In this document: positions 1 to 64,000 of the stretch, in pieces
How positions within the stretch are numbered: the stretch's first letter is position 1
Layout: each line of letters begins with the position of its first letter
From: Kiritimatiellia bacterium
Lineage (GTDB): Bacteria > Verrucomicrobiota > Kiritimatiellia > RFP12 > UBA1067
Reading direction: 5' to 3'
DNA: 64,000 bases
Assembly: GCA_017447805.1 (NCBI GenBank)
Contig: JAFSMR010000022.1
Coordinates: 62,001 to 126,000, forward strand
Notes under the pieces: generated by a model
Told to the model about the DNA's origin: nothing
Database searches by the model: none
What the model saw: the letters and a program-made list of their open reading frames with translations, nothing else
Program-made: the position numbers and the translations under genes

Positions 1-5
1 TGTTG

Positions 6-1310
6 TCAGGCATGGTTTCTCATCTCCTCCGCTATCTGCTTCGCGCCGTTGGTGTTGAAGAATATGTCGAGGCCGTCCTCGCTCAAGCGCAGCTCCCGGA
101 TGAGGGCGTGTACTATCCGGGAGCGTTCGACCGGGTAGAGCTGCTCGATGAAGTCCGCAAGGTTGCCGAGAGTGTCTTCGGTCGCGTCCTTCAGCTCCGG
201 CTTCAGTTCGGCGAGCATCTTGTGAAACGTGGGCGTGGTGAGAATCTTGCCGAGTTCGTTCCACACGGGGCGTTCCAGCTCCTTCGACGAAATGACGCGA
301 ACAGGGCAGGTCGGCACGGCGCGGGCGTGGTCTTTGACGCACCGGTAGTAGATGAACCGGCGTCCCGCCTTCATCGTGTAGCCGGGCGTCATGAGGCAGT
401 TGCAATGGCCGCATTTGAGGATTCCCCTGAACTCGGCTATCGACTGCATCCTCTGCGAGGCTTCGCGGTCGGCTGTGTTCTCCGCCGCCACCTTGCGCGC
501 CAGCGCCCACTGTTCGCTCGTGACGAGCGGCGTGTGGATTCCCTTGTACTCGACGCCCTCGTAGGCCACAAGCCCCTTGTAGGCGATGTTCTGGAGGATT
601 TTGTAGACGTGCCGCGTCAGCCACGGTGTTCCCGGCTCCTTGGGTCCGAACCGGTCGTTCAGCTCCTTTGCGACCTGTTTGGCGCTCTTGATGATCGGGT
701 AGCGCTCGAAGATGAATCGTATCGACTCGGCCTTCGTCTCGTCCACGACGAGTTCCGAGTCCTCGTTCTTCTTGTATCCGTATGGAGTCGCGGCGGCGGA
801 CCAGCGTCCGGCGGCTCTCGCGGCGCGGAGCTGGCCGAGGATGCGCTCGGAGTCCATCTCGCGCTCCAGCTCGGCGAAGTCCATCATGATGCCGGTGGTG
901 GCGCGTCCGGTGGAGGTCTTGAGTTCTATCGACTGCGTGGCGCAGGCGATTTCGACGCCGTGCTGGCGCAACTCGTGTTCGATATTCCAGAAGTCGCGCT
1001 TGTTGCGGTTGATGCGGTCGAGCTTGTAGATGACGATGATGTCGATCTCGCCGTTGCGGACATCGCGCATCATCCTCTGGAAAGCCGGGCGGTCGGTCGT
1101 GCCGCCGGAAAAGCCGCCGTCCTCGAACACCTGCCCCGTGTACTGCCAGCCGTCCCCGGCGTGGCTCTCGATGAACCGGAGGCAGGTGTCGCGCTGTGCG
1201 TCGATTGACGTGTAGTTGCGGTCGAGACCTTCGGAACTCGACTTGCGGCAATAGATGACGCACCGTCTTGTGGCTGCGCTCACGGGCGTTTCTGTCCTCT
1301 GCTGCGGCAT
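6..1310 (-). CDS. Large serine recombinase (site-specific integrase/resolvase)
   Basis: 434 aa. The N-terminal resolvase domain (about residues 15-165) has the catalytic-serine segment YCRKSSSEG and the conserved IVIYKLDRINRNKRDFWN and ELEREMDSER stretches. A recombinase domain (from about 180, TPYGYKKN) and a zinc ribbon follow (CGHCNCL, then YYRC and TCPV, about 295-345). The family cuts and rejoins DNA through a phosphoserine link to integrate, excise or invert elements. I chose the ATG at 1310 because GGAGAGGAGATAGCC precedes it; the frame is open 55 codons further but without a good ribosome site. It lies 2 bases after the DUF2924 stop, so it is the last gene of a three-gene operon. The stop codon is at 6-8. 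Base composition is richer in GC than the chromosome to the right, fitting transfer. Whether it is the integrase of the element or a passenger is not shown. Confidence 0.93.
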   Translation of the reverse strand: MPQQRTETPVSAATRRCVIYCRKSSSEGLDRNYTSIDAQRDTCLRFIESHAGDGWQYTGQVFEDGGFSGGTTDRPAFQRMMRDVRNGEIDIIVIYKLDRINRNKRDFWNIEHELRQHGVEIACATQSIELKTSTGRATTGIMMDFAELEREMDSERILGQLRAARAAGRWSAAATPYGYKKNEDSELVVDETKAESIRFIFERYPIIKSAKQVAKELNDRFGPKEPGTPWLTRHVYKILQNIAYKGLVAYEGVEYKGIHTPLVTSEQWALARKVAAENTADREASQRMQSIAEFRGILKCGHCNCLMTPGYTMKAGRRFIYYRCVKDHARAVPTCPVRVISSKELERPVWNELGKILTTPTFHKMLAELKPELKDATEDTLGNLADFIEQLYPVERSRIVHALIRELRLSEDGLDIFFNTNGAKQIAEEMRNHA

Positions 1311-1312
1311 GG

Positions 1313-1753
1313 CTATCTCCTCTCCTTGAGGGGCGGCATATGGAAGAACTCGCGCCCGTTCCAATTCGACCCGGTGATGAGCTTTGCGACCTCGGAGGGC
1401 GAGTGGTACATCTGACCCTCGTATTCGTACTGCCTGCCGCCCCGGTAGACGAGGACGTACTTCTTGCCGTGCCATTCACGCACGTACTGCGCTCCCTCCG
1501 CATGGGGTTCCCGCTCCTTCTTTTTGCCCTCGCGCTTTTCGAGGGCGTCGTTCAGAATCTCCGCCGTCTCGGTTCCGACCGTCTTTCGGTAGTGCCGCTC
1601 CTGCAGCTTGTAGATGATTTCCGAGCGCAGGCTGGCGGTCGAGCGCGTCGAGTTCTCGCCGAAGAAGTGTCCGTAGCGGGCTCGGAGAGCCTGCGAGTCC
1701 ATTCGCGAGACCGCATTGATCTCGGTCAATAGGGAATTGGGCAGGCTTTCCAT
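1313..1753 (-). CDS. DUF2924 family protein
   Basis: 146 aa, soluble, rich in charged residues. It resembles DUF2924 proteins, which commonly sit directly upstream of phage or element recombinases; the segment YEGQMYHSPSEVAKLITG near the C-terminus is typical. The function is not known; a role as accessory factor or recombination directionality factor for the neighbouring recombinase is only inference. The start codon directly abuts the stop of the 36-aa gene upstream (TAAATG), and the stop lies 2 bases before the recombinase start, so the three are surely translated from one mRNA. Codon use is GC-rich like the recombinase. Confidence 0.8.
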   Translation of the reverse strand: MESLPNSLLTEINAVSRMDSQALRARYGHFFGENSTRSTASLRSEIIYKLQERHYRKTVGTETAEILNDALEKREGKKKEREPHAEGAQYVREWHGKKYVLVYRGGRQYEYEGQMYHSPSEVAKLITGSNWNGREFFHMPPLKERR

Positions 1754-1864
1754 TTACGATGCCTCCTTTTGAACACGACGCCTCTCGGCAAGGCGCGCGA
1801 TGGCGTCTGCCATCACCCGCGCGGCATCGAGAAGGCTCTCTTGGACTTTCTGGTTGCTTTCCAT
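1754..1864 (-). CDS. Small 36-aa protein, first gene of the recombinase operon
   Basis: A 36-aa alpha-helical, charged peptide (starts MESNQKVQESLLDAARVM). The ATG at 1864 is preceded by AAAGGAGATGAAGTC, an excellent ribosome site, and its stop abuts the DUF2924 start. The frame is open upstream to 2218 but that part has no ribosome site and an odd composition. No family is recognised; small helical proteins in this position could be regulatory or structural partners of the recombinase. The good ribosome site and tight coupling are the reasons for calling it. Confidence 0.6.
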   Translation of the reverse strand: MESNQKVQESLLDAARVMADAIARLAERRRVQKEAS

Positions 1865-1944
1865 GACTTCATCTCCTTTGGCATTCTCTATCACCGCCTC
1901 CGGGCAGGAGGTAGCGAGATTCCGCCAACAAAATTCACTACCGC

Positions 1945-1960
1945 ATATACTGGCGTATAT
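1945..1960. promoter_or_regulatory. Inverted repeat upstream of the recombinase operon
   Basis: ATATAC-TGGC-GTATAT, perfect 6-bp arms, about 80 bp upstream of the first operon start (1864). It overlaps a second partial dyad (GGCG TATATT CGCC). It could be an operator for the element's own repressor. No clear -35/-10 pair was found next to it, so this is a guess from symmetry and position. The rest of 1865-2200 shows no further gene. Confidence 0.3.
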
Positions 1961-2202
1961 TCGCCGACATATCCAGCGGGAATAGTGACTATTTTCGGAG
2001 TGTGCGTATGCCTGCCCTGTCTCTATCATACTTGACATCCCAAACAGGACAACAGAGAAGAGAAGTCGCGTTCCACCCAATAATACAAGGGTTTCGGGTT
2101 TTGGACGGCATCCGAAAAGCAAATAGGGTTTTCGCCAGGAATAGAGGACGCCTGCGGAGAGAGACGGAGAGCGAGTCCCTATAACGGCAGGGCGGGATAA
2201 CG

Positions 2203-2226
2203 AAAAAGCCCCAAACACGGGGCTTT
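2203..2226 (-). terminator. ssrA terminator: Rho-independent terminator downstream of tmRNA
   Basis: AAAGCCCC-GTGTTT-GGGGCTTT read on the minus strand, 8-bp stem, with the T run completed by TTTTT at 2207-2203. It lies 55 bases past the tmRNA 3' end and would end the tRNA-Val/tmRNA transcript before the recombinase operon. Confidence 0.8.
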
Positions 2227-2280
2227 ATTGCGATGCGGGAAACCGTGCCGTTTTGGACGGCGCAAGAGTCCCTAAAATAT

Positions 2281-2633
2281 TGGTGGAGGTGGCGAGAGTC
2301 GAACTCGCGTCCGAGATAGCATCAATCTAGCTTCTACGTGTGTATCAAATTATTAATCTCGGGATGGGTACGCCAATTTGCGGGCTTAGCCCAAGCCAAC
2401 CGCTTGATTCGGCACCCTGCAGCGAGCAAGCGGAACACCCTGCAACGTGACCTCGTATATTATGCCTAGGCGCTCACGAGATATCGGCGCTTCGACATGC
2501 GGCCTGTAATATTAGGCGGCAAGAGCGTAATCGTTGTTCGCAATTACTTTTTCCCTCGTTTTTTACGTGGCCAACGAGGATCCACGACACGCGACCAAAC
2601 CTCAACTTACCCCGTCGAAACCGGATCACCCCC
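2281..2633 (-). ncRNA. ssrA: tmRNA (transfer-messenger RNA)
   Basis: One-piece tmRNA of about 353 nt that rescues stalled ribosomes. The 5' end GGGGGTGATCCGGTTTCGAC and the 3' end TTCGACTCTCGCCACC..CCA are diagnostic; acceptor arms GGGGGTG and CACCTCC pair (one G-U), and CCA is encoded. The tag reading frame runs 2541-2512 on the minus strand: GCG AAC AAC GAT TAC GCT CTT GCC GCC TAA, giving ANNDYALAA, one residue shorter than the E. coli encoded tag and with the usual ALAA degradation end. It starts 22 nt after tRNA-Val, so both probably come from the promoter at 2746-2774. Confidence 0.95.
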
Positions 2634-2655
2634 CAAAGAAAAATTCCAAAAAAAA

Positions 2656-2732
2656 TGGTGGGCGATTCGGGATTCGGACCCAAGACCCCTACCGTGTGAA
2701 GGTAGTGCTCTAACCAACTGAGCTAATCGCCC
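2656..2732 (-). tRNA. tRNA-Val (anticodon CAC)
   Basis: 77 nt cloverleaf: acceptor GGGCGAT/ATCGCCC, D-arm AGCTCAGTTGGTTAGAGC, anticodon loop TTCACAC in a CTACC/GGTAG stem, T-arm GGGTCCGAATCCC, encoded CCA. Anticodon CAC reads GUG. It is transcribed with the tmRNA that follows. Confidence 0.96.
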
Positions 2733-2745
2733 TAAAACGGCGCAT

Positions 2746-2774
2746 AGTATATCAAACATTCCGTCCGATTTCAA
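2746..2774 (-). promoter_or_regulatory. Sigma70-type promoter of tRNA-Val/tmRNA
   Basis: TTGAAA, 17-bp spacer, TATACT on the minus strand. The predicted start is about 7 nt before the tRNA 5' end. This is the strongest stable-RNA-type promoter in the window, with the -35 preceded by a C run as at tRNA-Leu. Confidence 0.82.
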
Positions 2775-2805
2775 GGGGGAAAAAGAAAATTTTTTGTGCA
2801 CGCGG

Positions 2806-3906
2806 CTAAACTTCACAAATTTCGCCGATTTTAGGCACTAAAAGAGGAACTTTAGCGTATGCGGCGGCAGCGAGTTCATTTTTGTACGGCTCGTCCCACG
2901 GGTGGGTGCTGAAACAAAATTTGGCGTGATGACCGGTTACATATTTCTTCGCGCCGAGTTCGCGCATAGCAAGAGGCAATTCATCTGGCATTGTATGAAC
3001 TCTTGGCCAACGTTGATTATACTGGCCGTTTTCCAGAAATGCCAAATCGATTCCCGGCATTGTCTCGCCTATACGTCTAAAACGCTCGTCATAGCCGCCA
3101 TCACCGCCGAAATAAATCTTTTTGCCGGCGGCAGAAACGAGGAATGAGGACCATAGAGTCTTATTGCGCGTAAAACCGCGGCCGGAAAAATGATGTGTAG
3201 GATAGGCGCGAACAGAAACGCCAACGCGGCCGCAATCGATAATTGCCTTCTCGCCCCAGTCAAGTTCTTCAATCCTTTTGCTCTCATATCCCCAATATTC
3301 GAAATGCTCGCCAACGCCCAGCGAGGTAACTACCATGCCCACTCTATTCTTTAGGGCACATACCGTTTCGTAATCAAGATGATCCCAGTGGTCGTGGGTA
3401 ATAAGAAGAATGTCGATATCAGGGATATCTTCCGGCGTGAAAACATCCGTTCCCGGGAAAGCTTCGCCTATCAAAAAAGGAATAGGGGAGGCAGAACAAA
3501 ATACGGGGTCCACTAAAATCCTTGCGCCGCCGAGCTGAAGAAAATAGCTGCTGTGGCCAAACCAGACGAACAAATCTTTTTCGCGATCGAGATTTTCGAG
3601 GTCGCTCTTGATTACTTGAATATCGAATCGATTCGGTTCAAGATGAAGTTTTTTCTTCTTGAAGAACATACTCTTCAACCCACCCCTTCCATCAGGCTGA
3701 CGCTGCGGCGGGATATAGGCAGTAGGGAGATTCCAGAATTTTCCATCCCGGTAATTCGGGGATGTGAGAATTCTCTCTAGCCGCTCGCCTTGAGGGAGAC
3801 GTCCAAAGCGCTTGAAATTAAGGAATGCATAGCCTCCTATCGCCGCAGCGCCAAGGCAACAAGAGCCAATTGCCGAACCTTTCAAGAATTGCCGCCGGGT
3901 AATCAT
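2806..3906 (-). CDS. Tat-exported UlaG/NAPE-PLD-like metallo-beta-lactamase-fold hydrolase
   Basis: 366 aa. The N-terminus ITRRQFLKGS followed by a hydrophobic stretch is a twin-arginine export signal. The mature part has the metal-binding motif LLITHDHWDHLD (about residues 160-170) and further histidines (YPTHHFSGR, YVTGHHAKF), as in UlaG-like lactonases and N-acyl-phosphatidylethanolamine phospholipase D-like enzymes. FFKKKKLHLEPNRFD and the LFVWFGHSSYFLQ segment match that subgroup. The substrate cannot be read from sequence; a periplasmic or outer-surface lipid or lactone hydrolase is plausible. The ATG overlaps the stop of the upstream membrane-protein gene (ATGA), so it is translationally coupled at the end of an operon that includes tsaD. 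Confidence 0.85.
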   Translation of the reverse strand: MITRRQFLKGSAIGSCCLGAAAIGGYAFLNFKRFGRLPQGERLERILTSPNYRDGKFWNLPTAYIPPQRQPDGRGGLKSMFFKKKKLHLEPNRFDIQVIKSDLENLDREKDLFVWFGHSSYFLQLGGARILVDPVFCSASPIPFLIGEAFPGTDVFTPEDIPDIDILLITHDHWDHLDYETVCALKNRVGMVVTSLGVGEHFEYWGYESKRIEELDWGEKAIIDCGRVGVSVRAYPTHHFSGRGFTRNKTLWSSFLVSAAGKKIYFGGDGGYDERFRRIGETMPGIDLAFLENGQYNQRWPRVHTMPDELPLAMRELGAKKYVTGHHAKFCFSTHPWDEPYKNELAAAAYAKVPLLVPKIGEICEV

Positions 3907-4178
3907 TCGCCTAGCCTATTCTTTTTTGCGAAATGGATATATAGCGCAAGGTCGGTAGATACCAACATCATATCAACGAGATACACAAAGCAAAGCCAAA
4001 GTTTGGTTCCTTCCACAAGATGTGCGGCGATTCCACAGATATAGCCGAAAATCACGATAGCCATAAATGCCGGCGATTTGCCGTCTACTCTCTTGGAGCG
4101 CCACGTTTTCGCAATTGCGAAAGGCCAGGAAAAGCCGAAAGAAAACAGCATTGCGAACTCTAGAAACTCCGCTACCAT
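3903..4178 (-). CDS. Small membrane protein with SWEET/PQ-loop-like pattern
   Basis: 91 aa with three hydrophobic segments (about 5-22, 38-56, 62-80). The stretch SWPFAIAKTWRSKRVDGKS resembles the proline-containing first half of PQ-loop/SemiSWEET-type small membrane proteins. That assignment is tentative; it may simply be an uncharacterised conserved membrane protein. The start is coupled to tsaD (TGATATG) and its stop overlaps the next start (ATGA), so it is co-translated with the exported hydrolase downstream. Confidence 0.7.
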   Translation of the reverse strand: MVAEFLEFAMLFSFGFSWPFAIAKTWRSKRVDGKSPAFMAIVIFGYICGIAAHLVEGTKLWLCFVYLVDMMLVSTDLALYIHFAKKNRLGE

Positions 4179-4179
4179 A

Positions 4180-5223
4180 TCAGCCGACCTCCAAAGAAGG
4201 CGCTACATCGATTTTCATCGCATCAGCGCCGGAAATATTTCGCCGCCAATATGCGAGAGCTGCAATCATAGCGCCATTATCGCCGCAATATTTCGGTTTT
4301 GCGAGCAAGAGGGGGATTTTTTTGCAAGATGCCATATCGCCGAGAACTTCGCGAAGGCGAGAATTAAGGGAGACTCCTCCGCCGACTACAAGAGCTTTAT
4401 AATTGCGCCTCTTCAACGCCTCGAGAGTCCTATCTTCAAGCGCGCCGATTACGGCTTCTTGGTAGCTAGCAACGATACGCGGGGTCTCTGCTTGGGCAAT
4501 CAAACTTTCGGCACCGCCATTTTTTTCGACATATCTCAAAAGCGCGGTCTTGAGACCGGAAAAAGAAACGCAAAGCGAAGCGGAAAGCCCTGCGAGCGCA
4601 CTGACGCCTTCGCGAGGACGGCCTTTTGGGAATGGTATCAAATCATGCCTGCCCCATTCACGCGCAATTTTATCGATTACGGGTCCGCCAGGATACCCCA
4701 AAGCGAGCAATTTCGCCGCTTTATCGAAAGCTTCACCTGCGGCATCGTCGAGAGTTTGGCCAATTGTATGATATTCGCCGTAACGCGGCATATCTACCCA
4801 ATTTGTATGCCCGCCCGAGACCACCAATCCAAGCATAGGTTCGTAATTTCGCGGGTCGAGATCGGTATCGAGGAACGGGGTGTGAAGATGTGCTTCGAGA
4901 TGATTGATGGCAATCAGATCGATTCCTAAAGAGGCGGCAAGGCCCTTCGCGGCATTAAGCCCGACTATAAGCGCGGGTGAAAGCCCAGGACCATACGTTA
5001 CCGCAATTGCATCGAGTTTAACATTCGCCTCTTTTATAGCCGTAGTGACAACCTCGTTGATTTTCTCGATGTGGGCGCGAGAAGCAATTTCAGGAACGAC
5101 CCCGCCATATGGTTTATGAAGAGGAATTTGAGTATAAACTATACTCGATAGAACTTTGCAGCCATCTTGAACAACCGCAGCTGCCGTTTCGTCACAGCTT
5201 GTTTCTATACCAAGAATATTCAT
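4180..5223 (-). CDS. tsaD: tRNA N6-adenosine threonylcarbamoyltransferase
   Basis: 347 aa, the full family length. It transfers threonylcarbamoyl from TC-AMP to A37 of ANN-decoding tRNAs, with TsaB and TsaE (not in this window). The N-terminus MNILGIETSCDETAAAV and the metal-binding INHLEAHLHTPF segment (histidines about 105-110) are diagnostic; the nucleotide-binding VVSGGHTNW and VVGGGVSLNSRLR segments are present. It starts 7 bases after the stop of the upstream secreted protein, within a six-gene operon. Confidence 0.97.
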   Translation of the reverse strand: MNILGIETSCDETAAAVVQDGCKVLSSIVYTQIPLHKPYGGVVPEIASRAHIEKINEVVTTAIKEANVKLDAIAVTYGPGLSPALIVGLNAAKGLAASLGIDLIAINHLEAHLHTPFLDTDLDPRNYEPMLGLVVSGGHTNWVDMPRYGEYHTIGQTLDDAAGEAFDKAAKLLALGYPGGPVIDKIAREWGRHDLIPFPKGRPREGVSALAGLSASLCVSFSGLKTALLRYVEKNGGAESLIAQAETPRIVASYQEAVIGALEDRTLEALKRRNYKALVVGGGVSLNSRLREVLGDMASCKKIPLLLAKPKYCGDNGAMIAALAYWRRNISGADAMKIDVAPSLEVG

Positions 5224-5230
5224 TTTAAAA

Positions 5231-6082
5231 TCACCAGAATTTCCACCAAGGTCTTTCCACCGGCTTCACGCCGCCGGCAGAATCATATACTTCTTGAACT
5301 CTATTTTGCGCAGATGTCTGGGGGTCGTCTACCCTTTCGCGCGATATGAATTCCAGTGCATTTGGCATAGACCAAAATTCACTTCGAACAAACGCATCGG
5401 GAGAGTTGCGATGGAGGACGACTATCTTTCCGCTCGGCAGAATCGAAATCACCGGTTTTGTTATTCTAAGCATCAAGCCGAGGTCGTGGGTTTCCCAGCT
5501 CCTTTCCGAAGCTCCTTCATCCTGCGCGGAAATAAACAAATGTTCTGCGCCGCTCCTCGACCAATGGGAAAGACGAAATTCGCGATTTAGACCGGGTTTA
5601 TTGGCAAACGTCTGAAGAGCCGTGGTGATTTCCATGCCCGGGACGACATCGAAGGCGACATAAGCGCCTTCGTAGCGAACGCCGTCATGCATCAAAACCG
5701 GGCGCGCCAAATATCTTCGTGGATTGGCAATCGAATAGTGATCGCCGAGATACACTTCCAGCTTCTGCCCTTCATTCGGTCCAACCTTGAATTTTGCGAC
5801 AAATGGACGAGAATTCAACTTTACGAGTCGTTCCATGTCGTGAGCCGTAAACACCTCGACGAATAATTGATCTGTGGAATTGGTGTAGCCGACACGAACC
5901 AAAGAAGGCGAAATATTCCTTACATCGATAACGCCTCTAATTCTTTCGCCGATCAAAAAATCGAGCGCATCGAGTTTAAGATTTACGGAAATATCGCTAA
6001 TTGCGGCCTCAAGCTTGATAATCGAGGCAAAAGCAAATATCGCGAGAATCGCAAGAAAAGATTTTTTCATATTCTTCTTCAT
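5231..6082 (-). CDS. Secreted protein of unknown function
   Basis: 283 aa. A Sec signal peptide (MKKNMKKSFLAILAIFAF, cleavage probably after LEAA) precedes a beta-rich soluble region with no family I recognise. The C-terminus ends in aromatic-rich RPWWKFW. The middle alternates short hydrophobic and charged runs, consistent with Ig-like or beta-sandwich folds; the segment FLIGERIRGVIDVRN recalls domains that describe bulk protein properties in Bacteroidetes-type surface proteins. Two in-frame ATGs (6082 and 6070) are possible. It sits between the PhnP-like gene (12 bp) and tsaD (7 bp). Confidence 0.75.
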   Translation of the reverse strand: MKKNMKKSFLAILAIFAFASIIKLEAAISDISVNLKLDALDFLIGERIRGVIDVRNISPSLVRVGYTNSTDQLFVEVFTAHDMERLVKLNSRPFVAKFKVGPNEGQKLEVYLGDHYSIANPRRYLARPVLMHDGVRYEGAYVAFDVVPGMEITTALQTFANKPGLNREFRLSHWSRSGAEHLFISAQDEGASERSWETHDLGLMLRITKPVISILPSGKIVVLHRNSPDAFVRSEFWSMPNALEFISRERVDDPQTSAQNRVQEVYDSAGGVKPVERPWWKFW

Positions 6083-6094
6083 AATAAAGTCGCA

Positions 6095-6943
6095 TTAAGA
6101 TTTGGCATTGGAAAATTCAAGTCCATCAAAGGCAGCTTCTGCACAGGTGCCCTTTAGCTTCTGGGAAAGTTCTTCATGTGTCAAGTCGTGGCACATGTGT
6201 ATAAGATAAGCTTTCTTCGGAGAAATTTTATCGATATATCCAAGCGAACGCGCGAGGCTCAGATGAGTAGGATGTTCGCGCTCGCGAAGACAATTCAAAA
6301 CCAAGATATCGACATTGGATAAAAGTTCTACTACACTGGTCGAAAGTTCGTGGCAATCACTTATATAGCCTAGACGAAAAGGATCTTCTTCCAGTAGGTA
6401 GCCCGCGCAAGGAAAGCCGTGTTCGACCCTAAAAGCGGTAATACGGCAAGAACCTATAGAAAACGGGTCGAGATTCGAACGGAATTCCACTTGCGGACGA
6501 AACAGCCCCTTCTCGCCGCCCTTTATGCCGATATAGGGGAATACTTGATGCATCTGGGCGATTGTTTCCGGCAGAGCATAACATGGAAGCGTTTTGCCGA
6601 CGACCCGGAATCTTCGCCCGTTTGCACCAGGTTCGGCAGGATCGCACGGAATAGTCTCGCCGTTAATCGTATTAAAGCGCCTCACATCATCAAACCCGGC
6701 GATATGATCCATGTGGGCATGAGTAAGCAAGATCGCATCGACTTTGGAAATCTTGTATTCTAGGCACGCTTCCCTCATTTCAGGCGGAGTATCTATAAGG
6801 AAAGCTTCGCCTGAAGACGTAACGACATAAGCGCCGCAGCGTCTGCGTTTATCGCGAGGGTCGGTTGATCGGCAGACGGGGCATCCGCAGCCGATCTGCG
6901 GTACCCCGACGCTTGTCCCCGTGCCTAGAAAACGGAATCGCAT
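6095..6943 (-). CDS. PhnP/RNase Z-like metallo-beta-lactamase-fold phosphodiesterase
   Basis: 282 aa. The N-terminus FRFLGTGTSVGVPQIGCGC, with the cysteine group GCGCPVCRS, and the metal motif LLTHAHMDHIAGFDDVRRF match the PhnP-like group (phosphoribosyl cyclic phosphate phosphodiesterase and relatives). Later metal ligands are in RVEHGFPCAGYLL and YISDCHE, with HMCHDLTHEE near the C-terminus. No phosphonate-use genes are nearby, so the true substrate may be another cyclic or phosphodiester nucleotide. It is 9 bp downstream of the sugar porter in the same operon. Confidence 0.88.
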   Translation of the reverse strand: MRFRFLGTGTSVGVPQIGCGCPVCRSTDPRDKRRRCGAYVVTSSGEAFLIDTPPEMREACLEYKISKVDAILLTHAHMDHIAGFDDVRRFNTINGETIPCDPAEPGANGRRFRVVGKTLPCYALPETIAQMHQVFPYIGIKGGEKGLFRPQVEFRSNLDPFSIGSCRITAFRVEHGFPCAGYLLEEDPFRLGYISDCHELSTSVVELLSNVDILVLNCLREREHPTHLSLARSLGYIDKISPKKAYLIHMCHDLTHEELSQKLKGTCAEAAFDGLEFSNAKS

Positions 6944-6952
6944 TTCTTAGTC

Positions 6953-8326
6953 TTATTTCTTCTTTCCGGCGAAATACTGCTCGATTTCCTCGAGAGTCTT
7001 GCCCTTGGTTTCAGGCATGAAGAACGCCGCTGTAATGAAGTAGATTACGGTAAATCCAGCGAGAGTGAAAAACACCCAAGCATAACCTACAGCATTCACC
7101 CAAGGATAGAATACAGATGCAATCGTAGTCGAAACACCCTGGTTGATGAGAAGCGCAATCGCCATGCCGTTGGCGCGGATGCGCGCAGGCATGAGCTCCG
7201 AGAGCGCGAGCCACACGCAAACTCCGGGGCCCGAGGCGAAGAAGCCGATGAAGACCATGAACGAAATCGCAGTAGCCCAGCCAGTCACTTGCGAAGCCGC
7301 GCAAATACCCTTTTCGATTACGAAGAATGAAGTTCCTACGCCTGCGAGGCCTACGATGATACCAAGCGTTCCCATCTTAAGAAGGAAGGTGCGGCCCTTG
7401 CGGTCAACTAGCGATACGGCGAGGATGGTCATCACCAAGTTGACAATCTTAATAGCGGTATCCGCGTAGTTGGCGACAATTCCGGGAAGGCCCGACTTAT
7501 TGAAAATATCGACGGAATAGTTCAAGACGGAATTGATGCCGGTCGCCTGAGTGCAAGCAAGAACCACTACCGCGAGGCAGAAAGGATAGATATATTTACG
7601 GCTGAAAAGGCTATCCTTGGCGGCTGGTTCATCCTTCTTCTTCTCTTCGACTATTCCAGCAGCTTTATCAGCCATCTTCTTTAGCCAGGTTGGCGATTCT
7701 TTCAAGCCGAAAATTCCGAAAAGGAAGATCACTCCGGGAATGGCAGAAAGCCAGAATACCGTCTTCCACGCGCTGACTTTCGTCGCGGCGGAAACGGCCT
7801 CGGAATCGGCTGGGCCGAAGAACTTTGTGACCCCGACGCCAACAAGCGCCATGAATACGAGGCCGATCGTAAGAAAGAGCTGGAAGAGGCCAGTTCCCTT
7901 GCCGCGTGATTCAGGCGGAAGGCATTCGGCAAGATACATTGGAATAACGACGCCCAAGAGGCCTGCAGAAGCGCCCTGGACAAAGCGTCCTGCGACCATC
8001 ACGCCGTAATTGCCATTCGAAAACACAATCATTGGAATGGAAGAAAGGAATACAATCGAACCGATTAAAATAGCCTTCTTGCGCCCAAGCCATTCTGCAA
8101 AAACACCTGCTGGCAATGAACCGATTACCGAGCCAAAGAGAACAGCGCCTACAACAGTAGAAAGCTTCGCATCAGAAAAATACGAAAGCGCCTTGATATA
8201 GGGCAAAGCGGAGGCAATAGCGCCGACATCAATGCCATACAGAAGCCCTCCGAGGCCTGCCATAGACATAAGATATATTGTGTAGCGCTTTGCGCTAGCA
8301 GATAAAGTAGTCGTCTGAGTATCCAT
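6953..8326 (-). CDS. Sugar porter family MFS transporter
   Basis: 457 aa, 12 membrane segments. It belongs to the sugar porter family that imports hexoses or pentoses, usually with H+. Signatures: GRFVQGASAGLLGVVIPMYL with the following RG pair, the AEWLGRKKA loop-2/3 motif, DRKGRTFLL in the second half and the terminal PETKGKTLEEIEQYF. A cytoplasmic loop (EEKKKDEPAAKDS) separates the halves. The ATG at 8326 has AAAGGAGAGAAC upstream. It heads the operon running down to the exported hydrolase. The sugar cannot be told from sequence. Confidence 0.93.
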   Translation of the reverse strand: MDTQTTTLSASAKRYTIYLMSMAGLGGLLYGIDVGAIASALPYIKALSYFSDAKLSTVVGAVLFGSVIGSLPAGVFAEWLGRKKAILIGSIVFLSSIPMIVFSNGNYGVMVAGRFVQGASAGLLGVVIPMYLAECLPPESRGKGTGLFQLFLTIGLVFMALVGVGVTKFFGPADSEAVSAATKVSAWKTVFWLSAIPGVIFLFGIFGLKESPTWLKKMADKAAGIVEEKKKDEPAAKDSLFSRKYIYPFCLAVVVLACTQATGINSVLNYSVDIFNKSGLPGIVANYADTAIKIVNLVMTILAVSLVDRKGRTFLLKMGTLGIIVGLAGVGTSFFVIEKGICAASQVTGWATAISFMVFIGFFASGPGVCVWLALSELMPARIRANGMAIALLINQGVSTTIASVFYPWVNAVGYAWVFFTLAGFTVIYFITAAFFMPETKGKTLEEIEQYFAGKKK

Positions 8327-8357
8327 GTTCTCTCCTTTTCGATTATCGTTTGCGGAA

Positions 8358-8387
8358 ATTATAACATATTATCTCTATATTGGTCAA
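8358..8387 (-). promoter_or_regulatory. Promoter of the sugar porter operon
   Basis: TTGACC, 18-bp spacer, TATAAT, with TGT just before the -10 (extended -10). The -35 lies on the rsmB stop codon. The 5' leader is about 25-30 nt with a strong ribosome site. Confidence 0.8.
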
Positions 8388-9586
8388 GGGGCTTTTACGA
8401 GAACGGCCGAATATGCGCCGTCGCCCTCGCCTTCTTCAAGGGCGGGGATTCTCTCGCGCTCCTGGGAAAGGGAAAAATCTTTGCGACGCTCGATGAAGCG
8501 CCTGACTTGCAAAGAATTTTCGTCTTCTTCGTTGGAGCAAGTGGAATATACTAGCTGTCCGCCTGGGCGAACGAGATTTGCGCAGACATCGAGGATATCC
8601 GATTGAAGACGGACTAGGGCGGAAAGTTTTTCTTCGCTCCAATTCCATCTAGCATCTGGCCTGCGACGCAATACGCCAGTGTTCGAACAGGGAGCATCGA
8701 CCAACACCTTGTCGAAAAGGCGCGATGAAGAAGATGGCAATTCGCTCAAAACTTCCACCTTGTCTTCTAATCCGACACGTTTAAGATTTTCGACGAGCTT
8801 CCTGCGGCGCTTTGGATTTATCTCGCAAGATGTCAAAGCCGCCCCACGCCACGCGATTTGAATGCTTTTGCCGCCGGGTGCCGCGCAAGCATCGAGGATT
8901 TTTTCGCCGGCGACAACATCGAGCAGAGATACTGCGATTTTTGTAGCCGGATCTTGAACAATAAACTCGCCTTCTTTGAAACCTTGTTGCTCTTCTACTT
9001 TTTTGCCGCGCTCGAGCTTTTCAATTCTCCCGTCTTTCCACGCAAGAAAAGTTTCTGCCGGCATATTATGCCAAACGGCGAGCTTCTCGGCGTTGTCGGC
9101 GCCAAAACGCCTAACCCATCTGCGATATAATTCACGCGGGAAACTTTCGCGTACATCAACAGAAGAAGAGGCGATCATTTTCTCGAGCTCATCTCTTCTT
9201 CTCAAGCAATTTCGCAATACGCCGTTTACTACTTTCGGGATTGACTTGTTTTCGCAAGTCTTGGCCGCTTCCACAGTTTCGTTCACTGCGGCGAAATCCG
9301 GCACGTCTTTCATATAGAAAATCTGCGCCGCACCGACATACAAAAGCGCCTCTAATTCGCCCTTCGGCCATTTAGCGACGAGGAAAGAGAGAATTTTTCT
9401 GAGCGCTCGCATCCTGCGAACTACCGTATATACCAAATCTTGCACAAAAGCGCGGTCGCGTCCTTCCGGGAACATGTTCGAAGGGAAGTCTTTCGTCAAA
9501 AGCCATTTCGCGATAATAAACGCCGCTGTGCGCCTGGAATTGACAGGCTTCTTTTCGATATTCGCGATAAGATTTTCGTCTGCCAT
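8384..9586 (-). CDS. rsmB: 16S rRNA m5C methyltransferase (RsmB/NOL1-NOP2 type)
   Basis: 400 aa. The N-terminal NusB-like RNA-binding domain (about 1-140) is joined to a SAM-dependent methyltransferase domain. SAM motif I is ILDACAAPGGKSIQIA, motif IV VDAPCSNTGVLRRRPD and motif VI YSTCSNEEDEN; the two cysteines (PC and TC) are the catalytic pair. The family methylates C967 of 16S rRNA. Length is a little below E. coli RsmB (429 aa). It follows the fmdB gene by 13 bp. Confidence 0.92.
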   Translation of the reverse strand: MADENLIANIEKKPVNSRRTAAFIIAKWLLTKDFPSNMFPEGRDRAFVQDLVYTVVRRMRALRKILSFLVAKWPKGELEALLYVGAAQIFYMKDVPDFAAVNETVEAAKTCENKSIPKVVNGVLRNCLRRRDELEKMIASSSVDVRESFPRELYRRWVRRFGADNAEKLAVWHNMPAETFLAWKDGRIEKLERGKKVEEQQGFKEGEFIVQDPATKIAVSLLDVVAGEKILDACAAPGGKSIQIAWRGAALTSCEINPKRRRKLVENLKRVGLEDKVEVLSELPSSSSRLFDKVLVDAPCSNTGVLRRRPDARWNWSEEKLSALVRLQSDILDVCANLVRPGGQLVYSTCSNEEDENSLQVRRFIERRKDFSLSQERERIPALEEGEGDGAYSAVLVKAP

Positions 9587-9599
9587 AAATACGCCTTAC

Positions 9600-9851
9600 T
9601 TAATAGAGTTTTTCGTACTCGCCCTTCTCGACTTTCTTGAGCGTGTGAAAGCCGGCTCTTTTGGCGCGATAATGCAAATCGGTCTTCGAATGCCCGAGGC
9701 CTGGCGCTTGAATTACACGAAAGATGGGATTATGGCAATATGGACACTTTACGAGTTTTTCTTCGCTCAACTTTTGCGGTATTTCAAACCCGCCTTTACA
9801 TTTCGGGCAACTCTTCTCTGGGTCGGTCGCTTCATATACATACAACGGCAT
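9600..9851 (-). CDS. FmdB-type zinc-ribbon protein
   Basis: 83 aa. The N-terminal MPLYVYEATDPEKSCPKCKG with a second CPYC pair forms a zinc ribbon like that of FmdB, a putative regulatory protein family with no settled function. The start has GGAGATTTCCCAAA upstream. It is the third gene of the fucokinase-aroQ-fmdB-rsmB operon. Confidence 0.85.
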   Translation of the reverse strand: MPLYVYEATDPEKSCPKCKGGFEIPQKLSEEKLVKCPYCHNPIFRVIQAPGLGHSKTDLHYRAKRAGFHTLKKVEKGEYEKLY

Positions 9852-9868
9852 TTTGGGAAATCTCCTTG

Positions 9869-10306
9869 TTATTGTGAATCTCGGCCTTTTGCCAAATATT
9901 CCATGGCAGCGATATACGAACCAAAGCCAAGGCCGGAAAATCTTTTTTCGGCACCGAGCGAGACATAGGAAAAGCGGCGGAATTCCTCGCGCTCGTTTGG
10001 CTCGGTAAGATGAACCTCGATCACGCGCGCTTTAACGGCTTTTATCGCATCCAAAATCGCAAGCGACGTATGAGTATAGGCGGCGGCGTTCAAAATTATC
10101 GCATCGAAAACTCCACGCGATTCTTGAATCCAGTCTACAAGAGAACCTTCATGATTGGATTGCCGGATTTCCACTTCGACAGCAAGACGCGCGGCAGAAT
10201 CGCGGATTTCCGCCTCAAGCTCGCGATAGGTCTTTGCGCCGTAAAGTTCAGGCTCGCGAAGCCCGAGTAAATTCAAGTTTGGACCGTTTAGAACGAGTAT
10301 TTTCAT
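9869..10306 (-). CDS. aroQ: 3-dehydroquinate dehydratase, type II
   Basis: 145 aa, typical length. It dehydrates 3-dehydroquinate in the shikimate pathway. Key segments: ILVLNGPNLNLLGLREPELYG (active-site Asn and Tyr), EVEIRQSNHEGSLVDWIQ, IILNAAAYTHTSLAILDA and VIEVHLTEPNEREEFRR, with active-site histidine in the last one. The start overlaps the stop of the fucokinase gene (ATGA). Confidence 0.96.
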   Translation of the reverse strand: MKILVLNGPNLNLLGLREPELYGAKTYRELEAEIRDSAARLAVEVEIRQSNHEGSLVDWIQESRGVFDAIILNAAAYTHTSLAILDAIKAVKARVIEVHLTEPNEREEFRRFSYVSLGAEKRFSGLGFGSYIAAMEYLAKGRDSQ

Positions 10307-12354
10307 TTCATTTCAAGCTTGATGCCCTCGCTATCGATTTCAAAATCATAGAAGCGCGAATATTTAGATGGTTTTTCGCGCTCAAGAAGCGCGCGAATCT
10401 TTTTCGCGTTTGCGTTAGACGAGGCGAGGATGAACATAAAACCTCCGCCTCCTGCGCCAGTAAGCGTTACTGCGCTTATCCATTTGGCGATCTTTTCGAT
10501 TATCTCCTCGACTCTTTCATTCGTGGAACCGGGGTCAAAAAGTTTTTTATCGCGCCAATAGCCGTTAATCGCATCTATCAAACCGGTTTCATCTTTTTCC
10601 TTTATCGCTTTAGCACCTTTTTCGGCATCGGTCTTTAGGCTTTTGACTAGGATATTCGCAAAATCATGGGGATTATCATGCCAAAAAGCGAGGACTTTAC
10701 GAAGAATATTTCGCGCCATTCGTTTTTGTCCGGTGAAATATAGAAGCCCCCTTGATTTCAATAGAGAAGAAAGCCATTTCGATCCAAGCTCTTCATGCTC
10801 GATTACTTGAACATCACCCGGCTTCGAACGCAACATCTTAACGCCGGGCAAAACCCCGCCGAATTGATCTTGCCATCCGCCGCCGGTACGCATTTCTTTT
10901 TCGAGATGCAGAGTCTTTTCGCCTAGTTCGTCGGCGTTTGCCCTGCCGAGCAGCGCTGCGATCGTGCACGCGCCAAGAATCGAGCTAGTGCCCATGCCGC
11001 TACCCTTGGGCAAATTAGCGCATATTGTTATATCTAGCCCGCGAGAACCGAAACGAAATCCTGTTACTGAAAGAGCGCATTTTACCAGCGCACACCAATC
11101 ATGAGGATCGGAATGTTCGTCGATTTCTTTCTGCGATTTTATTACGCGCCTCTTGCCGAGGTCTTTCGAGACTATCTTTACGTTTTTATCTGCGCGCTCG
11201 GCTACAGTTACCTCGATAGGCTTTTCACCATCCAGTTTCACCGCGACATTGAGGACTTCCCCGCCGACCATATTGCAAATTGGCGGAGTATCGCTCCACC
11301 CCCCCGCGAGGTCGATTCTTACTGGCGCAGTTGCGCGGCAAATCTTCGTTCGCCGAATCTTTAAAAGCCGTTTGTAATCGACATTCTTTATGATTTGGCC
11401 TAGATTGTATTTTTCCCAAAGGCCGTCGGTTTTGAAATTATCGTCTATCCTGTATTTCAGGTCTAGCCACTTGTTCTTTCCGTATGGAATACAAGTAATG
11501 CATTCGCCTTTTGCGAGTTTTATCTTTTTGAAGCGTCCGGGCGGAATATTGGTTGCGACATTATCGCCGGCCATATCCAATTCAGCATGGACGCAATCGA
11601 TATATGTGCGAGATTTCGCATCTCCAAGCTTTTCGACTATTTCGCGCGTAGACCCGACATGGAAGAAATCGCAATCCTGAACGATATTCACATGGAAAGG
11701 CGCAAATCCATTAAGCAAAAGTTTCGGAAACTCCTCGTAGATATCGCCTGCGATGGGTAGAGATGTCATTTTCGCGGCAGTCGGCGAATCGAAGAACATT
11801 ATTCCTGTATCAATAAGAGAAGTCCCTTCGAGCTTGGGCTTTTGCAGAAAGTTCTCGACTTTCGCGAGCTTTTCGTTTTTCGCTTTGCCTACGATATAAA
11901 CTCCGTGGCGTACGGCTTCTTCAGGCCCATCAGGATACGCGACCCCGGTAACGCCCGGTTTAGATAAATCGATATTCCCATAGTCGAGACGCGGCAAAAC
12001 ATCGCCGCTCGCAACAACGACGCCGCCGCCTTTGGGCAATTTCAGCCTCTCCATCGCTTCTTTTATATGCTCGAAAATACTGCGCCCATCCCCAAGAGGA
12101 ATAAACGCTTTACCCATCGCGGCATAGCCGACTGTTCTTTTGGCGTCTCCGCCAGAATGGATAATCAATATAGATTTCTTATCGGGATATTTGTTCTTTA
12201 CGATTCTTAGCGCGTTTACCGTTGCGCCAAGCGAACCGACCCTCTTATCGCCAGGATCGGGAATTACGATAATTCCTTCACGGCCCGAGAGTTGGGCGCG
12301 ATAGCCTTTAGCCTGTGCCGCATTGGCTGCCGTTATGATAGTCAAATCGAACAT
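10303..12354 (-). CDS. fkp: Bifunctional L-fucokinase / GDP-fucose pyrophosphorylase-like enzyme
   Basis: 683 aa. The N-terminal fucose-1-phosphate guanylyltransferase region (about 1-330) has RVGSLGATVNALRIV and LIIHSGGDAKRTVGYAAMG. The C-terminal GHMP kinase (about 340-683) has PVRIDLAGGWSDTPPICN, LPKGSGMGTSSILGA and LTGAGGGGFMFIL. Together they turn free L-fucose into GDP-fucose for glycan synthesis. It is about 265 residues shorter than Bacteroides Fkp (949 aa), so the linker region is compact. The chosen ATG (12354) is 7 bases after a TATAAT, implying a leaderless mRNA; an in-frame ATG at 12384 lies upstream of that -10. A pure sugar-1-kinase of the same GHMP group cannot be excluded. 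Confidence 0.88.
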   Translation of the reverse strand: MFDLTIITAANAAQAKGYRAQLSGREGIIVIPDPGDKRVGSLGATVNALRIVKNKYPDKKSILIIHSGGDAKRTVGYAAMGKAFIPLGDGRSIFEHIKEAMERLKLPKGGGVVVASGDVLPRLDYGNIDLSKPGVTGVAYPDGPEEAVRHGVYIVGKAKNEKLAKVENFLQKPKLEGTSLIDTGIMFFDSPTAAKMTSLPIAGDIYEEFPKLLLNGFAPFHVNIVQDCDFFHVGSTREIVEKLGDAKSRTYIDCVHAELDMAGDNVATNIPPGRFKKIKLAKGECITCIPYGKNKWLDLKYRIDDNFKTDGLWEKYNLGQIIKNVDYKRLLKIRRTKICRATAPVRIDLAGGWSDTPPICNMVGGEVLNVAVKLDGEKPIEVTVAERADKNVKIVSKDLGKRRVIKSQKEIDEHSDPHDWCALVKCALSVTGFRFGSRGLDITICANLPKGSGMGTSSILGACTIAALLGRANADELGEKTLHLEKEMRTGGGWQDQFGGVLPGVKMLRSKPGDVQVIEHEELGSKWLSSLLKSRGLLYFTGQKRMARNILRKVLAFWHDNPHDFANILVKSLKTDAEKGAKAIKEKDETGLIDAINGYWRDKKLFDPGSTNERVEEIIEKIAKWISAVTLTGAGGGGFMFILASSNANAKKIRALLEREKPSKYSRFYDFEIDSEGIKLEMK

Positions 12355-12360
12355 GTCCGT

Positions 12361-12390
12361 ATTATACCATTTTTCTCTCGCCACGGCTAG
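12361..12390 (-). promoter_or_regulatory. CTAG/extended -10 promoter of the fucokinase operon
   Basis: CTAG (12390-12387), 20 bp, TATAAT (12366-12361) preceded by TGG. Only 6 bases separate the -10 from the ATG, so transcription should begin at or next to the start codon. Confidence 0.75.
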
Positions 12391-12404
12391 GGTGAACGGT
12401 TATT

Positions 12405-13139
12405 TTATTTTACGGGAAAATCGAAATATGTATCAGGGTAAGGTTCGTTTTCCAAAGTAAAATGCCACCACTCTTCCTCTATCGCCTTGAACCCGTTGGT
12501 TGTCATTATCTCGTTCAGCATCATCCGGTTCGAATATTGCTCTTCGGTGATTTTAGTGTAGGAAGGATGCGATTCCAGTCCAAACCAATCAAATGTTCCG
12601 CCCATATCGACTTCTTTACCGCTGAGAGTATCGAAAAGCGTCAAATCGACCGTACTGCCACGGCTATGCCCGGAGCGTGCAGCTATGTAACCTTTCGGAA
12701 ATAATTCATCCTTTTCGAGATTAGGATAAAAATACGGCTTCATCTTCGTATCGCTTTCATCCTTCGACCAGCGAACAAAATGATCTACCGCCTTCTGAGG
12801 ACGATAAGCATCATAGATTTTCAGCCTATACCCGCGCCGCATCGCATCATCGCTCGCCGCTTTTAAAGCTTCGGCGGCTTCTTTTGTAAGCATGGCGCAT
12901 GGCTTTTCGTAACCATCTATTCTTTCACCGACGAAATTGTAGGTTGAATAATAACGCATTTCCAATATCACATCTGGAACAGCATCTGCGAGTTGCACGA
13001 ATTGGGGCGCCTGGGCTTTATTGCAAGAATCGTTTAGTTCTGCACATTGAGAAGAAGCCTCCTCGCCACCGAATTGAGAAGAAGCGCACCCCGCAAAAAG
13101 CAAGCCTATAATCGCATACAGCTTGAAATCTACCTTCAT
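12405..13139 (-). CDS. VanX-like D-Ala-D-Ala dipeptidase lipoprotein (peptidase M15D)
   Basis: 244 aa. A lipoprotein signal (lipobox LFAGC) places it on a membrane, outside the cytoplasm. The zinc site is in SGHSRGSTVDLTLFD (His, Asp) and EEWWHF (Glu, His); the segment RLKIYDAYRPQKAVDHFVRW is typical of VanX/DdpX dipeptidases. Since it is exported, a role in peptidoglycan-derived D-Ala-D-Ala use or wall turnover is more likely than vancomycin resistance; no vanHA genes are nearby. The ATG at 13139 gives a proper signal peptide; an upstream in-frame ATG exists but lies between the -10 and the ribosome site. Confidence 0.9.
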   Translation of the reverse strand: MKVDFKLYAIIGLLFAGCASSQFGGEEASSQCAELNDSCNKAQAPQFVQLADAVPDVILEMRYYSTYNFVGERIDGYEKPCAMLTKEAAEALKAASDDAMRRGYRLKIYDAYRPQKAVDHFVRWSKDESDTKMKPYFYPNLEKDELFPKGYIAARSGHSRGSTVDLTLFDTLSGKEVDMGGTFDWFGLESHPSYTKITEEQYSNRMMLNEIMTTNGFKAIEEEWWHFTLENEPYPDTYFDFPVK

Positions 13140-13169
13140 AATTTTATCTTCCATCCTTCTTGGCCGCAT

Positions 13170-13178
13170 ATTATAACA
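13170..13178 (-). promoter_or_regulatory. Extended -10 promoter of the VanX-like gene
   Basis: TGTTATAAT on the minus strand, overlapping the stop codon of the upstream DUF4186 gene. No good -35. It would let the lipoprotein gene be transcribed independently. Confidence 0.5.
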
Positions 13179-13596
13179 TTTTTTCGTCCTTACAGGGTAA
13201 TGAATTTATTACACTATCCTCTTTGTTTTCTCCATACTCCTTTTCGATCCACGCCATAAGGAAATCGACTATACCTTTAATCCTCGTATCCGGTATGATT
13301 GTGCCTTGAGGGATTTTCCACCATTTTTCGAGACAACTCCTGCAACACGTCGCTGTAGCGTGTTGCGCGATGAAGACTGGATGCCCTCGCATTGGCGTTT
13401 GCCTACCATCATTTGGAGGGAATTGCGGCGCAAGATTCTTCCGGACGAAGTCTTCGCAGTGACGGCGAATAGTCGCGAGACCTTTTTCGGCAATATACCT
13501 TTTATCTGCACATTTCAAATGAAATCTGCTCCTAAAACGCGATTTTGCCAGCCTCTCGAAAGCCTTTTCGTATTTCACGGCCTTGAATTTTATCAT
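13171..13596 (-). CDS. DUF4186 family protein
   Basis: 141 aa. The family core is clear: SRFRSRFHL, GLATIRRHCEDFVRKNLAPQ, TPMRGHPVFIAQHATATCCR and CLEKWWKIPQG. The cysteine and histidine cluster CCRSCLEKW suggests metal binding, but no function is established. It has a good ribosome site (GGAGGCTAAAAT). It is divergent from rhaT and just upstream of the VanX-like gene, without clear metabolic connection to either. Confidence 0.87.
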   Translation of the reverse strand: MIKFKAVKYEKAFERLAKSRFRSRFHLKCADKRYIAEKGLATIRRHCEDFVRKNLAPQFPPNDGRQTPMRGHPVFIAQHATATCCRSCLEKWWKIPQGTIIPDTRIKGIVDFLMAWIEKEYGENKEDSVINSLPCKDEKML

Positions 13597-13632
13597 ATTT
13601 TAGCCTCCAGGTAAACAGCGAAGTTTGAATTT

Positions 13633-13650
13633 AATAGCCCGTGGGCTATT
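13633..13650. promoter_or_regulatory. Palindromic operator candidate at the rhaT promoter
   Basis: AATAGCCC-GT-GGGCTATT, perfect 8-bp arms. The right arm overlaps the rhaT -35 hexamer (TTGCAA at 13649). A repressor bound here would block RNA polymerase. The obvious inducer is rhamnose because the transporter and isomerase follow, but no regulator gene is adjacent. Confidence 0.65.
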
Positions 13651-13677
13651 GCAAAGTGCGCGATAATTTGATAAAAT
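13649..13677 (+). promoter_or_regulatory. rhaT promoter
   Basis: TTGCAA, 17-bp spacer, TAAAAT, with TGA before the -10 (extended type). The predicted start is near 13684, giving a leader of about 23 nt with only a weak ribosome site. Confidence 0.75.
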
Positions 13678-13706
13678 ATGCGACATAAAACTGGTAGTAA
13701 TAAAAT

Positions 13707-14744
13707 ATGAATACTCTAATTGGCACATTCATTTGGGTCCTCGGGGGTCTAGCCGGGGCGACATTTGCTCTTCCTTTCAGAAAAGTTAAAGGTTGGTCAT
13801 ACGAAAGTTACTGGCTTATATGGGCGCTTTTCGGGCTAATACTCTTCCCGATAGCCCTAGGGCTTGCGACTGTGCCAAATCTATTCGGTGTAATCTTTTC
13901 CGCTCCGGCGAAAACACTCGTCCTTTGCGCGGCATTTGGCGCGCTTTGGGGTATCGGGGGCCTGGCGTGGGGTCTTATGATTCGTTATCTCGGCGTTGGA
14001 CTGGGCTTGGCAATCGGATGCGGACTGTGCTCGGCTACAGGAACCCTCATTCCACCGATTGTCAAAGGCCAGGCGGCAAGCCTCGTAGCCGATAAAGGCG
14101 CGATTATTACTCTTGCGAGCGTGATCGTATCGCTTCTCGGCATTGTATTTGTAGGCCTGGCCGGCAAATCTAAAGAAAATGAGCTGCCAGAAGAAGAAAA
14201 GAAAAAAGCTGTAGCCGAATTTAATTTCAAGAAAGGCCTGATTGTCGCGATTGTTGCGGGCCTCGCTTCCGCCGGCATGAATTTTGGCCTGCAATCCGGC
14301 GGCGTTTTGGAAAACGGCGCACTGGATGCGGGTGCGAAGGAAGTATGGAAAGGCATGGGTGTTCTCGTAGTCGTTCTTTTCGGCGGCTTTATCGTGCAAC
14401 TCATCTGGTGCCTTCAGCAGAATGCAAAGAATAAAACTTTCAAAGATTACGCGACTATCGTAAAACCCGCCTCGGCAGGAGTCCTGTTTTGGTCGGGCCT
14501 CGCAGGCATTGTTTGGGCTTGCCAATTCGCATGCCAAAAGGTCGGCGAAAGCTTGGCCGGGTCGATAGCTTATATCTCATTTGCGATAGTCATGGGTTCT
14601 AGCGTGTTGTTCTCGTCTCTCATCGGCATTGCTTTGGGCGAATGGAAAGGAACTGGGGCAAAAACGCGCAACTATCTTGCGCTTGGCCTCGTAATCCTCG
14701 CAGCTTCCATCGGCATTGCGGTAATCGCGAAACTCGTGAAATAA
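13707..14744 (+). CDS. rhaT: L-rhamnose/proton symporter
   Basis: 345 aa with ten hydrophobic segments, matching RhaT of the DMT superfamily in length and in the segments FALPFRKVKGWSYESYW and GIGGLAWGLMIRYLGVGLG. It imports L-rhamnose with H+ across the inner membrane. A charged cytoplasmic loop (KSKENELPEEEKKKAVAEF, about residues 152-170) separates the halves. It is followed 46 bp later by L-rhamnose isomerase, so uptake and first step are co-expressed. Kinase and aldolase are not in the window. Confidence 0.95.
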   Translation: MNTLIGTFIWVLGGLAGATFALPFRKVKGWSYESYWLIWALFGLILFPIALGLATVPNLFGVIFSAPAKTLVLCAAFGALWGIGGLAWGLMIRYLGVGLGLAIGCGLCSATGTLIPPIVKGQAASLVADKGAIITLASVIVSLLGIVFVGLAGKSKENELPEEEKKKAVAEFNFKKGLIVAIVAGLASAGMNFGLQSGGVLENGALDAGAKEVWKGMGVLVVVLFGGFIVQLIWCLQQNAKNKTFKDYATIVKPASAGVLFWSGLAGIVWACQFACQKVGESLAGSIAYISFAIVMGSSVLFSSLIGIALGEWKGTGAKTRNYLALGLVILAASIGIAVIAKLVK

Positions 14745-14790
14745 CAAATCTTTACAACTAAATTCATCAACTCAACCAAGAAAGGCTAAA

Positions 14791-16032
14791 ATGAGCTACA
14801 AAGAAGCACAAAAGAAATACGGCAAAATCGGAGTAGATACCGATAGAGCAATCTCGGAACTAATGAGAATCCCGATTTCCATGCACTGCTGGCAAGGTGA
14901 TGACGTCGGCGGATTCGAATCGGTAGGCGGAGCTTCGAATGGAATTCAGACAACCGGCAACTATCCCGGCAAGGCGAGAAATCCTGCCGAGCTCATGGCT
15001 GATATCGATTTCGCAATGAGCCTGATTCCCGGCAAACATCGCGTAAACCTCCATGCTTGCTATGGCATCCACAAGGATAAGGTCGTAGACCGCGATAAAC
15101 TCGATGTCGCGCAGTTCAAGCCATGGGTAGAATGGGCAAAGAAGCGTGGAATCGGCCTCGATTTCAATCCTACCTTCTTCAGCCACGCAAATGTAGTCGA
15201 TGGGCTAACGCTTTCTTCGCCCGACCCTAAAATCCGCAAATTCTGGATTGAACATGGTGTCCAGTGCTTGAAGATCGCCGATTATTTCGCGAAGGAACTA
15301 GGCTATTGCGCGATCAACTTCTGGTGCCCCGATGGTTATAAAGACGAGCCTTCCGATCGCCTCGGGCCGCGTCAACGCATGGCTGATTCGCTCGATAAGA
15401 TTTTCAAGAAAGCCAAATTCGATCGTCGCAGAGTATTCCCGACTTTTGAATCGAAGCTTTTCGGCATCGGCGTTGAAAGCTACACCGTAAACTCCCACGA
15501 ATTTGTAATGGGCTATGCTCAGAGTCGCAAGATTCTCGCGCTTCTCGATATGGGTCACTTCCACCTCACCGAAAATGTTGCGGATAAGATTTCATCCTTC
15601 CTCATGTTCTTCGGCAAGGTAGCCTTCCATATCTCGCGTCCTGTCCGCTGGGATTCCGACCACGTAATCCGTCAGAACGACGACCTGCGCGCTGCCGCAC
15701 AGGAAATCGTCAAGATGGGGCCGGAAAACTTCCTCATCGCGCTCGACTATTTCGATGCCTCGATTTGCCGCGTCGCCGCTTGGGTGCTCGGAATGCGCAA
15801 TATGCAGAAGGAACTTCTCAAGGCGCTTCTCACCCCGCACGACGCGCTCAAAGAGTTGCAGGATGAAGGCCGCTTTACCGAGCAGCTCGTTCTTCAGGAA
15901 GAATACAAGAACTATCCGTTTGATGAAGTCTGGGCAGAATTCTGCAAGCGCAATAATCAGGTCGCTGATGAAAGCTGGCTGAAGGATGTCCAGAAATATG
16001 AGGAAGATGTGCTTCTGAAGCGTCAAGGCTAA
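14791..16032 (+). CDS. rhaA: L-rhamnose isomerase
   Basis: 413 aa, the family's usual size. It converts L-rhamnose to L-rhamnulose with divalent metal in a TIM barrel. Diagnostic segments: PISMHCWQGDDVGGFE, IQTTGNYPGKARN, HRVNLHACYGIHKDKVVDRD, GLDFNPTFFSHA and DGYKDEPSDRLGPRQRMADS. Ribosome site AAGAAAGG lies before the ATG. It is 12 bp upstream of the rlmB gene, which may be co-transcribed. Confidence 0.95.
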   Translation: MSYKEAQKKYGKIGVDTDRAISELMRIPISMHCWQGDDVGGFESVGGASNGIQTTGNYPGKARNPAELMADIDFAMSLIPGKHRVNLHACYGIHKDKVVDRDKLDVAQFKPWVEWAKKRGIGLDFNPTFFSHANVVDGLTLSSPDPKIRKFWIEHGVQCLKIADYFAKELGYCAINFWCPDGYKDEPSDRLGPRQRMADSLDKIFKKAKFDRRRVFPTFESKLFGIGVESYTVNSHEFVMGYAQSRKILALLDMGHFHLTENVADKISSFLMFFGKVAFHISRPVRWDSDHVIRQNDDLRAAAQEIVKMGPENFLIALDYFDASICRVAAWVLGMRNMQKELLKALLTPHDALKELQDEGRFTEQLVLQEEYKNYPFDEVWAEFCKRNNQVADESWLKDVQKYEEDVLLKRQG

Positions 16033-16043
16033 AGGAGAAATAT

Positions 16044-16844
16044 ATGTCAAAAGAAACCGCTCGTCACTTTAATAAAGGGCCTCGCGAACTTGTCAGCGGT
16101 GGCGAGTGGTTATACGGGCGCAATCCCGTAGAGGAAGCCTTAGCCGCCAATCGGCGGCAGGCTTCCGAAATAATATTGCCTAGCGCCACGCCGAATGAAG
16201 ATGAGCAAATCGCACGAATTAGAGATGAAGCAAGGCGCCGTCATCTCGTAATTAGGACTATGGAGCGCAATCAGCTCGATAAGCTTACGCGTTTCGGCCA
16301 TCATCAAGGCGTTGCGTTGAAAGTCAATGGCTATCCTTATGTCGAATTTGAAGATTTGATTGATGAAGTTCGAAATGACGAGAATGCACTCATCATAATT
16401 CTCGATCACCTCGAAGACCCCCAAAATGTCGGCTCGATTTTGCGCACAGCCTGCGCAGCGGGCGCTACGGGCGTGATAATACCTGAAGATCGTGCGTGCG
16501 GAATAACGCCTGCCGCCGTTCGCGCCTCTGCCGGGGGAGCAGAACATTTGAAAGTCGCGCGCGTCGTTAATCTAGTGCGCGCAATTGAATCGCTCAGAAA
16601 AGAGGGCCTCTGGATGACGGGGTTAGATTGGGGCGAGGACGCAAAAACCTATACGGATATTGATTATTCTGGCAAAGTTGCGCTTGTAATCGGCGCAGAA
16701 GGAAGCGGAATTTCCCGCCTCGTGCGCGAAAATTGCGATTTCATCGCTCAAATTCCTATGCCCGGCGGCTTTGAATCTCTCAATGCAGGGGTTGCCGCGG
16801 CGATTACGATATACGAAATTTTGCGACAAAGAAGTGCGCAATAA
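16044..16844 (+). CDS. rlmB: 23S rRNA 2'-O-methyltransferase (TrmH/SpoU family, RlmB-like)
   Basis: 266 aa. An N-terminal substrate-binding domain (about 20-95, starting WLYGRNPVEEALAAN) is followed by a SPOUT methyltransferase domain. The SPOUT motifs are DHLEDPQNVGSILRTA, LVIGAEGSGISRLV and IPMPGGFESLNAGVAAAI. It should methylate the ribose of G2251 in 23S rRNA by family resemblance. The ribosome site AAGGAGAAATAT is strong. Its place after rhamnose isomerase appears to be chance. Confidence 0.92.
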   Translation: MSKETARHFNKGPRELVSGGEWLYGRNPVEEALAANRRQASEIILPSATPNEDEQIARIRDEARRRHLVIRTMERNQLDKLTRFGHHQGVALKVNGYPYVEFEDLIDEVRNDENALIIILDHLEDPQNVGSILRTACAAGATGVIIPEDRACGITPAAVRASAGGAEHLKVARVVNLVRAIESLRKEGLWMTGLDWGEDAKTYTDIDYSGKVALVIGAEGSGISRLVRENCDFIAQIPMPGGFESLNAGVAAAITIYEILRQRSAQ

Positions 16845-16856
16845 ATTCGTCTACCA

Positions 16857-16886
16857 CTAGCCTTTAGCCACAAGATTTGGTATAAT
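16857..16886 (+). promoter_or_regulatory. CTAG/extended -10 promoter of the hydG-like operon
   Basis: CTAG (16857-16860), 20 bp, TATAAT (16881-16886) with TGG before it. The leader to the ATG at 16918 is about 25 nt and carries GGAAGG as ribosome site. Confidence 0.78.
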
Positions 16887-16917
16887 ATCCTCCAAAGGAT
16901 TGGAAGGCTTGTTGCAA

Positions 16918-18456
16918 ATGGTTGATGTATCTAAGATTCGCAAGTTTAATGACGCGTCGGATTACACGCGCCACTTTATCGTTCAAAAAGAAATCGATAA
17001 ATATCTCCCTGGCGGCAGACATTTTATAGACGATGCGAAAATCACTGACTTAATCGCAAAAAACGATTCTAATCCCGCGCCAGACCCCATAAAGGTGCGC
17101 GAGATAATCGCGAAAAGCGAAGATAAGTGTGAAACGCTTCTTCCTGAAGAGACCGCCGAGCTGATGAAGGTAGAGCCCAATAGCGAACTCTTCGAAGAAA
17201 TGCGTGCGGCCGCGGATAGAATCAAGCACAAAGTCTACGATAACAGAATCGTAATGTTTGCCCCGCTCTATATGAGCAATCTCTGCGTCAATGGTTGCAA
17301 ATACTGCGGGTTTAGGGAAGGCAACTGCGAACAAAAACGCCGTGTGTTGACAATGGACGAGCTAAAGGAAGAAATAGATGTCCTCGCCGGCAGAATTGGC
17401 CATAAGCGCCTAATCGCAGTATATGGCGAGCACCCTTCCACATCTACCGAATATATCGCCCAAACCATAGAAACTTGCTACAACCGCAAGGTCGCAGCGC
17501 CCAAGACCGGTGCGCCGGTGGGCATTCGCCGCGTAAATGTAAACGCCGCGCCGTTGCCGGTTGAAGATTTGAAAGTTTTGCGCTCTGTAGGTATTGGAAC
17601 TTTCCAAGTATTCCAAGAAACATACAACCGCAAACTCTACGAATCCATGCACCCTTCGTGGTCGGTCAAGGGAAATTACGATTGGCGCACTACTTGTTTC
17701 CATAGATGCCTCGAAGCAGGAGTTGACGATGTTGGCTTTGGCGTCCTTTATGGACTTTGCGATTGGCGCTATGAGCTGCTCGCGACAATTATGCATGCAC
17801 GCGATCTCGAGCGCTGGTTTAACATTGGTCCGCATACTCTTTCGTTCCCGCGCCTTGAACCTGCGAGCGGAACGAAAGTTCCCGAAGAATCACCTTGGCT
17901 AATCGATGATAAGACTTTCGCGCGAATACTCGTTCTTGCGCGCCTATCTGTTCCCTATACCGGGATTATCGTCACGGCGCGAGAATCACCAGAGAGCCGA
18001 AATAAGGTAATCGACCATGGCATGACCCAGCTCGATTGCTCGAGTAATATCGCGATTAAAGGCTACAGCGATTTTGAGAATGAATCTCATCAAGAAAAAA
18101 CACGCCAGCAATTCATGCTGGGCGATACAAGAAGCATTGATGAAATGGTTAGATATCTCGCATCTCGCGATATCATTACTTCATTCTGCACCGCAGGCTA
18201 TCGTTGCGGAAGAACGGGCGGCTGCATAATGGATGCCCTAAAGACTGGGCGCGAAGGGAAATTCTGCAAGATCAATGCCGTCTTGACTTTCCGCGAATGG
18301 CTTGACGATTTCGCCTCGGATGAAACAAAGGCGATCGGCGATAAGCTAATCGAAAAAGAACTTGCGGCCATTAAAGAATGGCTACCAAAATTCTTCCCTT
18401 CGGTAATGAAACAATATGAAGCGACTTGCAAAGGACAACGGGATCTGTTTTTCTAA
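16918..18456 (+). CDS. hydG-like: HydG-like radical SAM enzyme (variant auxiliary cluster)
   Basis: 512 aa, full HydG/ThiH-family length. The radical SAM cluster motif is C123-x3-C127-x2-C130 (SNLCVNGCKYCGFR), with GHKRLIAVYGEHP downstream. HydG cleaves tyrosine to make CO and cyanide ligands for the [FeFe]-hydrogenase H-cluster. The C-terminal auxiliary-cluster region reads CTAGYRCGRTGGC with a further cysteine at 450. Positions 424 and 450 match two canonical cysteines, while the third (427) is glycine; extra cysteines occur at 430 and 436. This may be a HydG paralogue with altered chemistry. No hydE, hydF or hydrogenase gene is in the window. The TTG at 16900 is in frame but too close to its ribosome site. 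An Mrp-type Fe-S carrier follows by 31 bp. Confidence 0.85.
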   Translation: MVDVSKIRKFNDASDYTRHFIVQKEIDKYLPGGRHFIDDAKITDLIAKNDSNPAPDPIKVREIIAKSEDKCETLLPEETAELMKVEPNSELFEEMRAAADRIKHKVYDNRIVMFAPLYMSNLCVNGCKYCGFREGNCEQKRRVLTMDELKEEIDVLAGRIGHKRLIAVYGEHPSTSTEYIAQTIETCYNRKVAAPKTGAPVGIRRVNVNAAPLPVEDLKVLRSVGIGTFQVFQETYNRKLYESMHPSWSVKGNYDWRTTCFHRCLEAGVDDVGFGVLYGLCDWRYELLATIMHARDLERWFNIGPHTLSFPRLEPASGTKVPEESPWLIDDKTFARILVLARLSVPYTGIIVTARESPESRNKVIDHGMTQLDCSSNIAIKGYSDFENESHQEKTRQQFMLGDTRSIDEMVRYLASRDIITSFCTAGYRCGRTGGCIMDALKTGREGKFCKINAVLTFREWLDDFASDETKAIGDKLIEKELAAIKEWLPKFFPSVMKQYEATCKGQRDLFF

Positions 18457-18487
18457 GAAACAAAGATAATTTTAAGGTAGCGTAAAG

Positions 18488-19327
18488 ATGTCAGAAGAAT
18501 GCACTCATAATTGCTCGACTTGCGGCAAAAAAGGGACTTGCTCGGATAAGGCCGGTTTCCTCGCGCCGCCTAATGCGAATTCTAAAATCAAATGCGTGAT
18601 TGCCGTCGCTAGCGGCAAAGGCGGCGTCGGCAAAAGTTTTGCGACTACGATGTTGGCTGTCGAGGCTATGCGCAAAGGCCTCAAGGCCGGAATTCTCGAT
18701 GCGGATATAACCGGTCCTTCAATACCCAAGGCTTTTGGCCTTGTTGGCGAAACTTTCCAAGATGAGCAAGGCATCGCGCCGCAAACAACCAATGGCGGCA
18801 TAAAAGTAATGTCGCTGAATATGCTTGTCGAAAATCCTTCCGACCCGGTAGTCTGGCGCGGCCCGGTAATCGCAGGCGCCGTTAAACAATTCTGGTCGGA
18901 TGTCCATTGGGGCGAACTTGATATCCTATTCGTAGATATGCCTCCGGGGACGGGTGATGTGCCGCTTACGGTTTTTCAGTCTCTGCCGGTAGATGGGGTT
19001 GTAATCGTATCTTCTCCTCAGAAGCTCGTGGAGATGATTGTTTCGAAATCGGTCAAGATGGCTTCCCTGATGAAAAAGCCGATTCTTGGGCTAGTAGAAA
19101 ACATGAGCTATTTAAAATGCCCGGACTGCGGCAAAAAGATCGAAGTATTCGGCCCCTCGCAGGCGGCCGGGCTCGCGGAAAAATTTTCTATTCCGGCGCT
19201 TGTGAAACTTCCCGTAGATTCAAGTTTCGCTTCATATATCGATAGCGGCAAAGCCGAAGAGATTCAAATCGAAAACTTCCCTGATTTCGCCGAGCGTGTA
19301 TTGGCGCTCGCCAATAAACCAAAATAG
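18488..19327 (+). CDS. mrp: Mrp/Nbp35-type Fe-S cluster carrier ATPase
   Basis: 279 aa. A deviant Walker A ASGKGGVGKSFATTMLA, Walker B LFVDMPPGTGD and the metal pair CPDCGKK (near 215) identify the Mrp/ApbC/Nbp35 family, which carries [4Fe-4S] clusters to apoproteins. The N-terminus has C-x3-C-x2-C-x5-C (CTHNCSTCGKKGTC), an additional cluster site like that of Nbp35-type members. It follows the hydG-like gene, so delivering clusters to that enzyme is a reasonable inference. Confidence 0.94.
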   Translation: MSEECTHNCSTCGKKGTCSDKAGFLAPPNANSKIKCVIAVASGKGGVGKSFATTMLAVEAMRKGLKAGILDADITGPSIPKAFGLVGETFQDEQGIAPQTTNGGIKVMSLNMLVENPSDPVVWRGPVIAGAVKQFWSDVHWGELDILFVDMPPGTGDVPLTVFQSLPVDGVVIVSSPQKLVEMIVSKSVKMASLMKKPILGLVENMSYLKCPDCGKKIEVFGPSQAAGLAEKFSIPALVKLPVDSSFASYIDSGKAEEIQIENFPDFAERVLALANKPK

Positions 19328-19339
19328 GAGATTGGCGAA

Positions 19340-20761
19340 ATGGAAGAAACTACACATCTGGCACTGCCGCTAAAATATCGTCCAATGACATTCTCAGATG
19401 TCGTCGGGCAAGAAAATGTAGTAAAGACTCTTCGCAACGCGATAGAATACAATCGCATTGCAAACGCCTATCTTTTCATTGGTTCGCGTGGCATCGGCAA
19501 AACTACCCTTTCGCGAATTTTCGCCAAAGCGCTAAACTGCCGGCACGAAGGCGATTCCGGCAGCATAGAACCGTGCGGCAAATGCGTCAACTGCCACGAA
19601 ATCGCCGCTGGCCGCTCGTTAGATGTAATAGAACTTGATGCTGCAAGCCACAACAAAGTCGAAGATGTTCGCCCGATTATCGAGGCCGTGCAATTTCAGC
19701 CTGTTACCTCGAAATACAAGATCTTTATTATCGACGAATGCCACATGCTTTCGGCGGCCGCATGGAATGCACTTCTCAAAACTCTTGAAGAGCCGCCGCC
19801 TTACGTTAAATTCGTCTTCGCGACTACCGAGGGCGATAAAGTTTTGGCCACAATCGTCTCGAGATGCCAACGCTTCGATTTGAGAAGAATCCAGACCAAC
19901 GATATTGTTTCGCGACTGAAATATATCTGCGGAAAAGAAAATATCGATGCCGATGAAGATGCCCTTCTTGCAATCGCACGAGGCGCAGAAGGCGGTATGC
20001 GAGATGCCCTAAGCTCGCTCGACCAGCTAGTATCGTTCAAAGGAACGAAAATACTCGAAGAGGATGCCTTAAGCGTATTCGGGCTCGTCTCGAGAAGCGC
20101 ACTGGAAAATTTGGCAAGCGCAATAATCAACGGGGAAAGCGCGAAAATCCTAGATGCAATCGAATTGTTCGATTCTTCCGGCAAGAATCTTCGCCGTCTT
20201 GCGGCCGAGCTTCTAAACCACTTCCGGAATCTCGTTGTCGCACAAGCGCTTGGCACAGATGCAAAAGCCCTCGAGGCGACTCAAGAGCAAATGGCCGTCC
20301 TTGCCGAACAGGCAAAGAACATTAACAGCGAACGCCTCTTCAGAATCTGCGACCAGCTTGTAGAACTGGAAGATAAACTTCGCTATGTTCTAAGTGTAAG
20401 GACAGTTCTTGAAATGTCCCTTATTCGAGCTGGAAGAATCGCCACTACAGCAACCATCGAAGAGATAATGAAGGCTGTTAGAGCGCTTAAAGAATCTGGC
20501 GATGTGAATGCGCTCAAGGAAGTTTACTTAAATCCCCGTCCGGCGCCTGAAAGCACGAACATCGCGCGACCTTCTACTACCATAGCGCCGCAGACGCAGA
20601 ATTTACCACCCGAACCTCGCGAACTGCCGGAAGCCAAACAAGAGGTTAAACACATAAACCCCACTACGCGCCGTCAAATGCTGGATGACGAGTTGGTAAA
20701 TTCCATTATTTCTTCAACCCCGGGTTCTCAACTCGTTGATATAAAGGAGGCTTCAAAATGA
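19340..20761 (+). CDS. dnaX: DNA polymerase III subunit gamma/tau
   Basis: 473 aa, clamp-loader ATPase. Walker A is FIGSRGIGKTTLSRI (with SRGIG in place of the usual PRGTG), the zinc site is in CRHEG...CGKCVNCHE and Walker B is IIDECHMLS, with SRCQRFDLRRI sensor 1. It is shorter than E. coli tau (643 aa) and lacks the long tau C-terminal domain; no obvious slippery A run was seen. The C-terminal tail is proline- and acid-rich. Its end overlaps the nfeD-like start by 4 bases. Confidence 0.96.
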   Translation: MEETTHLALPLKYRPMTFSDVVGQENVVKTLRNAIEYNRIANAYLFIGSRGIGKTTLSRIFAKALNCRHEGDSGSIEPCGKCVNCHEIAAGRSLDVIELDAASHNKVEDVRPIIEAVQFQPVTSKYKIFIIDECHMLSAAAWNALLKTLEEPPPYVKFVFATTEGDKVLATIVSRCQRFDLRRIQTNDIVSRLKYICGKENIDADEDALLAIARGAEGGMRDALSSLDQLVSFKGTKILEEDALSVFGLVSRSALENLASAIINGESAKILDAIELFDSSGKNLRRLAAELLNHFRNLVVAQALGTDAKALEATQEQMAVLAEQAKNINSERLFRICDQLVELEDKLRYVLSVRTVLEMSLIRAGRIATTATIEEIMKAVRALKESGDVNALKEVYLNPRPAPESTNIARPSTTIAPQTQNLPPEPRELPEAKQEVKHINPTTRRQMLDDELVNSIISSTPGSQLVDIKEASK

Positions 20762-21198
20762 CTTCATGTGCTTGGCTATGGTTATACGCCGGCGGAATCT
20801 TGATGATTATGGAATTAATGGCGCCCGGCTTCGTTATCTTTTTCTTCGGGCTTTCCGCAGCAACAGTTGGACTTTGCCGATTTGCCTTCGATGAGGCGAT
20901 GACGCTATCCTGGCAACTCGCCTCGTTTTCGCTATTTTCGATTCTGTATCTTACGATATTGAGAAGATTGCTGAAGAACATCTTCAAAGGCGATACATCC
21001 CATAGCGCCTCGAATTTCAATGAAGATTTTATCGGCAGAACAGGCGTCGTTACGAAGCCAATCGAACCACCGGCTGAAGGAAGAGTCGAAATTGGCGATG
21101 CCGAATGGTCGGCAATAAGCGATTCCTCTATTCCTTCAGGCGCCGAGGTTAGAGTTCTCGGACGCGACAATTTAACAATGAAAGTAGAAAAACTTTAA
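20758..21198 (+). CDS. NfeD-like membrane protein
   Basis: 146 aa. Two to three N-terminal membrane helices (MELMAPGFVIFFFGLSAATVG and LASFSLFSILYL) are followed by a cytoplasmic or periplasmic OB-fold NfeD domain (IGRTGVVTKPIEPPAEGRVEIG ends in WSAISDS). NfeD proteins usually partner SPFH/stomatin-like proteins in membrane microdomains; no partner is adjacent. The start has AAAGGAGG inside the dnaX end. Confidence 0.88.
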   Translation: MTSCAWLWLYAGGILMIMELMAPGFVIFFFGLSAATVGLCRFAFDEAMTLSWQLASFSLFSILYLTILRRLLKNIFKGDTSHSASNFNEDFIGRTGVVTKPIEPPAEGRVEIGDAEWSAISDSSIPSGAEVRVLGRDNLTMKVEKL

Positions 21199-21213
21199 TT
21201 ATCAGGGCAGAAA

Positions 21214-22569
21214 ATGAAAGTCTACAATTCTTTAACAAGACGCGAAGAAGATTTCGCACCAATAGAAAACAATCTGGTTCGCATGTATACTTGCGGACCG
21301 ACAGTCTACAACTTCGCACACATAGGCAATTTCCGCGCTTATACTTTTGAAGATATCTTGCGCCGTGTAATTGAATTCAACGGCTGGCAAGTAAAGCAAG
21401 TAATGAATCTCACGGATGTGGATGACAAAACGATTCGCGGCGCGAATTCTTCGAATATTCCCCTGCGCGACTACACAAAAACCTACAAAGACGCCTTCTT
21501 TGCGGATTTGGCGACGCTCAATATCGAAAAAGCCGAGGTCTATCCCGCCGCGACCGATCACATCGCCGAAATGATTGCTCTTGTTTCTACGCTCGTAGAA
21601 AAAGGCGTCGCCTACAAAAGCGAGGATGGCAGCGTATATTTCAATGTCCGCAAATTCCCTTCGTACGGCAAACTCGCACATATCGATTTCGACAATCAGC
21701 GCACCGGCTCGAGATGCGCCGCCGATGAATACGATAAAGAGAATGTCGGCGATTTTGCTCTTTGGAAAGCTTGGGAAGAATCCGATGGTCCAGTCTGGTG
21801 GGATTCGCCGTGGGGACGCGGCAGACCTGGCTGGCACATCGAATGTTCCGCGATGTCGATGAAATATCTCGGCGAAACTTTCGATTTGCATACAGGCGGA
21901 ATAGACAACCTCTTCCCTCATCACGAAAATGAAATCGCCCAGGCAGAAGCCGCTACAGGCAAAGAATTCGTTAAAACCTGGATGCACTGCGCCCACCTTA
22001 AAGTAAACGGCGAAAAGATGTCCAAATCTCTCGGCAACTTCTTTACGCTTCGCGACCTGCTCGATAAAGGATGGAGCGGACGCGAAATCCGCTATGTGTT
22101 AATCAATGCTCATTACCGCGCAGGGCTCAACTTTGCATTTACCGCATTGGAGGACGCGCGAAAATCCTTGTCGCGAATAGATGCTTGCGTAGAAAAAGCT
22201 ACGGATGGCGAAGCCCCGGCCTGGGCGCTGAAGCATCTCGATGATTTCACAAACGCAGTAAATGACGATTTGAATATTCCAAAAGCTTTCGCCTCGCTCT
22301 TTGAACTCGTCCGTGAGGCAAATTCAAAAGGCGCAGAAGGAACTTTAGGCGTATTCAAGCGCATGGACGAAGTATTAGGCGTAATATTCTTCGGTAAAAA
22401 AGAAAAAGCCGAGATTCCGGCTGAAATAGTCGAAATGCTCGAAAAGCGCGCCGAGGCCCGTAAAGCGAAAGATTGGGCCTTATCAGATAAACTTCGCGAC
22501 GATATCGCCGCCCTAGGCTGGCTCGTCAAAGATTCCAAAGAAGGTCAAACCTGCACACCCAAAGCATAA
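21214..22569 (+). CDS. cysS: Cysteinyl-tRNA synthetase
   Basis: 451 aa. Class I synthetase signatures: the zinc/adenylate segment YTCGPTVYNFAHIGNFRAY (HIGH variant HIGN), WHIECSAMSM and FDLHTGGIDNLFPHHENEIA (zinc ligands) and the KMSKS loop GEKMSKSLGN. It charges tRNA-Cys in the cytoplasm. Ribosome site AGGGCAGAAA. It sits between nfeD and thioredoxin in a closely spaced run. Confidence 0.97.
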   Translation: MKVYNSLTRREEDFAPIENNLVRMYTCGPTVYNFAHIGNFRAYTFEDILRRVIEFNGWQVKQVMNLTDVDDKTIRGANSSNIPLRDYTKTYKDAFFADLATLNIEKAEVYPAATDHIAEMIALVSTLVEKGVAYKSEDGSVYFNVRKFPSYGKLAHIDFDNQRTGSRCAADEYDKENVGDFALWKAWEESDGPVWWDSPWGRGRPGWHIECSAMSMKYLGETFDLHTGGIDNLFPHHENEIAQAEAATGKEFVKTWMHCAHLKVNGEKMSKSLGNFFTLRDLLDKGWSGREIRYVLINAHYRAGLNFAFTALEDARKSLSRIDACVEKATDGEAPAWALKHLDDFTNAVNDDLNIPKAFASLFELVREANSKGAEGTLGVFKRMDEVLGVIFFGKKEKAEIPAEIVEMLEKRAEARKAKDWALSDKLRDDIAALGWLVKDSKEGQTCTPKA

Positions 22570-22587
22570 AACAAAGGAATTTTTATC

Positions 22588-22893
22588 ATGGCTATTCAAA
22601 TTAAGACAAAAGACGAGCTTGATAAAGCGATTCAAAACGGCAAGGTAATAGTAGACTTTTGGGCAACATGGTGCGGCCCCTGCATTATGATGGGAGAAAA
22701 AATCGAATCTGAGCTATTGCCGAAGGCGCCTGATGTTAAAATTGCGAAAATCAATGTTGATGAAGCGCCAGAACTCGCGGCAGAATTCGGAATTCTTTCA
22801 ATCCCCGCCCTTTTCTGCTTCGTTGACGGCAAAAAGAGAGCCGAGTTCATCGGCGTCACCGATGTATCGGATCTCCTGGCTGCCCTCCAATAG
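22588..22893 (+). CDS. trxA: Thioredoxin
   Basis: 101 aa with the redox site FWATWCGPCIMMGEK and the cis-proline segment GILSIPALFCF. General cytoplasmic disulfide reductase. It has an AAAGGAATTTTTATC ribosome site and is the last gene of the plus-strand run that begins at the hydG-like gene. Confidence 0.96.
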   Translation: MAIQIKTKDELDKAIQNGKVIVDFWATWCGPCIMMGEKIESELLPKAPDVKIAKINVDEAPELAAEFGILSIPALFCFVDGKKRAEFIGVTDVSDLLAALQ

Positions 22894-22899
22894 CCAACA

Positions 22900-23044
22900 G
22901 GCTCAGAAAGTTCAGGGCGCCTTCGGCGCGTTCAGAAAGTTCAGAAGTTCAGGCGTTAATCACCTGACCTTCTAAACTACTGAACACCTGAACATCTGAA
23001 CTTCTGAACATCTGAACTTCTGAACATCTGAACATCTAAACTTG
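22900..23044. repeat. 8-bp tandem repeat and imperfect inverted repeat between convergent genes
   Basis: From 22981 to 23044 there are eight head-to-tail copies of an 8-bp unit TGAACWTC. Upstream (about 22905-22960) the reverse motif GTTCAG occurs several times, so the two halves can fold back on each other. A small hairpin GCGCC-TTC-GGCGC also lies near 22920. The whole could act as a two-way terminator between trxA and the lipoprotein gene. Confidence 0.7.
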
Positions 23045-23461
23045 TTATTTCTTTTCCGGCAGAATCATGCACTGGGTTCTTACTTCGTGACGATTTACAA
23101 GAAAAAGACTCCAAATTGCGTCGTCATCTTCAATCGTCTTAAGCCCAGTGATACGATGAGAACCGACAACATCACAAGCGTGCTTGAGAGTTGCAAGGTT
23201 TGTATCTATCGTTGCTTCATCGGCAAATGCTTTCACGTTAAAATCATCTATGATATCGCCTTCACCTTCGGTCCAGGGCACTCCGGTGCAAAGCGGAATG
23301 CAAAAGAACAACTGGTAAGAAAAATTCTGAGTAATGAATGAAGCGACAGGTGTTTCACCGTCATTGACTTTTACATCCGAATCCCAACGTGCGATCTCGG
23401 TATACGAGCTGCATCCCGCAAGGGCGATAGCGGCAAATATTGCTGGAAGTAACTTTTTCAT
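23045..23461 (-). CDS. Lipoprotein, paralogue of the next gene
   Basis: 138 aa. Lipoprotein signal with lipobox LAGC (residue 17 cysteine) after MKKLLPAIFAAIA. The mature part is small, acidic and has several cysteines; no family recognised. Its NFSYQLFFCIPLCTGVPWTE segment aligns with FYILWCLPIASGDLRWNE of the upstream gene, indicating a tandem duplication. The gene overlaps its neighbour by 4 bases and ends beside the 8-bp repeats. Confidence 0.75.
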   Translation of the reverse strand: MKKLLPAIFAAIALAGCSSYTEIARWDSDVKVNDGETPVASFITQNFSYQLFFCIPLCTGVPWTEGEGDIIDDFNVKAFADEATIDTNLATLKHACDVVGSHRITGLKTIEDDDAIWSLFLVNRHEVRTQCMILPEKK

Positions 23462-23937
23462 AGGCTTGCCTCCTTGTTTTCGTTCTTGCGCGGAACAAGA
23501 ACAGCTGAAGCAGATAATCTGGAAGAACCGAAAAATATCCCTACTGCACCTTCGTAGCTAGGGCCGGCATAGATTGTATCGGAATCGAAATAAGTGACAT
23601 CCGCGAGATCGCAATTGCGACTTTCAGCGATTTTCAAGAGGGCATCTTGCAATTCTTTAACGCCGCAAAGGTCATCAAACCAGCTAATCCCGCCTTCGAT
23701 TGATTTCTTATTCTCGTTCCAACGCAAATCGCCTGACGCAATCGGCAAACACCAAAGGATATAAAAGCCCGAAGTATCGATGACGACCAGTTCCTTACCG
23801 GGACCCGGCTCGGTTCCTTTGATATTGAAATCTTTCAACGCCGCAGGCGAAGAATATTTCACCGTCGCGCAGCCCGTCGCAAGCGATAGCGTAGCGGCTA
23901 TTGCAAGGGGGATTATGGTTTTTAATGATATTTTCAT
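23458..23937 (-). CDS. Lipoprotein, paralogue of the previous gene
   Basis: 159 aa. Lipoprotein signal with lipobox ATGC, preceded by PLAIAATLSL. The mature part shares the pattern 'hydrophobic-aromatic run, C-x-P, W-x-E' with the downstream lipoprotein. The C-terminal half contains a YDSD-like acidic stretch (VTYFDSDTIYAGPS). Function unknown; probably surface- or periplasm-facing. The ATG overlap couples it with the next gene. Confidence 0.75.
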   Translation of the reverse strand: MKISLKTIIPLAIAATLSLATGCATVKYSSPAALKDFNIKGTEPGPGKELVVIDTSGFYILWCLPIASGDLRWNENKKSIEGGISWFDDLCGVKELQDALLKIAESRNCDLADVTYFDSDTIYAGPSYEGAVGIFFGSSRLSASAVLVPRKNENKEASL

Positions 23938-23954
23938 TGTGCTCCTTTCCTGGA

Positions 23955-26210
<2,256 letters not shown>

Positions 26211-26215
26211 TCAGA

Positions 26216-27349
26216 CTATCTTGCGCCATCCTCGCCCAAGAATTCGCCTATCGCGGGAATAAGATCAAATTCATTCATGTGGATGAAGAATAGGAACGGT
26301 CTATCGATAACCATCCTCTTTCTCTTTGAATTTACTTGAAGTTCTTGCGCTTCGGGCTGTTTGGGGAATTTTGATTTGGAAATATTCAACCTCGCAGTCT
26401 GGCGCGAGACGCGTTTTCTTAGCGCTTTATCTAGACTTTGAAAACCCGACTCTGCCACATTTGCGAAATCAAGCGCCTTATCGAGATCGCAAGAAGATGT
26501 GTAATCGATTTTCGGCAAATACAAATCGAATGAAGATTCTTTTGCGCCGCGCCCTTCTACCGGCTGATGATTGTATATTATACTCTTGAAATTATCTCCG
26601 TTGACGACTTTTCTTACATCTGAAAGCGGCTTTTCATTGGTTGTAGTAAAGATATAAAGATCGGCGCCGCCCTTGAGAGGAATTTTCAAAGAAAGAATCC
26701 CATCATCATATCTAAAGACTAGCGATGTGGAAATCTTTAAGAATGGAAGAGTCTTCTTCATCTCATCTTTGGTGAAATCAGCCGTCAAATCCTCTACTTT
26801 TACATCATCCGGAAACTCCGCGCCGATATAATCGACATCGAGAAGAGTATAGCCTGTGCTGGTAATCTTTGAAGCTGGCACAAGATAATCTTCCATATTG
26901 CCATCCATCTTTGCTCTAAACCAACGCTCTACGCCAATCGTAGGCCATGCGGAACATACGGATGAACCATTGAGCTCGAAAATTTTTCTGCGGTATTCTT
27001 TATCTGCTTTTGAACTATCCTTTACGCAAATCGCACGCGCCGAAATGAATTCCACCCTATTCGTTTCATCGGCATTTGCGAAACTTTCGATAATAGGCCC
27101 ATAGACCGATGGGAAATCGGTCATGACGCCCAACTTCTCGGCGACATTTGCCCTTCCGATAGAATCGAATGCCTCGGCAAGAGTGCAGCAATCGTGCTCC
27201 AGCGCGAGAGGTGAAAATAAAGTATTGGTTTTGATATCCCTCGCCGGGAAGTTTGCATTATAAGCTTCAACGCCAAAAATCGACGAGCGCTCTGCGAATG
27301 CGCAAGAGACGAAAAAAGCCGTTATTAGAGGGAAAAGTAGTCTTCGCAT
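26216..27349 (-). CDS. Divergent serpin-fold secreted protein
   Basis: 377 aa with a Sec signal (MRRLLFPLITAFFVSCAFA). It resembles serpins at both ends: NTLFSPLALEHDC near the N-terminus and VIDRPFLFFIHMNEFDLIP at the C-terminus, the family's beta-sheet closing strand. The region where an inhibitory serpin has its small-residue hinge (EGTEAAAAT-like) instead reads KALRKRVSRQTARLNIS, rich in Arg and Lys, so classical protease trapping is doubtful. The start ATG at 27349 comes 4 bases after the phosphoesterase stop; an in-frame ATG upstream overlaps that gene. Membership is a resemblance judged by eye. Confidence 0.62.
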   Translation of the reverse strand: MRRLLFPLITAFFVSCAFAERSSIFGVEAYNANFPARDIKTNTLFSPLALEHDCCTLAEAFDSIGRANVAEKLGVMTDFPSVYGPIIESFANADETNRVEFISARAICVKDSSKADKEYRRKIFELNGSSVCSAWPTIGVERWFRAKMDGNMEDYLVPASKITSTGYTLLDVDYIGAEFPDDVKVEDLTADFTKDEMKKTLPFLKISTSLVFRYDDGILSLKIPLKGGADLYIFTTTNEKPLSDVRKVVNGDNFKSIIYNHQPVEGRGAKESSFDLYLPKIDYTSSCDLDKALDFANVAESGFQSLDKALRKRVSRQTARLNISKSKFPKQPEAQELQVNSKRKRMVIDRPFLFFIHMNEFDLIPAIGEFLGEDGAR

Positions 27350-27353
27350 CTGA

Positions 27354-28088
27354 TTATTGTCCAAACTGTAAACGTTCCGCAAGGCGCTCGGGGAAACCCG
27401 CTGCTCTTATCTTCGCTTGCGCCGCGGCGATATCATATTCGATTCTTCTGAATTTCACAACTCTCGAAGCTACATCATAGATCATGTATGCAGCTCGTGG
27501 ATCGCCATCGCGCGGCTGACCGACCGAACCGACATTTATGAAATATTTGCGCCCGGGCTGAAGACGCATTTCCTGCGGATCTATACGCCAAACCCCATTC
27601 ATCGACTTTTCGTAAATCATCGGGCAGTGAGTATGGCCATGGAAACATATCGGCGTTTTTTGGTGCACAAAATTCGCGTCCGCCTGTAGATTATCGAATA
27701 CATAACCGAAAGTTTCGGGTTTGTCGTTCGTGGAATGCACAAGCGTCATGCCCATAACCGTAACGACATAAGGCAAATCGGCAAGCCACTGCAAGTCTTC
27801 TGTCGCAAGCTGCTCGCGAGTCCATCTGATTACAGCCGCCGCATGTGGTTGAAAATCGTTTAGATTTACGCTGAGAGAAGATACGTAATGATCGTGATTG
27901 CCCTTGACCACTGGGCAAGCAAGCGCCTTTACGGCGTCCATGCATTCCTTCGGCGAAGCGTTATAGCCGATTACATCGCCTGTACAAAGGTAATCCGTAA
28001 CGCCTTGCGCGCGGCAATCTTCCAGCACGGCGCCAAGCGCTTCGATGTTTGCGTGAATATCACCTAGAACTGCAAATACTTTGCCCAT
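27354..28088 (-). CDS. Metallophosphoesterase (YfcE/calcineurin-like)
   Basis: 244 aa. Metal motifs: VLGDIHANIEAL, CTGDVIGYNASP, VKGNHDHYV and ICFHGHTHCPM, with INVGSVGQPRDG as the usual C-terminal block. The family hydrolyses phosphodiesters or nucleotides; the substrate is not evident here. It is placed 10 bp after ispD and 4 bp before the serpin-like gene. Confidence 0.9.
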   Translation of the reverse strand: MGKVFAVLGDIHANIEALGAVLEDCRAQGVTDYLCTGDVIGYNASPKECMDAVKALACPVVKGNHDHYVSSLSVNLNDFQPHAAAVIRWTREQLATEDLQWLADLPYVVTVMGMTLVHSTNDKPETFGYVFDNLQADANFVHQKTPICFHGHTHCPMIYEKSMNGVWRIDPQEMRLQPGRKYFINVGSVGQPRDGDPRAAYMIYDVASRVVKFRRIEYDIAAAQAKIRAAGFPERLAERLQFGQ

Positions 28089-28098
28089 ATAATCTTTT

Positions 28099-28773
28099 TT
28101 AAGGTTTCAAGAGTGCGCTGGCTATTTCGAAATCTTCGATTGTGGTTATTTTGATATTGGGCTTGCGGTTTTCCAATATCTTGACCGACTCGCCTGCCAA
28201 TTCCATGACCTGGCAATCATCCGTAGGCGAAGCATCGCCCGGGAGTTTGGCGTAGGCATCTTTAAGCGCCTTTATATTGAATGCCTGCGGAGTCTGGACC
28301 GTCCAGAGTTTTTCGCGATCTTCTGTTGCTACGACCACCGTGCCCTTATCGACTCTCTTGACCGTATCTACGATCTTCCTGCCAAGAGTGACGGCGGCAT
28401 TCCTCTTTACGAGCTTGACGATTTCGCTTATGTTCTCGCTAGTGACAAGCGGGCGGGCAGCATCGTGAATCACTACATATTTGGTATCGAAATCGCAGGC
28501 CGCCAGCCCCACCAGCACGGAATCCGGTCGCTTGTTGCCGCCGGGCAGAACTTTTGTAAGTTTGGAAATTCCAAACATTTTCGCTACTGCCTTGCTGGCG
28601 AGAATTTGATCCTTGCGCACGACGAGAATAATGTTATCGATAAGCGGGCAACGCTCGAAAGCGAGCAAGCTCCACGCCACGACCGGCTTGTTCCCCAAGG
28701 ATAGAAACGCCTTGTCGGCGCCTGTCCCGAGGCGTTCAGATTTACCGGCAGCCAATATTATCGCAGTAGTCAT
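28099..28773 (-). CDS. ispD: 2-C-methyl-D-erythritol 4-phosphate cytidylyltransferase
   Basis: 224 aa. It makes CDP-ME in the MEP isoprenoid pathway. Nucleotide-binding motif TAIILAAGKSERLGTGADKAF and the VIHDAARPLV and DTVKRVD segments are present. The start codon overlaps the secA stop (ATGA), with its GGGAGGAATGTATC ribosome site inside the secA 3' end; this excludes the upstream in-frame ATG. Confidence 0.95.
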   Translation of the reverse strand: MTTAIILAAGKSERLGTGADKAFLSLGNKPVVAWSLLAFERCPLIDNIILVVRKDQILASKAVAKMFGISKLTKVLPGGNKRPDSVLVGLAACDFDTKYVVIHDAARPLVTSENISEIVKLVKRNAAVTLGRKIVDTVKRVDKGTVVVATEDREKLWTVQTPQAFNIKALKDAYAKLPGDASPTDDCQVMELAGESVKILENRKPNIKITTIEDFEIASALLKP

Positions 28774-31700
28774 GATACATTCCTCCCGCAGCATTTTTTA
28801 TATTTTTTACCCGACCCGCAAGGGCAAGGGTCGTTCCGCCCGGCCACGGGCTTCGCTCTAACAGGCTCTTGTATGGCGCTTGGCGGCGGCATATTCGCCG
28901 CGCTACTCGCGCCGGAAGATGATACGCCTTCTTGCCTACGGCGCATATTCATTGACATCATCGAGGCAAACACGTCGGCTACCGTCATTTCGCGCTCGTT
29001 TACTTTCGGCGCCGCGGTCGCGCCAGAAGATGGCGAAGCGCCGGAGGTCCTATCGCCATCTACGGCTATCGCGCTTTCGTTGGTGCGCGCGAGCTTGCGC
29101 TCTTTTTCCATCATCGCCATCATGCGGCGCATATTGCCCATCGTCATGGACCTGAATTCGCTCGCAACGACCTTGGTCTTGATACCGTTCATGAGGTTTT
29201 CGAACATTCCGAAAGCCTCTTTCTTGTATTCGACTAGCGGGTCGCGCTGACCATACGCACGCAAATTTACTCCATGGCGCAAATCATCCATCGAGCGCAA
29301 ATACTCTTGCCACTGCGAATCGATTACGTTCAAGAATACGCTTCTCTCCATGAAAGGAAGAGCATCTTTATCTTCAGTAGAGCACTTGAATTCGTAGGCT
29401 TCCTCTACTCGAGAATAAACAAGATCGCCGGCCTTTTCGGGCTCGCCTAGCAGCGGGCGGATATCTTCCTCGGGAATAGATACCGGGAATGTTACGCCTA
29501 GCCAAGCCATAAAATCGTCAAGCCGCCCGTCTTTTTCGCTGAAGAGATATCTATCGCACTGCGAGCGGACGAGATCGTTCACTACATCGAGGATTGTGCC
29601 GTGAACAGTCTTTTCGTCTCCATTGAGTATGCGCGAGCGAAGTTCATAAACGACCGCGCGCTGCTTGTTCATTACGTCATCGTATTCGAGAGTCCTTTTT
29701 CTCACTGCGTAATGTTGCTGTTCTACGCGCCTCTGGGCTACTTCTACCGAGTGATTCAACCATTTATGCTCCATTACCTCGCCTTCCTTCAAGCCAAGGC
29801 GTTGCATCAACCCGGCAATTCTTTGCGAACCAAAGAGACGCATTAGCTGGTCTTCGAGCGAGATGAAGAATTGAGAAGAACCAGGATCGCCCTGACGCGA
29901 ACAGCGTCCGCGCAACTGGCGGTCGATACGCCGTGATTCATGACGCTCCGAACCGATTACGTGAAGGCCGCCGAGTTCGACTACACCCGGCCCGAGCTTG
30001 ATATCGGTTCCGCGGCCAGCCATGTTAGTCGCAATCGTAACGGCGCCCTTCATGCCGGCGAGCGCAACGATTTCCGCTTCGCGTGCATGATTCTTCGCAT
30101 TCAAGACTTCGTGCGGAATTCGCGCAATCTTAAGCATCCTCGAAAGGATTTCAGAAGTATCGACCGTAACAGTGCCGAGCAGGACAGGCTGCCCCTTCTC
30201 GTGGCGACGCGCGACATCTGCGATAATCGCCTTGAACTTTTCGCGCTGTGTGCGATATATCTGGTCGTTGCCGTCGATTCTGTTGACCGGCTTGTTCGTC
30301 GGCACTACCACTACATCGAGTTTATAGATATCTTTGAATTCGCGGGCCTCGGTTTCCGCGGTACCGGTCATGCCAGAAAGCTTTTCGTAAAGACGGAAAT
30401 AGTTCTGAATCGTAATCGTCGCAAAAGTCTGGCTTTCTTTTTCTATCTCGACGCCTTCCTTCGCTTCGACTGCTTGGTGAAGTCCGTCAGACCACCTACG
30501 CCCTGGCAAAACACGTCCTGTAAATTCATCGACGATATAAACGTGATTATCCTGCACGACATAATCGACATCTTTCTCGTAAAGGCAGTAAGCCCTGAGA
30601 AGCTGGTCGACTACATGAACGCGGTCGCTCTTCTCGACAAACGCACTTTGCGCATCGCGCCGGCGCGCAAGCCTTTCGGCGTCAGTTAGCGTTTTATCGC
30701 CGTCTATCGCGCTCATTTCCGAAGCCAGATCAGGCAATACGAATAGCTTGGGATCTTGTGGACAAATCTTCTCGCAACCCTTATCGGTTAGCGCAACTTC
30801 TCTCGTGCGCTCGTCTATCGTAAAGTAGAGCTCTTCTTTCAACTCGCGCGCACGTTCTTTGCGCATTTCGGAAAGCATCTGCAATTCGCCATCTTCGTGC
30901 AACTTTCTTACCTCGGGAATTTCCAGCAGGTGCAGGAGCTGCTTGTGCTTGGGCGTAGAGTGATAGACTTGATAAATCTTCTCTTTCGCCGTCTCGCTAT
31001 CGCCAAATTCCCATGCCTTCTTCGCATCGCGTATCAACTCGTTGCATTGCGCCGTCTGAACGCGAACAATCGAATCGACCATTCCACGCAATTCCTGGTA
31101 GATATGGCTCGTGGACATCGTAGCCGGGCCGGAAATAATCAGCGGGGTTCTTGCTTCATCGATCAAGATCGAGTCTACTTCGTCGACAATCGCGAAATAG
31201 TGGCCGTTTTGCACAACCTGCTCAGGTTGCTGAGCCATGCCATTATCACGAAGATAGTCAAAGCCGAATTCGCTGTTAGTGCCGTAAGTAATATCGCACT
31301 TATACTGCGCGCGGCGCTCTGCGGAATCCATAGAGTTCTGGATGCAGCCTACAGTAAGCCCCAGGAATTTGTAGAGGTGGCCCATCCATGAAGCATCGCG
31401 CCTCGCGAGATAATCGTTAACCGTAACAAGCTGAACATTCTTGCCGCTTAGCGCGTTAAGATACAATGGCAAAGTCGCAACAAGAGTCTTGCCTTCGCCT
31501 GTTTGCATTTCGGCAATCTTGCCTTGGTGAAGCGCGATGCCGCCCAAGAGCTGCACATCGAATGGAATCATGTTCCACTCAAGCGTATGGCCGCACACCT
31601 CCTCGGTCGTACCCATAAGCTTGCGACACGCATTCTTCACTAGCGCATACGCCTCGGGCAAAATCGAATCAAGGCTTTCGCCTTTTGCTACACGATCCTT

Positions 31701-31850
31701 AAATTCGGCTGTCTTGCGGGGAAAATCTTCATCACGGAAATTTTTGGCCTGATATTCGGCCTCTATCTCATTGATTTTACGCACAATCGGCCACAAGCGC
31801 TTCAATTCACGCTCGTTTTTCGTGCCAATCAGAAATTTCAACAGGTTCAT
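28770..31850 (-). CDS. secA: Protein translocase ATPase
   Basis: 1026 aa. SecA motor that drives Sec-dependent export. Walker A MQTGEGKTLVATLP, DEVDSILIDEARTPL, and MAGRGTDIKLGPGVVELGG are all present. The C-terminus carries the zinc/SecB-binding tail CPCGSGKKYKKCCGRN. Somewhat longer than E. coli SecA (901 aa), with an extra charged segment around residues 310-420. The ATG is 9 bases after a TATAAT, so the mRNA may be leaderless. ispD is coupled downstream. Confidence 0.97.
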   Translation of the reverse strand: MNLLKFLIGTKNERELKRLWPIVRKINEIEAEYQAKNFRDEDFPRKTAEFKDRVAKGESLDSILPEAYALVKNACRKLMGTTEEVCGHTLEWNMIPFDVQLLGGIALHQGKIAEMQTGEGKTLVATLPLYLNALSGKNVQLVTVNDYLARRDASWMGHLYKFLGLTVGCIQNSMDSAERRAQYKCDITYGTNSEFGFDYLRDNGMAQQPEQVVQNGHYFAIVDEVDSILIDEARTPLIISGPATMSTSHIYQELRGMVDSIVRVQTAQCNELIRDAKKAWEFGDSETAKEKIYQVYHSTPKHKQLLHLLEIPEVRKLHEDGELQMLSEMRKERARELKEELYFTIDERTREVALTDKGCEKICPQDPKLFVLPDLASEMSAIDGDKTLTDAERLARRRDAQSAFVEKSDRVHVVDQLLRAYCLYEKDVDYVVQDNHVYIVDEFTGRVLPGRRWSDGLHQAVEAKEGVEIEKESQTFATITIQNYFRLYEKLSGMTGTAETEAREFKDIYKLDVVVVPTNKPVNRIDGNDQIYRTQREKFKAIIADVARRHEKGQPVLLGTVTVDTSEILSRMLKIARIPHEVLNAKNHAREAEIVALAGMKGAVTIATNMAGRGTDIKLGPGVVELGGLHVIGSERHESRRIDRQLRGRCSRQGDPGSSQFFISLEDQLMRLFGSQRIAGLMQRLGLKEGEVMEHKWLNHSVEVAQRRVEQQHYAVRKRTLEYDDVMNKQRAVVYELRSRILNGDEKTVHGTILDVVNDLVRSQCDRYLFSEKDGRLDDFMAWLGVTFPVSIPEEDIRPLLGEPEKAGDLVYSRVEEAYEFKCSTEDKDALPFMERSVFLNVIDSQWQEYLRSMDDLRHGVNLRAYGQRDPLVEYKKEAFGMFENLMNGIKTKVVASEFRSMTMGNMRRMMAMMEKERKLARTNESAIAVDGDRTSGASPSSGATAAPKVNEREMTVADVFASMMSMNMRRRQEGVSSSGASSAANMPPPSAIQEPVRAKPVAGRNDPCPCGSGKKYKKCCGRNVS

Positions 31851-31858
31851 ACCCCTAT

Positions 31859-31889
31859 ATTATACCATATTTTACCCCCCGAGCGCAAG
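31859..31889 (-). promoter_or_regulatory. Extended -10 promoter of secA
   Basis: CTTGCG, then TATAAT 21 bases after CTTG, preceded by ATATGG. Eight bases (ATAGGGGT) separate the -10 from the ATG, leaving little or no leader. It is back-to-back with the GH20 promoter at 31944-31974. Confidence 0.7.
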
Positions 31890-31943
31890 GGCTTAGGGAA
31901 CAATTTGCCTTATTCTAGGAACATAAAAAAGAAGCTTTCCCCC

Positions 31944-31974
31944 CTAGACTATTACGCCCGAAATATGATACAAT
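31944..31974 (+). promoter_or_regulatory. CTAG/extended -10 promoter of the GH20 gene
   Basis: CTAG (31944-31947), 21 bp, TACAAT (31969-31974) preceded by TGA. A leader of about 13 nt follows, with GAAGGGG as ribosome site. Confidence 0.65.
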
Positions 31975-31993
31975 ACCAAACGAAGGGGTCGTT

Positions 31994-33823
31994 ATGAATA
32001 GGAAAGTAGCTTATATTCTTTTTTCAGCGATATTTTCGCTGGTAATTTCGCCAAATTTGGCGTTTGGCGATGCTTTAGATGAACTTTTGCCGCGGCCACG
32101 AGAAGTTATTCGCGCGCCACATGCTCTTGTAAAGAAGCGCATCTCCCCCGGCGCATACATTCTTAGGGTTAGGGGAGGTAAACCAAGCGCAGAAGGCGAT
32201 GAAGAAGGCCTACGCTATGCAAAAGCCACCTTCGCACAGCTCAAGAAGCTTTCCGAAGCCGAAGGCAAACCCGTTCCAGATTGCATAATACAAGATTGGC
32301 CCGAGTTCAAGTATCGCGGGCTAATGCTCGATTGTGGACGAAATTATCAGAGTGTTGAATCCATAAAGGATGTAATTAGAGCTCTCGCGGCATATAAATA
32401 TAATATTTTCCATTGGCATCTTACAGATAACTATGGCTGGCGGCTGGAATCGAAAATCCACCCGGAGCTCCAAAAACGCGAATCCTTTTCTCGCAATATC
32501 GGCAAATTCTACACTCAGAAGGAATTCAAGGAGGTCGTCGAATTCGCTCGAGCGCGAGGAGTAACCGTAATTCCAGAGCTAGATATGCCTGGCCATACCC
32601 TCGCCTTTAGGAAAGCTACCGCAATAGGCAATCTCGCCGATGAAAAAGCGAAGATCATCCTCGGCGAATTGATAGATGAACTCTGCTCGCTCGCTCCGGC
32701 AGATATTATGCCGATTATTCACCTGGGAACCGATGAAGCTCGTGAACGCGGCGAAAAAGTTCCACAATCCCATCTCGATTACTGGGCAGCAAAAGTTACA
32801 GGAAATGGCAGAAAACTAATGGGTTGGAGTCCTGGCTTGAAGTTGCCGGGCCAATCGATAAAGCATCTCTGGATGGGTGCCAATGATCCACGCGGCGACG
32901 CTACGGCCTATATCGATTCCCAAAACAGCTACTATATCAACCATGTAGACCCCGAGGAGCTGTTATCCGTAGCCGCATATCAACAACCCTGCCGCTGGGG
33001 AACCAAAGAAGAAAAATTAGGCGCGATTATCGGCGTTTGGCATGATGACGCTATTTTAGATTCTGAAGATGTAATCAGAATGAACGCCGTGTATCCGGCA
33101 ATTGCCCTTCTATCGGATAATTTTTGGCTAGGACGCGAAAAGGATGAACCAACTCTCTACGCTCGCCTCCCTGCGCCAAATGATCCGCGCTTCGCTCTCG
33201 CTCAAGATTTGGAAAGAAGAATCATCGCCCATCGCGATAAACTTTTCGCTTCATTCCGGCACCCCTTCCCATATATCGCGCAAACCCACATGCGTTGGCG
33301 CATGACAGATGACAAAGGCAATCTCATCGCAAACGATATAGCGCAAGCTACGATATATCCGCGGCATTTCTGGTTTCCTAAAGCCGCCTACATAAATTCA
33401 AACGATGGCGTAGTTATACTCGAAACTTGGATTGATTGCAATCAAGATATTGATTGCGGCGCATGGATTGGCATGTGCGGCTTTTCTCGCTCGGACGGCA
33501 GAAGCCGCGATGCCCCGACCCCAAAGCTGGGCGAATGGAATAAACATGGCGCAAAAATCGAAATCAATTCTCATCCCATTGACCCGCCAAAATGGGTTCA
33601 CCCCGCTACAGCCGGCAACCCTAAAGAAATTCCACTTGTCGATGAAGACTACTGGTATAGAGAACCTTCCAAAATACACTTGAAAAAAGGCAAGAATCAC
33701 ATTAAGCTTACGCTACCCAAAAAAGGCGGCTGGAAATGGATTGGCTCATTCATGCCAATACTCGGCACCAGCGACCACCCCAAAGAAGTCAAAGGCCTAA
33801 AATATGCCTCATCCGAAAATTAA
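31994..33823 (+). CDS. GH20 beta-N-acetylhexosaminidase, secreted
   Basis: 609 aa with Sec signal (ILFSAIFSLVISPNLAFGDA). The catalytic barrel (about 95-400) begins at WPEFKYRGLMLDCGRNYQS, continues IFHWHLTDNYGWRLE and VIPELDMPGHTLAF, and carries the Asp-Glu pair in HLGTDEAR (family norm HxGxDE; here Thr precedes Asp). The N-terminal zincin-like domain is short. About 200 C-terminal residues form a separate beta-rich region. It would release terminal GlcNAc or GalNAc from chitin, mucin or host glycans; the NahK-like kinase at 61.1 kb could use the product. Divergent from secA. Confidence 0.9.
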   Translation: MNRKVAYILFSAIFSLVISPNLAFGDALDELLPRPREVIRAPHALVKKRISPGAYILRVRGGKPSAEGDEEGLRYAKATFAQLKKLSEAEGKPVPDCIIQDWPEFKYRGLMLDCGRNYQSVESIKDVIRALAAYKYNIFHWHLTDNYGWRLESKIHPELQKRESFSRNIGKFYTQKEFKEVVEFARARGVTVIPELDMPGHTLAFRKATAIGNLADEKAKIILGELIDELCSLAPADIMPIIHLGTDEARERGEKVPQSHLDYWAAKVTGNGRKLMGWSPGLKLPGQSIKHLWMGANDPRGDATAYIDSQNSYYINHVDPEELLSVAAYQQPCRWGTKEEKLGAIIGVWHDDAILDSEDVIRMNAVYPAIALLSDNFWLGREKDEPTLYARLPAPNDPRFALAQDLERRIIAHRDKLFASFRHPFPYIAQTHMRWRMTDDKGNLIANDIAQATIYPRHFWFPKAAYINSNDGVVILETWIDCNQDIDCGAWIGMCGFSRSDGRSRDAPTPKLGEWNKHGAKIEINSHPIDPPKWVHPATAGNPKEIPLVDEDYWYREPSKIHLKKGKNHIKLTLPKKGGWKWIGSFMPILGTSDHPKEVKGLKYASSEN

Positions 33824-33859
33824 TCGCGTCCCATAATCGCCCTGCTTCGCAATAATGAA

Positions 33860-33920
33860 TGACGAATGGTAGGGCGGCCAAAGCATGGCCGCCGTAGTCA
33901 CGGACGCGACAAGCGCGTCC
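33860..33920. repeat. GC-rich REP-like hairpins after the GH20 gene
   Basis: Two perfect hairpins: GGCGGCC-AAAGCAT-GGCCGCC (33873-33893) and GGACGCG-ACAAG-CGCGTCC (33902-33920). Related pieces (TGACGAATG, TAGGGCGGCC, GACAAGCGCG) recur at 60.9-61.1 kb. They may also end GH20 transcription, although no T run follows. Confidence 0.6.
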
Positions 33921-33959
33921 CTCCAGAAGCGATGCTGACATTAACTTGTGGCCATAAGG

Positions 33960-34185
33960 CTATCCTAGGCTATAAACAACCATTTGCTTTTCGATAATCA
34001 AAACTGAACGACGCAAAACAAGCGGTTGTTTTGCGATAATCAAAACTAAATATCCCAAAACAAGCGCTTGCACGGTCATAATCAGAACTGATTCTGGCAA
34101 AACAAGCGGTTGTTTTGCGACAATCAAAACCAAATATGGCAAAACAACCGCTTGTTTTGCCATATCTGAAATTGATTATGACAAA
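33960..34185. repeat. Tandem 42-bp repeat array with long palindromes (array 1)
   Basis: Four to five degenerate copies of a 42-bp unit on the minus strand, each centred on GCAAAACAA-GCGG-TTGTTTTGC, followed by an inverted copy on the plus strand. Perfect hairpins lie at 34013-34034, 34098-34119 and 34135-34166 (14-bp arms, loop CCGC). Read in frame, the unit gives a 14-residue repeat (KQPLVLPYLVLIVA type) on the minus strand. There is no ribosome site or family match, so it is treated as repeat DNA. Confidence 0.8.
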
Positions 34186-34227
34186 ACAAATGAATATATA
34201 TATTTATTCCCGTCGTTGGCGGGGAAT

Positions 34228-34382
34228 CCGCCACTTTTCTGGCGGCACTTGCGCGCCAGGGCGAAACCTCCGCCACTTTTCTGGCGGGGCTTGCGCGCCA
34301 GGGCGAAACCTCCGCCACTTTTCTGGCGACGCTTGCGCGCCAGGGCGAAACCTCCGCCACTTTTCTGGCGGGGCTTTTGCGG
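34228..34382. repeat. Tandem 42-bp repeat array (array 2)
   Basis: Four units start at 34228, 34270, 34312 and 34354, exactly 42 bp apart, each opening with the hairpin CCGCCA-CTTTTC-TGGCGG and continuing to GCGCGCCAGGGCGAAA. The sequence is unrelated to array 1 although the period is the same. Both strands can be read as a 14-residue repeat; no evidence of translation. Confidence 0.88.
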
Positions 34383-34480
34383 CGCCCCTCAGGCCGCCGT
34401 TCGGATGTTGATTTTTGCATGTAGAACAGGAGAAACAGGAGATTTCTTGTCCTGTGGGTTAATTAGCAGGTATAACATGT

Positions 34481-34534
34481 ATTCCCAACTTGGGAATTGT
34501 ATCAACTGGGAAAACAGGTCTTGTTTTCCCAGTT
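34481..34534. repeat. Two further perfect inverted repeats
   Basis: ATTCCCAA-C-TTGGGAAT at 34481-34497, and a 13-bp-arm hairpin AACTGGGAAAACA / TGTTTTCCCAGTT with 5-base loop at 34504-34534, followed on the plus strand by GAGTTTTTGGG. The second could act as a plus-strand terminator. The rest of 34383-34570 shows no gene. Confidence 0.6.
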
Positions 34535-34571
34535 TGAGTTTTTGGGGGCGAGCGATTGTGCTGTGAGGGCA

Positions 34572-34608
34572 TAAAAAACCGAAGGAGCCGCTTTAGCGGC
34601 TCCTAGGG
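34572..34608 (-). terminator. Rho-independent terminator of the giant surface gene
   Basis: AGGAGCCGC-TAAA-GCGGCTCCT stem with 9-bp arms, followed by CGG and six T on the minus strand. It lies 25 bases past the stop codon. Confidence 0.88.
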
Positions 34609-34632
34609 TTTGGAATCAAGCTTTATTTAAGC

Positions 34633-37600
34633 TTATTCTTGAGGTACATCTACTGGGGTTACCGAGACGAACACCTTGTAGAACTGAGTTGTTCCGCCCT
34701 TCGGGAAGGTAAGAGCAACCGTATTGCCAGTCGCCATCACGCAAGAAGATGCCGTGAAGGCTGTGGACAAGGAGCCCGTTGTATAGACGCCGTAGTAGAG
34801 ACCAGGCTTTGCAGCAACCGTTACTTCCTTATCATTCGTCGCAAGAGCGCCGATATCGAGGTCAGCCGTACCGTCGCCATCGAACGGCTCGGCAACAGCG
34901 CCTACGATCGCCTCAACAACGGTGTCCTTGAGCTCGTAGGTCGAGTAGAACTTGCCATCCTTCTCGATTACAGTGGGTTCATCTTTGAAGAGCGCTCTGT
35001 AGGCCGTAGGATCAACTTTATCTTCCGCTTCCACAGCCGCAGGAGCCTTGAATGTAACATTCGCAGCATCTTCAGCAGTATCGAATGGAGTTTCAACGCC
35101 AGGCTCGATCGGAGTTGTTGTTACTTCACCGACAACCCAAACGCCATCATCCTCGGTCGCCTCATAGCCAGAAGCGACATAGTCCGAAGGATCTGTGGAG
35201 TAGGTGCCGCCAGTGAGCGAGATCGAGCCAGCATTAGTGGACTCGACAAGGCCAACAGCCGCAACGCCAGTGGCGGAAGTGAACACGCCGCCAGAAACGG
35301 CTACCTCAACCGCCGCATAGTTCGGCGTGACCGCCAAAGCCATGAAGCCAAGACCAGTCGTACCGGGATTCGAGCCAGGCGCAACGCCATCGCCACTCGC
35401 GGTGAAAGTACCGCCAGTAACCGTGACCGTGCCAGCCCTGGCGCTCACCGCACCCTGACCAACGAAGGTACCGCCGCTGATCGTGACGCTGCAACCACCC
35501 TTGGTGGGCAGATACATCGCAAAGTCGTCAACCGACTCGATCGTACCGCCGGAGATGGTGTACGTTCCGCCGGATGCCTTGCTGCCGTGGCCCATGATCG
35601 CCATGAGACCAGCCTTGACCTTACCGCCCGTCATGTTGAAGACGGTGTCCTTGCCCTTGATGGCAACACCATAGGCGGGATGCTGGTTATCGTCATTGAG
35701 CGTGTCTGGGAAGTAAGCCTCGATCGTGCCGCCCGCAATCGTGAGCGCCGCGCCTTCCTGCGTGTTGCTTTCCGCAACCTGGACAAGACCGTAGTTGCCG
35801 ACCTCGGCAGAGACGATCTGGCCTTCAGCGCCTTCGGAGCTGTCGGTGATGGTGACGACACCGTTCACCTGAACGTGGCTCGTGGCCCCGTTGCCGGCGG
35901 TCAGCGTATAACCATTCAGGTCGAAGGTGACGGTCTTCTCGGCCGGGAACGTAAGGCCGGTCGAAATCACATCGACATCAGCAACGAGCTTGACCGTATC
36001 GCCAGACTGGGCATTGTCAATGGCCGCTGCAAGAGTGAGATACGATGTCTCGATTACACCATGCGTCACCTTGGCAACCGGCGAAGTTGTGAAGGTCCAG
36101 ACACCATTTTCTTCGGTGAAGCCGGAAGCCGTGAGTATAGCAGCATATGCGCTGCCGTCGGTGCCGTTTACGAACTCAATCGTTGCGCCGAGACCGCCGG
36201 CAATTGCCGCGTTCACGGCCTGCTGCATCTGGGCTGCGCCATAGAGCGTCCGTGTATCGTTCACCGTGACAGCGGCCGCCGCTTCGACGAGCTGATACTT
36301 GGTCGCCTCGTAGTCTGTCGAATCAATTGCGACCGTCTCCGTCGCGGTCGTGAGGATATAATCGCCATCAGGCGCATTGACCGTGCCGAGCGTATTGCCG
36401 TTGGCCGCGATGTAGAACATCACATTGCCGCCGGCCGCGGGTGCGGGAATCGTGGCCGTCTCGCCTTCCGTGGATGCAACAAGCAGCACCTTGGTCGAGC
36501 TCGTTGCCGAAGCTGCCGTCACAGCCTCCTGCAAGGTGTTGTAGTACGACGTACCAATCAGTGCCACTGGTGCGAAGTAAATGCCAGCATCGTCACCAGT
36601 CGTAACGACCTTTAGCGCAACACTGGGGGCCTCGCCATTGACCGTAGTATCGGCAACATCCGTGAACGTGCCGCCCTTCACGAGGCAGGTGCCGGGCGCG
36701 ATGGTAGCAGAGGTTACGATATCCACAATCTTGCAGTTGAGATTTGTAGCTGCAGTAATCGTGCCAGTGAAGTTATCAAGCGTATTGAAGTAGCAGGTAT
36801 AACCCTCAATGGTCAACGTGCCAGAGCCAGTCAACTTCGTGAATGTTGTGATCGTGCTAGAGTAGCCATTGTTGAGCTTCATCGTGCATTCTTCAGGAAT
36901 ACTGACGGTCGGGAGGATTGTACGATCGACATTCTCGGTTCCAGGAATCGGCACATAGCCGCCAGCAAGTTTACGCACCTCAACTACCGATCCTTCGATA
37001 CCATAATCATTGGCCGGGAACGGAGTGCCCTGCGCACCTTCCCAGTCGGCGACGAAGGTGCCGGTCCAATCTTCGAAGGTCGGGACGGTCGTGGGTTTAG
37101 CCGCATAGTAGATTGTGCCAGCGCCCTTGAGAACGCCTGAGAACGCATATGTTCCGGGCTTGATTGTCTGGCCCTCGCCAAGCGTCACCGTTTCGGCGCA
37201 GTCGGCGATAAGCACGATGTCATCGGTCGTGCCGGTCGCGATGGCAGATGCGAGCGTCAAGTACTTGGTTTCGCCGACCTGAGCAACATCGACCTTGGTG
37301 AAGGTCTTGGCATCGGAATCATACTCCCAGCCAGGTAGCGAAGTCGTGCCGTCGATAACCGTGAACACATGATCGTCGGCAGCCAGCGCGGCCTCGCCAG
37401 CAGCCTGGAGCGAAGAGTAGTAGGTGGAGCCAATCGAGGCAACCGCCACGTAAATGCCGTCCGCGCCAAGCATGAGCTTCGTCTCGCTAGCCGCGCCAGC
37501 TACAGTGGCAGTAGTCAGAATCGAGCCGACAGCCACCTCGTTCTTCGTCTCGCCGTCGATGTTGTAAATCTTGCCACCCTCGGCAACGGACATCTTGACG

Positions 37601-40600
37601 AGACAGGTCTCCTTGGCAGGCGCCGCCGCGAACGCAACTGCGCCAATCGCAAGCGCATTCTTATTCGCAACTGAGATCGTACCTTCGAAGCCGTCGGCGT
37701 CAATCGTGCCGATGGTGTAGTAGGCATAACGACCTGCGTTCGGATTGACCCAAGTGAAGTTCAGGTTATTCTTGCCTGTTATGCCAGACAATGCTGTAAC
37801 TTTGCCCGATTCCCAAGCGGTCTCGGTAGAAGAACCGTTGTTGAATGTAAAGTCGCTCACAAGGTTCAACGCAGGCACCATGCTGAAGTTACCGCCAAGA
37901 TGTCCCGTGAACGCGGCAGAGGTTCCAACCGAGGAATTGGCAGTGCCGTACGTGTTGAACGGGCTGGAAGAACCGCTCGCCGGAGTGAAGCCGAGAATGG
38001 TCGTGCCCGTCCAATCGGTGGAGTGATAGCCGAAGTTGCCGGTCGATTTGACCGCGCCGCCAGCAAACACAATCGTGCCGGATCCGCGCAGATAGTTCGG
38101 GCTGTACTTGCAGAGCATCTCAGCCGTGCTATCGACAATGGTGAGCTTGCCATCGACAATCGCACCGCCCTTGAACATCCAGGTCGAGCCGGAGCCAATC
38201 GTCACCTCGGCACCTTCGCCCACCACGAGCGACTTCGCAACAAAGTCCTTGCTGGTAGAACCGAACACGAGGCGCGTATTGGCCGTGTCGCTCGCCCAGT
38301 CGATGGAGCCGGTGAAACCGGAAACATCGCCCGTGAACTGGACATTCTTGTTATTGTTACCGGCGATGCCGATTGTGAGCTTTCCAGCGCCCGTGAACGC
38401 GGAAGTAATCACGAAGTTCTGCGCCGAGCCATAAGTGCCGTTGATCTTGAGGGTCGCACCATTGGCGATATCAAGCGTTCCGACGTTGTGGGCGCCGTCG
38501 CTATAAGAAGTATTATTGAGATAGGTCGCGCAGGTGCCACTATAGCGAAGCGTAGAGCCGCTGTTGCCGAAGTCGCCCATCCAATAGACCGGCGAAATCT
38601 GGTAGCAGTCCTTGAACTCGAATACGCCCTGCCATGCCGCATTTTTAAGAAGCGTCTTGAGGTTGGCAGAAGCATCGCTCGCGACAGTTCCCGTTCCCTT
38701 GCCGTCCATGACAAGCGTTCCCGTGCCAGCGAGCGCCGTAAGACCATCAAGCGCATTCATCGAAGAAAGGACGATTCTTACGCCATCGCCAACATTGAGC
38801 GTGCCAGCGCCAGTTACGGTGCCTGCAAAGGTGTATTCGCCCTGATCAATGTTGAGCGTCTTGCCAGCAGGAATCACGACATCTTCCACGCTGTCGGTAA
38901 GGAGCGTCACAGTGACAGTAGCGCCATCTTCCGCCGCCTCAAGCGCCGCATTGATCGTATCGTACTCGGTTTCGTCAACTTTGACCGAATTGCCGTGAAC
39001 GAGCTTTACATAACCCTCTTCTTCGTAGGAGGTATCGACATAAGTACCCTGCCCAAGCGTATACTCGAAAGAGGCAGGAACGATAAGCGCACCTTCATCA
39101 ACCCGCGTTACGCCCGTATAGGTGGGGGTTTCCGTAAGAGTCAGTGTACCAGCACCCTTCTTCGTGAAGCCGCTAGTCTTGCTGTTGCCGACAGCCGTCG
39201 CAAATGTGCGGTCAACGCCGCCATCGTCGACTACCGCCAACTTTCCGGCAGTAAACACAAATCCTTCAGAAGGATCCGCAGTCACTGTGTCGGCGAGCTT
39301 GAGCGTACCGCCCTTAAATGTTATTGTCGGGCGAGCTATGCCGGAAAGATCCGGATCGTCAATTTCGCACTCAGTAGTAGAGTTGCCACCTGGCTTATAA
39401 GGAACACGCACCGACGTGTCTGCCGTCAATTCCAGCACGCCATCGTCGATCTCATATCCAGTAAGACGCTTTCCGCTGAAAGTGAGCGTGGAAGAGCCGA
39501 CTTTCTGCAGTGTCGCACCTCTATCCTCAATCAAGCCGGCATAGGAGTTGGCGAAGAAGTTTCCGGTTAATTCGCTATCCTCGTCATCGTCATTGCCTAC
39601 CACCAGACGGTTGTGCTGGTAGTTGGTTTGGGTCGTGGAGAGCGTGACATAGCCATTGAGCGCCTTGAAATAGAATGTAGAACTACCTATCTCGAAAAGA
39701 CTGTTGCTGTTATTCGGCGTCCAAGTCATATTCGCATTGGTCGCCTTCGTGGACTTGAAAGCTACGCTATTGCGCCGATTGCTGCCCAAGCGTTCATAGT
39801 CGTCATAAACAAAGACGGAGCCAGAGTAGTTGCTCCAGTCATTTTCAACTGCCCAGGAAAGTCGCTGCCCCTTCACTTCCAGCGCACCAGAGCCAGACAT
39901 ATTTCCCAGCAATTTGAGCGTAAGGCCTGTGCTGCCACTATTCGCCCACTGTCCAAGGAACTGAGCCGGAGCCTCCTTGGAAGCATCAACGCGAATCGGG
40001 TTCTCGACTGTAATCGTCTGCTTGGATGTCCCATCCGTCGTGAAGCCGGAATTATCGCCGAGAATTACGAGACCAGAGCCGGAAACGGCGCTAGTCGTGA
40101 CTTCTTCCACCGTCCTATTCCAAACCTTGATCTTTGCGCCGGAGAACTTGACGTTACCGACCGCGACGATATTGGAAACGGTCTGCATTGACACAAGTTC
40201 CACATCCCAATATTCGTCATCGCCGGTATTGGCGGGGAAGACAACGGTCTTAGTCACATCGGGAAGCGAAGTTGCGACCGTATCGCCCACAGCCCAGTTC
40301 GCAACATTGCCCCAAGCATTGTCGCCTGCCGCACCTGTCCACTTAACAGTGTCGGTATTGGCGCTTACCGCCATGGTGACAGTGCCTTCTTCAAGCGTTA
40401 TTGCGGCAGAATACTGTTCGCGAAGGTTGAGGAAAACGAAATCTTCAACCGTTGCCTCAGTAGTGCCGGTAAGGGTAATGGTGGGCGAATCTCCTTCGCC
40501 ATAAGTGGAAAGGTCAATGGCCACTTTCGCACCATCCTCGACGACGAGATCTTTAAGCGTCGTGCCGGACGGAACTACGAGCGTGCCGGCGGAAACCTTG

Positions 40601-41796
40601 GTTGCACCCTTGTAGGCTGGAATCTCCGCGAGCGTCAGCGTACCTGCGCCGCGCTTCTCGAAACCACCCTCATTGGAACTTGCAAGCGCCGTAGCCCAGA
40701 CATGATCCGCACCCTCGTCATCATAGACGATATCAACATCCGACTTCGTGAGAACGCTCGAAGGATCTGCGGCCGTCTTTAGAACGCCGCCATCCTCGGA
40801 GAATTTGATTCGCTGGGGCAATGCCGCCTCGCTCGCGATTACCGCATTACCGCCACCGGCAATATCGAGAATCTGAAGCGCAGTTGCACCGAGCGTCAAA
40901 GTCGCCGTTTTCGCGACCCACTTGATCGTGTTGCGCGATCCGAACTTGCCGGCATTGCTTCCTGTGTTGCGAACGGTAAACGAACTATCTTGGTCTAGTG
41001 CACCAACTTCGAAATTGATATTAGTGGCAGTAGTCTTGTTCATCAAGTCACACTGCACTGCGCCCAACGAGTAAGCACCAGATTCATTGAACAGAGAATC
41101 GCTACAATAAGGAGCAACAGAGTCGACATTCAAGCGCCAAACCGCCTTTGCGCTCGTCGCAGAAGGAGCTATAAGATGGCTGTCGCGCTGCTGATGGTTG
41201 TTGCCGCTTAGATAGGAATAGATTTTAACCGTTCCTTCAAATTCGGAACCATCGCAACCTTCGCCATCAAACTTCACACCAGAGTAATTGTTGGTTTTAC
41301 CGGTACTGCTGGCGACAATTTGGCCCTTGCCGGTGAATTTTCCAGAAAGATGAATGCTCTTGCCCACAGCATTATGCAGGGTAAGGGTTTTATCCTGCGG
41401 AATGTCAACAGGCGCAGAAATCGTGACGCTGGAACCTCCAGCCGTAATGGTAACGTCATTGAATGTCACAACCGCCTCGCCGTCGATCTTCGACTCAAGC
41501 GTCATCGCGCCTGTGCCAGTGATGGCAACAGCCTGATTTGCCGTAATCGTGCCTATCGTCACGGCCGAATCGAGCGTGACAGCGGCATCTGCGGTATTGA
41601 AGATAGCCGTATCGCCAGTGCCAGGAGCGGCAGTTACTTCACCTGCTTCAAGCGACCAGTTGGCAAGCGTTGACCAATTTGCATCGTCTCCGCCCCCGGT
41701 CCATGTGTAGGTGGCGGCGAACGCGCCGAGGCCGAGAGCCATCGCACCTGCCAGCACGATAGGTTTCAGCCATGATTTTCTAGTTCGTTCTTTCAT
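34633..41796 (-). CDS. Giant autotransporter-repeat surface protein (adhesin-like)
   Basis: 2387 aa from ATG 41796, with AAAGGGAAAAG upstream. Signal peptide MKERTRKSWLKPIVLAGAMA, cleavage probably after GAFA. Two repeats of the type TWTGGGDDANWSTLANWS open domains (near residues 30 and 540). Autotransporter-associated beta-strand repeats such as KRGAGTLTLAEIPAYKGATK and KKGAGTLTLTETPTYTGVTR occur in the first half. Later, several 'YxTLxxAxxxAxxGDTVxLLxD' modules recur (for example SYLTLAAAIDNAQSGDTVKL). The fold should be a long right-handed beta-helix. There is no C-terminal beta-barrel, LPXTG or PEP-CTERM; the end is FYKVFVSVTPVDVPQE. Role inferred: surface adhesion or glycan interaction. 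It is more GC-rich than its neighbours. The 5' leader recurs in the island upstream. Confidence 0.85.
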   Translation of the reverse strand: MKERTRKSWLKPIVLAGAMALGLGAFAATYTWTGGGDDANWSTLANWSLEAGEVTAAPGTGDTAIFNTADAAVTLDSAVTIGTITANQAVAITGTGAMTLESKIDGEAVVTFNDVTITAGGSSVTISAPVDIPQDKTLTLHNAVGKSIHLSGKFTGKGQIVASSTGKTNNYSGVKFDGEGCDGSEFEGTVKIYSYLSGNNHQQRDSHLIAPSATSAKAVWRLNVDSVAPYCSDSLFNESGAYSLGAVQCDLMNKTTATNINFEVGALDQDSSFTVRNTGSNAGKFGSRNTIKWVAKTATLTLGATALQILDIAGGGNAVIASEAALPQRIKFSEDGGVLKTAADPSSVLTKSDVDIVYDDEGADHVWATALASSNEGGFEKRGAGTLTLAEIPAYKGATKVSAGTLVVPSGTTLKDLVVEDGAKVAIDLSTYGEGDSPTITLTGTTEATVEDFVFLNLREQYSAAITLEEGTVTMAVSANTDTVKWTGAAGDNAWGNVANWAVGDTVATSLPDVTKTVVFPANTGDDEYWDVELVSMQTVSNIVAVGNVKFSGAKIKVWNRTVEEVTTSAVSGSGLVILGDNSGFTTDGTSKQTITVENPIRVDASKEAPAQFLGQWANSGSTGLTLKLLGNMSGSGALEVKGQRLSWAVENDWSNYSGSVFVYDDYERLGSNRRNSVAFKSTKATNANMTWTPNNSNSLFEIGSSTFYFKALNGYVTLSTTQTNYQHNRLVVGNDDDEDSELTGNFFANSYAGLIEDRGATLQKVGSSTLTFSGKRLTGYEIDDGVLELTADTSVRVPYKPGGNSTTECEIDDPDLSGIARPTITFKGGTLKLADTVTADPSEGFVFTAGKLAVVDDGGVDRTFATAVGNSKTSGFTKKGAGTLTLTETPTYTGVTRVDEGALIVPASFEYTLGQGTYVDTSYEEEGYVKLVHGNSVKVDETEYDTINAALEAAEDGATVTVTLLTDSVEDVVIPAGKTLNIDQGEYTFAGTVTGAGTLNVGDGVRIVLSSMNALDGLTALAGTGTLVMDGKGTGTVASDASANLKTLLKNAAWQGVFEFKDCYQISPVYWMGDFGNSGSTLRYSGTCATYLNNTSYSDGAHNVGTLDIANGATLKINGTYGSAQNFVITSAFTGAGKLTIGIAGNNNKNVQFTGDVSGFTGSIDWASDTANTRLVFGSTSKDFVAKSLVVGEGAEVTIGSGSTWMFKGGAIVDGKLTIVDSTAEMLCKYSPNYLRGSGTIVFAGGAVKSTGNFGYHSTDWTGTTILGFTPASGSSSPFNTYGTANSSVGTSAAFTGHLGGNFSMVPALNLVSDFTFNNGSSTETAWESGKVTALSGITGKNNLNFTWVNPNAGRYAYYTIGTIDADGFEGTISVANKNALAIGAVAFAAAPAKETCLVKMSVAEGGKIYNIDGETKNEVAVGSILTTATVAGAASETKLMLGADGIYVAVASIGSTYYSSLQAAGEAALAADDHVFTVIDGTTSLPGWEYDSDAKTFTKVDVAQVGETKYLTLASAIATGTTDDIVLIADCAETVTLGEGQTIKPGTYAFSGVLKGAGTIYYAAKPTTVPTFEDWTGTFVADWEGAQGTPFPANDYGIEGSVVEVRKLAGGYVPIPGTENVDRTILPTVSIPEECTMKLNNGYSSTITTFTKLTGSGTLTIEGYTCYFNTLDNFTGTITAATNLNCKIVDIVTSATIAPGTCLVKGGTFTDVADTTVNGEAPSVALKVVTTGDDAGIYFAPVALIGTSYYNTLQEAVTAASATSSTKVLLVASTEGETATIPAPAAGGNVMFYIAANGNTLGTVNAPDGDYILTTATETVAIDSTDYEATKYQLVEAAAAVTVNDTRTLYGAAQMQQAVNAAIAGGLGATIEFVNGTDGSAYAAILTASGFTEENGVWTFTTSPVAKVTHGVIETSYLTLAAAIDNAQSGDTVKLVADVDVISTGLTFPAEKTVTFDLNGYTLTAGNGATSHVQVNGVVTITDSSEGAEGQIVSAEVGNYGLVQVAESNTQEGAALTIAGGTIEAYFPDTLNDDNQHPAYGVAIKGKDTVFNMTGGKVKAGLMAIMGHGSKASGGTYTISGGTIESVDDFAMYLPTKGGCSVTISGGTFVGQGAVSARAGTVTVTGGTFTASGDGVAPGSNPGTTGLGFMALAVTPNYAAVEVAVSGGVFTSATGVAAVGLVESTNAGSISLTGGTYSTDPSDYVASGYEATEDDGVWVVGEVTTTPIEPGVETPFDTAEDAANVTFKAPAAVEAEDKVDPTAYRALFKDEPTVIEKDGKFYSTYELKDTVVEAIVGAVAEPFDGDGTADLDIGALATNDKEVTVAAKPGLYYGVYTTGSLSTAFTASSCVMATGNTVALTFPKGGTTQFYKVFVSVTPVDVPQE

Positions 41797-41856
41797 GTAC
41801 TTTTCCCTTTCTTTGGTTATTGTTGATGTTTTAGTTACGAAAATTGGTGTTTCATC
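41762..41856 (-). repeat. Leader repeat copy A (5' region of the giant gene)
   Basis: About 95 bp from the stop codon of the DUF2442 gene into the signal-peptide codons of the giant gene. It shares most positions with copy B at 43802-43896; the best stretch is ACTAAAACATCAACAA. In copy A it supplies the ribosome site and ATG. Confidence 0.8.
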
Positions 41857-42109
41857 CTTGAGGATTAGATTCGAATACAGCGCGCTCCCATACTGATTCA
41901 GGAGCCACATCAATATTATCATCCCATACTACCGTTCCGTATTCAGCCCTTGCGGTTCTGAAAAATGTCGGTTCTTTCAATCGCAACCAGTATGGGTCGG
42001 AGAGTAAATAGGAGCAGTTAAACACACCCTTCTCGCCGGTGTCGAACTCGACGGCCACATTCAGACCGTCCAACGCTTTGGCTCTCTCGACTATATGTAA
42101 AAGTTCCAT
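41852..42109 (-). CDS. DUF2442 protein, likely partner of the DUF4160 protein
   Basis: 85 aa. Segments VAVEFDTGEKGVFNCSYLL and FFRTARAEYGTVVW match DUF2442. DUF2442/DUF4160 pairs are widespread and have been proposed as toxin-antitoxin-like modules; this is by association. Ribosome site AAAGG; it starts 16 bases after the DUF4160 stop. Its stop codon is also the first base block of leader repeat A. Confidence 0.85.
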   Translation of the reverse strand: MELLHIVERAKALDGLNVAVEFDTGEKGVFNCSYLLSDPYWLRLKEPTFFRTARAEYGTVVWDDNIDVAPESVWERAVFESNPQG

Positions 42110-42125
42110 TCGCTATAACCTTTCA

Positions 42126-42407
42126 TTATCTGACAAGTGGCGGTATCTCCGGCGGATTGATACCGCGCTTAAGCATCTCCCAGGCAGCCGCCAACTCTTC
42201 TTGATGAATTTCTATCCATGTCCTTATCCATCTAGCCTGTTTTTCAGGGAAACCACGCTTGCCGCAGGCAAACATCTTACCTGTGCAAGCATTGAAAGAT
42301 GCGGCGTATCCACTATACCATGCGTGAACATGCGGTCCTTTATGTCTTTCGCAATCCTCCTTTTCCATAGAAAGGATGATGCCAAGGAATGACGACAACT
42401 TAGCCAT
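42126..42407 (-). CDS. DUF4160 protein
   Basis: 93 aa. The core RHKGPHVHAWYSGYAASFN, with IEIHQEELAAAWEMLKRG at the C-terminus, is the DUF4160 pattern. The ATG overlaps the preceding stop (TAATG). Usually paired with DUF2442, as here. Function not established. Confidence 0.87.
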   Translation of the reverse strand: MAKLSSFLGIILSMEKEDCERHKGPHVHAWYSGYAASFNACTGKMFACGKRGFPEKQARWIRTWIEIHQEELAAAWEMLKRGINPPEIPPLVR

Positions 42408-42841
42408 TAGATAATGTTCCTTTCTTCTGCATCAGCAAAGGGAGCACGGGCAAGCTCGTCAGTCTTCAGCCATTTCTTTCTAGCTCGTTCCTTCAAGTAC
42501 TTATTCCATCCCAATTCGCCACGCAGTGAGTGGCGAATTGGAAATTCAAGAAAGAATTGTCGCATATACTTAAGATTTGAAACGCCAAATCCAGCGCCAA
42601 ATTCGCTTATCATCCTCTTGGAAAGTTCCAAAATCAATCCATCACCGTAATTTGACTTTGCCGAGCCCCCTTGCATGTCGACAATAGTTTTGCCAATCAG
42701 CCAATACGCTTCGACCATTGCGAAATTGACGGCTGAACGGACTCTCTCTCGGGCCGACACCATGATAGAACGCACTTCTTGATACAGCTTGGAGATTTCT
42801 CCTTCATTTATTTGGAGGCTATACGCCGTTTTTTCCTTCAC
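42407..42841 (-). CDS. Truncated YhcG/DUF1016 protein, N-terminal domain only
   Basis: 144 aa starting with GTG at 42841 behind the repeated AAAGGGGGTGCGGC ribosome site. Residues about 15-105 match the DUF1016 N-terminal domain (SARERVRSAVNFAMVEAYWL, GDGLILELSKRMISEFGAGF, NLKYMRQFFLEFP). The C-terminal PDDEXK nuclease domain of full-length family members is missing. After RHSLRGELGW the frame runs into a copy of the giant gene's leader (KYLKERARKKWLK) and ends. A perfect 12-bp inverted repeat sits at the break. Probably a remnant, though still in frame and translated. Confidence 0.75.
   Translation of the reverse strand: MKEKTAYSLQINEGEISKLYQEVRSIMVSARERVRSAVNFAMVEAYWLIGKTIVDMQGGSAKSNYGDGLILELSKRMISEFGAGFGVSNLKYMRQFFLEFPIRHSLRGELGWNKYLKERARKKWLKTDELARAPFADAEERNII
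42464..42503 (-). repeat. Leader repeat copy C (partial)
   Basis: About 40 bp, AAGTACTTGAAGGAACGAGC and onward, encoding KYLKERARKKWLKT. It matches copy B closely and copy A (KYMKERTRKSWLKP) well. Here it is fused to the truncated DUF1016 frame. Confidence 0.75.
42511..42541. repeat. Perfect 12-bp inverted repeat at the DUF1016 truncation point
   Basis: CCAATTCGCCAC-GCAGTGA-GTGGCGAATTGG. It marks the exact place where DUF1016 similarity stops and leader copy C begins, which suggests a recombination or insertion scar. Confidence 0.75.
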
Positions 42842-42942
42842 GCCGCACCCCCTTTCTTCTCGCCGTCTGTCTTTACTTCGAGACTTACATTTCCATCGCC
42901 TTCATAGACGATAATCTCCCTATGTGGAAGCATTTCGCTCAT
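42838..42942 (-). pseudogene. Internally deleted rhuM copy (34 codons)
   Basis: ATG at 42942 followed by the first 28 codons of rhuM (to VKTDGE) joined in frame to the last codons KKGGAA and stop. The 84 bp at 42858-42941 match 45042-45125 at 83 positions. The central part, about 160 codons in the full gene at 44551-45126, is gone. Its stop overlaps the GTG of the DUF1016 gene. It could still be translated as a 34-aa peptide. Confidence 0.85.
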
Positions 42943-43025
42943 GCCACGGGCCTCCTTTCGGCGTAGGAGAAAGCATCCGCCCCGGCCAAGGGCCTCTCGA
43001 ATACTTTGCTATATCTTTTCGTCAC
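42939..43025 (-). CDS. Possible 28-aa peptide
   Basis: GTG at 43025 behind a good AAGGAGAAAGCAA ribosome site; its stop overlaps the ATG of the deleted rhuM (ATGA). Sequence starts MTKRYSKVFERPLAGADAF. No family recognised. It may be a real coupling peptide or just a degraded gene start. Confidence 0.35.
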   Translation of the reverse strand: MTKRYSKVFERPLAGADAFSYAERRPVA

Positions 43026-43051
43026 TTGCTTTCTCCTTGGTGTCGTGTCGA

Positions 43052-43309
43052 TTAGTTTGCCTGGGCTTTCATGGAAGCGACGCCCCATCCTGTAGCGGCT
43101 CTATGGCGAACTCCGGCAAGTCTGGCCCTCTCGGCTATCGAATCGATTGTCTCTCCCGCGAAAAGCCCCTGTTGCCACTTGGTATAATCCATCTTTTCTC
43201 TATTTACATAGGATATGAAACGCTCGGCATCGACAGGCCCGACTGATTTTGTAAGAATATCAAGGCAATGGGCCCCTAGCTCGGTATCTGAAAGTCGTGT
43301 CTCATTCAT
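43052..43309 (-). CDS. Putative antitoxin partner of the PIN protein
   Basis: 85 aa, mostly helical and charged, with no recognised DNA-binding motif. It starts inside the last 8 bases of the PIN gene (ATGAATGA) with GGAGGCATCTT as ribosome site. The order is toxin first, partner second, the same as in the pair at 43891-44554, which also overlaps by 8 bases. Its role as antitoxin is inferred from this arrangement. Confidence 0.65.
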   Translation of the reverse strand: MNETRLSDTELGAHCLDILTKSVGPVDAERFISYVNREKMDYTKWQQGLFAGETIDSIAERARLAGVRHRAATGWGVASMKAQAN

Positions 43310-43742
43310 AAGATGCCTCCTGTGTAATAAAGGACATTGGATTGCCGATTGTCATATCGCCAAGCGTCTGAATCTTCTTTGTTATTCCTCTATCGGTAGT
43401 TATCAACCAATCGCAATGTGCAATCTCGGCGCTAGCGACATGTAAAGCATCCTTCGCTTTCAGTCCTAGTTTCTGCAATTCACGCTCTCTCTCTAGTACT
43501 TCGTTGGTCGAGCGAACATAGGCAACGGCATTACCCGCCCAAGACAAAATAGATTCTCTTCTTTCCAAGAAAGGATTTTCCGCAACCTCGCAAGTCAAGA
43601 TATCGGACCACACGTATTCAATCTTGCCCTCATGCATCATAGCCTGTATCTGCAACTTGGCTAACGCTTCAAGCGCAACCACCATATTGCCATGATTATC
43701 GAAAGGCCTGTTGTAACAGCAATTGTCAAGATAAACTCTCAC
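43302..43742 (-). CDS. PIN-domain protein (putative VapC-like toxin)
   Basis: 146 aa. The PIN nuclease pattern is visible: MRVYLDNCCYNRP (first Asp), SDILTCEVAENP, KAKDALHVASAEI (central Asp) and DWLITTDRGI (last Asp). Such proteins cut RNA, often tRNA or mRNA, and are neutralised by a partner. GTG start at 43742 behind AAAGGGGGTGCGGC, the sequence shared by other genes in the island. Overlaps its partner by 8 bases. Confidence 0.85.
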   Translation of the reverse strand: MRVYLDNCCYNRPFDNHGNMVVALEALAKLQIQAMMHEGKIEYVWSDILTCEVAENPFLERRESILSWAGNAVAYVRSTNEVLERERELQKLGLKAKDALHVASAEIAHCDWLITTDRGITKKIQTLGDMTIGNPMSFITQEASYE

Positions 43743-43801
43743 GCCGCACCCCCTTTCGTAAGAACGAACGGGGCGCGGGCCGTCGCGTCTGTCGGCGCGC
43801 C

Positions 43802-43896
43802 AGTCTTAATCCATTTCCTTCTCGTTCGTTCCTTCAAGTACTTGTTCCTTTGTTATGGTTGTTGATGTTTTAGTTTACGAAATTTGTGTTTCAAGA
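43802..43896 (-). repeat. Leader repeat copy B
   Basis: Begins at the stop codon of the 58-aa ORF (TGAAACAC) and parallels copy A through ACTAAAACATCAACAA to AAGTACTTGAAGGAACGAAC. The giant gene's ATG is TTG here. The frame is open to NKYLKERTRRKWIKTGA and on to KGGAA-stop, so it joins directly onto the AAAGGGGGTGCGGCGTGA block before the PIN gene. The 148 bp between the two PIN modules consist of this repeat and its tail. Confidence 0.8.
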
Positions 43897-44067
43897 TGCA
43901 ACTCGAGGCGTAATAGGATTAAGGCGACTTTGTTTCAAGCCTGCATTTCTGGCAAAATCCAATGCCTTGGCTAGAGCGATTTCAGGGATATAACCCGCCT
44001 CCCTGTTAAGACGCACGCGAGTCTTACGAATTTCTGCCACATATATATCGTCTTTCCGCTCAGACAT
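43891..44067 (-). CDS. 58-aa putative antitoxin
   Basis: ATG at 44067, ribosome site GGAGGTGGAAT, overlapping the PIN gene by 8 bases (ATGTCTGA). 58 residues beginning MSERKDDIYVAEIRKTRVRL, helical and basic. The arrangement duplicates that of the other PIN module although the sequences are unrelated. The stop codon is the start of leader copy B. Confidence 0.68.
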   Translation of the reverse strand: MSERKDDIYVAEIRKTRVRLNREAGYIPEIALAKALDFARNAGLKQSRLNPITPRVAS

Positions 44068-44554
44068 ATTCCACCTCCATCGCCTTCTCTGGCGTTAATA
44101 TCTTTGGGCACTCATATCCCGCGAATGCCACGACCGAAGCTGTCTTTGGCAAGGTAACCAGATTGGCCATGTGCTTGCAGTTCCATGTCAGCAATATATC
44201 CATTCCGTAAACTGCGGCCGTCGCAATATGAAGCGCATCAAGAGTCTCTTTCTCCGGTATAGCATGCTCTCTCAAAAGATCTTTTGCCAATGACAGTACT
44301 TGATCTTGAGCCCCAGCAAGCGATTCGTACCTCGATATTTCAGCCTTGCGCAATGCCGCTAGAGATCGGTTCCCATCCGCAGCTTCTTGGTAAACGAAAG
44401 GTGAAACATATATTTCGCAAAGCGGTGCGCGCTCGTTCCACCATTTTCTCGTCCACGCCTGTTTGACCGCGTGGTCGGGGTTTGTAGATGGCTTTGAAAG
44501 GAGCCAACTCCAAAAAGACGTTTCGCAATAAACTTTAAGTTTACCCTTCCTCAC
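44060..44554 (-). CDS. PIN-domain protein (putative toxin)
   Basis: 164 aa. PIN pattern: LKVYCETSFWSWLL (Glu at the first position where Asp is usual), EIYVSPFVYQEA, EKETLDALHIATAAV and GMDILLTWNCKHMAN. This is the subgroup in which a Cys/Glu pair replaces YxD at the N-terminus. GTG start at 44554, overlapping the rhuM stop, behind AAAGGGGGTGCGGC. Followed by the 58-aa partner. Confidence 0.83.
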   Translation of the reverse strand: MRKGKLKVYCETSFWSWLLSKPSTNPDHAVKQAWTRKWWNERAPLCEIYVSPFVYQEAADGNRSLAALRKAEISRYESLAGAQDQVLSLAKDLLREHAIPEKETLDALHIATAAVYGMDILLTWNCKHMANLVTLPKTASVVAFAGYECPKILTPEKAMEVEYV

Positions 44555-45126
44555 GCCGCACCCCCTTTCTTCTTGCCGTATGGCTTGGTGGGCACATCGT
44601 CATTATCGACACAGAATCCGATTCTGCGGCGGTTCTTGGGAAGAAGTGGCGGCGGCTCTGAAATTTGTTTTACTAGGTAATTTACTCCCTGTTCAAGTCG
44701 TTTTATGCCGTTTTCTGCAGCATCCATGCGCCGTTCAAGATTTCCGATTCGCTTTACCTCGTCAAACCGGTTCAGCAACATTTCTCGCAGCATCCTAGTC
44801 GCCCACTGGCGGAAACGAGTGCCTTGGACCGATTTTACGCGATAACCTACCGAAATAACGACATCAAGGTTATAATAGGCGACAGGGCGCCCGCCATCAG
44901 GGGAGGTTTTGTGCAAAATTTGCACATAACCCCCCTCCTTTGGAAGTTCACCCTCTTTGAACACATTGTTGATATGTTTAGTGACGACAGTACGGTCTCG
45001 TCCAAACAATGCGCATATCTGCTCTTGCGTAAGCCAAACCGTCTCGCCGTCTGTCTTTACTTCGAGACTTACATTTCCATCGCCTTTATAGACGATAATC
45101 TCCCTATGTGGAAGCATTTCGCTCAC
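44551..45126 (-). CDS. RhuM family protein
   Basis: 191 aa. RhuM/KilA-N-like features: ETVWLTQEQICALFGRDRTV, TKHINNVFKEGEL, YVQILHKTSPDGGRPVAYYN and FRQWATRMLREML. Family members are common in mobile and phase-variable loci; some act as Fic- or DNA-associated factors, with function unsettled. I chose the GTG at 45126, since AAAGGGGGCGCGGC precedes it and it matches the ATG of the deleted copy; the frame is open further upstream. First gene of the island operon. Confidence 0.87.
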   Translation of the reverse strand: MSEMLPHREIIVYKGDGNVSLEVKTDGETVWLTQEQICALFGRDRTVVTKHINNVFKEGELPKEGGYVQILHKTSPDGGRPVAYYNLDVVISVGYRVKSVQGTRFRQWATRMLREMLLNRFDEVKRIGNLERRMDAAENGIKRLEQGVNYLVKQISEPPPLLPKNRRRIGFCVDNDDVPTKPYGKKKGGAA

Positions 45127-45260
45127 GCCGCGCCCCCTTTCGGAAGAGGGGGTTTTCGAGGCAAAGCGATGCCCACACGCTGCGGCGCTAGTCTTTTCTC
45201 TCTCTCTAGCTATCGCATTTGCCATCATCCGTTTCAAACTTTCACAAGTTTACACTGCGT

Positions 45261-45289
45261 ATTTTATCAAACTATCCACTCCGCGTCAA
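45261..45289 (-). promoter_or_regulatory. Promoter of the toxin/antitoxin-like island
   Basis: TTGACG, 17-bp spacer, TAAAAT with TGA before the -10. It lies about 135 bp before rhuM and back-to-back with the promoter at 45322-45350. No other clear promoter was found down to the giant gene, so the whole island and perhaps the giant gene may be read from it. Confidence 0.7.
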
Positions 45290-45321
45290 GGGGGAATGTT
45301 AGTTTTTTACGCGCTCACCCC

Positions 45322-45350
45322 TTGTCGACTTCAGACATATTTGGTATAAT
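45322..45350 (+). promoter_or_regulatory. Promoter of the triple winged-helix gene
   Basis: TTGTCG, 17-bp spacer, TATAAT preceded by TGG. Its -35 is 32 bp from the island promoter's -35, so one bound protein could control both. Confidence 0.75.
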
Positions 45351-45378
45351 ACTGCAAAATTTTATGGGGATATACGCC

Positions 45379-46383
45379 ATGAAGGACAAAGTAGAAGAAA
45401 ATAATGTGCCTGAATCTTATAGATGGTTTAAGATCAAACCTGGATGTGTTTCTATTTTGACGATAACAAATACAGCGAAGTTCATTCTTGCGGGAATCAA
45501 AAAATATGGTCGAATTACAGTATCTGAAATCAGCGAATCGCTCAACATTCCTCAAACATACGCATACAAAACAGTTACCGCGCTGAGAAGAGCAGGCTAC
45601 TTGAAACGTTCTGCATCCAATAAGACTCCCGAATGGGAAGTTGTGGGAGATTTCAATTTCGATGATACCATATCATTACCGGATATCATCAACCAGGCAA
45701 AAGAAAATCAGACTCGAACAAGAAAGCCTTCTACGATAAAATGCGAAATAGCAAATAAGATTATAGAACTCCTCTCAAAAAACAAATATGCCACATTAGT
45801 GACTATGGGCGAACATGTTGGCTGCTCGCCGTCTGTAGCATACAAATATATTCGAGCACTATATGTATTAGGCATTTTACGACGCGTCGGCAGCTCTAAG
45901 GACGGATATTGGGAAATCAAAGAAGACGCGCCAAAATTTACCGAGGATAAAATCGAGGTTTTCTTGGATAAAGCCCCTAATTGGGAAGAAGCAGAAAAAG
46001 GCGAGAATGAAGACCCCAACAAAATATGCATATTGATAAAATGCAAAATAGCAAATAAGGTTTTGGACTTCGTCGCAAAAACCAAGAATGTCTCATTATC
46101 GACTTTAAGCGCATATCTGGGCAAATCCGAGTCGGTAGCTTACAAATATCTTCGGGCATTAGTCGCATTAGGCAACATTGAGCGCGTTGGAGGCATACAA
46201 AAAGGTTGTTGGAAAGTCAACAAAAACGTCCCGAAATTGGCTGGCGAAGCAGTTAATGTTTATATAAACAAATCCTCCAATACGAAACAAGAGGATAATC
46301 CAAAAGCGCCTGATAAAGGGAAAACCAGCGCTTCAAAGAAGAAACAGGCTGCGAAGTCTAAGGCAAAGCCGAAAGCGAAGTAG
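45379..46383 (+). CDS. Three-fold winged-helix DNA-binding protein with lysine-rich tail
   Basis: 334 aa. Three tandem winged-helix domains of about 65 residues start near residues 25, 125 and 225. They share a pattern: (I)ANK-helix, then SVAYKYIRALYVLGILRRVG or its equivalents AYAYKTVTALRRAGYLKRS-like and SVAYKYLRALVALGNIERVG, and a wing ending in W-E/K-V. The C-terminal 25 residues are Lys/Ala-rich (KKKQAAKSKAKPKAK), like histone H1-type tails. I do not know a named family with this layout. Start ATG 45379 has GGGGA upstream; an ATG at 45364 is also in frame. Divergent from the island, so it is a candidate regulator of it, or a nucleoid protein. Confidence 0.78.
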   Translation: MKDKVEENNVPESYRWFKIKPGCVSILTITNTAKFILAGIKKYGRITVSEISESLNIPQTYAYKTVTALRRAGYLKRSASNKTPEWEVVGDFNFDDTISLPDIINQAKENQTRTRKPSTIKCEIANKIIELLSKNKYATLVTMGEHVGCSPSVAYKYIRALYVLGILRRVGSSKDGYWEIKEDAPKFTEDKIEVFLDKAPNWEEAEKGENEDPNKICILIKCKIANKVLDFVAKTKNVSLSTLSAYLGKSESVAYKYLRALVALGNIERVGGIQKGCWKVNKNVPKLAGEAVNVYINKSSNTKQEDNPKAPDKGKTSASKKKQAAKSKAKPKAK

Positions 46384-46415
46384 GCGCGGGGCGTCTAAGG
46401 ACAGCCGCCAAACTA

Positions 46416-46814
46416 TCATTCGGAAACTGGGCGGCGTAGCGCCTTTTTCTCTGAGTGGATGTGCTTGGCTTCAAGCATTTTTTCTTTTTGACGGCGCGAG
46501 CGCCGGCGCTTTTGCCGGCGGATTTTCTCTCTCGCCTGCTGCGCGGCGGATTTTATGCCCGCCTCGCGCTCGAGAATTATTTCTGCAAGGCTCCGCCTCG
46601 CGAGCCAGCGGTTTGTTTCGCGGCTTCTCGTTTCGCCGCATTTTACTTGAAGATTCTTGGCTGGATAATCCAGCCGGACGACCGAGGATGTCTTGTTGGT
46701 CTTTTGTCCGCCAGGCCCACCCCCCAGGATAAACGATTCTTCGATATCCTCTTCGCGCAAATCAGCTTCAGCCATTAGCGCTTTAATCGCGGCGATTTTT
46801 TCTGGTGAAATCAT
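46416..46814 (-). CDS. Peptide chain release factor-like protein (RF-1 domain, ArfB/PrfH type)
   Basis: 132 aa. It contains the GGQ peptidyl-tRNA hydrolysis loop in ESFILGGGPGGQKTNKTSS and the basic C-terminal tail (REKIRRQKRRRSRRQKEK), as in stand-alone ribosome-rescue factors. No codon-recognition domain. The ATG at 46814 fits the usual N-terminus (ISPEKIAAIKALMAEAD) and overlaps the DUF2062 gene end by 32 bases; the ribosome site is weak. Confidence 0.85.
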   Translation of the reverse strand: MISPEKIAAIKALMAEADLREEDIEESFILGGGPGGQKTNKTSSVVRLDYPAKNLQVKCGETRSRETNRWLARRSLAEIILEREAGIKSAAQQAREKIRRQKRRRSRRQKEKMLEAKHIHSEKKALRRPVSE

Positions 46815-47331
46815 GGGGTTGTATCGTGTGCGGCGCTTTTTTCGCCTTCCTGCGCTCAAGCGCGACGCGATAAGATAAAACTGCGCGCCGCGAAAAGAAA
46901 AACATGATTGGTGAAAGTATAATGCCGAGCAATACGCCACCGATGAAGAAGCTTGCAATTGTTCGACCGGCTAGAACTTTCACCGCTTGCCACGTCCATT
47001 CAGATGGCATCTGCGGGTTGGAAGCGAAGAGGATTCTATGCACGACCCACGTCTGCGCCGGATAGATGAAAAATATGGTAATGGGATTCGTTATGAATGT
47101 TCCGAGCGTAGCGCCGAGTTTGCTCACGCGTGCGATTACAGAAATGGGAACAGATATAATCAGCTGAAAACCGAACGGTATTGCGCAGCCGACGAACATC
47201 CCTAGCGCCCAGCCGGCCGCAACACGATTCGCGCTCATTTTTTCGCGCACCATCTTGCCGCGCATTAGGCGCCAAAACGCCTTCATGCGCTTTATCGTCA
47301 GACGCGATTTTTTCGCCGGGCCTTTCGCCAT
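46783..47331 (-). CDS. DUF2062 membrane protein
   Basis: 182 aa, two to three membrane segments. The core ANRVAAGWALGMFVGCAIPF and NPITIFFIYPAQTWV match DUF2062. Function unknown. Start 2 bases after the DUF1015 stop. Confidence 0.88.
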   Translation of the reverse strand: MAKGPAKKSRLTIKRMKAFWRLMRGKMVREKMSANRVAAGWALGMFVGCAIPFGFQLIISVPISVIARVSKLGATLGTFITNPITIFFIYPAQTWVVHRILFASNPQMPSEWTWQAVKVLAGRTIASFFIGGVLLGIILSPIMFFFSRRAVLSYRVALERRKAKKAPHTIQPHDFTRKNRRD

Positions 47332-47333
47332 AC

Positions 47334-48530
47334 CTATTCTACTTGATGGATAAACAGACCTGAACGCAGTTTTGGTTCGAACCAGGTGGATTTCGGCGGC
47401 ATTATTTCACCCGCATCCGCAATGGCCATCATTTCTTCGACTGTTACGCTTTCCATCGAAAACGCTACGGCCGCTTCGCCGGAATCGACTTTGTCTTCAA
47501 GGGCTTTTTCGCCGCGAATTCCACCCATGAAGAAAATCCTCTCATCCGTTCTTACATCGCCAATACCGAGAATCGGGCCAAGGAGATGATCTTGCAGATA
47601 AGAAACATCGAGCTTTGAAACTACGCTGCCTTCCGAGGGCAAATCCCAGCTCAGAGGAATCCATTTGCCATTGAGATACATACGGCAATTTCGCTCGCCC
47701 TTCTCGCCAACTTTGAAGAAAGAAGAAATCTTTGCCAAAAACTCCTCTTCGCCTAGGCCTGCCAAATCTTTCACGAGCCTATTGTAAGGAAGAATTTTCA
47801 GCTGATTTGCCGGAAATGCGACTGCCAGGTAGTAGCGGCTTTCGCCTTCGAAATCATGCTCGCGCGCATAACGCGAAGCTGCCGCAGAGCGATGGTGACC
47901 ATCTGCGATATATGCAACTTTTATTCGCGCAAAGAGTTCTTCGATTTCGGAAGCTGCGCAGCTGTTTTCGCCGCCGATTTCCCACACTGTATGAATAATG
48001 CCATCTGGCGCTGTAAAATCATAGAGAGGAGCGGCCTTGCAGGCCTCGCGAACGAGTTCATCTATCGCCTTATCTTCGCGATAGGTCAAAAACGCCGGTC
48101 CCGTGTGGGCTTTAAGGATTTCGATGTGGCGCGTTCTATCATCCTCTTTATCCCTGCGAGTCTTTTCGTGCTGTTTTATGACGCCGCCGAGATATTCCTT
48201 GGTATCAAATACGGCTACGATACCTGTTTGCGAATGCGAACCCATCTGCTGGCGATATGCATAGAAGCGCCTTTCAGCGTCTTTAACAAGCACCCCGCGC
48301 GCCATGAGAGAATCAAGCGCGCTCTTCGCCGCTGCGTAGGCTTCTGGCGAGGAAGGGTCTATCCCCTCGGGCAAATCGATTTCAGGACGCGATACATGAA
48401 GAAAGCTCTTATCGTTATTGCCGGCAATCGCTTTGGCTTCTTTTGTATCAAGTACATCATAAGGTGGAGACGCGACTAGTGCCGCGTCTTCCTTGTTTGG
48501 CCTCACGGCCGCAAATGGTCTTATCAACAT
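47334..48530 (-). CDS. DUF1015 family protein
   Basis: 398 aa, the usual family length. N-terminus LIRPFAAVRPNKEDAALVAS, core HTGPAFLTYRE and AYIADGHHRSAAASRYA, and terminal MPPKSTWFEPKLRSGLFIH are characteristic. The ADGHHR block looks like a ParB/Srx-type phosphotransfer site, but no activity is established for this family as far as I know. Follows the surface-repeat gene by 15 bp. Confidence 0.9.
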   Translation of the reverse strand: MLIRPFAAVRPNKEDAALVASPPYDVLDTKEAKAIAGNNDKSFLHVSRPEIDLPEGIDPSSPEAYAAAKSALDSLMARGVLVKDAERRFYAYRQQMGSHSQTGIVAVFDTKEYLGGVIKQHEKTRRDKEDDRTRHIEILKAHTGPAFLTYREDKAIDELVREACKAAPLYDFTAPDGIIHTVWEIGGENSCAASEIEELFARIKVAYIADGHHRSAAASRYAREHDFEGESRYYLAVAFPANQLKILPYNRLVKDLAGLGEEEFLAKISSFFKVGEKGERNCRMYLNGKWIPLSWDLPSEGSVVSKLDVSYLQDHLLGPILGIGDVRTDERIFFMGGIRGEKALEDKVDSGEAAVAFSMESVTVEEMMAIADAGEIMPPKSTWFEPKLRSGLFIHQVE

Positions 48531-48545
48531 TTTCTTGCTACTTTA

Positions 48546-49136
48546 TCAAAAGCCGACATTGAGAATCGGCATAAACTGAAACTGCGCCGAGCGAATTATG
48601 TTCACGAGGCCTACCTGGAAGCCATACATTTCTTCGCAACGGTTGATGACGCCGGCTTGAATGCCGGAAACATCGCTCGCTACATTTACTAGACCTGCCT
48701 GAATACCGCTTATATACCCAGCTTCATTCCAAAGGCCGACCTGAATCGCCAATGCATCTGCCTGGGTAATCGAGTTGTAGAGACCAACCTGAATGCCGGC
48801 GCCGCGATCTTTGACGTCATTGCGAATGAGATTAAGCTGGATACCCTCGAAATACTGGCTACGGCCCCAAAAGCCGAGGTCGATACCTGTAACGCTCTCT
48901 TGCTTCGTGGAATAAGGTATTGTAATTCTCAATCCCACGAGGTCTGGCGTTTCAGGATACTCATAAATCGCGAAAAACGCCGGCCAATCGGCAAACTGAC
49001 GATTTTGCGTATCGTTCGCTACAGTCTTTTCTTCGGGCGTATCAAGATTCACATCGGAATCCGGAAGGCTTGCTTCCTGTGCGAAAATCGCTGCCGAAAG
49101 GACGGCAGACATTGCGAATATGGCTAGCTTATTCAT
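48546..49136 (-). CDS. LA_2272-type surface-repeat protein
   Basis: 196 aa with Sec signal (MNKLAIFAMSAVLSAAIFA). The C-terminal half contains repeats of GIQVGLYN / GIQAGLVN / GFQVGLVN type spaced by about 20 residues (residues 110-185), typical of LA_2272-like surface or outer-membrane proteins of Spirochaetes, Bacteroidetes and PVC bacteria. Function unknown. Confidence 0.85.
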   Translation of the reverse strand: MNKLAIFAMSAVLSAAIFAQEASLPDSDVNLDTPEEKTVANDTQNRQFADWPAFFAIYEYPETPDLVGLRITIPYSTKQESVTGIDLGFWGRSQYFEGIQLNLIRNDVKDRGAGIQVGLYNSITQADALAIQVGLWNEAGYISGIQAGLVNVASDVSGIQAGVINRCEEMYGFQVGLVNIIRSAQFQFMPILNVGF

Positions 49137-49170
49137 TACTTTTTACTCCTAGTGCGACTTTACGGTGATA

Positions 49171-49199
49171 ATTATAATATTTTTTTCGGAATAATGCAA
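49171..49199 (-). promoter_or_regulatory. Promoter of the surface-repeat/DUF1015 operon
   Basis: TTGCAT, 17-bp spacer, TATAAT on the minus strand. Leader about 30 nt. Confidence 0.7.
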
Positions 49200-49202
49200 G
49201 CG

Positions 49203-49697
49203 TCAACTTACTGTAACTTTTTTTATTACGATTGCTTCTTCGGGCACATTTTCGTAATATCCGCGTGTTCCTGTAGCAACTTTTGCGATTTCATCCACTA
49301 TATTCATGCCATCTACGACTTTCCCGAATACGGCATAGCCGAATCCGCGCGGCGTCGGCGAGGTGAAGTCGAGGAAATTATTGTCCACGAGGTTGATAAA
49401 GAACTGACTCGTTGCGCTATCGACGACGGCCGTGCGCGCCATTGCGATCGTTCCGCGCAGATTTCCCAAACCGTTCATCGCTTCGTTGCGAATAGGCTCG
49501 CGAGTAGGCTTCTGATTCATGTCGCGAGTAAATCCGCCGCCTTGAATCATGAACCCATCTATTACTCTATGGAATATGGTATCGTTGTAATGACCGTCTT
49601 TGGCATACTTGACGAAGTTGGCAACGGTAAGCGGAGCTTTTGCCTCGTCTAGCTCAAGGGTTATTGTTCCTTTGGTAGTTTCTAGAACCGCCTTCAT
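49203..49697 (-). CDS. ppiB: Peptidyl-prolyl cis-trans isomerase, cyclophilin type
   Basis: 164 aa, cytoplasmic (no signal). Active-site segments [37 protein letters not shown] and [18 protein letters not shown] are intact. Start overlaps the gatA stop by 4 bases; last gene of the tolB-like/gatC/gatA run. Confidence 0.95.
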
Positions 49698-51112
49698 TTC
49701 ATGATCTCCTCAAATGCTTTAGATATATCGAATAATTTAGCTTCCTCGAACGAGCCGCAAATTAGCTGCACGCCAACCGGTAGCGCCGGGCGTTCGGGAG
49801 AAGCTTTTGTGAATCCCGCCGGCACGCTTGAAGCGCAAACTCCGGCGAGCGATGAAGGAATCGTAAAGAGGTCGTTAAGATACATCGTCAAGGGATCCTG
49901 CACTTCACCGGCTCGAAAAGCCGGCGTAGGCGCGCAAGGCGTAAGGATCGCATCGACTTTGGAAAACGCTTCTTCGAAATCGCGGCGAATCAAGGTTCTT
50001 ACTTTCTGCGCGCGGCCGTAGTAGGCGTCGTAATAACCGCTCGAAAGAACATAAGTTCCCATAATTATGCGGCGTTTGACTTCCGGGCCAAATCCTTCCG
50101 CACGCGAACGGGTGTAGAGAGAATAGACATCTTGCGAACGCGCCGACCTATGGCCGAATCTAACGCCATCGAATCTTGCGAGATTGGCGCTTGCTTCTGC
50201 CGGCGCGATAATATAGTAGACGGCCATGGCGTATTCGGCATGCGGAAGCGATATCTCGACAATTTCCGCGCCATTCGCGGCGCATTTTTCGATCGCTTCT
50301 TCGGTAATGCGCTTTACTTCGGGGTCGATACCGTCTAATTCGCGGTATTCTTTGACAACGCCGATTTTCTTGCCTTTCAATGTCCCGGCTTTGGCCGCGG
50401 CGAGATAATCGGGCACTATCTCGCGGGGAGTCGTTCCATCCATTTCATCTTTGCCGGCAATCGCGCCGAGCAAAATCGCTGCGTCGTCCACGCTCTTTGC
50501 AAGCGGGCCGACTTGATCGAGGGAGCTTGCGAAGGCTGTTACGCCAAAGCGGCTGACGCGCCCGTAACTCGGCTTCACGCCAACGCAATTGCAGAAGCTT
50601 GCCGGTTGGCGGATGGAGCCGCCGGTATCCGTGCCAAGCGCTGCTATGCAAAGATTTCCGCCGACCGCCGCGGCGCTGCCGCCCGAGCTGCCGCCAGGGA
50701 CTCTCTCCAAATCGTATGGATTGCGCGTCTTGCCGAGAGCCGAGTTTTCCGTCGACGATCCCATTGCAAATTCATCCATATTCACTCTGCCGGCAGGAAT
50801 AAACCCGTTTGCCTTCATGTTCTTGATGACTGTCGCATCATAAGGCGAAATGTAGCCCTCGAGAATCTTCGAGGCGCATGTGCAAGGCTGGCCGACGACA
50901 TTAATCAAATCTTTTACGGCAATCGGCACCGATTTCGGGTTTTCGTCGGCCATCTTGAGAGCGGCCTCTTCATCGAATGTAAGATATGCGCCGACTTTCG
51001 TATCGTAAGCGTTTTTCCTCGAGATTATCGCCTCGACTATATCGCGCGATTTGATTTCGCCCTTCTCCAGCAAGGCTCTAGCTTCACATATTCCAAGTTC
51101 GTAAAGTTCCAT
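49694..51112 (-). CDS. gatA: Glutamyl-tRNA(Gln)/aspartyl-tRNA(Asn) amidotransferase subunit A
   Basis: 472 aa. Amidase signature with the Ser-cis-Ser-Lys triad: Lys in [10 protein letters not shown], glycine/serine loop [18 protein letters not shown] and nucleophile segment [14 protein letters not shown]. It releases ammonia from glutamine to amidate misacylated tRNA. gatC lies 10 bp upstream; gatB is not in the window. Confidence 0.96.
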
Positions 51113-51122
51113 CTTCCTTACC

Positions 51123-51413
51123 TCAACTTTCCGCGCCTTCTACGATTTTAGGAAGAAGAAATTCATCTCCGACTCTACTTGGCGCATTGCCTAGCGCCGC
51201 CTCGCGAGACATGGATGGCTTGATGACGTCATCTCGGAACGAATTTACGATCTCGCGCCCATGCATCATCGGCGCGACCCCCTCGGTATCGACTTCAGAT
51301 ATCTTTTCTACATACTTGACGATGCTCTCGAGCTGAGGCTGGAAGACGGCCTTTTCTTCATCGGTGAGCTCCAGCCGAGCCAATTCCGCTACATACGATA
51401 CGTCGATTTTCAT
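51123..51413 (-). CDS. gatC: Glutamyl-tRNA amidotransferase subunit C
   Basis: 96 aa, usual length. VAELARLELTDEEKAVFQPQ and the PSMSREAALGNAPSRVGDEF end are typical. GatC stabilises the GatA/GatB complex. Start ATG 51413 follows the tolB-like stop (TAAAATG). Confidence 0.94.
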   Translation of the reverse strand: MKIDVSYVAELARLELTDEEKAVFQPQLESIVKYVEKISEVDTEGVAPMMHGREIVNSFRDDVIKPSMSREAALGNAPSRVGDEFLLPKIVEGAES

Positions 51414-51414
51414 T

Positions 51415-52575
51415 TTACTTCTTCCAGCTTGGAGTAATCCACTTGCCATCGTTATTGAAAAGACGAACCGGTTTATCGCCGTCTTCCATCGTATCGACGA
51501 TAAATAAAGCTTTATCGCGCGAAGCCACTACATGGCGATTATCGCAAGCCCAAGAAGGATGCTCCCAATTGCCCGCTTCTGCTACAAGCACAGCATTTGC
51601 GTCGCCGCCGGCTTTTGGATCGAGAATTGCGATTTGCGATGTTCCTCCGCGTTTTGTTATATATGTAATGCGTCCGTCGCTTCCCCAATCCGGGTCTACA
51701 TTCTGCGAACCTTTCGCCGTGAGGCGGCGTTTTTTCTTCGTCGCTACATCGATTACGTAAAGCTGCGGATAGCGCGATTCATCGGAGACATAAACGATTT
51801 GGCTGCCATCCGGGCTCCAGCACGGCTGTCCCTCGCTTGCGTTTTTTGTCGTCGTCAGGCGCGTCCAGCGTCCGGCTACAGCATCGATAACATAAAGTTC
51901 AGGGTTGCCGTGGATCGACAAAATTATCGCAACGCTCCTGCCATCGGGCGACATCGTCGCGCCGGTAGTAAGGCCTTTGAAATTCCATCTCCTGGCCTTC
52001 TTGCCGGTAGTAGTATTCACCTCGTAAACGCCTGGGCCGCCACCGAGGAAGCCTGTATAGAAAAGAGTTTGGCTATCTTTCCAACGAGGGCCGACGGCCT
52101 CCTTGCTATCGCTCGTGAGCTTTTTCATATCATAGCCATCTGGATAGCATACATAAAGTTCGCCTGCATTGCCGTGCTTCGAGACAAACGCGATTTGGTT
52201 TAGCGCGAAGCCCGTCTGATTAGAATAATTTTCTACCATCTTATTCGCGAGAACTCTTGCCTCGTTACGAGCGCTGGCGGCATCCTTCGCCTGAGAGTTC
52301 AACCCCATCACCTTTTGACGCCCTTCAGCCGTAATCCGTCCGCCGACTTCACCAGATACCTTGATAGAGCCACTGGAGCGAATTTCAAATACGCCTGAAA
52401 GCTCGAGATTTCGTCTTAAGCTACGCACAAAGGCTTGATCACCTTTGATATCGAGAGATACCGTGTATTTCTCCGCGCCTTCGCGAGAAACTGTGCCTTC
52501 AACCGCGGCAAATCCATTGATTGCCGCCAACAAAACCGCGCCAAGCGCGACTATACAATATTTTATCTGCTTCAT
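51415..52575 (-). CDS. tolB-like: TolB-like periplasmic beta-propeller protein
   Basis: 386 aa. Sec signal (about 1-23), an N-terminal domain (25-130), then five to six WD40-like PD40 repeats with GATMSPDGRSVAIIL, GQPCWSPDGSQIVYVSDESR and DPDWGSDGRITYI. TolB belongs to the Tol-Pal envelope system; pal and tolQRA are not here, so the label rests on domains alone. Its ATG is 9 bases after TATAAT, so the mRNA may lack a leader. Heads the gatC/gatA/ppiB run. Confidence 0.85.
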   Translation of the reverse strand: MKQIKYCIVALGAVLLAAINGFAAVEGTVSREGAEKYTVSLDIKGDQAFVRSLRRNLELSGVFEIRSSGSIKVSGEVGGRITAEGRQKVMGLNSQAKDAASARNEARVLANKMVENYSNQTGFALNQIAFVSKHGNAGELYVCYPDGYDMKKLTSDSKEAVGPRWKDSQTLFYTGFLGGGPGVYEVNTTTGKKARRWNFKGLTTGATMSPDGRSVAIILSIHGNPELYVIDAVAGRWTRLTTTKNASEGQPCWSPDGSQIVYVSDESRYPQLYVIDVATKKKRRLTAKGSQNVDPDWGSDGRITYITKRGGTSQIAILDPKAGGDANAVLVAEAGNWEHPSWACDNRHVVASRDKALFIVDTMEDGDKPVRLFNNDGKWITPSWKK

Positions 52576-52583
52576 TGTTGCAT

Positions 52584-52613
52584 ATTATACCATATTTTGT
52601 GCCTTAGCGCTAG
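52584..52613 (-). promoter_or_regulatory. CTAG/extended -10 promoter of the tolB-like operon
   Basis: CTAG (52613-52610), 20 bp, TATAAT (52589-52584) preceded by ATATGG. Eight bases before the ATG, implying little or no leader. It lies directly after the proA stop codon. Confidence 0.77.
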
Positions 52614-52616
52614 TAG

Positions 52617-53831
52617 TCAAGCACGAATAACGCCATCGCCTGTTATTTTATATTTATAAGTCGTAAGTTCCTCTAGCCCCATCGGACCTCGCGCGTGAAG
52701 TTTATCGGTCGAGATGCCGATTTCCGCGCCCATGCCGAATTGCGCGCCATCGGTAAATCGCGTCGAAGCGTTGTGATAGACGCAGGCGGAATCGACATCG
52801 CGCAAAAATTCCTCGGCTCTAGCCATATTATTCGTGATTATGGCGTCGGAGTGTCCAGAAGAATTCGCGTTTATGAAATCAATAGCCTCGCGATAATCTT
52901 TGACGCGAACGACATTCAAATCGAGCGAAAGATATTCGACGCCCGCGCCATCTTCGTGAAGCGTAACATTAGACCCCTTCGCCCAGGCGTTTACCATAGG
53001 CAAAAAGAGCGGCGCGAGCTTTTCGTGAACAAGCAAGCACTCGACCGCGTTGCATGCGGATGGCCTTTGGACCTTGGCGTTATCGAGTATCGAAAGCGCC
53101 ATTGCAAGATCTGCCTCGTCATCCACATAAATATGGCAAACCCCTTTGTAATGTTTCAATACGGGAATCAGCGCCGCTTCGCACATCGCGCGTATAAGCT
53201 TTTCGCCTCCTCGAGGAATCGCCAAATCTATAAGCCCAACCGCGCGGACGATTTCCCTGACCGCCGCATGATCGGTCGTTTCGACTAGCTGCACTGCATC
53301 GGGGCAAGGCAAGGCTTCGCGAACTGCCTTTGCCAAGGCCATATTCGACCTGATTGCTTCCTTGCCACCGCGAAGAATAATCGCATTGCCGCTCTTAAGG
53401 CACAATGCCGCAGTATCTACGAATACGTTTGGACGAGATTCGAACACGACCGCTATTACTCCGAATGGCTCACGCGTCTTGGAAATATTTATTCCGCTTG
53501 GCATTTGACGCGTCCAAATCGTCTCGCCTACAGGGTCCGGAAGAGTCGCGACCTTTTTCACGCCGTTGATCATTTCTAAAAAGCGCTCTTCGGTAAAGGT
53601 AAGCCTATCGACAAAGGCGCTGGATAGATTATTGCGCTTAGCTTCTTCTATATCAAGCTTGTTAGCTTCGAAAATAGCGTCTCTTGCGGCAATTAGCTTA
53701 TCGTGAATCGCAAGAAGAACGGTATTTTTTTCTTCGCTCGAAAGTTTTCTCATCTCGCGCGCGGCTCTTCTTGCCCGCTCGGCCATCGTGCGAATCGACT
53801 TTGCTATATCGTTAGATAATAATTCTTCCAT
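52617..53831 (-). CDS. proA: Gamma-glutamyl phosphate reductase
   Basis: 404 aa, full length. It reduces gamma-glutamyl phosphate to the semialdehyde in proline synthesis. Catalytic cysteine in VQRPSACNAVECLLVHE; NADPH-binding FESRPNVFVDTAALCLKSGN and the C-terminal GPMGLEELTTYKYK are typical. proB is not adjacent. Follows the Minf_1886 gene by 43 bp. Confidence 0.96.
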   Translation of the reverse strand: MEELLSNDIAKSIRTMAERARRAAREMRKLSSEEKNTVLLAIHDKLIAARDAIFEANKLDIEEAKRNNLSSAFVDRLTFTEERFLEMINGVKKVATLPDPVGETIWTRQMPSGINISKTREPFGVIAVVFESRPNVFVDTAALCLKSGNAIILRGGKEAIRSNMALAKAVREALPCPDAVQLVETTDHAAVREIVRAVGLIDLAIPRGGEKLIRAMCEAALIPVLKHYKGVCHIYVDDEADLAMALSILDNAKVQRPSACNAVECLLVHEKLAPLFLPMVNAWAKGSNVTLHEDGAGVEYLSLDLNVVRVKDYREAIDFINANSSGHSDAIITNNMARAEEFLRDVDSACVYHNASTRFTDGAQFGMGAEIGISTDKLHARGPMGLEELTTYKYKITGDGVIRA

Positions 53832-53874
53832 AAGACAAAAAGCTCAAACATCTTTCATTCATCGACTAAAAAAA

Positions 53875-54246
53875 TCAATCTTCAGGGCAATCGTAAGGGC
53901 GCTTGAATTCTTCTTCGAAATCGTAACCATCCGCATAACTTTCTCTTTCATGCCCTTTCGCGCCGCCGATTCGCCCTGAATCGCATAAATTGAACATCAT
54001 CTCACCTATATCCTCGCATCTCTTCACGCCCAATTCGTTCAAAACGAAATACGCCATCGGACCCCAGAGGTCTATCGCAAGCGCCCGGAAACCTTCCATT
54101 ATGCTTTTTGCGTTAAGCGCGACGCGGTCGGCAGAAAGCTTTTCGAGCACCATCATCAAAAAAGCGTATGCATTGGGATTATAGCGCGAATCTTTCATCA
54201 CGATATCGATGAAAGAATCTTTATCGAAATCCGGATTAGATATCAC
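53875..54246 (-). CDS. Minf_1886 family protein
   Basis: 123 aa from GTG 54246, with GAGG nine bases upstream. The pattern SRYNPNAYAFLMMVLEKL, LWGPMAYFVLNELGVKRCED and IGEMMFNLCDSGRIGG, ending in YDFEEEFKRPYD, matches this family. It is found mostly in Planctomycetes and Verrucomicrobia-type bacteria, and is one of the best taxonomic hints in the window. No known function. Confidence 0.86.
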   Translation of the reverse strand: MISNPDFDKDSFIDIVMKDSRYNPNAYAFLMMVLEKLSADRVALNAKSIMEGFRALAIDLWGPMAYFVLNELGVKRCEDIGEMMFNLCDSGRIGGAKGHERESYADGYDFEEEFKRPYDCPED

Positions 54247-54292
54247 TTGGCTACCTCGCGGGGAAGGGAATCCCAATTTCTGGAAAACGAAA

Positions 54293-54324
54293 TGGCCGGC
54301 GGGGTGAAAACAAGCCGCCGGCCA
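54293..54324 (-). terminator. Strong hairpin after the RRM gene
   Basis: TGGCCGGCGG / CCGCCGGCCA, 10-bp arms with a 12-base loop, followed by TTTCG on the minus strand. T run is short, so it may be partial terminator or a stabilising 3' stem. Confidence 0.6.
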
Positions 54325-54334
54325 GATCCGTTAA

Positions 54335-54676
54335 CTACCAGCGAGTTTCACGCCTCGGTCCGCGATCGCGATCGCGGCCATATCCGCCACGACCACCATA
54401 GCCGCCGCGGCCACCACGCTCGCGCTCTTCGCGCGGCTTGGGCTGAGACTCGTTGACGCGCACTGTGCGCCCTTCGAGTTCATGTCCATTCAAGGCATCG
54501 ATAGCTGCCTGCGCCTCCGCGGCGTTAGGCATCGTAACGAAGCCAAAACCTTTGCTGCGGCCTGTCATGCGGTCCGTAACAACACGAACAGCGGTAACTT
54601 CGCCAAAATTTGCGAACGCCGCTTTCAACGTTTCGTCGGTCGTCGCGTAAGCGAGATTACCAATATAGATTTCCAT
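54335..54676 (-). CDS. RNA-binding protein, RRM domain with RGG tail
   Basis: 113 aa. One RRM (about 1-80) with RNP2 IYIGNL and RNP1 KGFGFVTM, then a Gly/Arg-rich tail (GGRGGYGGRGGYGRDRD). This is the small bacterial glycine-rich RRM type, often cold-induced RNA chaperones. The leader is about 67 nt, long for this window, which would allow post-transcriptional control. Confidence 0.93.
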   Translation of the reverse strand: MEIYIGNLAYATTDETLKAAFANFGEVTAVRVVTDRMTGRSKGFGFVTMPNAAEAQAAIDALNGHELEGRTVRVNESQPKPREERERGGRGGYGGRGGYGRDRDRGPRRETRW

Positions 54677-54749
54677 CTTTATTTTTCCTTCTGTACTTTA
54701 GCGCCCGGACCTGCGAAATTACTGTAACCTCTCGGACCGAACGCGGTAT

Positions 54750-54779
54750 ATTGTATCAATTTTTCTTCATCGCCGTCAA
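54750..54779 (-). promoter_or_regulatory. Promoter of the RRM gene
   Basis: TTGACG, 18-bp spacer, TACAAT preceded by TGA, on the minus strand. Predicted start about 67 nt upstream of the ATG. Confidence 0.75.
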
Positions 54780-54807
54780 TAGCAAATGTATACTCAACTG
54801 AAAATTC

Positions 54808-55812
54808 TTACACCCCTTCGCGATCGCAGAGCGCCGATACGAACAGCGCTTTGATCGTATGCATGCGATTTTCTGATTCGTCGAATACCTTCGAATATTT
54901 CGATTCGAATACATCATCGGTCACTTCGAGCGCGCCGGTCTTGTAAGTCGCCTCGGTGTTGAAATCGTGGAACGCGGGCAGGCAGTGCAGGAACATAAGG
55001 CGCCCTTCGAGATTCCCGGTCGCCCTCATTAGCTCCATATTTATCTGATAAGGCCTCAGGAGCGCGATCCTTTCGGCCGTCTTGGATTCTTCGCCCATCG
55101 AAACCCAAACATCCGTATAAAGGACGTTCGCACCCTTTACGCCTTTGACGGGATCATCGAAAATCCTTATGTCTACGCCGTTTTTGCGCGCAACGGCTTC
55201 CGCCTCGGCGAGCTTTTCTTCATCGGGCCAAAGCTTTTTGGGCGTGCAGCATACATAGCGGATTCCGGCTTTTGCGCATCCCATCATCAGCGAATTTGCG
55301 ACATTGTTTCTGCCGTCGCCGACATACGCGATTGTGCAATTTTCAAGCGTGCCGAAGGTTTCCTTTACCGTAAGAAGATCGGCGAAAATTTGCGTAGGGT
55401 GGTAGTCGTCTGTCAATCCGTTCCAAACCGGGACGCCGGAATATTCCGCCAATTCCTCGCAAGTCTTTTGGGCAAAGCCGCGGAAAAGTATACCATCGTA
55501 AATCCTTCCGAGCACCCTCGCGGTATCCTTGACAGATTCCTTTTTGCCGAAGTGGATATCGGGCCTAGTCAAGTACTCGGCTCCGCCTCCTTCATCCCGT
55601 GCGGCGATTATCGATGAGTTGCGCGTTCTCGTAGATGATTTTTCGAAGATGAGCGCGATATTCTTTCTGTGCAAAAGATCTCCCCTTACGCCGGCTTTTC
55701 TGCGCGCCTTCAGCTGCTCGGCCAATTCGACGAGATTGAGCATCTCCTCGTCGGTAAAGGATGTCAGGCGCATAAGCGAGCGCCCTTTCAAACTATCCAT
55801 CCATGTCAACAT
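54808..55812 (-). CDS. argF: Ornithine carbamoyltransferase
   Basis: 334 aa. Carbamoyl-phosphate site FEKSSTRTRNSS, ornithine-site segment MFLHCLPAFHD and the YVGDGRNNVANSL block are intact. Makes citrulline for arginine synthesis. I prefer ATG 55812 (AAGGAAAAACAGAAA upstream) over the in-frame ATG at 55836. Last gene of the fab operon. Confidence 0.95.
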   Translation of the reverse strand: MLTWMDSLKGRSLMRLTSFTDEEMLNLVELAEQLKARRKAGVRGDLLHRKNIALIFEKSSTRTRNSSIIAARDEGGGAEYLTRPDIHFGKKESVKDTARVLGRIYDGILFRGFAQKTCEELAEYSGVPVWNGLTDDYHPTQIFADLLTVKETFGTLENCTIAYVGDGRNNVANSLMMGCAKAGIRYVCCTPKKLWPDEEKLAEAEAVARKNGVDIRIFDDPVKGVKGANVLYTDVWVSMGEESKTAERIALLRPYQINMELMRATGNLEGRLMFLHCLPAFHDFNTEATYKTGALEVTDDVFESKYSKVFDESENRMHTIKALFVSALCDREGV

Positions 55813-55868
55813 TTTCTGTTTTTCCTTTCCATGCATCCTGATAGCAGAAGCTTAAATTAGGATGCTTT

Positions 55869-56687
55869 TTAATCTAGTCGCCATCTTCTGTGGCTCCACA
55901 AATATTGCTCGGGATATTGACGTATAGCCTTCTCTAGTCTATCGTTCAAAAGTTGCGTGGCCGCGTCCCTATCGTCGTTTTGCGTAAATTTGAGGGGTGC
56001 ATCGCCCACGAGCTTATAGCGATAAGGGGCGATTCTTACGAACGAACCAACTACTATCGGCGCTTCGGAGCGCATCGCGAGCCTCGTCGCAGATGTGAAA
56101 GTATAGGCAGGGCGGCCGAAGAATTTCAATTTCGCGCCCTTGCCGGTATGCTGGTCCATGAGAATCGTCATCGCGGCTTTCTTTTCTTTCCAACGATGGA
56201 TTACGCCTGGCGTAAAACCGTGATTCTTGTCGATTACTTCTATTCTGCCGCGGAAATGATGCTTCTCGAGCCAGCGAGAGACGAATTTCGAATTCATTGT
56301 CCTGGCGATGGCAATCATCGGGCGCGCGAAAGAAATAAGATTCGTAGCCGCTTCCCAAACGCCGTGATGCGCGCTTACGAGCAGGACCGGCGTATCGGGC
56401 GAATCCAGCAACAGCGATACCGCCTCTTTGTCGGCGCCTTCGACATCGAGATGCTCGCGCCAATTTTCTTTCGTAATAACCCTCGGGACCATAAACGCCT
56501 CGGCTATATGGCCCGCCAAATGGCACCACGAAGCCTTGGCTATGCGCTTTGCCTCGGTAGCATCTTCCGTTACATGGCCCTTTAGAATATTCTCGATGGA
56601 AATTTTTCTTCTTCGCGGGAAGAACGGCCATAGAAAAGCGGCTAATCTATAGCCGAATCCGTACGCATGTTTCTGAAAGAACGTCAA
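55869..56687 (-). CDS. Lipid A biosynthesis acyltransferase-like protein
   Basis: 272 aa of the LpxL/HtrB family, inner membrane. Catalytic HX4E in SAHHGVWEAATNL, and DQHTGKGAKLKFFGRPA plus the terminal QYLWSHRRWR are family blocks. Transfers an acyl chain from acyl-ACP to lipid A or a related envelope lipid, consistent with fab genes in the same operon. Overlaps hisD by 4 bases. Confidence 0.9.
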   Translation of the reverse strand: MTFFQKHAYGFGYRLAAFLWPFFPRRRKISIENILKGHVTEDATEAKRIAKASWCHLAGHIAEAFMVPRVITKENWREHLDVEGADKEAVSLLLDSPDTPVLLVSAHHGVWEAATNLISFARPMIAIARTMNSKFVSRWLEKHHFRGRIEVIDKNHGFTPGVIHRWKEKKAAMTILMDQHTGKGAKLKFFGRPAYTFTSATRLAMRSEAPIVVGSFVRIAPYRYKLVGDAPLKFTQNDDRDAATQLLNDRLEKAIRQYPEQYLWSHRRWRLD

Positions 56688-58015
56688 GCCTCGAACCTTA
56701 TTGTTGCCGAACGACCATGCGCACCAAGTCCTTCGAGCTGTGCGAGGGTTTCGATGGCAGATCTCGTTTCGGCCAAATCGGATTTTGAAAACGCGACGAA
56801 ACTATGACGGCGGCGGAAATCATCCGTCGTAAGACCATTGAACATCGCGGCCGACCCGCCCGTAGGAAGAACGTGGCTTGGGCCTGCGACAAAATCGCCG
56901 ACGCATTCCGGCGTCCAGGGTCCGGCGAATATGGCGCCCGCCTTTTTTACGCTCTTCATTAGAGTAATCGCGTCCTTAGTCATGATTTCAAGATGCTCGG
57001 GCGCGAAATCGTTGGCTACCGCCATCGCTTCCTGCAAATCTTTTGCAAGTACGATTAAAATTCCATCGTTCTTGATTACTCTACGGACCATTTCATGACG
57101 CGAAAGAAGCGCAGCCTGAACGGTTATTTCTTCGCGCACGGCTTCGGCAAGCGCAGGCGAAGTCGTTATCAAAAGCGCCTTTTCGTGGCCGCTGCCATGC
57201 TCTGCCTGCGATAGCATATCTGCGGCTATCCAACGAGGCTTCGCGGCCGCATCCGCAACAATAGCGATTTCCGAAGGCCCCGCTACCTGATCGAGCGAGA
57301 CAAGCCCGTAAACCGCCCTCTTTGCGGCTGTCACGAACGCATTGCCGGGCCCGACGATCTTTTCCACTTTCGGGCAAGTCTTCGTCCCGACCGCCATCAT
57401 GGCGATAGCCTGCGCGCCGCCGACTTTATAGACTTCGTTTACTCCGGCGCAACGCATTGCATAAAGAAGAATTTCGTTGACTTTGCCATCTTTGCCAGCG
57501 GGTGTGCAAGCGACAATCTGCTTCACGCCTGCGACTTTCGCCAAAGTCGCCGTATGCAATGCCGTGGAAATCAAAGGTGCCGTGCCGCCGGGAACATACA
57601 CGCCGACTCTTTCGATTGGCGTGTAGAACTCGCCGACTCTGCCGCCGCGAAGCGTCGTCTTGTTCCACGGCTTTTTCATCGAATCTTCGGCAAAACTCTT
57701 TATGCGACCGAGCGCGAGCTTGATCGCTTCCACTATATCGCGCGCGAGCCCCTGCTCCATTTCGCGGATATTGCCGAGTTCAACTGCGAGGTCGGATGGC
57801 TTTAGCTTTACGCCTTCATACTTCTGTATCGCATCGACTACCGCCTTGTCGCCGCGCTCGATTACATCTTTTATAATCTCGCGCGCTACTTCTTCCGCCT
57901 CGGGCAAAAATGCATCTCGATGGACGAATTTATCGAGGAATTTATCGTTTGAAGCGACGATCCTGATTCCAGTCTCGGCTTCCTTTTCCTTGCCGATATT
58001 GATTTCTTTGTTCAT
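56684..58015 (-). CDS. hisD: Histidinol dehydrogenase
   Basis: 443 aa. Two-step NAD oxidation of histidinol to histidine. Zinc and substrate segments: GVYVPGGTAPLISTALH, VAGPSEIAIVADAAAKP, LSQAEHGSGHEKALL and VGDFVAGPSHVLPTGG. ATG 58015 gives a normal N-terminus; an in-frame ATG upstream would overlap fabZ. It is isolated from other his genes. Confidence 0.95.
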   Translation of the reverse strand: MNKEINIGKEKEAETGIRIVASNDKFLDKFVHRDAFLPEAEEVAREIIKDVIERGDKAVVDAIQKYEGVKLKPSDLAVELGNIREMEQGLARDIVEAIKLALGRIKSFAEDSMKKPWNKTTLRGGRVGEFYTPIERVGVYVPGGTAPLISTALHTATLAKVAGVKQIVACTPAGKDGKVNEILLYAMRCAGVNEVYKVGGAQAIAMMAVGTKTCPKVEKIVGPGNAFVTAAKRAVYGLVSLDQVAGPSEIAIVADAAAKPRWIAADMLSQAEHGSGHEKALLITTSPALAEAVREEITVQAALLSRHEMVRRVIKNDGILIVLAKDLQEAMAVANDFAPEHLEIMTKDAITLMKSVKKAGAIFAGPWTPECVGDFVAGPSHVLPTGGSAAMFNGLTTDDFRRRHSFVAFSKSDLAETRSAIETLAQLEGLGAHGRSATIRFEA

Positions 58016-58032
58016 AAGACGAGGAATCTCGA

Positions 58033-58491
58033 TTATTTGTCGCCCACCATGCACTTCACCGTGCAATCGCAAGCAAGTTCCCCGTTTACGTATCCCTTGA
58101 GCGCAAAGGAAGCAAGCGGCCTTCTGACGCGAATCACTTCGGCTACTGTAATCAGCTTGTCGCCCGGCCTTACGGGACGGCGAAACCTGACGCCATCGAC
58201 TGCCGCCAGGATGAAGCTCGCCTTGCCGGTAAATCCGACTATGCCGCGAGCTACGATTCCCGCGCCGGCTACTTGCGCCATGGATTCGATAAGAACGACC
58301 CCCGGGACAATCGGATAATCCGGGAAATGCCCCTTGAAGAAATCGTTCTTCTCAAGAGTATACGTATATTCGCCGATACTGCCCGTCTCGTCTGCCGCAA
58401 TCAGTTTATCGACGAAAAGGAATGGCGGACGATGCGGCAAAAGTTTTTCGCCCTCGATATTGTAGGTGGTTTTGAAAGTCGGGAACTCCAT
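58033..58491 (-). CDS. fabZ: 3-hydroxyacyl-ACP dehydratase
   Basis: 152 aa. Hot-dog fold with LPHRPPFLFVD and the active-site KGHFPDYPIVPGVVLIESMA. Dehydrates 3-hydroxyacyl-ACP in fatty acid synthesis. Six bases after fabF stop. Confidence 0.94.
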   Translation of the reverse strand: MEFPTFKTTYNIEGEKLLPHRPPFLFVDKLIAADETGSIGEYTYTLEKNDFFKGHFPDYPIVPGVVLIESMAQVAGAGIVARGIVGFTGKASFILAAVDGVRFRRPVRPGDKLITVAEVIRVRRPLASFALKGYVNGELACDCTVKCMVGDK

Positions 58492-58496
58492 CTTCT

Positions 58497-59753
58497 TTAC
58501 GCCTTTCTGAATACGAGAATTCCGTTATGACCGCCAAAGCCGAGCGAACTCGAAAGCGCTACGCGAATATCGCGCCCGACTCCCGTATTCGGCGTATAGT
58601 TCAAATCGAGTTCCGGGTCGGGATTTTCGTAGTTGATCGTCGGCGGCACGAATTTATCGGCGACCGCAAGCGTCGTAATCGCCGCTTCGATTGCGCCAGT
58701 GGCGCCAAGGCAATGTCCGTGGCAAGGCTTAGTCGACGAAATGTTGATTTTCTTCGCGCCTTCTTCGCCGAAGACTCTCTTGAACGCGGTAGTTTCCATC
58801 TTATCGTTGAGATGGGTGGAAGTACCATGCGCGTTGATATAATCGACGAGAGAGCGATCTTCCACGCCGGCATCCTTCAAAGCCGATTCTATCGCTTTGA
58901 CCGCGCCATCGCCGGAAGGATCTGGCGCCGTAATGTGATAGGCGTCGCAAGAAGCGCCGTAGCCGGCTAGTTCACAATAAATTCTCGCGCCGCGCGCCTT
59001 CGCATGCTCCTCGGATTCGAGAATGAGCACCGCCGCGCCTTCGCCCATCACAAAGCCGTCTCTATCCACATTGAACGGACGGCATCCCTTTTCGGGATTA
59101 TCGTTGAAATGGGTCGCGAGAGCCTTTTCTTTCATGAAGCCGGCTACCGTGAATTCCATGATTACGGCTTCTGTTCCGCCGGCAATCATCACGTCTGCCC
59201 TGCCTGCACGAATCATATCGAGCGCGAGACCAAGCGCATCGGTTGAGCTGGCGCATGCCGTCGCCACTACCTGCGCGGGGCCCTTCGCGCCTATCGCTAT
59301 TGCTACATTGCCGGAAGCTTCGTTGGAAATAAGCTCGGGAATCGCGAGAGGCGAAATCCTATCCGGTCCCTTATCGAACAGCGTCTTGAAAGAATCGCCA
59401 GTGATTTCAAGCCCGCCGATTCCGCAACCGAACATCGTGCCGACGCGATCCATATCGGGCTTGTTTTCTTCGGTAAATCCGGCGTCTTTCCACGCCTCGT
59501 TGGCTGTAGCTACGGCGTACTGGGAGAAGAGCGCCATGTGACGGGCTTCTTTCTTGTCGAGATACCCTCCCCCGAGCGCCCACTCGGAAAATCCATCTAC
59601 TTCCGCTGCGATTTGACATGTGCAACGCGAAGGATCGAACTTCGTTATGCGCCTTACGCCTGGCTTGCCGGCTTTCACGGCCTCCCATGTAGCATCGCGG
59701 CCATTGCCGACTGCGGTTACCATTCCTATTCCAGTTACGACTACCTTTTTCAT
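58497..59753 (-). CDS. fabF: 3-oxoacyl-ACP synthase II
   Basis: 418 aa. Condensing-enzyme cysteine in VVATACASSTDALGLAL, the two histidines in NAHGTSTHLNDKMET and SSTKPCHGHCLGATGAIE. ATG 59753 is favoured by AAGGAAATGGAA. Extends acyl-ACP chains. Second gene of the operon after fabH. Confidence 0.96.
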   Translation of the reverse strand: MKKVVVTGIGMVTAVGNGRDATWEAVKAGKPGVRRITKFDPSRCTCQIAAEVDGFSEWALGGGYLDKKEARHMALFSQYAVATANEAWKDAGFTEENKPDMDRVGTMFGCGIGGLEITGDSFKTLFDKGPDRISPLAIPELISNEASGNVAIAIGAKGPAQVVATACASSTDALGLALDMIRAGRADVMIAGGTEAVIMEFTVAGFMKEKALATHFNDNPEKGCRPFNVDRDGFVMGEGAAVLILESEEHAKARGARIYCELAGYGASCDAYHITAPDPSGDGAVKAIESALKDAGVEDRSLVDYINAHGTSTHLNDKMETTAFKRVFGEEGAKKINISSTKPCHGHCLGATGAIEAAITTLAVADKFVPPTINYENPDPELDLNYTPNTGVGRDIRVALSSSLGFGGHNGILVFRKA

Positions 59754-59779
59754 TTCCATTTCCTTGTTTTTGAAATTGA

Positions 59780-60799
59780 TTAAAGATTTGGCCACGTGCA
59801 ATATGTCCCGGCGTATGTAAGGCCTGCACCAAACCCGACCATCACGATCTTCATGCCGTCTTTAAGCTCCCCGGCCCTGACTGCCTGGTCGAGAGAAATC
59901 GGAATCGACGCCGCTGAAGTATTGGCGGTAGTTTCCAGATTCAGCCAGAATTTATCTAGCGGCAATTTCATTCTTCTTGCGACGGCTTCTATAATGCGTC
60001 CATTCGCCTGATGCGCGAATACTCTATCGAGCGCTTCGGGCGAGGTGCCGAGCTTTTCGCACAAATCTTTCGCGACCTTGGAAAGCGTCCTTACCGCGAA
60101 CGCGAATACATCATGGCCCATCAAAACGAGCTCAGGCTTTTCGGGTTCGCACTTCGCCGGGATTCCTGTCGGCGCGAAAGGAAGCGCGTTTTTGCAACCT
60201 CCCGTCCTCGTAATGAAATGCGCGCCCTGGCCATCCGCGCCGAGTATCGTATGCGCAGTTGTCTTGGCGCTCGCGGCGCCCGGCGCTTCATCGTTGCCGA
60301 GGACTACCGCGCCTGCGCCATCACCGAACAAAATGCAACTTGAACGATCGGACCAATCGAGAATCCTAGTCAATGATTCGGCGCCAATTACGATCGCCTT
60401 CTTATCTGGATAGAAATTCACGAATCCCCTCGCCTGCTCGAGAGCATAAACGAACCCCGCGCACGCCGCCTGCAAATCGAACGCGCCGGCATTAGTGCAA
60501 CCAAGAAGGCTTTGGACGATGCAAGCCGTAGATGGGAATGGATTATAATCGGGCGTAGATGTAGCTACTACAATAAGGCCTATCTCTTCAGGCTTGACGC
60601 CTGCAACTTCCATCGCGCGCCTTGCAGCTTCCGCACCCATAGTCGAAGAAGATTCGCCTTCGCCGGCGACATGACGCGAATGAATACCAGTATGCGAGTA
60701 TATCCACTCATCAGTCGTCTCGAGCGATTTGGCAATATCATCGTTCGTTACGACTTTTTCGGGCAAGTAACTCCCGGTTCCGAGTATCTTAATTCCCAT
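59780..60799 (-). CDS. fabH: 3-oxoacyl-ACP synthase III
   Basis: 339 aa. Start ATG 60799 after GAAAGGGTGCGTT. Active cysteine in FDLQAACAGFVYALEQA, His/Asn in RVFAHQANGRIIEAVARR and TANTSAASIPISLDQAV. Begins fatty acid synthesis from acetyl-CoA and malonyl-ACP. Heads the operon fabH-fabF-fabZ-hisD-acyltransferase-argF. Confidence 0.96.
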   Translation of the reverse strand: MGIKILGTGSYLPEKVVTNDDIAKSLETTDEWIYSHTGIHSRHVAGEGESSSTMGAEAARRAMEVAGVKPEEIGLIVVATSTPDYNPFPSTACIVQSLLGCTNAGAFDLQAACAGFVYALEQARGFVNFYPDKKAIVIGAESLTRILDWSDRSSCILFGDGAGAVVLGNDEAPGAASAKTTAHTILGADGQGAHFITRTGGCKNALPFAPTGIPAKCEPEKPELVLMGHDVFAFAVRTLSKVAKDLCEKLGTSPEALDRVFAHQANGRIIEAVARRMKLPLDKFWLNLETTANTSAASIPISLDQAVRAGELKDGMKIVMVGFGAGLTYAGTYCTWPNL

Positions 60800-60829
60800 A
60801 ACGCACCCTTTCGTAGTGTAACGCCGCGT

Positions 60830-60859
60830 ATTATACCATATTTTGTTGATTTTGACTAG
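60830..60859 (-). promoter_or_regulatory. CTAG/extended -10 promoter of the fab operon
   Basis: CTAG (60859-60856), 20 bp, TATAAT (60835-60830) preceded by ATATGG. Leader about 24 nt with ribosome site. Confidence 0.78.
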
Positions 60860-60894
60860 TCCCCTTCCGCATTTTGCATTTTGCATACCGCAAG

Positions 60895-61130
60895 ATGGGC
60901 GTGTGACGAGTGACGAATGTTAAGGCGGCCGCCTCGCGGCCGGCGTGTTAGTATGGGCGTGACCGGCGGCTCGAGGTTGTAGAATGTTGCCAATGTGGAA
61001 GTGTTGCCTGCGCTGAAGGCACTCTACATGATCTACATGGTTAATTAACTCATGCGCCAAGCCTCGGCCGCAGTGAGCGACAAGCGCGGTGCAGATAGGG
61101 CGGCCACGATGTGACCGCCCTAACAACTAG
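60895..61130. repeat. Intergenic region with REP-like GC-rich hairpins
   Basis: No gene is seen between 60860 and 61144. It holds GGCGGCCGCC/GCGGCCGGC runs (60932-60952) and a hairpin TAGGGCGG / CCGCCCTA (61096-61122). Pieces GTGACGAATG, GGGCGGCC and GACAAGCGCG also occur after the GH20 gene at 33.86-33.92 kb, pointing to a small interspersed repeat family. Confidence 0.6.
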
Positions 61131-61144
61131 CGACAAGCTACTGA

Positions 61145-62182
61145 CTACTTAGAATATTTACGAACGATTTCTTCGTATTCAGCGGCTTGCTCTTCCATGG
61201 ATTCGACCATCTTGAATTGCGTATGGCATCTTACGAGATTATGATCTTCGTATGCGGTGCGGAAATATGTGTCGCCAGCGAGGTAATCGGTCAAGAAACG
61301 AATACCAATCGTCAGGGTGATTAGGCGTCCGGAGAATGCGAGGAGCGATTTTTCAGTCTCGGTGAGGAACTTGGCTTGTGCGAGATACCCCTTGACAAGA
61401 GCTTCAAAATATTCCTTCTTTGAATAGACCTTCGACAAATCCTTCTCGTCCTCAGCGGCGGCGGCGGTAGAGGTCCTGACCATATCGCCGAAATCGTAGA
61501 GTGCGCTACCTGGCATGGTCGTATCGAGATCGATTACGACATTCGAGCCATCGGGAGCAAGCATTACATTGTTGATCTTTGTATCATTATGGGTAATGCG
61601 TTCGGGGATTTCGCCCTTTTCCATCATCGTTACAATCTTAGCCGCTTCTTCTCTGCGAGCATCGACAAAAGCCAGTTCCTTGGCGACATTGGCTTTGCGT
61701 CCTTTTACATCGGCGGCGGCCGCTTCATCGAGAAGGCGAATGCGGTAGACGGTATTATGAAACTTCGCGATGATATCATCGAGCCGCGGCGGCGGAATAT
61801 CGGCGAGGTCGTTTTGGAATTTCGCGAAGGCGCCTGCAACGAGCTCTGCTTCACGAGGATTGGTCACGAGGTCGACAGAGGTATAGCCCTCGAGGAATGC
61901 ATAAAGACGCCAAGGATTTTCATACCCGACTACCTCGAGAGATTTAATGCCCTTCTCTTTCAGGAAAGTCGTAACGCGCATGATATTGTTCTTGAGCAGG
62001 ACGGGGTCGAAGATATCGGTATTTACTCTCTGGAGGATATATCTTACACCTCTTTTCGTCTCGACCTTGAATGTATCGTTGATATGGCCAGAGCCATAGC
62101 GCGAAACATCCGTTTGATCAGTAATACCCATCGATGCCAATGCGGCATCCAACTCTTCTTTTGAATACACTCTGTTGCTCAT
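61145..62182 (-). CDS. N-acetylhexosamine 1-kinase-like protein (APH-fold)
   Basis: 345 aa. Aminoglycoside phosphotransferase fold with GSGHINDTFKV and RYILQRVNTDIF near the N-terminus, catalytic ITHNDTKINNVMLAPDG and metal-binding VIDLDTTMPGSALYDFGD. These match NahK-type kinases that phosphorylate GlcNAc or GalNAc at C1, although other sugars are possible. Ribosome site AAAGAAAGAGG. It follows trpS by 37 bp. Confidence 0.82.
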   Translation of the reverse strand: MSNRVYSKEELDAALASMGITDQTDVSRYGSGHINDTFKVETKRGVRYILQRVNTDIFDPVLLKNNIMRVTTFLKEKGIKSLEVVGYENPWRLYAFLEGYTSVDLVTNPREAELVAGAFAKFQNDLADIPPPRLDDIIAKFHNTVYRIRLLDEAAAADVKGRKANVAKELAFVDARREEAAKIVTMMEKGEIPERITHNDTKINNVMLAPDGSNVVIDLDTTMPGSALYDFGDMVRTSTAAAAEDEKDLSKVYSKKEYFEALVKGYLAQAKFLTETEKSLLAFSGRLITLTIGIRFLTDYLAGDTYFRTAYEDHNLVRCHTQFKMVESMEEQAAEYEEIVRKYSK

Positions 62183-62219
62183 GTGATTAGCCTCTTTCTT
62201 TTTTGTTGGTTTGAAAATT

Positions 62220-63182
62220 TTACAATCCTACGGCAACCCTTACTTTTTCCATGGTGCAGGAAGCCGCCTCTCGCGCTTTGCGCGCACCATCTCGCAAAAT
62301 ATCTTCAAGCGCATCGGGGTCGCGCGCGAGCTCTTCGCGTCTAGCCCTAAATGGGTCGAAGAGCCTATGGTAGGCTTCCAGAAGAGCTTTTTTCGCCATG
62401 CCATACCCATAGCCGCCTGCACGAAACGCCGCAGCCATTTTGGCGACTTCTTCGGGAGTTGCAAAAAGCCTATAGAGTTCGTAAATAGAATTGCCCTCAG
62501 GCTCCTTTGGCGCTTCCATCGGTGTAGAATCTGTGACAATCCCCATTACCTTTTTCTTTATCGCCTTGGGATCTTCAAAAAGTCCAATCGTATTATGGTA
62601 GCTCTTGGACATCTTTTGCCCATCCGTGCCGGGAATAGTCGCAACGCTTTGCGGAATATACGCATCTGGGAGCTTAAAGATTTCGCCATACGCATTATTG
62701 AATTTCTGCGCAAGGTCTCTCGTTACTTCGAGATGTTGCTTTTGATCTTTGCCGACTGGAACGAGATCCGCATTCATTATCAAGATATCTGCCGCCATCA
62801 AAACGGGATAGGCGAATAGACCGTGGGTAGCTTCAAAGCCATGCGCCATCTTGTCTTTGTAGCTATGGCAACGCTCCAACAAGCCCATAGGCGTCAAGCA
62901 CGATAAATACCACGCGAGCTCCTGGACTTCCGGCACATCCGACTGACGGTAGACTATTGTTTTAGCGGGGTCTAATCCGCAAGCGAGATAGTCGAGCGCG
63001 ACATCGCGCGTGGCTTCACGAAGCGTCGCGCCCTCGCGCACAGTTGTCATAGCATGGAAATTGGCAATGAACATATACATCTGCTCGCCCTTTGCCTGAA
63101 GGTCGAACATTGATTTCATAGCACCAAAATAGTTACCCCAATGCAATTTGCCGGATGGCTGGATACCTGTCAAAATCTTCAT
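62220..63182 (-). CDS. trpS: Tryptophanyl-tRNA synthetase
   Basis: 320 aa. Class I synthetase: TGIQPSGKLHWGNYFGAM (HIGH variant HWGN), ILIMNADLVPVGKDQKQHLE and KMSKSYHNTIGLF. ATG 63182 is 8 bases after TATAAT, so the mRNA is probably leaderless. Confidence 0.96.
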   Translation of the reverse strand: MKILTGIQPSGKLHWGNYFGAMKSMFDLQAKGEQMYMFIANFHAMTTVREGATLREATRDVALDYLACGLDPAKTIVYRQSDVPEVQELAWYLSCLTPMGLLERCHSYKDKMAHGFEATHGLFAYPVLMAADILIMNADLVPVGKDQKQHLEVTRDLAQKFNNAYGEIFKLPDAYIPQSVATIPGTDGQKMSKSYHNTIGLFEDPKAIKKKVMGIVTDSTPMEAPKEPEGNSIYELYRLFATPEEVAKMAAAFRAGGYGYGMAKKALLEAYHRLFDPFRARREELARDPDALEDILRDGARKAREAASCTMEKVRVAVGL

Positions 63183-63189
63183 GCTTTAT

Positions 63190-63220
63190 ATTATACCATT
63201 TTTTCTGCCCCCGGGTCTAG
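63190..63220 (-). promoter_or_regulatory. CTAG/extended -10 promoter of trpS
   Basis: CTAG (63220-63217), 21 bp, TATAAT (63195-63190) preceded by ATGG. Seven bases (ATAAAGC) before the ATG. Confidence 0.75.
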
Positions 63221-63287
63221 TAGTAAGCGTAAATTTTTAAGAGCGCAAACTCCCAACTCTTAACTCCTGACTATTAATGGGAAAGAT

Positions 63288-63372
63288 TGGTGCTCGGGGC
63301 GGGACTCGAACCCGCAAGGATCTCTCCACATGCACCTCAAGCATGCGTGTCTGCCAATTTCACCACCCGAGC
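63288..63372 (-). tRNA. tRNA-Leu (anticodon GAG)
   Basis: 85 nt class II tRNA with long variable arm. Acceptor GCTCGGG/CCCGAGC, anticodon loop TTGAGGT, T-arm GGGTTCGAGTCCC, encoded CCA. GAG reads CUC/CUU. Confidence 0.96.
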
Positions 63373-63399
63373 AGGATAGTATATCGGAAAACAGCGGGT

Positions 63400-63429
63400 A
63401 TTTTACCATTTTTCACCCCATGCCGTCAA
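63400..63429 (-). promoter_or_regulatory. Promoter of tRNA-Leu
   Basis: TTGACG, 18-bp spacer, TAAAAT preceded by ATGG, on the minus strand. A TATACT 15-20 bp further downstream could be a second -10. Confidence 0.75.
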
Positions 63430-63464
63430 GGGGGAATTTATCAAAATTATGCGGCGTTTGTTCG

Positions 63465-64000
63465 CTAGCCAAGTTTGACATGGGCTTCACCCGCCCAAAT
63501 TTGCACATTATTGACCAATAATGTGCCATTTTCTTGAATTCCACTGCAAATTCCGGCGGCGGCTGGGAGAGCATCATCTTGCTCGAAAATCTGGACCTCG
63601 CGTCCTTTTAGATAGTCGATCGCGACAAAATGCTTCCAAAGAGAGCGAAAGCCGTCCTTCGACCAGATCTCATAATAACGGCTGATTTCCTCTAAGATAG
63701 AATCGCGAACATCGCAAATTGCAGTCTTGGCGCCGAGGATTGCGAGGGATGTCGCGCGCGCGGCGATTTCGGCAGGGAATGAGCGCTCGAGGATATTGAC
63801 GCCAATACCGGCAATCAGGGAATCGTTATTCCTCTCGCAAAGTATTCCTGCGAGTTTTTTATCGCTCGCCAAAATATCATTGGGCCATTTTAGTTTTAGG
63901 TCGAGCGCGTAGCGTTTGAGCGCTGTAATTACGGCAAGCCCTACTACTAGAGGAAAGGTTGCGACTTCATGAGGATCGTTTCCAGAGACATCTAAAACGA
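63465..64000 (-). CDS. birA: Biotin-[acetyl-CoA-carboxylase] ligase, C-terminal part (runs off the window)
   Basis: The frame is open from the right edge to the stop at 63465, about 178 residues, so the N-terminus is missing. KLKWPNDILASDKKLAGILCE and GIGVNILERSFP are the biotin-ligase core; the C-terminal SH3-like domain (GREVQIFEQDDALPAAAGI) is present. It attaches biotin to the carboxyl carrier of acetyl-CoA carboxylase, feeding the fab pathway. An in-frame ATG at 63872 is internal and not the true start. Confidence 0.92.
   Translation of the reverse strand, partial: VLDVSGNDPHEVATFPLVVGLAVITALKRYALDLKLKWPNDILASDKKLAGILCERNNDSLIAGIGVNILERSFPAEIAARATSLAILGAKTAICDVRDSILEEISRYYEIWSKDGFRSLWKHFVAIDYLKGREVQIFEQDDALPAAAGICSGIQENGTLLVNNVQIWAGEAHVKLG

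Follow-up and report, generated by a model that had tools for sequence, protein, structure and literature searches.

A clade-wide CX5CX19C variant of the HydG auxiliary-cluster motif in Kiritimatiellae-type bacteria

The window, meaning the whole 64,000-nt stretch of Kiritimatiellia bacterium DNA analysed here, carries an ORF of 512 aa that starts with ATG, has a Shine-Dalgarno-like stretch (ggaagg) upstream, and is followed by an Mrp/Nbp35 carrier gene (Table 1). Against the NCBIfam equivalog profile for HydG (TIGR03955) it scores 415 bits, with a curated cut-off of 312.15. ThiH was considered and rejected as an identity, since the score against its profile (TIGR02351) is 228.5 bits, far below the cut-off of 380, and a C-terminal cluster domain is present. 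The AlphaFold model, which is without metal, has a pLDDT of 95.4, and its best PDB match is the HydG of Thermoanaerobacter italicus (TiHydG, 4wcx; Z 51.6, 1.5 A over 453 residues). Lower-ranked matches are the HydG of Carboxydothermus hydrogenoformans (4rtb, Z 41.0) and the 2-iminoacetate synthase ThiH (7pd1, Z 40.1), which shares the radical-SAM tyrosine-lyase core but, unlike the window protein, has no C-terminal auxiliary-cluster domain. An earlier note on this DNA had described a HydG-like ORF with C424, G427, C430, C436, and C450 and an intact radical-SAM motif; sequence and alignment bear out all of these positions, and C123, C127, and C130 are in place. The published auxiliary motif of HydG, CX2CX22C, is replaced by CX5CX19C. 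By profile, predicted fold, and phylogeny the ORF is a HydG, non-canonical in this motif, yet HydG by descent.

Table 1. Position of the hydG variant and of residues discussed in the text (window coordinates).
Feature	Position	Strand	Evidence
hydG variant with CX5CX19C auxiliary motif	16918..18456	+	TIGR03955 415 bits; 4wcx Z 51.6
Radical-SAM motif C123-x3-C127-x2-C130	17284..17307	+	Sequence; invariant in 91-row alignment
His293, counterpart of TiHydG dangler-iron histidine	17794..17796	+	Aligns with H266 of 4wcx chain
Ala354, replaces phenolate-crown Thr (TcThiH T299)	17977..17979	+	Strictly paired with Asp373, 172 HydGs
Asp373, replaces phenolate-crown Ser (TcThiH S318)	18034..18036	+	Strictly paired with Ala/Cys/Asn354, 172 HydGs
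Cys424, auxiliary ligand 1, retained	18187..18189	+	128/128 variants, 44/44 canonical
Gly427, replaces canonical auxiliary ligand 2	18196..18198	+	Gly 128/128 variants; Cys 44/44 canonical
Cys430, proposed relocated ligand 2	18205..18207	+	Cys 127/128 variants, 0/44 canonical; after helix 426-429 (model)
Cys436, conserved but dispensable	18223..18225	+	124/128 variants
Cys450, auxiliary ligand 3, retained	18265..18267	+	128/128 variants, 44/44 canonical

In canonical HydG, the CX2CX22C motif holds a [4Fe-4S] cluster whose open iron is bridged by L-cysteine to a fifth iron; CO and CN- collect on this iron, and the product, Fe(CO)2(CN)Cys, goes to HydE (PMC12752695, PMC11736057). Where canonical HydG reads CTACYRxGRTG...FC, the window ORF has CTAGYRCGRTGGC...FC. 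Alignment to TiHydG sets SYCTACYRMGRTGDRFM...NFC of that protein against SFCTAGYRCGRTGGCIM...KFC in the window ORF, with a Gly for the second auxiliary cysteine of 4wcx and a new Cys three residues on. The window protein resembles the 4wcx and 4rtb enzymes in fold, radical-SAM motif, dangler histidine, first and third auxiliary cysteines, and YR signature; it differs from them in this Gly and new Cys, and in having Ala and Asp for the Thr and Ser of the phenolate pocket (discussed below).

From genome sampling confined to the phylum Verrucomicrobiota, and with TiHydG for comparison, 173 HydG rows were gathered, 172 of them readable at site 427, which is Gly in 128 (called variants here) and Cys in 44 (canonical). 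Chance and sequencing or assembly error were rejected as causes of the change, Gly427 being common to 128 proteins and C430 to 127 of them. The variants are nearly all from Kiritimatiellae-type genomes; where the records of relatives carry a name, it is Kiritimatiellae, Verrucomicrobia, or Lentisphaerae, and most are ruminant MAGs. Among 387 genomes sampled across the phylum the motif is carried by 53, only two of which (G432 and G493) fall outside the class. CX5CX19C is a trait of a large Kiritimatiellae group of gut and sediment bacteria. One MAG (isolate RUI187) has two variant HydGs, L065 and L083, which are 86% and 83% identical to the window protein and may reflect a duplication or a mixed bin.

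In an IQ-TREE reconstruction with the two trait columns masked and ThiH as outgroup, all variants lie on one side of a single branch, so that one change is needed. Support is 86 for this branch, which includes the protein L201, and 99 for the clade of variants without L201. A canonical clade is sister to the variants, both are nested inside HydG, and the grouping of variants with 15 canonical rows has an SH-aLRT value of 99. Since the variants have a single origin, the co-occurrence of G427 and C430 in 127 of 128 represents strong conservation but one evolutionary event. Of seven fixed differences between variant and canonical proteins, five cluster near the site, in residues 418-466 (p about 0.004-0.006), a hint that the ligand shift went together with a rebuilding of the pocket.

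Variant and canonical AlphaFold models were compared by secondary structure. Both have a short helix at the site (residues 426-429 in the variant, 411-414 in the canonical control) with the GRTG loop next. In the variant model, residue 430 comes directly after the helix turn, i+3 from 427, from which we infer that C430 replaces the vacated ligand. The earlier note had offered a cluster with shifted ligands as one of two readings, and the pairing of G427 with C430 in one clade nested within canonical HydG supports it at the level of sequence. On this evidence the window protein is probably a working HydG in which ligand 2 has shifted from 427 to 430, changing CX2CX22C to CX5CX19C, and which would still hold the [5Fe-4S] synthon cluster.

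A rather unlikely alternative is that the cluster is held by two cysteines and a non-cysteine or solvent ligand, C430 being structural or redox-active, with CO and CN- still made but perhaps released free. Iron ligation by C430 is putative, the HydG C-terminal motif is known to vary among lineages, and the HydG of C. acetobutylicum gives off free CO and CN- (PMC9431212), all of which would be compatible with such an arrangement, as would L201, which has Gly427 and no C430. However, C430 is present in all variants but that one and in none of the canonical proteins, as expected of a ligand, and the genome that encodes L201 is one in which no HydF was found.

L201 itself (genome G192, 5092-6504, minus strand) is HydG-like, with Glu at position 430, and is sister to all other variants. 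HydF was undetected in G192, and HydA is present there. L201 may be an intermediate, or, given the lack of a detectable HydF, a decayed or repurposed copy.

The earlier note had counted two new cysteines as possible ligands; C430 fits, and C436 turned out to be dispensable. The latter is replaced by Q, T, K, or A in L200, L210, L177, and L201 and by L in L231 (a later find outside the 128-variant alignment), so C436 was rejected as an essential or general cluster ligand. These five proteins also bear on the proposal that C424, C430, C436, and C450 together fully ligate a cubane without a dangler iron, or that C436 supplies the sulfur of the free L-cysteine. Conservation of C436 in most variants, the window protein included, would agree with either version, but L200, one of the five, is encoded next to hydA in a genome that has HydF. 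The dangler histidine is conserved as well, and a fifth iron is therefore still expected: the His293 column is H in 127 of 128 variants (the other being a gap) and in all 44 canonical proteins, and its counterpart in the 4wcx chain, H266, is the histidine that binds the dangler iron. Overall, four-cysteine ligation or a sulfur donor role for C436 seems quite unlikely.

The earlier note had also remarked that no hydrogenase or hydE/hydF gene is nearby. This holds locally, but not for the genome. The assembly (2.25 Mb, 93% complete) was searched family by family. The window HydG is its single HydG; HydF is encoded on contig C26 (419.8 bits, over the cut-off), and two HydE-family proteins above the cut-off are encoded on contigs C27 and C57. 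A single [FeFe]-hydrogenase (HydA, contig C6) has intact H-cluster motifs (TSCCPAW, IMPCTAKKYE, and EVMACRGGC), and its gene adjoins genes for NuoF-like and NuoE-like subunits, an arrangement of the HydABC type.

Several of these genes have features of their own. The two HydE-cutoff proteins differ from each other (L014 on C27, 328 bits; L015 on C57, 321 bits), and L014 has biotin-synthase-like and thiazole genes as cluster neighbours. Also on C27, the locus L002 (55125-58358) contains a 309-aa ORF in which a ThiG-like N-terminus is followed by a C-terminal portion of ThiH; an intervening stretch may have been deleted or misassembled. The HydF (L219, 7300-8541, minus strand) has Gln in place of the histidine before its CxxC cluster motif (VQCGGC); in relatives the motif reads HCGGC, QCGGC, or LCGAC. 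The conserved histidines of HydF have been called essential (PMC6212873).

In relatives, variant hydG genes are found among hydrogenase maturation genes. Three loci (L203, L206, and L207) have hydF-hydG-hydE operons with a variant hydG, in L207 with hydA nearby, and L186 has the order E-G-F. Variant hydG adjoins hydA in L172 and L200, and hydF is directly downstream of it in L093, L097, and L102, which are of the same genus and carry close relatives of the window HydG. Co-occurrence was assessed in 193 genomes of the class, 54 with variant HydG, 57 with canonical HydG, and 82 with none. HydF is present in 52, 53, and 6 of these, respectively; the difference between variant and HydG-less genomes has a Fisher p of 4e-28, which is nominal because the genomes are related. 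Of the two variant genomes that form the exceptions, G231 encodes an N-terminal fragment of HydF. The search for HydA succeeded in 51 of the 54, with no PF02906 match at 1e-20 in G046, G193, and G231. No second HydG occurs in 53 of the 54; only G198 has a canonical copy also, with the canonical HydG (L214) in a hydE/hydF cluster and the variant (L177) elsewhere. The CTAG pattern is found in genuine HydGs of hydrogenase-bearing relatives, one half of what the earlier note had named as counting against its suspicion of an unusual enzyme.

These distributions speak against the other reading in that note, a HydG paralogue with another product, which would then have no connection with hydrogenase. 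Near the ORF, the surrounding part of the window has no hyd gene and the Mrp/Nbp35 carrier gene is downstream, as a paralogue might have it. However, the genome, which has HydE, HydF, and HydABC, encodes no HydG but this one, the counterparts of the ORF in relatives lie in operons with hydF and hydE, and canonical and variant copies occur together only in G198. The carrier gene does follow the ORF, as noted earlier, but it is no linked partner, because a search of 80 related loci detected no Mrp homologue. That the ORF encodes such a paralogue is hardly likely at all.

A second departure from described HydGs is found at the substrate pocket. In ThiH, T299, S318, and S321 hold the tyrosine phenolate, and they are described as strictly conserved among HydGs (PMC9046217). 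In the 172 HydGs compared here, Thr at the T299 position is paired with Ser at the S318 position in 19 (TiHydG among them); in the other 153, Asp at the latter is accompanied by Ala, Cys, or Asn at the former, and mixed pairs are absent. R306 (R361) is retained almost throughout. Both the variants and their canonical sister clade have the Ala-or-Cys/Asp swap, which therefore predates the cysteine shift. A carboxylate at this position is hard to reconcile with a phenolate substrate; the phenol may be neutral, the Asp may pair with an Arg, or the substrate may be a different one. A more thoroughly re-engineered enzyme, with a relocated-Cys cluster, a C436 able to replace free L-cysteine, and an Asp pocket that alters substrate or protonation while the H-cluster is still made, is very unlikely.

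For the preferred reading, a working HydG with a shifted ligand, the following scheme may be proposed. An aromatic amino acid, presumably tyrosine, would be cleaved by the radical-SAM cluster, yielding the CO and CN- that go into the H-cluster of the hydrogenase. The second protein ligand of the C-terminal auxiliary cluster would lie three residues further on, at 430 and no longer at 427, a displacement of about one helical turn, and the C430 thiol, on about the same face as residue 427, could take over the vacated iron. The three cysteines of C424-x5-C430-x19-C450 would then hold the [4Fe-4S] part. The fourth iron would stay free to accept the fifth (dangler) iron through a cysteine bridge, and the histidine for the dangler iron is kept. 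The [5Fe-4S] cluster would form and the usual Fe(CO)2(CN)Cys would be the product. A known enzyme would keep its ordinary function in an unusual anatomy throughout the clade.

A close comparison is with canonical HydGs of related Kiritimatiellae-type families (such as L214, L022, and L216) from the sister clade, which have the same hydE/hydF partners and the Ala-or-Cys/Asp pocket. Unlike the variants, they keep CX2CX22C, and have F437 for I, A441 for L, and P421 for T. Another departure from CX2CX22C, with function also inferred, is the C-x4-C-x23-25-C of HydG-like proteins from acetogenic clostridia (PMC9431212), in which the spacing is other than that of the window protein. The C-terminal motif of HydG is described as essential by mutation in work cited in PMC9431212, which also states, citing Duffus 2012, that its sequence varies. 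No report of a CX5CX19C HydG was found in the literature, where an earlier notice in Duffus et al. (2012) is possible, and no paper joining HydG with Kiritimatiella was found in the literature searched.

The H-cluster is assembled on the auxiliary cluster of HydG, whose three-cysteine motif has been treated as essential. Here a whole clade, which apparently goes on making [FeFe]-hydrogenase, appears to have one ligand moved by about a turn. Nature has in effect supplied a ligand-shift mutant with which one can ask what, in the [5Fe-4S] site, is indispensable. The canonical and variant HydGs of G198 (L214 and L177) are a natural pair for comparison, and the Ala/Asp phenol pocket likewise offers a natural way to test the phenolate mechanism that has been put forward for tyrosine lyases. 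The CX5CX19C enzymes are frequent in Kiritimatiellae of the rumen and gut; motif-based annotation of HydG will overlook them, and hydrogen producers with them.

Follow-up and report, generated by a model that had tools for sequence, protein, structure and literature searches.

A winged-helix gene divergent from a toxin/defence-type island

Back to back with an island of RhuM- and PIN-type genes, the window (the whole 64,000-nucleotide stretch of DNA analysed here) carries a gene whose product is predicted to consist of three winged-helix (wH) units and a basic tail. This raises the question of what such a protein was assembled from and what it might do beside the island. The gene, here termed P0001, occupies positions 45379..46383 of the forward strand and is a 334-amino-acid open reading frame (ORF) running from the ATG at 45379 to the stop codon at 46383. 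A second in-frame ATG is found at 45364. Because this codon lies only ~7 nt past the inferred transcription start, 45379 is preferred as the start. The ORF contains no frameshift, and the gene has its own promoter-like site, its own start and its own tail.

The GC content of the gene is 40.2%, compared with 51.7% in a 391-kb sample of the same genome, and only 4 of the 336 crude gene calls in that sample have values of 40.2% or less. The low GC suggests acquisition, and on the basis of this atypical composition the gene was likely acquired.

Three winged-helix units and a basic tail

The domain composition of P0001, with three wH units of one cassette type followed by a tail, can be assigned with high confidence. 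Pfam wH models match three stretches of the protein, the best being HTH_IclR (PF09339; 49.9 bits against a cut-off of 22, E 2.7e-13), and HTH_11 also matches (E 9e-12). An AlphaFold2 model, for which the underlying alignment is deep over the second unit only, contains three wH folds with block pLDDT values of 88-98 over residues 31-90, 121-190 and 221-270. We designate these units D1 (residues 27-90; 45457..45648, + strand), D2 (residues 118-182; 45730..45924, +) and D3 (residues 220-282; 46036..46224, +). The N terminus (residues 1-23) is disordered in the model, as is the C-terminal lysine/alanine tail (residues 305-334; 46291..46380, +), with pLDDT below 50 over residues 300-328. The wH units, linkers and tail account for the entire chain in the model, and no catalytic domain is recognised anywhere in it by Pfam.

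Charge is distributed unevenly along the protein. The pI is 9.2-10.0 for the wH units, drops to 4.3-4.8 in the linkers and rises to 10.2 in the tail, and the net charge of the whole chain is about +23. A lysine-rich, disordered C-terminal tail is likewise a feature of linker histone H1 and of HP1BP3. Tails of this kind are rare in the 391-kb genome sample, where a composition of at least 17 lysines plus alanines in the last 27 residues, including at least 8 lysines, occurs in 1 of 336 crude gene calls, which is P0001 itself.

The three units are not equally similar to one another. D2 and D3 align with a score of 200 (shuffled mean 27, maximum 47 in 500 shuffles) over ~90 residues, which points clearly to an internal duplication. 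D1 is the weaker repeat, with scores of 66 against D2 (shuffled maximum 49) and 57 against D3 (shuffled maximum 51). Both D2 and D3 carry the exact motif SVAYKY(I/L)RAL, whose counterpart in D1 is TYAYKTVTAL. Thus, an earlier note on this DNA was correct in describing three wH units, this motif in two of them, and a lysine/alanine tail. In an alignment with the IclR structure 1mkm the motif falls on the recognition helix, where both show the pattern aYKy, and it therefore belongs to that wH class rather than being new.

Over 80 aligned codons, D2 and D3 differ at 35, 16 and 32 sites in codon positions 1, 2 and 3, respectively, and dN (0.42) is lower than dS (0.65). This pattern supports a translated, moderately constrained protein in which both copies look conserved at the protein level, although purifying selection between the two units appears to be only moderate.

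The units match a C-terminal cassette of Fic and ATPase-like proteins

In related genomes, the sequences most similar to P0001 are found at the C termini of other proteins rather than in regulators. Among 40 ORFs that host this C-terminal wH cassette, 16 carry HATPase_c_4, 12 carry SLFN_AlbA_2 and 11 carry Fic domains, and many of the others are cut or short. The last 60 residues of the cassette proteins share the pattern RR(V/I)G-x-x-K-x-G-(H/Y)-W-E-V. The tryptophan of the wing is kept in D1, D2 and D3, and the pattern R-x-G-x-x-K-x-G-x-W is best preserved in D2 (RRVGSSKDGYWEI). A profile built from 33 cassettes with the query excluded matches all three units, with E values of 1.4e-7 for D1, 1.2e-14 for D2 and 5.8e-7 for D3 at a search space set at 60,000. 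Thus, P0001 is built of this cassette.

P0001 shares the cassette with proteins such as those encoded at loci L009, L074 and L092, but it departs from them in layout. They carry a single copy, occasionally two, at the very end of what is commonly a catalytic protein, whereas P0001 has three copies and no catalytic domain. In 131 other distinct ORFs, a sample biased by having been found via the cassette or the query, there is one copy in 127, two in 4 and three in none. The cassette ends a median of 2 residues from the C terminus, and 127 of these 131 ORFs end within 10 residues of it; in P0001, 53 residues follow D3. None of the 131 has a tail like that of P0001. One of the four two-cassette ORFs (L072, from Bacteroidia) has 201 amino acids and two wH units, making it much shorter than the otherwise similar 567-amino-acid ORF of L074; its start is presumably DUF4062-like. 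In many Fic and ATPase proteins, including those of L009, L027, L034 and L074, the cassette is preceded by low-complexity linkers (MSGK, KTTQ, KSTL or KSRE repeats), which are possibly variable in length.

No full-length homologue of P0001 was found in the samples searched, which overlap from genome to phylum. The protein's own genome yields itself and eight partial matches (26-32% identity, best E 0.002). There are 41 matches at E≤1e-3 in 114 genomes of the family, 5 at E≤1e-6 in 345 genomes of the class and 4 in a sample of 387 genomes of the phylum, each count including P0001 itself. The best other match in the family (E 4e-13, genome G018) falls on an ATPase-like protein, in which it covers two cassettes. 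Single-sequence searches likewise recovered no full-length homologue in 19 stretches of genome_contigs or 4 stretches of viral_contigs, and the phage and plasmid collections gave no match. A profile scan returned 9 loci from viral_contigs and at least 593 stretches from genome_contigs, where the best 80 of at least 192 relatives were taken, such that triple-wH proteins beyond these 80 may have been missed. In the literature searched, no bacterial protein combining three wH units with an H1-like tail is described, although this does not prove that none exists. Overall, P0001 appears to combine familiar parts in a new way.

Comparison with known families and structures

The earlier note could not assign this architecture to a named family. 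This holds for the protein as a whole, which fits none found here, but not for its units, which are wH domains of the IclR/HTH_24 type and correspond to the Fic/SLFN_AlbA_2 cassette. The best 25 of the 27 Pfam families matched at E≤1 include neither Fic (PF02661) nor SLFN_AlbA_2 and HATPase_c_4 (PF04326 and PF13749). The IclR effector-binding domain is absent from the Pfam families listed, and the AlphaFold2 model leaves no room for it. P0001 therefore falls outside the Fic and SLFN_AlbA_2 proteins and is not a complete IclR protein, because the other defining domains of those families are missing. It shares with the IclR family (1mkm) its best Pfam model and the recognition-helix alignment, but it lacks the effector domain and has three wH units per chain. 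A match to the Csa3/CARF regulators was rejected, since the wH part alone matches and scores 34.7 bits against a cut-off of 60.2 bits for TIGR01884.

Structural searches lead to a similar picture. Foldseek, which the earlier note had proposed as a check, recovers tandem wH proteins but no good whole-chain match (TM-scores about 0.12-0.21). As these scores are low, no structure fits the entire array well, and the matches say only 'tandem wH'. The top matches of individual units are Z-alpha domains (D1 with 4kmf, Z 10.2, rmsd 1.2 over 62 residues; D3 with 4wcg, Z 9.1, rmsd 1.4 over 61 residues), but MarR/ArsR-type structures are tied within 1 Z unit, and Z-DNA binding by P0001 is not favoured. 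Helix 3 carries tyrosines, and in a hand alignment to ADAR1 residues the tyrosine of the AYK motif falls one turn N-terminal of the Z-alpha position.

A published description of the Fic protein CbFic2 of Coxiella burnetii offers a parallel (PMC10628234). CbFic2 is a DNA-binding protein with a C-terminal wHTH that has structural likeness to Z-alpha, and it resembles the P0001 units in this respect. There too the tyrosine is one turn N-terminal, and the protein binds 20-bp double-stranded DNA at ~220 nM without driving it into the Z form. Removal of the HTH does not lower the DNA affinity (PMC10628234), and thus the cassette's own contribution is unproven in CbFic2. CbFic2 differs from P0001 in that it combines just one wH with a Fic enzyme domain, which P0001 lacks.

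HP1BP3 is described as having three H1-type globular wH domains, an acidic tract and a basic C-terminal domain (PMC4344522). In this description, HP1BP3 and P0001 have in common three wH domains that arose by duplication within the protein, acidic stretches and a C terminus that is basic and disordered. However, HP1BP3 and linker histone H1 are eukaryotic and unrelated to P0001 by the sequence searches done. Since the best 25 of 27 Pfam families include no linker-histone model, the likeness is an analogy of layout. That it reflects bacterial convergence on the HP1BP3 plan, with a defence-enzyme cassette having given rise to a chromatin-like, mobile silencer of toxin and defence islands, is a speculative extension of this analogy that we consider very unlikely.

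The divergent gap and the neighbouring island

The claim that the two promoters lie back to back, with -35 boxes 32 bp apart, is borne out to the extent that both sites are found. The promoter-like site of P0001 (TTGTCG-17-TATAAT, with an extended -10) is at 45322..45350 on the + strand, that of the island (TTGACG-17-TAAAAT) is at 45289-45261 on the - strand, and TG precedes the -10 box in both. A scan of 1.7 kb gives 5 promoter-like sites versus 3.0 +/- 1.9 in shuffles, and the promoters are thus plausible, but not statistically established. No significant operator-like repeat is present in the divergent gap, where the one palindrome with 6-bp arms (45236-45251) is matched by 42% of shuffles.

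The divergent neighbour is a RhuM-family gene (44551..45126, - strand; PF13310, E 9.7e-15). Its ORF remains open as far as a TTG at 45237, and its GTG start at 45126 lies after a leader, GAAAGGGGG(T/C)GCGGC, that directly precedes the GTG of four island genes (42838-42856, 43739-43757, 44551-44569 and 45123-45141, all on the - strand). When the whole genome is searched with up to 3 mismatches allowed, the four perfect copies all fall in the island, and one further site has 3 mismatches. These identical ribosome-binding leaders suggest that the island may have grown by recombination at gene starts. The leader is absent before P0001, which therefore looks like a separate unit.

The remainder of the island (41852..44554, - strand) encodes DUF2442, DUF4160 and DUF1016_N proteins, an 85-amino-acid ORF and two PIN proteins by Pfam. 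Several of its pieces are repeated, namely the start of the RhuM gene (42858-42948 and 45042-45132, 97% identity), a DUF1016 piece (42454-42507 and 43795-43848) and a further segment (41820-41854 and 43859-43893). To judge from its sequence, this is a rearranged toxin/defence-type island. It is bordered by a gene (34633-41922) for a 2429-amino-acid protein with passenger-associated transport repeats (PATR). No RNA families are found in 30000-50000. The window scan reveals no tRNA gene near the locus, and thus no tRNA-integration signature is seen.

RhuM and cassette genes share variable regions, although tight pairing is rare. In 60 genomes of the genus, with the window's RhuM protein as query, at least 15 of 82 RhuM matches have a cassette match within 10 kb (2.8 expected), at least 4 within 3 kb (0.84 expected) and at least 3 within 1.5 kb (0.42 expected), where the expectation assumes uniform placement and matches in one island are not independent. 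With PF13310 as the query, the values are at least 12 of 72 within 10 kb (2.4 expected) and at least 2 of 72 within 3 kb (0.74 expected). These counts exclude the window's own pair, and the run with the window's RhuM also excludes the island's 34-residue RhuM fragment. Conversely, RhuM is present in 9 of 128 cassette loci, some less than 1 kb away, although these loci are short and the count has no control. In the neighbourhoods fetched (6.4-18 kb) for the closest RhuM relatives of the genus, there is no P0001-like gene; several contain single-copy cassette ORFs at various distances. The RhuM-relative loci compared show no DNA similarity to 45260-46383. The link of P0001 to the island is therefore weak, and so is the support for the earlier note's suggestion that P0001 could silence the island.

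Downstream of P0001, an RF-1-domain gene (46416-46958) is convergent with it across a 32-nt gap. This gene is found in 56 of 61 genomes of the genus. Among the downstream neighbours listed for 29 cassette loci (L042-L070), the genes vary. The RF-1-domain gene may border a recurrent insertion spot. In G055:C133, G066:C165 and G095:C31, it has a RhuM gene at distances of 2.4, 3.9 and 9.3 kb, respectively, amounting to 3 of 82 RhuM matches within 10 kb (0.56 expected). As called, the RF-1-domain ORF overlaps a DUF2062 ORF (46783-47331). In many relatives the RF-1 match is inside an open frame of ~300 codons or more, and thus the two ORFs may be fused there.

A possible local repressor and its alternatives

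From what is known of wH domains, an array of this kind would contact DNA at several points, and the tail would add non-specific affinity. We tentatively favour the reading that P0001 is a stand-alone, multi-site DNA-binding protein acting as a local repressor, to which we give a little less than an even chance. In this reading, three copies of the C-terminal wH cassette make up the protein, D2 and D3 being internal duplicates of each other, and the basic, disordered tail follows them. The three units on acidic linkers, together with the tail, could allow one molecule to engage DNA at multiple positions while showing modest sequence preference. Such a protein might bind the divergent gap (45237-45379), which is AT-richer, as well as DNA close by, and when bound could damp its own promoter and possibly that of the RhuM island as well.

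P0001 could instead be the remnant of an SLFN_AlbA_2/HATPase or Fic protein whose catalytic part has been lost, leaving a wH array that serves no selected function or at most still binds DNA residually. Two-cassette proteins do exist (4 of 131, including the short L072), and the partial RhuM and DUF1016 repeats show that the adjoining island has been rearranged. However, P0001 has no recognised catalytic domain, has its own promoter-like site, start and tail, and is free of frameshifts. Three copies with a 53-residue extension are also unlike a simple deletion of a known architecture, and the codon-position pattern of D2 and D3 points to constraint. We therefore judge decay unlikely. An RNA-binding role like that of the tandem wH domains of SelB is the least credible of the readings considered; SelB arrays are among the best Foldseek matches (1lva, E 7.8e-4; 2uwm, with SECIS RNA), but their whole-chain TM-scores are low (about 0.18) and the sequence matches are to DNA-binding units of the IclR, MarR and Lrp type.

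Two further alternatives retain DNA binding and differ in its reach. By analogy with HP1BP3 or TrmBL2, the wH units and tail might coat or bridge DNA as a genome-wide nucleoid protein. The layout parallels HP1BP3 (PMC4344522), and TrmBL2 (5bpd), described as an archaeal wH protein that coats DNA by forming filaments (PMC4877046), is among the structural matches, although its whole-chain similarity is low and its domain composition different. P0001 was nonetheless found in one genome only, with no full-length relative in the 114 family genomes or the wider samples searched, and thus is not a core nucleoid protein; a nucleoid role is accordingly quite unlikely. It is similarly doubtful that P0001 serves the RhuM/PIN island specifically, as its regulator or antidote, by binding a specific operator in the gap. 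RhuM has been proposed as a toxin domain, often fused to Doc (PMC3710099), which would suit such a role, as would the divergent promoters 32 bp apart and the excess of shared neighbourhoods at 10 kb. Among the matches listed, however, only 3 of 82 lie as close as 1.5 kb (0.42 expected), and a devoted regulator is also at odds with three negative results: no P0001-like gene in the 6.4-18 kb stretches covered around the closest RhuM relatives, no island leader before P0001 and no operator in the gap.

In P0001, the cassette thus occurs without its enzyme, in triplicate and with a histone-H1-like tail, an arrangement absent from the 131 other cassette ORFs examined. If it binds DNA as we infer, the protein would provide a small model for how tandem wH domains and a disordered basic tail can act as a bacterial silencer, and it would also bear on the role of the cassette in Fic-type defence proteins.
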